This document shows positions 1 through 15,628 of a stretch of 15,628 nucleotides of DNA, one piece after another (the first letter of the stretch is position 1; every line of letters starts with the position of its first letter). The position numbers were made by a program, and so were the translations under genes. The notes beneath the pieces are model-generated. The model was not told where the DNA came from, ran no database searches, and was given only the letters and a program-made list of their open reading frames with translations. This DNA is from an uncultured Eubacterium sp. (GTDB lineage: Bacteria; Bacillota; Clostridia; Lachnospirales; Lachnospiraceae), in NCBI GenBank assembly GCA_934316925.1, contig CAKREC010000046.1, positions 1 to 15,628 on the forward strand, given 5' to 3'.

Positions 1-1
1 C

Positions 2-298
2 CTGCGTTCAGAAGCCTTTACGCCACTCAATGATATTTATAAACATCTTGTGTATTGTGAAGATGGATCAGATGTGGAAACGGTGATTTCAGCTGGAAAG
101 ATCGTGATGGAACAGGGCAGATTGCTGCACGTAGATGAACAGGCACTTCTGGCGGAACTGGCAGACATGACGGGAGAATTTCAGGAAAGGTTCAAAGATA
201 CAGTAAAAGAGAATGATAAGCTGATGCCATATATAGACGGTATTTATAACAAATGTATCAATGCCTGTCATGAGTATACCTGTAATCTGTTTGTTTAA
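2..298 (+). CDS. ATZ/TRZ-type amidohydrolase, C-terminal fragment (cut by window start)
   Basis: Only about the last 98 codons are present; the reading frame is open from base 2, so the start and catalytic core lie outside the window. The fragment begins FTPLNDIYKHLVYCEDG and continues with a GKIVMEQGRLL strand pattern, which is the closing beta-sandwich of amidohydrolases of the AtzA/TrzN/SsnA/guanine-deaminase group. It aligns along its length with the C-terminus of the complete amidohydrolase at 2726-4249 (there FTPTNDLLNHLVYCENG, then GKTVVKDGKIL), so the two are paralogues. It probably hydrolyses or deaminates a small nitrogen compound, but metal ligands and substrate cannot be judged from this piece. 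It is followed after 21 bases by another amidohydrolase on the same strand, so it probably belongs to the upstream operon. The family call is firm and the function unknown. Confidence 0.85.
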   Translation: MRSEAFTPLNDIYKHLVYCEDGSDVETVISAGKIVMEQGRLLHVDEQALLAELADMTGEFQERFKDTVKENDKLMPYIDGIYNKCINACHEYTCNLFV

Positions 299-319
299 AT
301 TTATAAGGTGGAGAGAAAT

Positions 320-1078
320 ATGAGAAGAATAATTGATATGCATGCACATGTAGATGTATGTGAACCTTTAAACTGGTATGATACTGCGGAAAAACTGATA
401 AAGCTGATGGATGAAGCGGGAATTGAAAAAGCGGTAGTCAGTGCCTACTTGAATCTGCCGGGGCCGGATAATACCTGTGCGGACAGACTTTGGAAGTCTA
501 TTGAACCATATGCGGACAGATTTATGATGTTTATCCGGATGGATCCCTGGTTTGGTGAGGAAGCGATTCGTTTTCTGGAAGATGCCTGTCAAAAGTATCC
601 GATCAGAGGTGTAAAACTGCATCCGGCACATTATACACTGCATCCATATGGAAAACTGACGGTTGATCTTTGCAAAAAAGCAGGAGAGCTTGGCTTACCA
701 GTATTATTTCATTGCGGTGATGAGATGATGTGTCTGCCGCTTCAGATCGGTGCGCTTGCCAGTCAGTGTCCGGAAACAACCATTATCCTGGCGCATATGG
801 GTGGTTATGCACATAACAGAGATGCGATCGAAGTAGCAAAGAAAAATGATAATGTCTATATTGATACATCAGAGGTTCCGCTTTGTTATGAAATAAAAGA
901 GTTCGTAGATGCACTCGGTCCGCAGAAAATTTTCTTTGGAACGGATGCTCCATGCTGTGATCCGCTTGTGGAACTGAAAAAAGTATTGCTTGCGGGACTT
1001 TCGGAAGAAGAACTGGATTATGTATTATATAAAAATGCGGTTCGTGTTATGAGATTGGAGGAAAAACATGATAATTGA
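320..1078 (+). CDS. Amidohydrolase_2-type metal-dependent hydrolase, complete metal site
   Basis: A 252-residue TIM-barrel hydrolase or decarboxylase of the amidohydrolase_2 (ACMSD-like) group. Visible metal or catalytic residues are H8 and H10 in the N-terminal DMHAH motif, the GVKLHP strand near residues 97-102, H131 in VLFHCGD, H159 in ILAHMGG and D209 in FFGTDAP. All five usual ligand positions are filled, so it should be catalytic. The ATG at 320 is chosen over the in-frame GTG at 308 because the AGGTGGAG Shine-Dalgarno at about 306-313 sits seven bases before the ATG and overlaps the GTG. It lies between the amidohydrolase fragment and a second amidohydrolase_2 gene, and overlaps the latter by 11 bases, which points to translational coupling. 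The substrate is unknown; lactone, carboxylate or cyclic-amide hydrolysis are all possible in this family. Confidence 0.85.
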   Translation: MRRIIDMHAHVDVCEPLNWYDTAEKLIKLMDEAGIEKAVVSAYLNLPGPDNTCADRLWKSIEPYADRFMMFIRMDPWFGEEAIRFLEDACQKYPIRGVKLHPAHYTLHPYGKLTVDLCKKAGELGLPVLFHCGDEMMCLPLQIGALASQCPETTIILAHMGGYAHNRDAIEVAKKNDNVYIDTSEVPLCYEIKEFVDALGPQKIFFGTDAPCCDPLVELKKVLLAGLSEEELDYVLYKNAVRVMRLEEKHDN

Positions 1079-1811
1079 TTTTCATACATATGTAGGTCAT
1101 TCTATGTTAGGGCAGCACAGTACAGAAGAGGAGCTGCTTGAAAATATGGAAAAAAACGATATCGGAGTGTCGGTTGTCTGTCCGGTCAAAACAGTTGATC
1201 CATATTTTGAAAAACAAAACAGCTATATTGCGGATTTACAGAAAAAACATGCAGGTAAACTGTATGGTTTTTGCAGGATCGATCCCAACCTGGGAAAGGA
1301 TTCGGAAAATATATTGCTTTCAGCGATCAAAGATTTAAAGCTGAAGGGGCTTTTATTGCATCCGTGGGAGGAGACATTTGCTATTAATGACAAGAAAGTT
1401 TTTCCATTTATGGAAATCTGCGAAGCATATGAACTTCCTGTTTTGGTGGAAACGGGTTATCCATGGCTGTCACATTGTTTCCAGGTTGCAGATCTGGCTG
1501 AAAAATTTCCAAAGATTAAGTTCATTATGTCTCATGGAGGTCAGTTCGACAGCAGCGGTTATTCACTTACGGATGTTGACTATGTCATGGATCACCATAC
1601 TAATTTATACATTGAGACATCCGGGGATTTTTCGGATGAAGGAATCGAAAACATTCCGGTAAGACTCGGAAATAACAGAGTTATCTTTGGTTCTCATTTT
1701 CCATGGTTGAATACGGAACTTGAAATTTACCGGATCAGGAGAGCTTCTCTTTCAGAAGAGGCAAGGGAAGCAATTTATCACAAAAATGCAGAAATATTAT
1801 TAAAATTATGA
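1068..1811 (+). CDS. Amidohydrolase_2-like protein with altered metal site
   Basis: A 247-residue protein of the same fold group as its upstream neighbour, with the pattern IDFHTYVGH at the N-terminus, GLLLHPW near 94-100, FIMSHGG near 152-158 and VIFGSHFPW near 205-213. Compared with the usual family pattern, the HxH pair reads H6-T-Y8, the mid-barrel His position reads VLVETG (E128/T129), and the catalytic Asp of the FGSDFP-type motif is H210. H156 is kept. So three of the usual ligands are changed, although the barrel and its length are intact and there is no frameshift. It may be an atypical hydrolase, or a non-catalytic partner of the protein encoded at 320-1078, whose gene it overlaps by 11 bases. 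The stop codon is followed directly by the palindrome at 1812. Family assignment is good; activity is open. Confidence 0.83.
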   Translation: MIIDFHTYVGHSMLGQHSTEEELLENMEKNDIGVSVVCPVKTVDPYFEKQNSYIADLQKKHAGKLYGFCRIDPNLGKDSENILLSAIKDLKLKGLLLHPWEETFAINDKKVFPFMEICEAYELPVLVETGYPWLSHCFQVADLAEKFPKIKFIMSHGGQFDSSGYSLTDVDYVMDHHTNLYIETSGDFSDEGIENIPVRLGNNRVIFGSHFPWLNTELEIYRIRRASLSEEAREAIYHKNAEILLKL

Positions 1812-1826
1812 TGTGCACGGTGCACA
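1812..1826. promoter_or_regulatory. Perfect 7-1-7 palindrome, candidate operator
   Basis: The sequence TGTGCAC-G-GTGCACA is an exact inverted repeat with a one-base centre, placed directly after the stop codon of the upstream gene. As RNA it would give at most a five-pair stem with a five-base loop, and it is followed by A residues rather than U, so it is not a terminator. It lies about 33 bases before the proposed -35 box, a position suited to an activator or to a repressor with a second site. Which regulator family binds is unknown, and no regulator gene is in the window. Confidence 0.5.
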
Positions 1827-1858
1827 AAAAGCAGAGATATTTCTATCTATTAAAAACA

Positions 1859-1887
1859 TTGATTTGGGGAAAAACGAGTGGTATGAT
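1859..1887 (+). promoter_or_regulatory. Sigma70-type promoter for the 13-gene operon (predicted)
   Basis: A -35 box TTGATT (1859-1864) and a -10 box TATGAT (1882-1887) are separated by exactly 17 bases, and TG at 1879-1880 gives an extended -10. Transcription would start near 1893-1895, only about 15-20 bases before the hairpin at 1911. No other convincing promoter was seen between 1812 and the start at 1966. This is a sequence-pattern call only. Confidence 0.5.
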
Positions 1888-1910
1888 GCAGGAAAATAAA
1901 AAATAAGCGA

Positions 1911-1944
1911 AGGCGCTAAAGCAAAATGCTTTGGCGCTTTTTTT
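1911..1944 (+). terminator. Rho-independent terminator hairpin, possibly a leader attenuator
   Basis: The left arm GCGCTAAAGCA (1913-1923) and right arm TGCTTTGGCGC (1927-1937) pair over 11 positions, one of them G-U, around an AAA loop. The stem can be extended outward by a G-U and an A-U pair, and the right arm is followed by seven T residues (1938-1944). It could end the upstream amidohydrolase transcript. Because it lies downstream of the only good promoter and just before the AAGGAG ribosome binding site of the creatininase-family gene, it may instead control entry into the operon. Confidence 0.8.
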
Positions 1945-1965
1945 GTTAGGAAGGAGTGATATCAC

Positions 1966-2724
1966 ATGGAATATATGATGGAAAATATGACCTGGCCGGA
2001 AGTAAAGGAAGCTATGGAAAAAAAGAGACCATTGCTGTTTATTGTAGGATCCGTCGAACAGCATGGACCGCATCTGCCGATCAGTACAGACCTGACGATA
2101 CCTGTTGAGATCGCAAAGAGAGTAGCTGAAAAGGTAAACGGAATTGTTGCACCAGCAGTACCATACGGATATCGGTCAAAGCCCAGAAGCGGAGGCGGTG
2201 AAAGATTTATAGGTACTTTTTCATTATCTGGTGAAACGCTCATCCATCTGACAAAAGATATTATCAAAGCATATATACAAAAGGGATTTTCAAACATATT
2301 TGTTTTGGACTGGCATGTAGAGAATGTCGAATTCATCAATGAGGGACTGACACTGGCAGTTGAAGAAACAGAAGGATATCAGCGGAAGATCATAGTCGTG
2401 GATAACCCCAACGGACTGGTCGATCCCCAGATCTTAGATGAAATGTTTGAGGATGACTTCCCGGGATGGGATAGGGAACATGCAGCAATATTTGAGACAT
2501 CAATGATGTTGTATTTAAAACCGGATCTGGTCAGACAGGATAAGATAATCAGTGATGAATCTAAAAATTATAAACCATATGATATCTTACCACCGCCGGC
2601 AGATCTTGTTCCGGACAGTGGCGTGTTATGGCACGCAGAGAAGGCATCAAATGAAAAAGGGAAAAAGGCGGCTGAGAGCATGGTAGATGCACTGGCAGAC
2701 ATTATCAGAGAGGAGCTTGGATAA
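1966..2724 (+). CDS. Creatininase-family amidohydrolase
   Basis: A 252-residue metal-dependent cyclic-amidohydrolase. It matches Pseudomonas creatininase, as I recall that sequence, over its whole length: GSVEQHG gives E31 and H33, D42 follows in STD, LDWHVEN gives H117 and E119 (creatininase GHYEN), and GWDREHAAIFETS gives W168 and catalytic H172. The YGYRS...SGGG segment and the C-terminal KASNEKG also match. These fit the two-metal creatininase site better than the GHGGN type of FAPy deformylase or MftE relatives. The known reaction is reversible opening of creatinine to creatine. However, the substrate-flap Trp (W154 in Pseudomonas) appears to be P148 here, so another small cyclic amide or ureide is possible. 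AAGGAG at 1951-1956 sits nine bases before the ATG. It is the first gene of the long operon, directly behind the hairpin leader; the next gene starts one base after its stop. Confidence 0.85.
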   Translation: MEYMMENMTWPEVKEAMEKKRPLLFIVGSVEQHGPHLPISTDLTIPVEIAKRVAEKVNGIVAPAVPYGYRSKPRSGGGERFIGTFSLSGETLIHLTKDIIKAYIQKGFSNIFVLDWHVENVEFINEGLTLAVEETEGYQRKIIVVDNPNGLVDPQILDEMFEDDFPGWDREHAAIFETSMMLYLKPDLVRQDKIISDESKNYKPYDILPPPADLVPDSGVLWHAEKASNEKGKKAAESMVDALADIIREELG

Positions 2725-2725
2725 G

Positions 2726-4249
2726 ATGAGAACATTAATTCAGAATGCAACAATTTTATATGGAACAGAAATGGAAACAAAGAAAGCAGACCTTTTGATC
2801 TGTGATGAGGATATCACAAAGATTGCGGATCATATTGCAGCAGAACCGGATATGGAAATCATTGATGCAACAGATCTGCTTGTAGCACCGGGACTTTGCA
2901 ATGCACATCTTCACTCTGATGAGAACCTGTTTAAAGGGATGACCGATAATCTGCCGCTGGAGTTATGGATGTTATATACTTATCCAACCTTGAAATACGG
3001 ACCATTTTCCAAGCGGCTGATCTATCTGAGAACCATGCTTGGTGCAATGGAGATGATCAAGCACGGTGTTACACTGGCACAGGATGATGTTTCTGAATAT
3101 CCATCCGCTACACTGGAGGGAACAGATGCAGTCATGGAGGCCTACACAGATCTGGGAATGCGTGCAAGTGTCACGACCAACTTGTGTGATAAACAGTGGA
3201 AAGATAAATTACCTTATCTGTCAGATATCTTACCGGAGGAAGTAAAGAAATGTTATCCGCCTGCTGCTGACAGACAGGAAATGTATGATCTGATCCACGC
3301 AATGGTTTCCAAGTGGCATAAAAAAGGCGGTATGACAAATGTTGTATTAGCACCGGTCGCACCACAAAGAGTAACAGACCAGTTCTTTACGGATATGTAC
3401 GGACTGGCTGAAAAATATGATCTGCCGGTACATACTCATGTGCTTGAGACGAAGATGCAGCGTGTCACAGGACAGGAATTTTATAAGACAACCCTGATCC
3501 AGCATATGAAGGATATCGGAGTATTGGGAGACAGAACAACGATCGTACATTGTGTATGGGTAGATGATCACGATATTGAGCTGATCGCAAATGCAGGTGC
3601 ATCTGTAGCACACAATCCGGCCAGCAATACAAAGCTCGGAAGTGGCATACTTCCTTATGCAAAATTGCATGAAGCAGGCGTCAATCTGGCACTTGGAACG
3701 GATGGCATGAGCAGTAATGACAGCCAGAGCATTTTTGAAGCCATGAAGATCACAGCACTGTTACATAAAGTGACAATGCCTGATTATAAGAGATGGCCGA
3801 ATGCAAAAGATGTCTTTAAAGCTGCTACAGTTGGTGGAGCAAAAAGTACAAGACGTATTGATCATACAGGCTCGATCGAGGAAGGAAAGAAGGCAGATCT
3901 TGTCTTTTATGATCTGAACTCTATTGCATTTACACCGACAAATGATCTGTTAAACCATCTTGTATATTGTGAAAACGGAGAAGACATTGTCAGAGTTATG
4001 GTAAACGGTAAAACAGTTGTCAAAGACGGCAAGATACTGACAGTAGATGAAAAGGCGATCTTAAACGAGTTAAGAGCCGAGCTTCCCGGATTTTATGAAA
4101 AATATAAAGCTGCCAAAGAATGGGCTGATAAGATGTTCCCATATGTACAGCAGGTATATGAAAAATCATATACACAGTCAACAAACCTGAACAGATTATC
4201 CGGTAATGATGCGGAATGGGTAAAGATTCAGGGATTTCTGAACAAATAG
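2726..4249 (+). CDS. ATZ/TRZ-type amidohydrolase (deaminase-like)
   Basis: A 507-residue cytosolic amidohydrolase of the AtzA/TrzN, SsnA and methylthioadenosine-deaminase group. An N-terminal beta-sandwich is followed by a metal-dependent barrel with H61 and H63 in NAHLHSDE, H238 and E241 in HTHVLET, H275 in IVHC, and D326 in GTDG; the C-terminal sandwich ends with GKTVVKDGKIL. The HxxE pair is typical of family members that release ammonia from a ring carbon, so deamination of a heterocycle or guanidine-like compound is the best guess; guanine or creatinine deamination cannot be told apart here. The ATG at 2726 is chosen because AGGAG at 2711-2715 precedes it and because an upstream in-frame start would lie inside the previous gene. 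It is a paralogue of the fragment at 2-298. The gap to the ABC gene is nine bases. Confidence 0.85.
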   Translation: MRTLIQNATILYGTEMETKKADLLICDEDITKIADHIAAEPDMEIIDATDLLVAPGLCNAHLHSDENLFKGMTDNLPLELWMLYTYPTLKYGPFSKRLIYLRTMLGAMEMIKHGVTLAQDDVSEYPSATLEGTDAVMEAYTDLGMRASVTTNLCDKQWKDKLPYLSDILPEEVKKCYPPAADRQEMYDLIHAMVSKWHKKGGMTNVVLAPVAPQRVTDQFFTDMYGLAEKYDLPVHTHVLETKMQRVTGQEFYKTTLIQHMKDIGVLGDRTTIVHCVWVDDHDIELIANAGASVAHNPASNTKLGSGILPYAKLHEAGVNLALGTDGMSSNDSQSIFEAMKITALLHKVTMPDYKRWPNAKDVFKAATVGGAKSTRRIDHTGSIEEGKKADLVFYDLNSIAFTPTNDLLNHLVYCENGEDIVRVMVNGKTVVKDGKILTVDEKAILNELRAELPGFYEKYKAAKEWADKMFPYVQQVYEKSYTQSTNLNRLSGNDAEWVKIQGFLNK

Positions 4250-4258
4250 GAGGCTGAC

Positions 4259-5023
4259 ATGAACGACCGAAAAGATAAAAACACGATCATAAAAATAGAT
4301 GGATTGAAAAAAGTTTACGGAGATTTGGTTGTTCTAAATGGTATTGATTTAGAAGTCAAAGAGGGAGAAGTTGTCTGTCTGATCGGCCCAAGCGGATCTG
4401 GCAAAAGTACACTTCTCAGGTGCTTGAATTACCTGGAGCAACCGACAGATGGAACAATAGAAATGACAGGATATTCTTTAAAAGGGGGTGAAACAAAGGC
4501 AAATAAAAAGAATGCTGTAGAAATCAGAAAACATGCAGGAATGGTGTTTCAACAGTTTAATCTGTGGCCGCATATGACAGTACTGGAAAATGTGATCGAA
4601 GCACCGCTCCGCGTAAAAAATGTGAATAAACAGGAGATTACGGAAAAAGCAATCGAATTGTTAAGAAAAGTCGGACTGGCAGAGAAAAAGGATGTTTATC
4701 CGACTACCCTTTCAGGCGGACAGCAGCAACGTGTTGCGATTGCAAGAGCACTTGCCATGGAACCGGAGATCATGTTGTTTGACGAACCAACATCGGCACT
4801 TGATCCGGAACTGGTAGGAGAAGTACTAAAGGTAATGCGTGATCTGGCTGAAGACGGTATGACAATGATCGTCGTTACACATGAAATGGGTTTTGCACAT
4901 GATGTAGCAGATAAAGTAGTATTTATGGACTATGGTCGCATTCTCGAAGCAGGGACACCGGATGAAGTGATCCGCAATCCAAAGCATGACAGGACAAGGC
5001 AGTTCCTGAGTCGAGTTTTGTAA
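4259..5023 (+). CDS. ABC transporter ATPase, polar amino acid type
   Basis: A 254-residue ATPase of the HisP/GlnQ group that powers the importer encoded by the next three genes. Walker A is GPSGSGKST (43-51), the Q-loop is in VFQQFNLWP (97-104), the signature is LSGGQ (151-155), Walker B is [12 protein letters not shown] (171-182) and the H-loop His is H208 in VVTHEMGF. All motifs are intact and the length is usual. The stop of the amidohydrolase, TAG, is part of the AGGAGG-type ribosome binding site. Its place inside a catabolic operon suggests that the imported compound is a substrate of these enzymes. The subfamily is normally used for polar amino acids and related small molecules; the substrate here is inferred only from context. 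Confidence 0.95.
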
Positions 5024-5050
5024 TATATTTACATTAAGGAGGAAAAAAGT

Positions 5051-5971
5051 ATGAAAAAACTAATCGTGACAACTTTATTATCAACGGTGCTTGCATTTGC
5101 ATTAACAGGGTGCGGTTCAAGCGGAGCAACAGAGGAAGCATCAACAGCGGAAACAACAGATGCTGCAACAGAGGACGTAAGTTCGGACAGTGCTGCAGAT
5201 GAAACAGGAGAATCTGGTGGACTGACAGTTGCTGATATCCAGAAAGAAGGTGTTCTTCATATCGGAACAGATCTGACATTTGAACCATATGAGTATCTGG
5301 ATGATTCTGACAACCCGACAGGCTATGATATCGCGATCTGGAACAGAGTAGCTGAAGAAATGGGTGTTGAGGTGAAATTTGAAGATCTTGCATTCTCCGG
5401 AATCTTTGCCGGACTGGAAGCCGGAAAGTTTGATGCAGCAGGCTGTTATTGCAATATTACGGAAGAAAGACTGAGTAAATATACTTTTGCCATTCCGGTT
5501 TCTTTTGATGAATTTTATCTGGTAAAGAGAACAGATGATGATTCCATTCAGTCACTTGATGATGTAAACGGAAAGAACGTAGGTGTTGAACTTGGTACAG
5601 CACCGGTTGATGCGTTAGATGCCTATGCAGCAGAAAATTGTGCAGACGGTGTAGAAGAGACTTCTTATGATTCATCCGTGAACGCTTTTCTGGATCTGTT
5701 GAACGGAAATGTAGATCTTGCCTGTGAGTCCTATACAATCTGCAAACAGCAGATTGATGCATCCGAAGGAAAACTTGAGTTTGTCGGTTCTATTTCAAAA
5801 CCGGTATATGGTTCCTTTGCATTCCGTAAGGAAGATAAAGAACTGGCTGATTATGTAAGTGGTGTTATCAAGAAAATGAAAGAAGATGGATCATTGAAAG
5901 AACTGCAGGAAGAATATTGTGGTGTTACATATGATGATCTTCCGGAAGATGAATCCGAATATATACAGTAA
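5051..5971 (+). CDS. ABC transporter substrate-binding lipoprotein (SBP_bac_3)
   Basis: A 306-residue lipoprotein. The signal peptide ends in lipobox LTGC with C21 as the lipidated Cys, followed by a flexible Thr/Ser/Glu/Ala-rich linker to about residue 56. The binding fold then starts GVLHIGTDLTFEPYEY, with GYDIAIW (91-97), ITEER (136-140), GVELGTAP (178-185) and NGNVDLA (218-224). R140, which binds the ligand carboxylate in HisJ-type proteins, is kept. The pocket serines around the SSLSIT position of HisJ are replaced by C132, Y133, C134 and N135, and the Asp that usually binds an alpha-amino group is S227, with E226 next to it. The ligand may therefore not be an ordinary amino acid. A strong AAGGAGG precedes the ATG. 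It works with the ATPase before it and the two permeases after it. Confidence 0.93.
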   Translation: MKKLIVTTLLSTVLAFALTGCGSSGATEEASTAETTDAATEDVSSDSAADETGESGGLTVADIQKEGVLHIGTDLTFEPYEYLDDSDNPTGYDIAIWNRVAEEMGVEVKFEDLAFSGIFAGLEAGKFDAAGCYCNITEERLSKYTFAIPVSFDEFYLVKRTDDDSIQSLDDVNGKNVGVELGTAPVDALDAYAAENCADGVEETSYDSSVNAFLDLLNGNVDLACESYTICKQQIDASEGKLEFVGSISKPVYGSFAFRKEDKELADYVSGVIKKMKEDGSLKELQEEYCGVTYDDLPEDESEYIQ

Positions 5972-6008
5972 ATGATTTTACAGACAAGAATGATCTGGAG
6001 GTGTGAGC

Positions 6009-6659
6009 GTGAGTAATATCTATTTATACTCTTTACCACTGCTTTTGAAAGGAGCATTGATAACGGCTGAAATTGCTGTTGCAGGGATGATATTTGGCAC
6101 TTTGCTCGGAATCCTGCTTGTATTACTCCGTATTTCAAATGTCAGGCTGTTTGAAGGGCTGGTAACTTTATATGTAAGTTTTATCAGAGGAACTCCGTTC
6201 CTGTTCCAGATCCTGATTGTCTTTTATTCCCTGTCTGTTATGGGCTTGGATCTTTCGAATACATTAACCGGTATTATCGCAGTCGGATTAAATACAGCCG
6301 CGTTTATCTCGGAAGTGTTCCGAAGCGGACTGAATGCAATACCAAAGGGACACATCGAGGCAGCGGAAGCACTTGGTATGTCAAAATGGGCAATTTTTAT
6401 CAGGATCAAGATGCTGCAGGTTTTTTACATTGTAAAACCACAGATGGTAAGCGAATTTATTAATGCAATAAAGGTTACACCGATCCTTTCCACGATAGGA
6501 GTTCTGGAAATAACCAGAGTAGCGACGAGAATCGTATCTCGTAGACATCATCCGGTTCCGGTATATATTATCGCATTTGTTTTGTATTTTATCATCTGTT
6601 CACTTTTAGAGATCGTACAGAACAAAATGCAAAGCTCAAATATCACCGGACAAAAATAA
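6009..6659 (+). CDS. ABC transporter permease, His/Glu/Gln/Arg family (first)
   Basis: A 216-residue inner-membrane subunit with hydrophobic segments at about 10-40, 64-80, 84-104 and in the C-terminal third. FIRGTPFLFQ (58-67) and the EAA loop HIEAAEALGMSKWAIFIRI (115-133) are the hallmarks of the polar-amino-acid permease family, and the EAA loop docks on the ATPase. The start is GTG at 6009: the GGAGG at 5997-6001 is seven bases upstream of it, whereas another in-frame GTG at 6003 is only one base from the ribosome binding site. It probably pairs with the permease encoded at 6676 to make a heterodimeric channel. The two permease genes are 16 bases apart. Confidence 0.93.
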   Translation: MSNIYLYSLPLLLKGALITAEIAVAGMIFGTLLGILLVLLRISNVRLFEGLVTLYVSFIRGTPFLFQILIVFYSLSVMGLDLSNTLTGIIAVGLNTAAFISEVFRSGLNAIPKGHIEAAEALGMSKWAIFIRIKMLQVFYIVKPQMVSEFINAIKVTPILSTIGVLEITRVATRIVSRRHHPVPVYIIAFVLYFIICSLLEIVQNKMQSSNITGQK

Positions 6660-6675
6660 AAAGCGAGGGAAAATT

Positions 6676-7317
6676 ATGGATTTATTAGAGAAAATAATGC
6701 CGTCATTACTGCAAGGAATGAAGGTAACGATCATTGTATCAATAATAGGTCTTATACTGTCACTTTCTCTGGGATTTATTTTTGCATTATTGCTGCGGAC
6801 AAGGAATAAGATCATTGAAGGTGTTCTGAACTGGTATATCAGATTATTCAGAAATACACCATTCATGATACAGGTTTATCTGGCATATAATCTGCCGCCG
6901 CTTCTGGGACTGCATCCCAAGGCAATCGTTCTTGGAACCATTATATTAGTATTGTATGAGGCTGCTTATATGACAGTTACGATCAAGATGGGTTTTGATT
7001 CCGTTTCAAAGGGACAGGAGGAAGCAGCAATCTCTCTGAATATCCCATATCCAACCAGAGTGATACGGATATTGCTTCCGCAGGTCATGAAGGTGGTCAT
7101 GCCTACAATAACAAGTTTGCTGATCGTTACAGTAAAAGACTCTTCTATCTTGTCAGTGATCACGATCAAAGAGCTTACTATGCAGGCAACAGGGTGTGCA
7201 TCAAGTACTTTTATGCCGTTTGAGGTTTATATCATTGCAGGATTGTTGTACTGGGTTCTGAATATTTGTATCGAACTTGCTACAAAGTTGATCAACAGAA
7301 AATATCTTTCATTTTAA
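6676..7317 (+). CDS. ABC transporter permease, His/Glu/Gln/Arg family (second)
   Basis: A 213-residue inner-membrane subunit. It has the LFRNTPFMIQ segment (57-66), and its EAA loop QEEAAISLNIPYPTRVIRI (114-132) differs from the canonical EAA-x3-G by having Asn where Gly is common. Hydrophobic segments lie at about 15-40, 62-75, 82-102 and 140-200. It is similar in plan to the preceding permease but clearly divergent, which fits a heterodimer rather than a recent duplication. GCGAGGG lies before the ATG. It is the last gene of the transporter block and is followed by the FAD oxidoreductase after 43 bases, the longest gap in the operon; I saw no terminator or promoter in that gap. Confidence 0.93.
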   Translation: MDLLEKIMPSLLQGMKVTIIVSIIGLILSLSLGFIFALLLRTRNKIIEGVLNWYIRLFRNTPFMIQVYLAYNLPPLLGLHPKAIVLGTIILVLYEAAYMTVTIKMGFDSVSKGQEEAAISLNIPYPTRVIRILLPQVMKVVMPTITSLLIVTVKDSSILSVITIKELTMQATGCASSTFMPFEVYIIAGLLYWVLNICIELATKLINRKYLSF

Positions 7318-7360
7318 AAATGAAATTGGTTGAAAATGGTGAAAGGATAGGTCGTATCGT

Positions 7361-8527
7361 ATGAAAAAGAAAAAAATAGGAATTATTGGTGGAGGCATAT
7401 CCGGAACTGCCCTTGGATATCATTTAAGCCTTTATGATGAAGCAGAAGTAACACTTTTTGAAAAAGACCGGATCGGCTGCGGAACAACAGCGAAATCTGC
7501 CGGAACGGTTTGTCTTTTTGATGATTCATTAAAAAACCGGTATTGGGATGTCAGGTTATATGGATTTGAAACCTATCTCAAAATGGAGGCAGAAGAGAAA
7601 GGATCCGCCGGATTTGATAAGACCGGTACACTGGTTGTTGCAACTTCACCGGAGGTTGAGGATACCATAAAGACCGGTATTGCACTTGCAAAGGCAGCAG
7701 GTTATACCGGGGAATATATTGTCGATAAGGAACGTATCCGTGAAATCCTTCCGGGGATTCAGACAGACGGAATCCTTGGTGCGGGTTATACGAAGGATGA
7801 TGGTTACTTTGATGGCACAATGATCTCCAATACATTTGCCAAGAAGATGGAGCAAAACGGTGGAACTATCCATACAGGTGTGAAAGTCGTAGAACTTATC
7901 AAAGCAGACAATGAGGTCAAAGGGCTTAAGACAAGTGATGGCAAGACATGGGACTTTGATGTTGTTGTGGACTGCACCGGTCCATGGAGCAGATTTACGG
8001 GGGAGATTGCAGGAATTGATGTACCGATCTGGCATACAAAGGCGGAAGCGTTTTTCCTTGCACCGCCGGTAAAAAGAGATGGCTATATCTATCCGATCAT
8101 CAAATACCCGGCATTTTACGGATTGAGAGCAGGAGATAACCTGTTTATCTGTAAATCACATCTGTCCATGAATCTGGACGATCCGATGCATGCAGGACAG
8201 TGGAATCCGGATGAATTACCACAGACAGGCGGAACGGATGATTACTTCATAGAATTTTTGCTGGATCAGATGGATTCTTATATTCCGGAGCTTGCAGATT
8301 CCGGTCTGGTTTCTTCCTGGCTTTCCTACAGAGCGGAAACAAGAGACTTTTTACCGATCGTAGGGGAAACACCTCTCAAAAATTACCTGCTGGCAACCGG
8401 TTATGGCGGAAACGGTGTGATCGAAGCACCTGCTGTATCACGGGATCTGGCAAAATTCATCATGTGTGGTGAATCCACCATGCTTTTGGAGGAATGGGCA
8501 TTCAAGAGACTGTTGACGGAAAAATAG
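7361..8527 (+). CDS. FAD-dependent oxidoreductase, DAO family (sarcosine/dimethylglycine dehydrogenase-like)
   Basis: A 388-residue flavoenzyme. The N-terminal Rossmann motif is GIIGGGISGTALGYHL (GxGxxG at 10-15), E34 probably contacts the FAD ribose, and the C-terminal FAD loop is LLATGYGGNGVIEAPA, as in the glycine/sarcosine/D-amino-acid oxidase group. At the site where dimethylglycine and sarcosine dehydrogenases attach FAD covalently through His, this protein reads GTTAKSAGT with K45, so the FAD is probably not bound that way. The genes for both ETF subunits follow at once (10 and 4 base gaps), which says that it works as a dehydrogenase passing electrons to ETF rather than to oxygen. Candidate substrates are sarcosine, another N-alkyl glycine, or glycine. 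Glycine oxidation would give glyoxylate, which is also the predicted end product of the ureide genes further down. The substrate is not shown by sequence. Confidence 0.87.
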   Translation: MKKKKIGIIGGGISGTALGYHLSLYDEAEVTLFEKDRIGCGTTAKSAGTVCLFDDSLKNRYWDVRLYGFETYLKMEAEEKGSAGFDKTGTLVVATSPEVEDTIKTGIALAKAAGYTGEYIVDKERIREILPGIQTDGILGAGYTKDDGYFDGTMISNTFAKKMEQNGGTIHTGVKVVELIKADNEVKGLKTSDGKTWDFDVVVDCTGPWSRFTGEIAGIDVPIWHTKAEAFFLAPPVKRDGYIYPIIKYPAFYGLRAGDNLFICKSHLSMNLDDPMHAGQWNPDELPQTGGTDDYFIEFLLDQMDSYIPELADSGLVSSWLSYRAETRDFLPIVGETPLKNYLLATGYGGNGVIEAPAVSRDLAKFIMCGESTMLLEEWAFKRLLTEK

Positions 8528-8537
8528 AGGTAGCAAT

Positions 8538-9329
8538 ATGAAAATAGCAGTTTGTATCAAGATGGTACCGAATTCGGATCAGGTAAAGATCGATCCTAAA
8601 ACGCATAATCTGATCCGCGAAGATGTGGAGATGGTTATCAATCCTTCCGATATGAATGCGCTGACAGAAGCCATACATATCCGGGAACTTGCCGGTGGAA
8701 CTATTGATGTTTTTACAATGGGTATTGCAGATGCAAAAAATATTTTATATACGGCGCTGGCAATCGGGGCTGACAGAGCTTTTCTGGTAACGGACAGGGC
8801 ATTTGCCGGCGGGGATTCCCTAGGTACAGCACGTGTCCTTGCGACGGCAGTAAAAAATACAGATGCGTATGATCTGGTATTGTGTGGTGCGCTTTCTGCT
8901 GATGGTGCAACGGGACAGGTCGGACCAATGATGGCAGAACTCCTTGGACTGCCTTCTGTATCACTCATCAAAACAGCAGAGGAGATCACCGGGGAGTGTA
9001 TCACGGTTTCCAAAAGTTATAAAGGTCAGAAATTGTTTCTAGAGCTTCCCATGCCATGTCTTTTTACAGTAGGACTAGGTGTAAACCAACCGGTTCTTCC
9101 GACGCTGAGAAGTCAGATGAAGGCAAAAAAGAAAGAAATTCAGGTGCTCACAAATACAGAGCTTGGTATGGATCCATCTGTCATCGGAAAAGCAGGTGCG
9201 TTATCTGTTGTGACAGATACCTACGAGAGTGAAAAAAGCAGCACAAGAAGCATTATGCTGGAAGGAGACGCAGGGGCAGCAGCTGAAAAAATAAAGGATC
9301 TGATGGATGAGATAATGGAAAAGGGGTGA
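8538..9329 (+). CDS. etfB: Electron transfer flavoprotein, beta subunit (EtfB/FixA)
   Basis: A 263-residue ETF beta subunit starting MKIAVCIKMVPNSD, with the adenine-nucleotide-binding segment CGALSADGATGQVGPMMAELLG (about residues 116-137) and the closing pattern NQPVLPTLRSQMKAKKK. Length and motifs are usual. With EtfA, encoded four bases downstream, it forms the heterodimer that takes electrons from a flavin dehydrogenase, here almost surely the DAO-family enzyme encoded directly upstream. Whether the second nucleotide site holds AMP (ordinary ETF) or FAD (bifurcating ETF) cannot be decided by eye. No ETF-quinone oxidoreductase, ferredoxin or acyl-CoA dehydrogenase gene is nearby, so the electron acceptor is outside the window. 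Confidence 0.95.
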   Translation: MKIAVCIKMVPNSDQVKIDPKTHNLIREDVEMVINPSDMNALTEAIHIRELAGGTIDVFTMGIADAKNILYTALAIGADRAFLVTDRAFAGGDSLGTARVLATAVKNTDAYDLVLCGALSADGATGQVGPMMAELLGLPSVSLIKTAEEITGECITVSKSYKGQKLFLELPMPCLFTVGLGVNQPVLPTLRSQMKAKKKEIQVLTNTELGMDPSVIGKAGALSVVTDTYESEKSSTRSIMLEGDAGAAAEKIKDLMDEIMEKG

Positions 9330-9333
9330 GCAG

Positions 9334-10293
9334 ATGCCAAAAAGTATTTATATTTATGCAGAACAATTTGATGGGCAGGCAGATCCGTCGGCGGCAGAAT
9401 TGGTATATGCAGCAAAAAAATTGAATACCGAAGCTGAGATCACTGTTTTTGCATTTGGAAAAGAAGAAGATGTGGATCTGATACAGCAGTTGTCTTATGA
9501 TGGTGTAAATATCCTGTTGATCGATGGAGATGGGATTGCTTTTTATGAAGAAGAAAAACGTGCAAAGATCATAAAACAGGTCATTTCGATGAGAAAGCCT
9601 GATTATGTGCTGATTCCTGCCATTGAATGCGTAAAACCTGTATTTGCAAGAGTGGCAGCAGCTCTGCAGATCGGAATGACAGCAGATTGTACGGAGCTTT
9701 TTATGGAGGATGGTGTATTTTACCAGAAAAAGCCTGCATTTGGTGAGAATGCAATGGTCATTACAAAGGAAGAAGGGCCTGCAGCCTTTGTGACCGTTAT
9801 AGCCGGTGCGTATCCGCCGGAGCAGAATGGAACCCCTCGGTCCAGAGAACATATGCGTATTTCACTGCCGGAACAGTCCGTTATCCTGAAAAAAAAGGAA
9901 GCGTATACTTCTAAAAACCTCCAGGATGCGGAGATACTGATTTCACTCGGTCGGGGAGCGGCACAGACGGAAACGATAGAGCTGGCAGAAAAGCTTGCCG
10001 GAAAATTAGGCGGTTTTGTTGGCGGTACAAGACCATTGGTAGATTTTAACCTGATACCGTTTGAAGCACAGATTGGTCAGACCGGATGCACGGTACATCC
10101 TAAAATATGCCTGTTTTTCGGCGTATCGGGAGCTATTCAGCATACAGAAGGTGTCAAAGATGCAAAGCTGACGGTTGCGGTAAACACGGATGAAAAGGCA
10201 GGCATTTTTTCCTTTGCACAGTATGGCGTAATACTTGATTGTAAAGAGGTTTTGACAGCACTTGATAACCTGTATGGAGGCGACGGTGCATGA
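9334..10293 (+). CDS. etfA: Electron transfer flavoprotein, alpha subunit (EtfA/FixB)
   Basis: A 319-residue ETF alpha subunit. The C-terminal FAD domain is complete: LGRGAAQTE (205-213), GGTRPLVD (230-237), AQIGQTG (245-251), GVSGAIQH (263-270) and VNTDEKAGIF (283-292). The N-terminal domain has no added ferredoxin module. AAGGGG-GAG just before the ATG at 9334 supports the start. Its stop overlaps the ATG of the next gene in an ATGA, so it is translationally coupled to the M20 amidohydrolase; this ties the electron-transfer and ureide parts of the operon together. The partner is EtfB. The likely electron donor is the DAO-family enzyme; the acceptor is unknown. Confidence 0.95.
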   Translation: MPKSIYIYAEQFDGQADPSAAELVYAAKKLNTEAEITVFAFGKEEDVDLIQQLSYDGVNILLIDGDGIAFYEEEKRAKIIKQVISMRKPDYVLIPAIECVKPVFARVAAALQIGMTADCTELFMEDGVFYQKKPAFGENAMVITKEEGPAAFVTVIAGAYPPEQNGTPRSREHMRISLPEQSVILKKKEAYTSKNLQDAEILISLGRGAAQTETIELAEKLAGKLGGFVGGTRPLVDFNLIPFEAQIGQTGCTVHPKICLFFGVSGAIQHTEGVKDAKLTVAVNTDEKAGIFSFAQYGVILDCKEVLTALDNLYGGDGA

Positions 10294-11516
10294 TAGAAGA
10301 ACTGGAGCTGATAGAAGAACATATCAAAAAAGGAATAGAAGAAACCGGGCAGTTTACCGCAACAAAAGGAGCGGGTGTGACGAGGCTTCCTTTTACGTCG
10401 GAAGCAATGAAATGTGCAGATTATATTTCCTATAAAATGACAGAACTCGGTCTGCATGTATCGCAGGACGCTTCCGGTGCTGTGATCGGTGTTATGGAGG
10501 GCAGATCGCCGGAGCGGATCATGATAGGATCTCACCTTGATTCTGTACGTCATGGCGGTGCTTATGATGGGATGGCAGGTATTTTGTGTGGCATGGAAAT
10601 TGCTTCGCATTATAAAAGAAATAACATCATACCGCCTTATACATTGGAAATCGTTGCTACCAACGATGAGGAAGGTGCCAGATTCGGCGGCGGTTATTTT
10701 TCAAGTAAAGCTTTTCTCGGTATGTGGACAGTGGATGATCTGAAGAGAAATAAAGATCGCGACGGCATTTCATATTATGAAGCAATGAGAAGTGCAGGGC
10801 TCGATCCGGAAAACATACGATCCGCGGAGAGAAAAAAAGAAGGATGGAAAGGTTTCGTAGAGATTCATATAGAGCAGGGACCGGTGTTGGAAAAGGCGGA
10901 AAAAGAGCTTGGTATCGTCAGTGCGATTGTCGCAATGGAGCGATTTTATGTGACGATAACAGGACGGGCCGATCACGCCGGAACAGAACCCATGGAAATG
11001 CGCCTCGATGCCATGATGGAAGGCGCTAAGATCATGGATAGGATCAATACCTATGTCAGAGCACATGATGGCATGGTCGGAACGGTCGGAGAGGTGCATT
11101 TGTTTCCGAATGAAATCAATGTCGTTCCTGAGAAACTGATCTTCTCGGTTGATCTGCGATCAACCAAAGAAGAAGAACTGACAGCGTGTAAGGAGTTGAT
11201 CAAAGTCTGTCTTGCAAAGGCGCAGGATAAAGGCTTTGATACACTCCTTACACAAACACTCAGTAATTCTGTGACTAAAATGAAAGCGGAGTGGATGGAA
11301 CAGCTGGCAGTCTCGTCGGAGCATTTGCAGTTTTCCAACATGGTTATGCATTCAGGCGCCGGCCATGATGCGGCTGTGATCGGAAAAGAGATCGATACGG
11401 TTATGCTTTTTGTACCATCGATTGGTGGAAGAAGTCATAACCCGGATGAAAAAAGTGATGAAACTGTTCTTGCCAAGGCAGTTTTGGTCATAATTGACTT
11501 TTTAAACAGGATCTAA
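10290..11516 (+). CDS. allC: M20-family amidohydrolase, probable allantoate amidohydrolase
   Basis: A 408-residue dinuclear-metal amidase of the hydantoinase/carbamoylase branch of M20. Ligand and catalytic residues are visible: H82 and D84 in GSHLDSV, D93 in AYDGMAG, E127 and E128 in NDEEGARF, H193 in EIHIEQGP, H229 in RADHAG for the lid domain, and H382 in SHNPDE. The HSGAGHDA segment (354-361) is as in AllC, but N-carbamoyl-L-amino-acid hydrolases share it, so the substrate call rests mostly on context: the next genes encode ureidoglycine aminohydrolase and a ureidoglycolate amidohydrolase-like enzyme. The expected reaction is allantoate + H2O to ureidoglycine, CO2 and ammonia. The start codon overlaps the etfA stop. 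An N-carbamoyl-sarcosine or other carbamoyl amidase remains possible. Confidence 0.8.
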   Translation: MIEELELIEEHIKKGIEETGQFTATKGAGVTRLPFTSEAMKCADYISYKMTELGLHVSQDASGAVIGVMEGRSPERIMIGSHLDSVRHGGAYDGMAGILCGMEIASHYKRNNIIPPYTLEIVATNDEEGARFGGGYFSSKAFLGMWTVDDLKRNKDRDGISYYEAMRSAGLDPENIRSAERKKEGWKGFVEIHIEQGPVLEKAEKELGIVSAIVAMERFYVTITGRADHAGTEPMEMRLDAMMEGAKIMDRINTYVRAHDGMVGTVGEVHLFPNEINVVPEKLIFSVDLRSTKEEELTACKELIKVCLAKAQDKGFDTLLTQTLSNSVTKMKAEWMEQLAVSSEHLQFSNMVMHSGAGHDAAVIGKEIDTVMLFVPSIGGRSHNPDEKSDETVLAKAVLVIIDFLNRI

Positions 11517-11536
11517 AACAGAAAGGTGGTATACAT

Positions 11537-12298
11537 ATGGGATACAGAAAAGATTTATTGGCAACAAGAGCACAGGTGAAACCGGGTTTATGGGCAGTCA
11601 TTCCGCCGGATGGACTTGTCAATAATGTAATTCCTTATATCACAGGATGTAAGGTCAGCATTGTTGCATCCCCTAAGATGGGTGCGGGTTTTGTACAGTA
11701 TGTGGTAAAAGCCACGAAGGACGGCAAGACAACAAACCCGTTCGGAACGGGAGCTATGGAAGAAAGCTTCTTATATGTAGTAGAAGGTACAGTAAAGGTC
11801 AGCATTGACGGTACATCTTATGATATGACAGCGGGCGGTTATGGCTTTGCACCGGCTGGTGTTGGTATTTCGTTTGAAAACAGCGGAGAAGAGGCAACTA
11901 TTTTACTGTATAAACAGAGATATATTCCGCTGGAAGGACATGAGCCGTATGTGGTAACTGGCAATGTCAATGATATTCCGTTTTCTGTTTATGATGAAAT
12001 GGAAAATGTTTTTATTAAAGATCTGTTGCCGAGTGACCTGGGATTTGATATGAATATGCATATTTTATCCTTTGATCCGGGAGCAAGCCATTCTATTGTA
12101 GAAACACATGTGCAGGAGCATGGTATGTATATTCTTTCGGGAGAGGGTATGTATCTGCTGGATGAAACATGGATGGGTATCAAAAAGGATGATTTTGTAT
12201 GGTTTGGTGCTTACTGTCCGCAGTGCAGCTACGGTGTCGGAAGAGAACCATTTGCCTATATCTATTCCAAGGATTGTAACCGCGACGTGGAGATTTAA
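11537..12298 (+). CDS. allE: (S)-ureidoglycine aminohydrolase, bicupin
   Basis: A 253-residue two-cupin enzyme that converts (S)-ureidoglycine to (S)-ureidoglycolate and ammonia. It matches E. coli AllE, as I recall it, from end to end, with runs such as RKDLLATRA, LGFDMNMHILSF, ETHVQEHG and the closing YIYSKDCNRDVEI. The Mn ligands are in the second cupin: E189, H191, H195 and Q229, with the same spacing as in the plant enzyme. AAGGTGG at 11523-11529 is seven bases before the ATG. It sits between two M20 amidase genes that would carry out the steps before and after it, a physical order equal to the pathway order. This is the most specific enzyme assignment in the window and anchors the ureide reading of its neighbours. 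Confidence 0.95.
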   Translation: MGYRKDLLATRAQVKPGLWAVIPPDGLVNNVIPYITGCKVSIVASPKMGAGFVQYVVKATKDGKTTNPFGTGAMEESFLYVVEGTVKVSIDGTSYDMTAGGYGFAPAGVGISFENSGEEATILLYKQRYIPLEGHEPYVVTGNVNDIPFSVYDEMENVFIKDLLPSDLGFDMNMHILSFDPGASHSIVETHVQEHGMYILSGEGMYLLDETWMGIKKDDFVWFGAYCPQCSYGVGREPFAYIYSKDCNRDVEI

Positions 12299-12300
12299 CT

Positions 12301-13548
12301 ATGGATAAAACGCAGGGATCAAACATTGAAAAAATGATCTGCCAGATCAATGCATATCGGGAAGAAGGCTATGAAGGGACAACCAGACATGCATTATCAA
12401 AGGTGGAACAACGGGCAAGAGGTTATGTATGTGAGTACATGCAGCAGTTAGGTATGCAGGTTTTCACAGATGGCATCGGAAATATATTAAGCTGTTATGA
12501 AGGCACGGATCCAACGCTTGCACCGGTCTGGACAGGCTCTCATATTGATACGGTGACAAATGCGGGAATGTTTGACGGCGTTGCAGGGATCGTTTCGGCT
12601 TTAGAGGCGATCCGGTATTTACGCGAAGAGGGAATCCGCCCTCTTCGCAGTATTTATGTGAATGTTTATACTTGTGAGGAGTCTACAGTTTTTGGTTCGG
12701 GCTGTATTGGATCAAGGGCACTTGCAGGGTATCTGAAAAAAGAAGAACTCGGACAGATAACAGATCTTGCAGGGAAGTCACTTCTGACTTATTTACAGGA
12801 ATGCGGTTTCTATAAGGAAGAAAACTGCAGACATTTATTTGGAAAGGATGTATCTCATCCAAAAGCAAGTGTGGAGCTGCATATTGAACAGGGTCCGTGG
12901 CTGGAGAGAGAAAAAAAGACGATCGGAATCGTGGACAGTATCTGCGCACCGACCAATATCATGGTCACGCTGCGCGGTGTGCAGTCTCATGCCGGCGGAA
13001 CTTCCATGGCGGAGCGGGCAGATGCGTTTGCAGCACTTGGGGAAATTTCAGTGGAGCTGGAAAAGATCATTGCACAGGGAAAGAGCACATATCATACAGG
13101 TACGATCGGATATGTATCTGTAATGCCAAATGCCGTAAATGTCATTCCGGGAGAAGTCACATTTTCGGTAGATATCAGGGATTGCGATGCGGTTTCCAAA
13201 ACAGAGCTGGAAGATATTCTGATCGACCGGATGAAACAGATATGTAAAAAGCGATGTATTGCGTTATCTTATAAAGTAGAGTGTCGTGATACACCGATGC
13301 CCTGTGATAAAGAGATAGAAGCTGTGATTGAGAATTCCTGTATCGAGCATAAGATTCCCTATATGCATATGATCAGCGGCGCATATCATGACAGTCTGTT
13401 TATCGGGAAATTATGTCCCGTTGCAATGATCTTTGTGCCAAGTCATAATGGGATCAGCCATAGTCCAAAGGAATGGACTGATTTTGCGGATATAGAAAAA
13501 GCGACAATATTACTGAAGGATGTATTATGTCAGCTTGCATCAGAGTAA
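12301..13548 (+). CDS. M20-family amidohydrolase, probable ureidoglycolate amidohydrolase
   Basis: A 415-residue M20 amidase with H81 and D83 in GSHIDTV, D92 in MFDGVAG, E126 and E127 in CEESTVFGSGCIGSRALAG, H194 in LHIEQGP, H230 in SHAGGTS and H387 in SHSPKE. The EESTVFG...CIGSR pattern and SGAYHDSLFIG (359-369) match plant ureidoglycolate amidohydrolase (EEPTRFG...CLGSR and AYHDSLF) rather than the EEGARF and SGAGHDA forms of the other M20 protein in this operon. The expected reaction is ureidoglycolate to glyoxylate, CO2 and two ammonia. It starts two bases after the allE stop, with TGGAG inside the allE end. If right, the three genes form a complete hydrolytic route from allantoate to glyoxylate. 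An alternative is another carbamoyl amidase. Confidence 0.78.
   Translation: MDKTQGSNIEKMICQINAYREEGYEGTTRHALSKVEQRARGYVCEYMQQLGMQVFTDGIGNILSCYEGTDPTLAPVWTGSHIDTVTNAGMFDGVAGIVSALEAIRYLREEGIRPLRSIYVNVYTCEESTVFGSGCIGSRALAGYLKKEELGQITDLAGKSLLTYLQECGFYKEENCRHLFGKDVSHPKASVELHIEQGPWLEREKKTIGIVDSICAPTNIMVTLRGVQSHAGGTSMAERADAFAALGEISVELEKIIAQGKSTYHTGTIGYVSVMPNAVNVIPGEVTFSVDIRDCDAVSKTELEDILIDRMKQICKKRCIALSYKVECRDTPMPCDKEIEAVIENSCIEHKIPYMHMISGAYHDSLFIGKLCPVAMIFVPSHNGISHSPKEWTDFADIEKATILLKDVLCQLASE
12623..12648 (+). repeat. Perfect 10-bp inverted repeat inside the ureidoglycolate amidohydrolase-like gene
   Basis: GCGAAGAGGG (12623-12632) and CCCTCTTCGC (12639-12648) are exact complements around a six-base loop AATCCG. 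It encodes residues in REEGIRPLRS. No T-run follows, so it is not a classical terminator. It may be an mRNA structure or chance. Confidence 0.7.
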
Positions 13549-13563
13549 AGGAACCGGACAGAA

Positions 13564-14196
13564 ATGAGACAGATCGTATTTTTGCTGGAAATGATCGGAA
13601 CGATTGCTTTCGCCTCCTCGGGAGCAATGGTAGGAATTTATAAAAAAATGGATCTATTTGGCGTTATTGTAATGGCCGTCACCACAGCAGTTGGAGGCGG
13701 CCTTGTCCGTGATATGATACTTGGGTATCTGCCGCCTGCAGCATTTACAGATCCGATTTATGTGATCCTTTCAACTGCCTGTGCGACTTCCTTATTCATT
13801 ACGATATATAATAGGAAACATTTCTCGGGTAAGAAAGTAATTTTTCTATATGAAAAGACCATGACGATCATGGATGCGGTCGGTCTTGGTGTTTTTACAA
13901 CACTTGGAATAGAAAAAGCCTATGAAAACGGTTATCAAAACGAATTATTCTTTCTTGTATTTCTTGGAATTCTAACAGGTGTTGGCGGGGGCGTGATCAG
14001 GGATGTGCTGGCGCAGAAAACACCTCTTATCTTTAGAAAACAGATCTATGCATGTGCTTCTCTGATCGGCGCATTATTTTGTGCATTGTGTATGCCTTTT
14101 TCAAAGGATATTGCTATGATCGGCGGAACCTGTCTTGTGATCGTGATCAGGCTTCTGGCAGTTGTGTATCACTGGAATCTTCCCAAAATGAAGTAG
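13564..14196 (+). CDS. UPF0126/TRIC-type membrane protein (glycine-transporter family)
   Basis: A 210-residue integral membrane protein with about seven hydrophobic segments. It is built from two related halves, each with a GGG-x-x-RD signature: AVGGGLVRDMILG in the first and GVGGGVIRDVLA in the second. This is the YicG/YadS (UPF0126) family, related in fold to TRIC cation channels; the family domain is also called a glycine transporter. It is the last gene of the operon, 15 bases after the M20 gene, with AAGGA before the ATG. Placed at the end of a route that would make glyoxylate and possibly glycine, it may move glycine or a related small molecule. This role is an inference from the family name and position. 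No terminator was seen in the 22 bases before the convergent gene. Confidence 0.9.
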   Translation: MRQIVFLLEMIGTIAFASSGAMVGIYKKMDLFGVIVMAVTTAVGGGLVRDMILGYLPPAAFTDPIYVILSTACATSLFITIYNRKHFSGKKVIFLYEKTMTIMDAVGLGVFTTLGIEKAYENGYQNELFFLVFLGILTGVGGGVIRDVLAQKTPLIFRKQIYACASLIGALFCALCMPFSKDIAMIGGTCLVIVIRLLAVVYHWNLPKMK

Positions 14197-14218
14197 GGGA
14201 TGGAAATAGAAACCGATA

Positions 14219-15226
14219 TTATTGTGGATCTGCAGTAATATGTTCCAATCTATCAATACTTTTAATAAAATCTTTCTCTACGGGAGAGAGTGTATCATCT
14301 AAACGTCTCTTATATTTGTCATATTCTGCATGAGCTTTTTCGATAGCCTGTTTATGGCTGATATGACCGCTGCTGAGAAGAATATCACGGCGGGTCATTT
14401 TAAGATAATCATCAATAGTATCAAGCCAGTCTTTCATATACATGGGCTCTTTATTCAGGGCATGTACTTCAGCAATATCAAGGTATGCGGTAACAATTTT
14501 ATTGAGCGCATCAAGCTCCTGCTCTGTAAGATAGTTTTTAGCAACTTCCACATCGGAACGACGGATTTCGTCATGCGCCCATGAAGTGAGTCCCATATTT
14601 TCTTTTGTGGCGTCAGCACATTCAAAAATAACTTCAGAGGCAGTATGTTTGTGAGCAGCCCAGTGCATTTTGTTCTGCACTTGTTTAAAGAAAAGAACAG
14701 AACTTTCAGCGTGGGGATCATAGTCGATGCTGGTTGCATAGATTTCCAGTACTTTTCGCCAGAAGACTTTTTCTGAGGAACGGATATCTCTGATACGTGC
14801 AAGCAATTCATCAAAATAATTGCCGCCACCTAATCTTTTGAGTCTGTCATCATCCAGAGCAAAGCCTTTTTTCATATATTCTTTTAAAATTCCCATGGCC
14901 CATATACGGAACTGTGTTCCACGGAGAGATTTTACACGGTAGCCTACAGAGATAATGACATCAAGGTTATAGTAATCAATATTTCTTTCTACAGTACGGG
15001 TTCCTTCAGTTTGAACTGTTGCAAATTTTGCAACAGTTGCCGATTGTGTTAATTCACCTTCTTCAAATATATTTTTTATATGTCTTGAGATAGTCGACTT
15101 GTCACGTTGGAACAGTTTGGCCATCTGGTCTAATGAGAGCCATACAGTATCTTCATCAAAGGTGGTTTCTATCTTGGTTAAGCCATCTTCTGTTGTGTAC
15201 ATAATAATACTTGAATTATTATTCAT
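14219..15226 (-). CDS. RhuM-family protein
   Basis: A 335-residue protein of the virulence-RhuM family, which is common in bacterial accessory regions and whose biochemical function I cannot state. The N-terminal part has a helix-turn-helix-like stretch SLDQMAKLFQRDKSTISRHI (31-50), followed by the family core NIDYYNLDVIISVGYRVKS (82-100) and RGTQFRIWA (102-110), then a long, charged, mostly helical C-terminal half. The start at 15226 is chosen because the protein then begins MNNNSSII and GGAG lies 10 bases upstream on the minus strand. The frame stays open to 15487, but the added residues do not look like this family. The gene points towards the catabolic operon and is not part of it; the converging stops are 22 bases apart. 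A 25-base palindrome lies inside the gene. Confidence 0.88.
   Translation of the reverse strand: MNNNSSIIMYTTEDGLTKIETTFDEDTVWLSLDQMAKLFQRDKSTISRHIKNIFEEGELTQSATVAKFATVQTEGTRTVERNIDYYNLDVIISVGYRVKSLRGTQFRIWAMGILKEYMKKGFALDDDRLKRLGGGNYFDELLARIRDIRSSEKVFWRKVLEIYATSIDYDPHAESSVLFFKQVQNKMHWAAHKHTASEVIFECADATKENMGLTSWAHDEIRRSDVEVAKNYLTEQELDALNKIVTAYLDIAEVHALNKEPMYMKDWLDTIDDYLKMTRRDILLSSGHISHKQAIEKAHAEYDKYKRRLDDTLSPVEKDFIKSIDRLEHITADPQ
15014..15038. repeat. Perfect 12-1-12 palindrome inside the RhuM-family gene
   Basis: AACTGTTGCAAA and its exact reverse complement TTTGCAACAGTT flank a single central T. On the coding (minus) strand it covers residues about 63-71 of the protein, inside the short repeat ATVAKFATVQ. 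It may be a protein-binding site, an mRNA hairpin or a by-product of the repeated ATV codons. Confidence 0.75.
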
Positions 15227-15485
15227 ATAATCAGATCTCCTATTTGAATTGGTAAAAAGAAATAAGTGTCCAATGCCGAAACACATCCAATTACTTTTGT
15301 ATAGATTGTGCGGTAGAGCGGAAATGCAAGGAATTTTGACATTTTCATGGATGCGTACTAATATGATGATAGAAAAAAGAGCGCTTACCATTATGGCAGC
15401 TCCCATGACTTGATTATAACAGTCAAGGTAGGAATCTGCAATCAGAAAGTTACTGGTACATAAAGAACGGAGAAAGGAACCATCC
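15227..15485. other. Intergenic region between divergent genes
   Basis: These 259 bases lie between the start of the RhuM-family gene (minus) and the next plus-strand gene. They should hold both promoters, but I see no pair of boxes good enough to call. A weak inverted repeat CTTGA/TCAAG (15409-15413 and 15423-15427) is present. The minus-strand frame of the RhuM gene stays open through the region and would encode a hydrophobic stretch, but nothing in it resembles a known domain. Confidence 0.5.
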
Positions 15486-15628
15486 ATGCTATTTCAAAGG
15501 AAAACAGCGATTTCATTTCCATCTTATGACCCGGAGCGTCAGCAGGCGGTGCTGAAGTGCTCAATCTGTACCGGAGAGCAGGTCGCAGGCTTTTTGGACA
15601 GGCAGACCGGGCATTTCACGGATGTTAT
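15486..15628 (+). CDS. Small conserved protein, N-terminal part (cut by window end)
   Basis: An open frame starts at ATG 15486, seven bases after AAAGGA (15473-15478), and runs off the window end. The 47 visible residues begin MLFQRKTAISFPSYDPERQ and include the pattern KCSICTGEQVAGF and DRQTGHF. This resembles a family of short proteins common in Clostridia that share a SICTGEQVAGF-type core. I know no proven function for it, and some databases give such proteins unreliable enzyme names. The two cysteines C33 and C36 form a CxxC pair here that could bind metal or be redox active. It reads away from the RhuM-family gene and belongs to whatever unit follows the window. Confidence 0.65.
   Translation, partial: MLFQRKTAISFPSYDPERQQAVLKCSICTGEQVAGFLDRQTGHFTDV

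Follow-up and report, generated by a model that had tools for sequence, protein, structure and literature searches.

A DAO-fold flavoprotein and EtfBA beside ureide genes in an uncultured Eubacterium sp., with a putative role at the end of allantoate breakdown

Introduction

The locus described here raises the question of how a creatininase-like hydrolase, a deaminase-like protein, an ABC importer, a flavoprotein with EtfBA and a set of ureide genes may belong together. The window, meaning the whole stretch of 15,628 nucleotides that was analysed, comes from a bacterium related to gut anaerobes, and its pairing of DAO with Etf is also seen in other bacteria that carry allantoin genes.

Allantoate is a nitrogen-rich purine waste product. 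In most mammals, uricase converts uric acid to allantoin for excretion, as stated in an excerpt of PMC12507026. The all regulon of E. coli comprises AllB, AllC, AllE, AllD, AllFGH and AllK, together with the glyoxylate branch AllA-Gcl-GlxR-GlxK, and a partial text of PMC11326118 describes anaerobic use of allantoin through two branches from ureidoglycolate. Another system, the reductive uric acid pathway (XdhD, YgfK, SsnA, HyuA, YgeW, YgeY and YgeX, in the same excerpt of PMC12507026), resembles what is proposed below in combining anaerobic use of purine nitrogen with amidohydrolases and M20 enzymes. Its product differs, however, and in the family scans no window protein exceeded the cut-off of a model of its genes (SsnA 168 against 444, YgeY 22.6 against 321).

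Results

Layout of the gene block

Thirteen genes lie on the plus strand from 1966 to 14196 with intergenic gaps of at most 43 bases, as an earlier note on this DNA had claimed. In order, the 12 gaps measure 1, 9, 27, 31, 16, 43, 10, 4, -4, 20, 2 and 15 bases, a count that places the start of the deaminase-like gene at 2726, preceded by GAGGAG, instead of the mechanically called ORF start at 2687. Both tight junctions reported in that note were found again, namely the 4-nt overlap of etfA with the first M20 gene and the 2-nt gap between AllE and the second; the creatininase-to-deaminase gap of 1 nt is equally tight. The domain calls were likewise upheld by family scans. The features are as follows.

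2..298, + strand: Trz/Atz-type amidohydrolase, C-terminal end, truncated at the edge of the window; shares its family with the gene at 2726
308..1078, + strand: AH2a, PF04909 amidohydrolase, metal-ligand motifs retained
1068..1811, + strand: AH2b, PF04909 paralogue, several metal-ligand positions lost
1859-1887, in the 154-base gap: promoter-like site, consensus match
1909..1941, + strand: terminator-like hairpin of 15 pairs with a T-run, separating the upstream genes from the 13-gene set
1966..2724, + strand: creatininase-like hydrolase, Trp154 absent
2726..4249, + strand: full-length Trz/Atz-type amidohydrolase, deaminase-like metal motifs HLH, HVLET, VHC and GTDG
4259..5023, + strand: ATPase of an ABC importer of the polar amino acid type (family scan)
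5051..5971, + strand: ABC solute-binding protein, family 3 (PF00497; family scan)
6003..6659, + strand: ABC permease 1, GTG start (family scan)
6676..7317, + strand: ABC permease 2 (family scan)
7361..8527, + strand: DAO-fold FAD oxidoreductase (DAO), kin of sarcosine, dimethylglycine and glycine oxidases
8538..9329, + strand: EtfB, most similar to the Etfs of bifurcating complexes
9334..10293, + strand: EtfA (family scan)
10290..11516, + strand: M20a, amidase of the hydantoinase/carbamoylase family, proposed allantoate amidohydrolase
11537..12298, + strand: AllE, (S)-ureidoglycine aminohydrolase by model score
12301..13548, + strand: M20b, hydantoinase/carbamoylase family amidase, proposed UAH
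13564..14196, + strand: membrane protein of the PF03458 'Glycine transporter' family, YadS/YicG-like (Pfam)

Plus-strand genes extend 5' of the block, beginning with the cut Trz/Atz-type gene and continuing with the two PF04909 amidohydrolases, and a 154-base gap follows them. Because this gap holds the hairpin and the promoter-like site, a left border of the 13-gene set at this point is plausible. Scans of the whole window gave 28 promoter sites (38.1 in shuffles) and 16 terminator sites (9.6 in shuffles), all of them consensus matches only, while Rfam and tRNA scans gave no match. From the sequence, we infer that the 13 genes form one operon.

The ureide core

AllE scores 334.5 bits against the curated TIGR03214 model (cut-off 200), from which its predicted substrate is taken. 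M20a and M20b fall in different clades of the tree, and that of M20a includes M20 proteins from AllE/AllD loci. This combination of an AllE above its cut-off with two M20 clades supports both the allantoate-to-glyoxylate set that the earlier note had proposed and its theme of ureide nitrogen use. Family scans of the window's genes found no allantoinase.

Against PRK09290.1-5, an NCBIfam model labelled allantoate amidohydrolase (cut-off 399), M20a reaches 398.6 and M20b 402.4; against the AllC equivalog model (cut-off 597.75), the scores are 265.7 and 266.2. Among the NCBIfam matches listed for M20b, none is to a UAH-named model. Its best PDB match is 4pxe, and its closest solved relative is the plant ureidoglycolate amidohydrolase; since M20b exceeds the cut-off of an allantoate amidohydrolase model, its putative UAH role rests on this nearest solved structure. 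The M20b grouping in the tree unites two long branches, a join that the tree program warns may be false.

The succession of M20, cupin and M20 enzymes resembles the three step types of the plant ureide pathway (AAH, UGLYAH and UAH, in an excerpt of PMC3793230). Plant UAH yields glyoxylate, whereas in the window a linked flavoprotein system comes after this step. The E. coli all regulon shares AllE and an M20 amidohydrolase with the window but differs from it in three respects: M20b is present instead of AllA, DAO-EtfBA is an extra redox step, and Gcl exceeds its cut-off in none of the 30 DAO genomes. In one of these (G024), a glyoxylate-carboligase-like match of 513.6 bits (cut-off 711.2) contains two stops.

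DAO and its linkage to ureide genes

Of 61 DAO loci, 60 contain an M20, AllE or AllB gene, so that the DAO-EtfBA-ureide linkage survives the co-occurrence test put forward in the earlier note, in which randomly scattered blocks would have spoken against it. In the family of G022, 299 genomes were searched; AllE occurs in 18 of them and DAO in 8, all within those 18. DAO lacks a detected Etf in four distant loci (L049, L051, L056 and L057), within 8.9 to 10 kb downstream and 0.4 to 10 kb upstream. Among the papers listed by searches of the open-licence literature, we found none linking DAO-EtfBA to ureide breakdown, nor any linking creatininase or ETF with ureide genes.

In 61 DAO sequences, the window's included, 144 positions are at least 97% conserved. 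Arg324 is one of them, kept in 61/61 and aligned with the GLRPQ arginine of 7cyx, which in glycine oxidase ThiO we take to be the substrate-carboxylate Arg. Unlike ETF-linked sarcosine/dimethylglycine dehydrogenase and ThiO, the window's DAO stands in a ureide context and scores far under the cut-offs of the soxB (sarcosine oxidase) model (54.2 against 529.45) and the ThiO model (98.8 against 250.8). At the presumed active site, pLDDT was below 50 in a structure model built from 22 sequences of at least 74% identity, and 86.4 in a second with distant rows added. The fold matches indicate the superfamily only and not the substrate; among those listed, the relatives are amine enzymes rather than hydroxy-acid enzymes.

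In all 54 tree rows, the redox partner of M20b is either DAO-EtfBA or a 2-hydroxyacid dehydrogenase. Where DAO is missing, the gene adjoining M20b resembles glyoxylate reductase and phosphoglycerate dehydrogenase, under every curated cut-off. A 2-hydroxyacid dehydrogenase is also present in five DAO loci (L014, L016, L026, L029 and L030), and the two are therefore not strict alternatives. DAO looks like a companion of the M20b step, placed where the pathway ends and not in its front part.

Our best reading of the whole is a ureide-fermenting operon in which DAO-EtfBA would make glycine from the M20b product, a proposal that falls a little short of an even chance. Its main rival makes DAO-EtfBA an ETF-linked ureidoglycolate (or ureidoglycine) dehydrogenase that forms oxalurate as a stand-in for AllD, with M20b hydrolysing the oxalurate and Etf disposing of the electrons. 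AllD above its cut-off is missing from 15 of the 30 DAO genomes, as such a stand-in would have it, but the other 15 retain AllD, which would be redundant there, and a plain replacement is thereby weakened. Oxalurate phosphorolysis would fit the gene order AllE-DAO-EtfB-EtfA-carbamoyltransferase-carbamate kinase in the Synergistaceae locus L037, as well as Anaerolineales and Spirochaetes loci in which carbamoyltransferases accompany DAO, joined in L048 and L049 by carbamate kinase. The nearest solved relative of M20b, the amine enzymes among the listed fold relatives and the glyoxylate-reductase-like neighbour, itself below all curated cut-offs, point away from oxalurate, which we regard as unlikely, though worth serious weight.

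The Etf proteins

The partner of Etf in Bcd-Etf-type systems of anaerobes is an acyl-CoA dehydrogenase. Another partner is a p-cresol-methylhydroxylase-type lactate dehydrogenase (excerpt of PMC9232219). The window's partner is a DAO-fold enzyme, unlike those of Bcd-Etf, CarCDE and LctBCD. EtfB and EtfA score highest with Etfs of these types. Gly123 of EtfB, a criterion for a bifurcating-type ETF in the accessible part of PMC12630350, is kept in 56 of 56 sequences, the window's included. The EtfB motif DGATGQVGP agrees at seven of nine positions with the bifurcating beta-FAD motif DGDTAQVGP printed in the excerpt of PMC9232219. At position 124, Asp in the printed motif, the window has Ala, as do 49 of the 56 sequences; two have Asp.

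DAO-EtfBA might be an NADH-driven electron-bifurcating iminoacetate reductase that turns hydroxyglycine derived from ureidoglycolate into glycine and reduces ferredoxin at the same time, although we consider this doubtful. To our knowledge, no DAO-fold enzyme has yet been described as the partner of an Etf of the bifurcating type, and this one would be the first.

The front module

The creatininase-like protein exceeds the cut-off of the curated creatininase model TIGR04448 (300 bits against 235) and retains E34, H36, D45, H120 and E122, which we take to be the metal-ligand residues. In the column of P. putida position 154, the window protein and 98 others among 129 aligned rows carry Pro, and 21 carry Trp, presumably the wild-type residue at the substrate site. 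As Trp154 is missing, creatinine is doubtful as a substrate, and the creatinine theme of the earlier note is weakened. The adjoining Trz/Atz-type protein (2726..4249) exceeds the cut-off of none of the curated models.

Relatives of the creatininase-like protein are rare: 1/299 genomes in the family of G022 (E 1e-40), 3/391 in its class (1e-45), 3/298 in the class of G020 (1e-50) and 1/6 in the family of G020, this one being G020 itself. In the six relatives other than G020/L057, position 154 is Trp, and the DNA examined around them shows no adjoining ureide block.

A creatinine/creatine route, in which the creatininase-like protein opens creatinine, Trz deiminates creatine, an M20 decarbamoylates and DAO-EtfBA oxidises sarcosine, would suit the TIGR04448 score and the resemblance of DAO to dimethylglycine and sarcosine enzymes. 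It was rejected as highly improbable: Trp154 is replaced in the window's creatininase-like clade, the genes near DAO are ureide genes in 60/61 loci but a creatininase-like gene in 1/61 (L057) within the DNA examined, the sarcosine-oxidase score is far too low, and AllE would be left without a role.

Two modules are joined in the window, and the ureide core is the conserved one. The creatininase-like protein belongs to a separate amidohydrolase module, found beside the ureide core, within the DNA examined, in two cases only, the window and the Anaerolineales locus L057, where it likewise adjoins DAO and AllE. The idea of one conserved 13-gene unit is not supported: among DAO relatives for which upstream DNA is available, the nearest (L001 and L003, 85% identity) carry other genes there. 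This absence would suit a chance joining of two unrelated operons in this strain with no common pathway, as would the finding that 0/74 DAO contigs (at least 5 kb, among the matches listed) agree in length with a contig of a creatininase-like or AH2a homologue. The same arrangement in L057 and the lack of any gap above 43 bases across the 12.2-kb block speak against chance, which is improbable on balance.

Alternatively, the front module alone might open and deiminate a ureido-bearing creatinine-like ring of the imino-allantoin type, leading straight to allantoate. The chemistry matches the order of lactam opening, deimination, M20a and AllE, otherwise being pure conjecture, and the module stands beside ureide genes in both the window and L057. 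However, L057 also has an AllB-like gene, and a PfkB kinase domain is joined to its Trz homologue in a fusion that suggests rather a nucleoside- or sugar-linked substrate. We know of no compound of the imino-allantoin type that serves as a nutrient, and this route appears very unlikely. An imidazole (xanthinase-type) route for the front module, in which PF04909 would act as decarboxylase and the creatininase-like protein would hydrolyse an imidazolone, is chemically attractive but was set aside.

Discussion

Gene content, gene order, family membership and conserved linkage are observed directly. To these, the glycine-forming reading adds the following steps. The ABC importer would take up a small substrate, and the accessory front module (creatininase-like protein, Trz and AH2a/AH2b) may act on a cyclic amide or amidine and make from it a compound that feeds into the ureide core. 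M20a would cleave one carbamoyl group from allantoate to give ureidoglycine, AllE would form (S)-ureidoglycolate, and M20b would release hydroxyglycine, in equilibrium with iminoacetate or with glyoxylate and ammonia. Electrons would pass from NADH through EtfBA to DAO, a flavoprotein of the glycine/sarcosine-oxidase fold running in the reducing direction, thereby reducing the imine to glycine, which might cross the membrane via the PF03458 protein. Apart from that of AllE, all substrates, together with the direction of DAO, the electron donor and the whole front module, are what we infer.

The last gene scores 152.7 against PF03458 (gathering score 23.5), and the family occurs in one of 72 other loci searched; 'glycine transporter' is a Pfam label, and E. 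coli RefSeq gives its two PF03458 members family names only. This rarity counts against the glycine-forming reading, as do the M20b model score, the co-occurrence of DAO with the dehydrogenase, the Etf-less loci, the long-branch M20b join, Ala124 of EtfB and the carboligase-like match in G024.

Among the papers listed by the literature searches, none described how anaerobes without a glyoxylate carboligase above its cut-off dispose of the glyoxylate that allantoin can yield. A conserved flavoprotein-Etf pair at the glyoxylate point represents a directly testable enzyme, and it may serve as a marker distinguishing the glyoxylate/glycine branch from the oxamate branch. If the bifurcating reductase were true, the final step of allantoin breakdown would be a site of energy conservation in anaerobes of several phyla, and ureide carbon would have a third fate besides oxamate and tartronate semialdehyde.

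Gene Organization

All 13 genes lie on the forward strand with spacings of -4 to 43 bases, which bears out the earlier note's account of one array with gaps of at most 43 bases. The two tight junctions it named are equally real: EtfA overlaps the first M20 gene (M20a, proposed allantoate amidohydrolase) by 4 nt, and AllE precedes the second (M20b, proposed ureidoglycolate amidohydrolase, UAH) by 2 nt. A third is found between the creatininase-like and deaminase-like genes (1 nt). The flanking features are as follows, with 154 bases separating the PF04909 genes from the creatininase-like gene.

5' of the 13 genes, +: Trz/Atz amidohydrolase, cut (family match)
308-1811, +, 5' of the 13 genes: AH2a and AH2b, overlapping PF04909 genes (Pfam match)
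1859-1887: promoter-like site, just upstream of the hairpin
1909-1941: terminator-like hairpin (15 pairs, 6 GC), directly 5' of the creatininase-like gene
14219-15487, -: RhuM-family protein (PF13310, 367 bits), oriented towards the 3' end of the operon

Linkage of the Oxidoreductase to Ureide Genes

The DAO-fold FAD oxidoreductase (DAO) belongs to allantoin-type genomes, as locus maps and co-occurrence counts demonstrate. Genome contigs were scanned with a DAO alignment, one of two short peptide patterns being required, so that the 61 loci found represent closer relatives and more distant DAOs fall outside the sample. Going by record titles, most are from Lachnospiraceae and other Clostridia, with others from Selenomonadales, Synergistaceae, Spirochaetes, Anaerolineales, a Deltaproteobacterium and a Dadabacterium; the closest titled relatives of the window's DAO occur in Lachnospiraceae, Eubacteriales and Clostridia MAGs. 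In tblastn maps, every locus except L047 (a 5.5-kb contig) carries at least one of M20, AllE and AllB. EtfB immediately follows DAO in 54, and M20 immediately precedes it in 46, of the 60 loci having a usable DAO match, and 32 of the 61 loci also include a PucR-like gene.

AllE exceeded its cut-off in all 28 DAO genomes searched. Among 299 genomes in the family of G022 (the Lachnospiraceae genome of locus L001), AllE was above cut-off in 18 and DAO (threshold E 1e-80) in 8, all within those 18; in G163, DAO is split across two contigs. With G022 excluded, having been picked for its DAO, the 7 DAO genomes of 298 all fall inside the 17 with AllE (Fisher p 5e-10, kinship among genomes ignored).

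The Step Served by DAO-EtfBA

Three facts point to a role of DAO-EtfBA at the pathway end. The first is the company of M20b in a tree of 84 M20 proteins (two from the window, E. coli AllC and 81 from other loci; each with at least 60% coverage and 330 residues), which resolved M20a (26 rows), AllC (4) and M20b (54; support 96/87) clades. All 54 M20b rows have a redox partner: 46 directly precede DAO, 4 (the window and L001-L003) have DAO-EtfBA in the same locus, and 4 adjoin a 2-hydroxyacid dehydrogenase. The tree program warned that two long branches join within this clade, so its 20-row and 34-row halves may be separate clades; the partner pattern is true of each.

The second concerns the 10 AllE genomes without DAO. 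AllD is present in 6, in which M20b was not found within 14 to 20 kb around AllE; the 4 lacking AllD combine AllE, M20b and the 2-hydroxyacid dehydrogenase, which resembles glyoxylate reductase and phosphoglycerate dehydrogenase and missed every cut-off. Clusters of AllE, M20b and this dehydrogenase were recorded at L089, L090, L093 and L097, in genomes of the G022 family without DAO or AllD; an alanine-aminotransferase-like gene comes next at L089.

The third is that glyoxylate carboligase was above cut-off in none of 30 DAO genomes (the E. coli control passes), so any glyoxylate that M20b yields would have to be disposed of differently. The strongest match, in G024, scored 513.6 bits against a cut-off of 711.2 and contains two stops.

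Iminoacetate, the dehydrated form of hydroxyglycine, is the product of forward-running glycine oxidase. M20b would release hydroxyglycine, and DAO, with its glycine-oxidase fold, would run backward with Etf as donor, converting iminoacetate to glycine; direction, substrate and donor are what we infer. PMC3793230 gives hydroxyglycine as the primary UAH product. The PF03458 gene, last of the 13, fits glycine as product, but its presence in only 1 of 72 other loci (L042) speaks against this reading. So do the joint presence of DAO and the 2-hydroxyacid dehydrogenase in 5 loci, AllD and AllG (oxamate route) above cut-off in 15 and 17 of 30 DAO genomes, and four distant DAO loci with no Etf detected in the sequence around DAO (0.4 kb upstream for L056). 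An oxalurate route would also fit the Synergistaceae, Spirochaetes and Anaerolineales loci, where DAO is paired with a carbamoyltransferase, often with carbamate kinase. No description of a flavoprotein-Etf redox step in a ureide core was found in the open papers searched.

The Front Module

The creatininase-like protein scores above the cut-off of the creatininase model. In its group, DWHxEN and DNPNGL replace the creatininase sequence around Trp154, and column 154 of 129 aligned rows holds Pro in 99, Trp in 21 and others in 9. Among solved structures it matches best chains of P. putida creatininase that carry Ala or Phe in place of the wild-type Trp at 154.

Contigs of equal size served as a proxy for one shared contig. 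Because 13 of 49 creatininase-like entries on contigs of at least 5 kb (best 120 of 402) match the contig of an AH2a entry (best 120 of 168) in size, these two genes seem to travel together, and largely apart from DAO: none of 74 DAO contigs of at least 5 kb (best 120 of 555) equals either in size. Below 5 kb, one equal size per pair of lists was taken as chance.

Locus L057 (Anaerolineales) repeats the order Trz-AH2a-AH2b-creatininase (42, 51, 41 and 46% identity, respectively), with DAO, AllE, an AllB-like gene and two carbamoyltransferases as neighbours. At 5702-8236 of this locus the Trz homologue is in frame and continuous with a PfkB-type kinase domain, a hint that the front module acts on a substrate linked to a nucleoside or sugar. 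A ketol-acid-reductoisomerase-like gene lies amid AllE, carbamoyltransferase and DAO genes at L048, L049, L051 and L057. AH2a retains the metallo-amidohydrolase motifs DMHAH, HCG and GTD, several of which are gone from its overlapping paralogue AH2b (DFHTY, ETGY, GSH); the same split occurs in L057, and the seen portion of L049 AH2b agrees. Judged by these motifs, the pair apparently combines a catalytic and a metal-free partner.

The co-occurrence that the earlier note proposed to check holds for DAO with ureide genes (60 of 61 loci), but front module and ureide core stand together only in the window and L057 among the places examined. At L049, L052 and in the genome of L004, AH2-like genes are all that accompanies AllE-type genes from this module. 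In this strain, a conserved ureide core that includes a flavoprotein-Etf redox step adjoins a rarer module of amidohydrolases.
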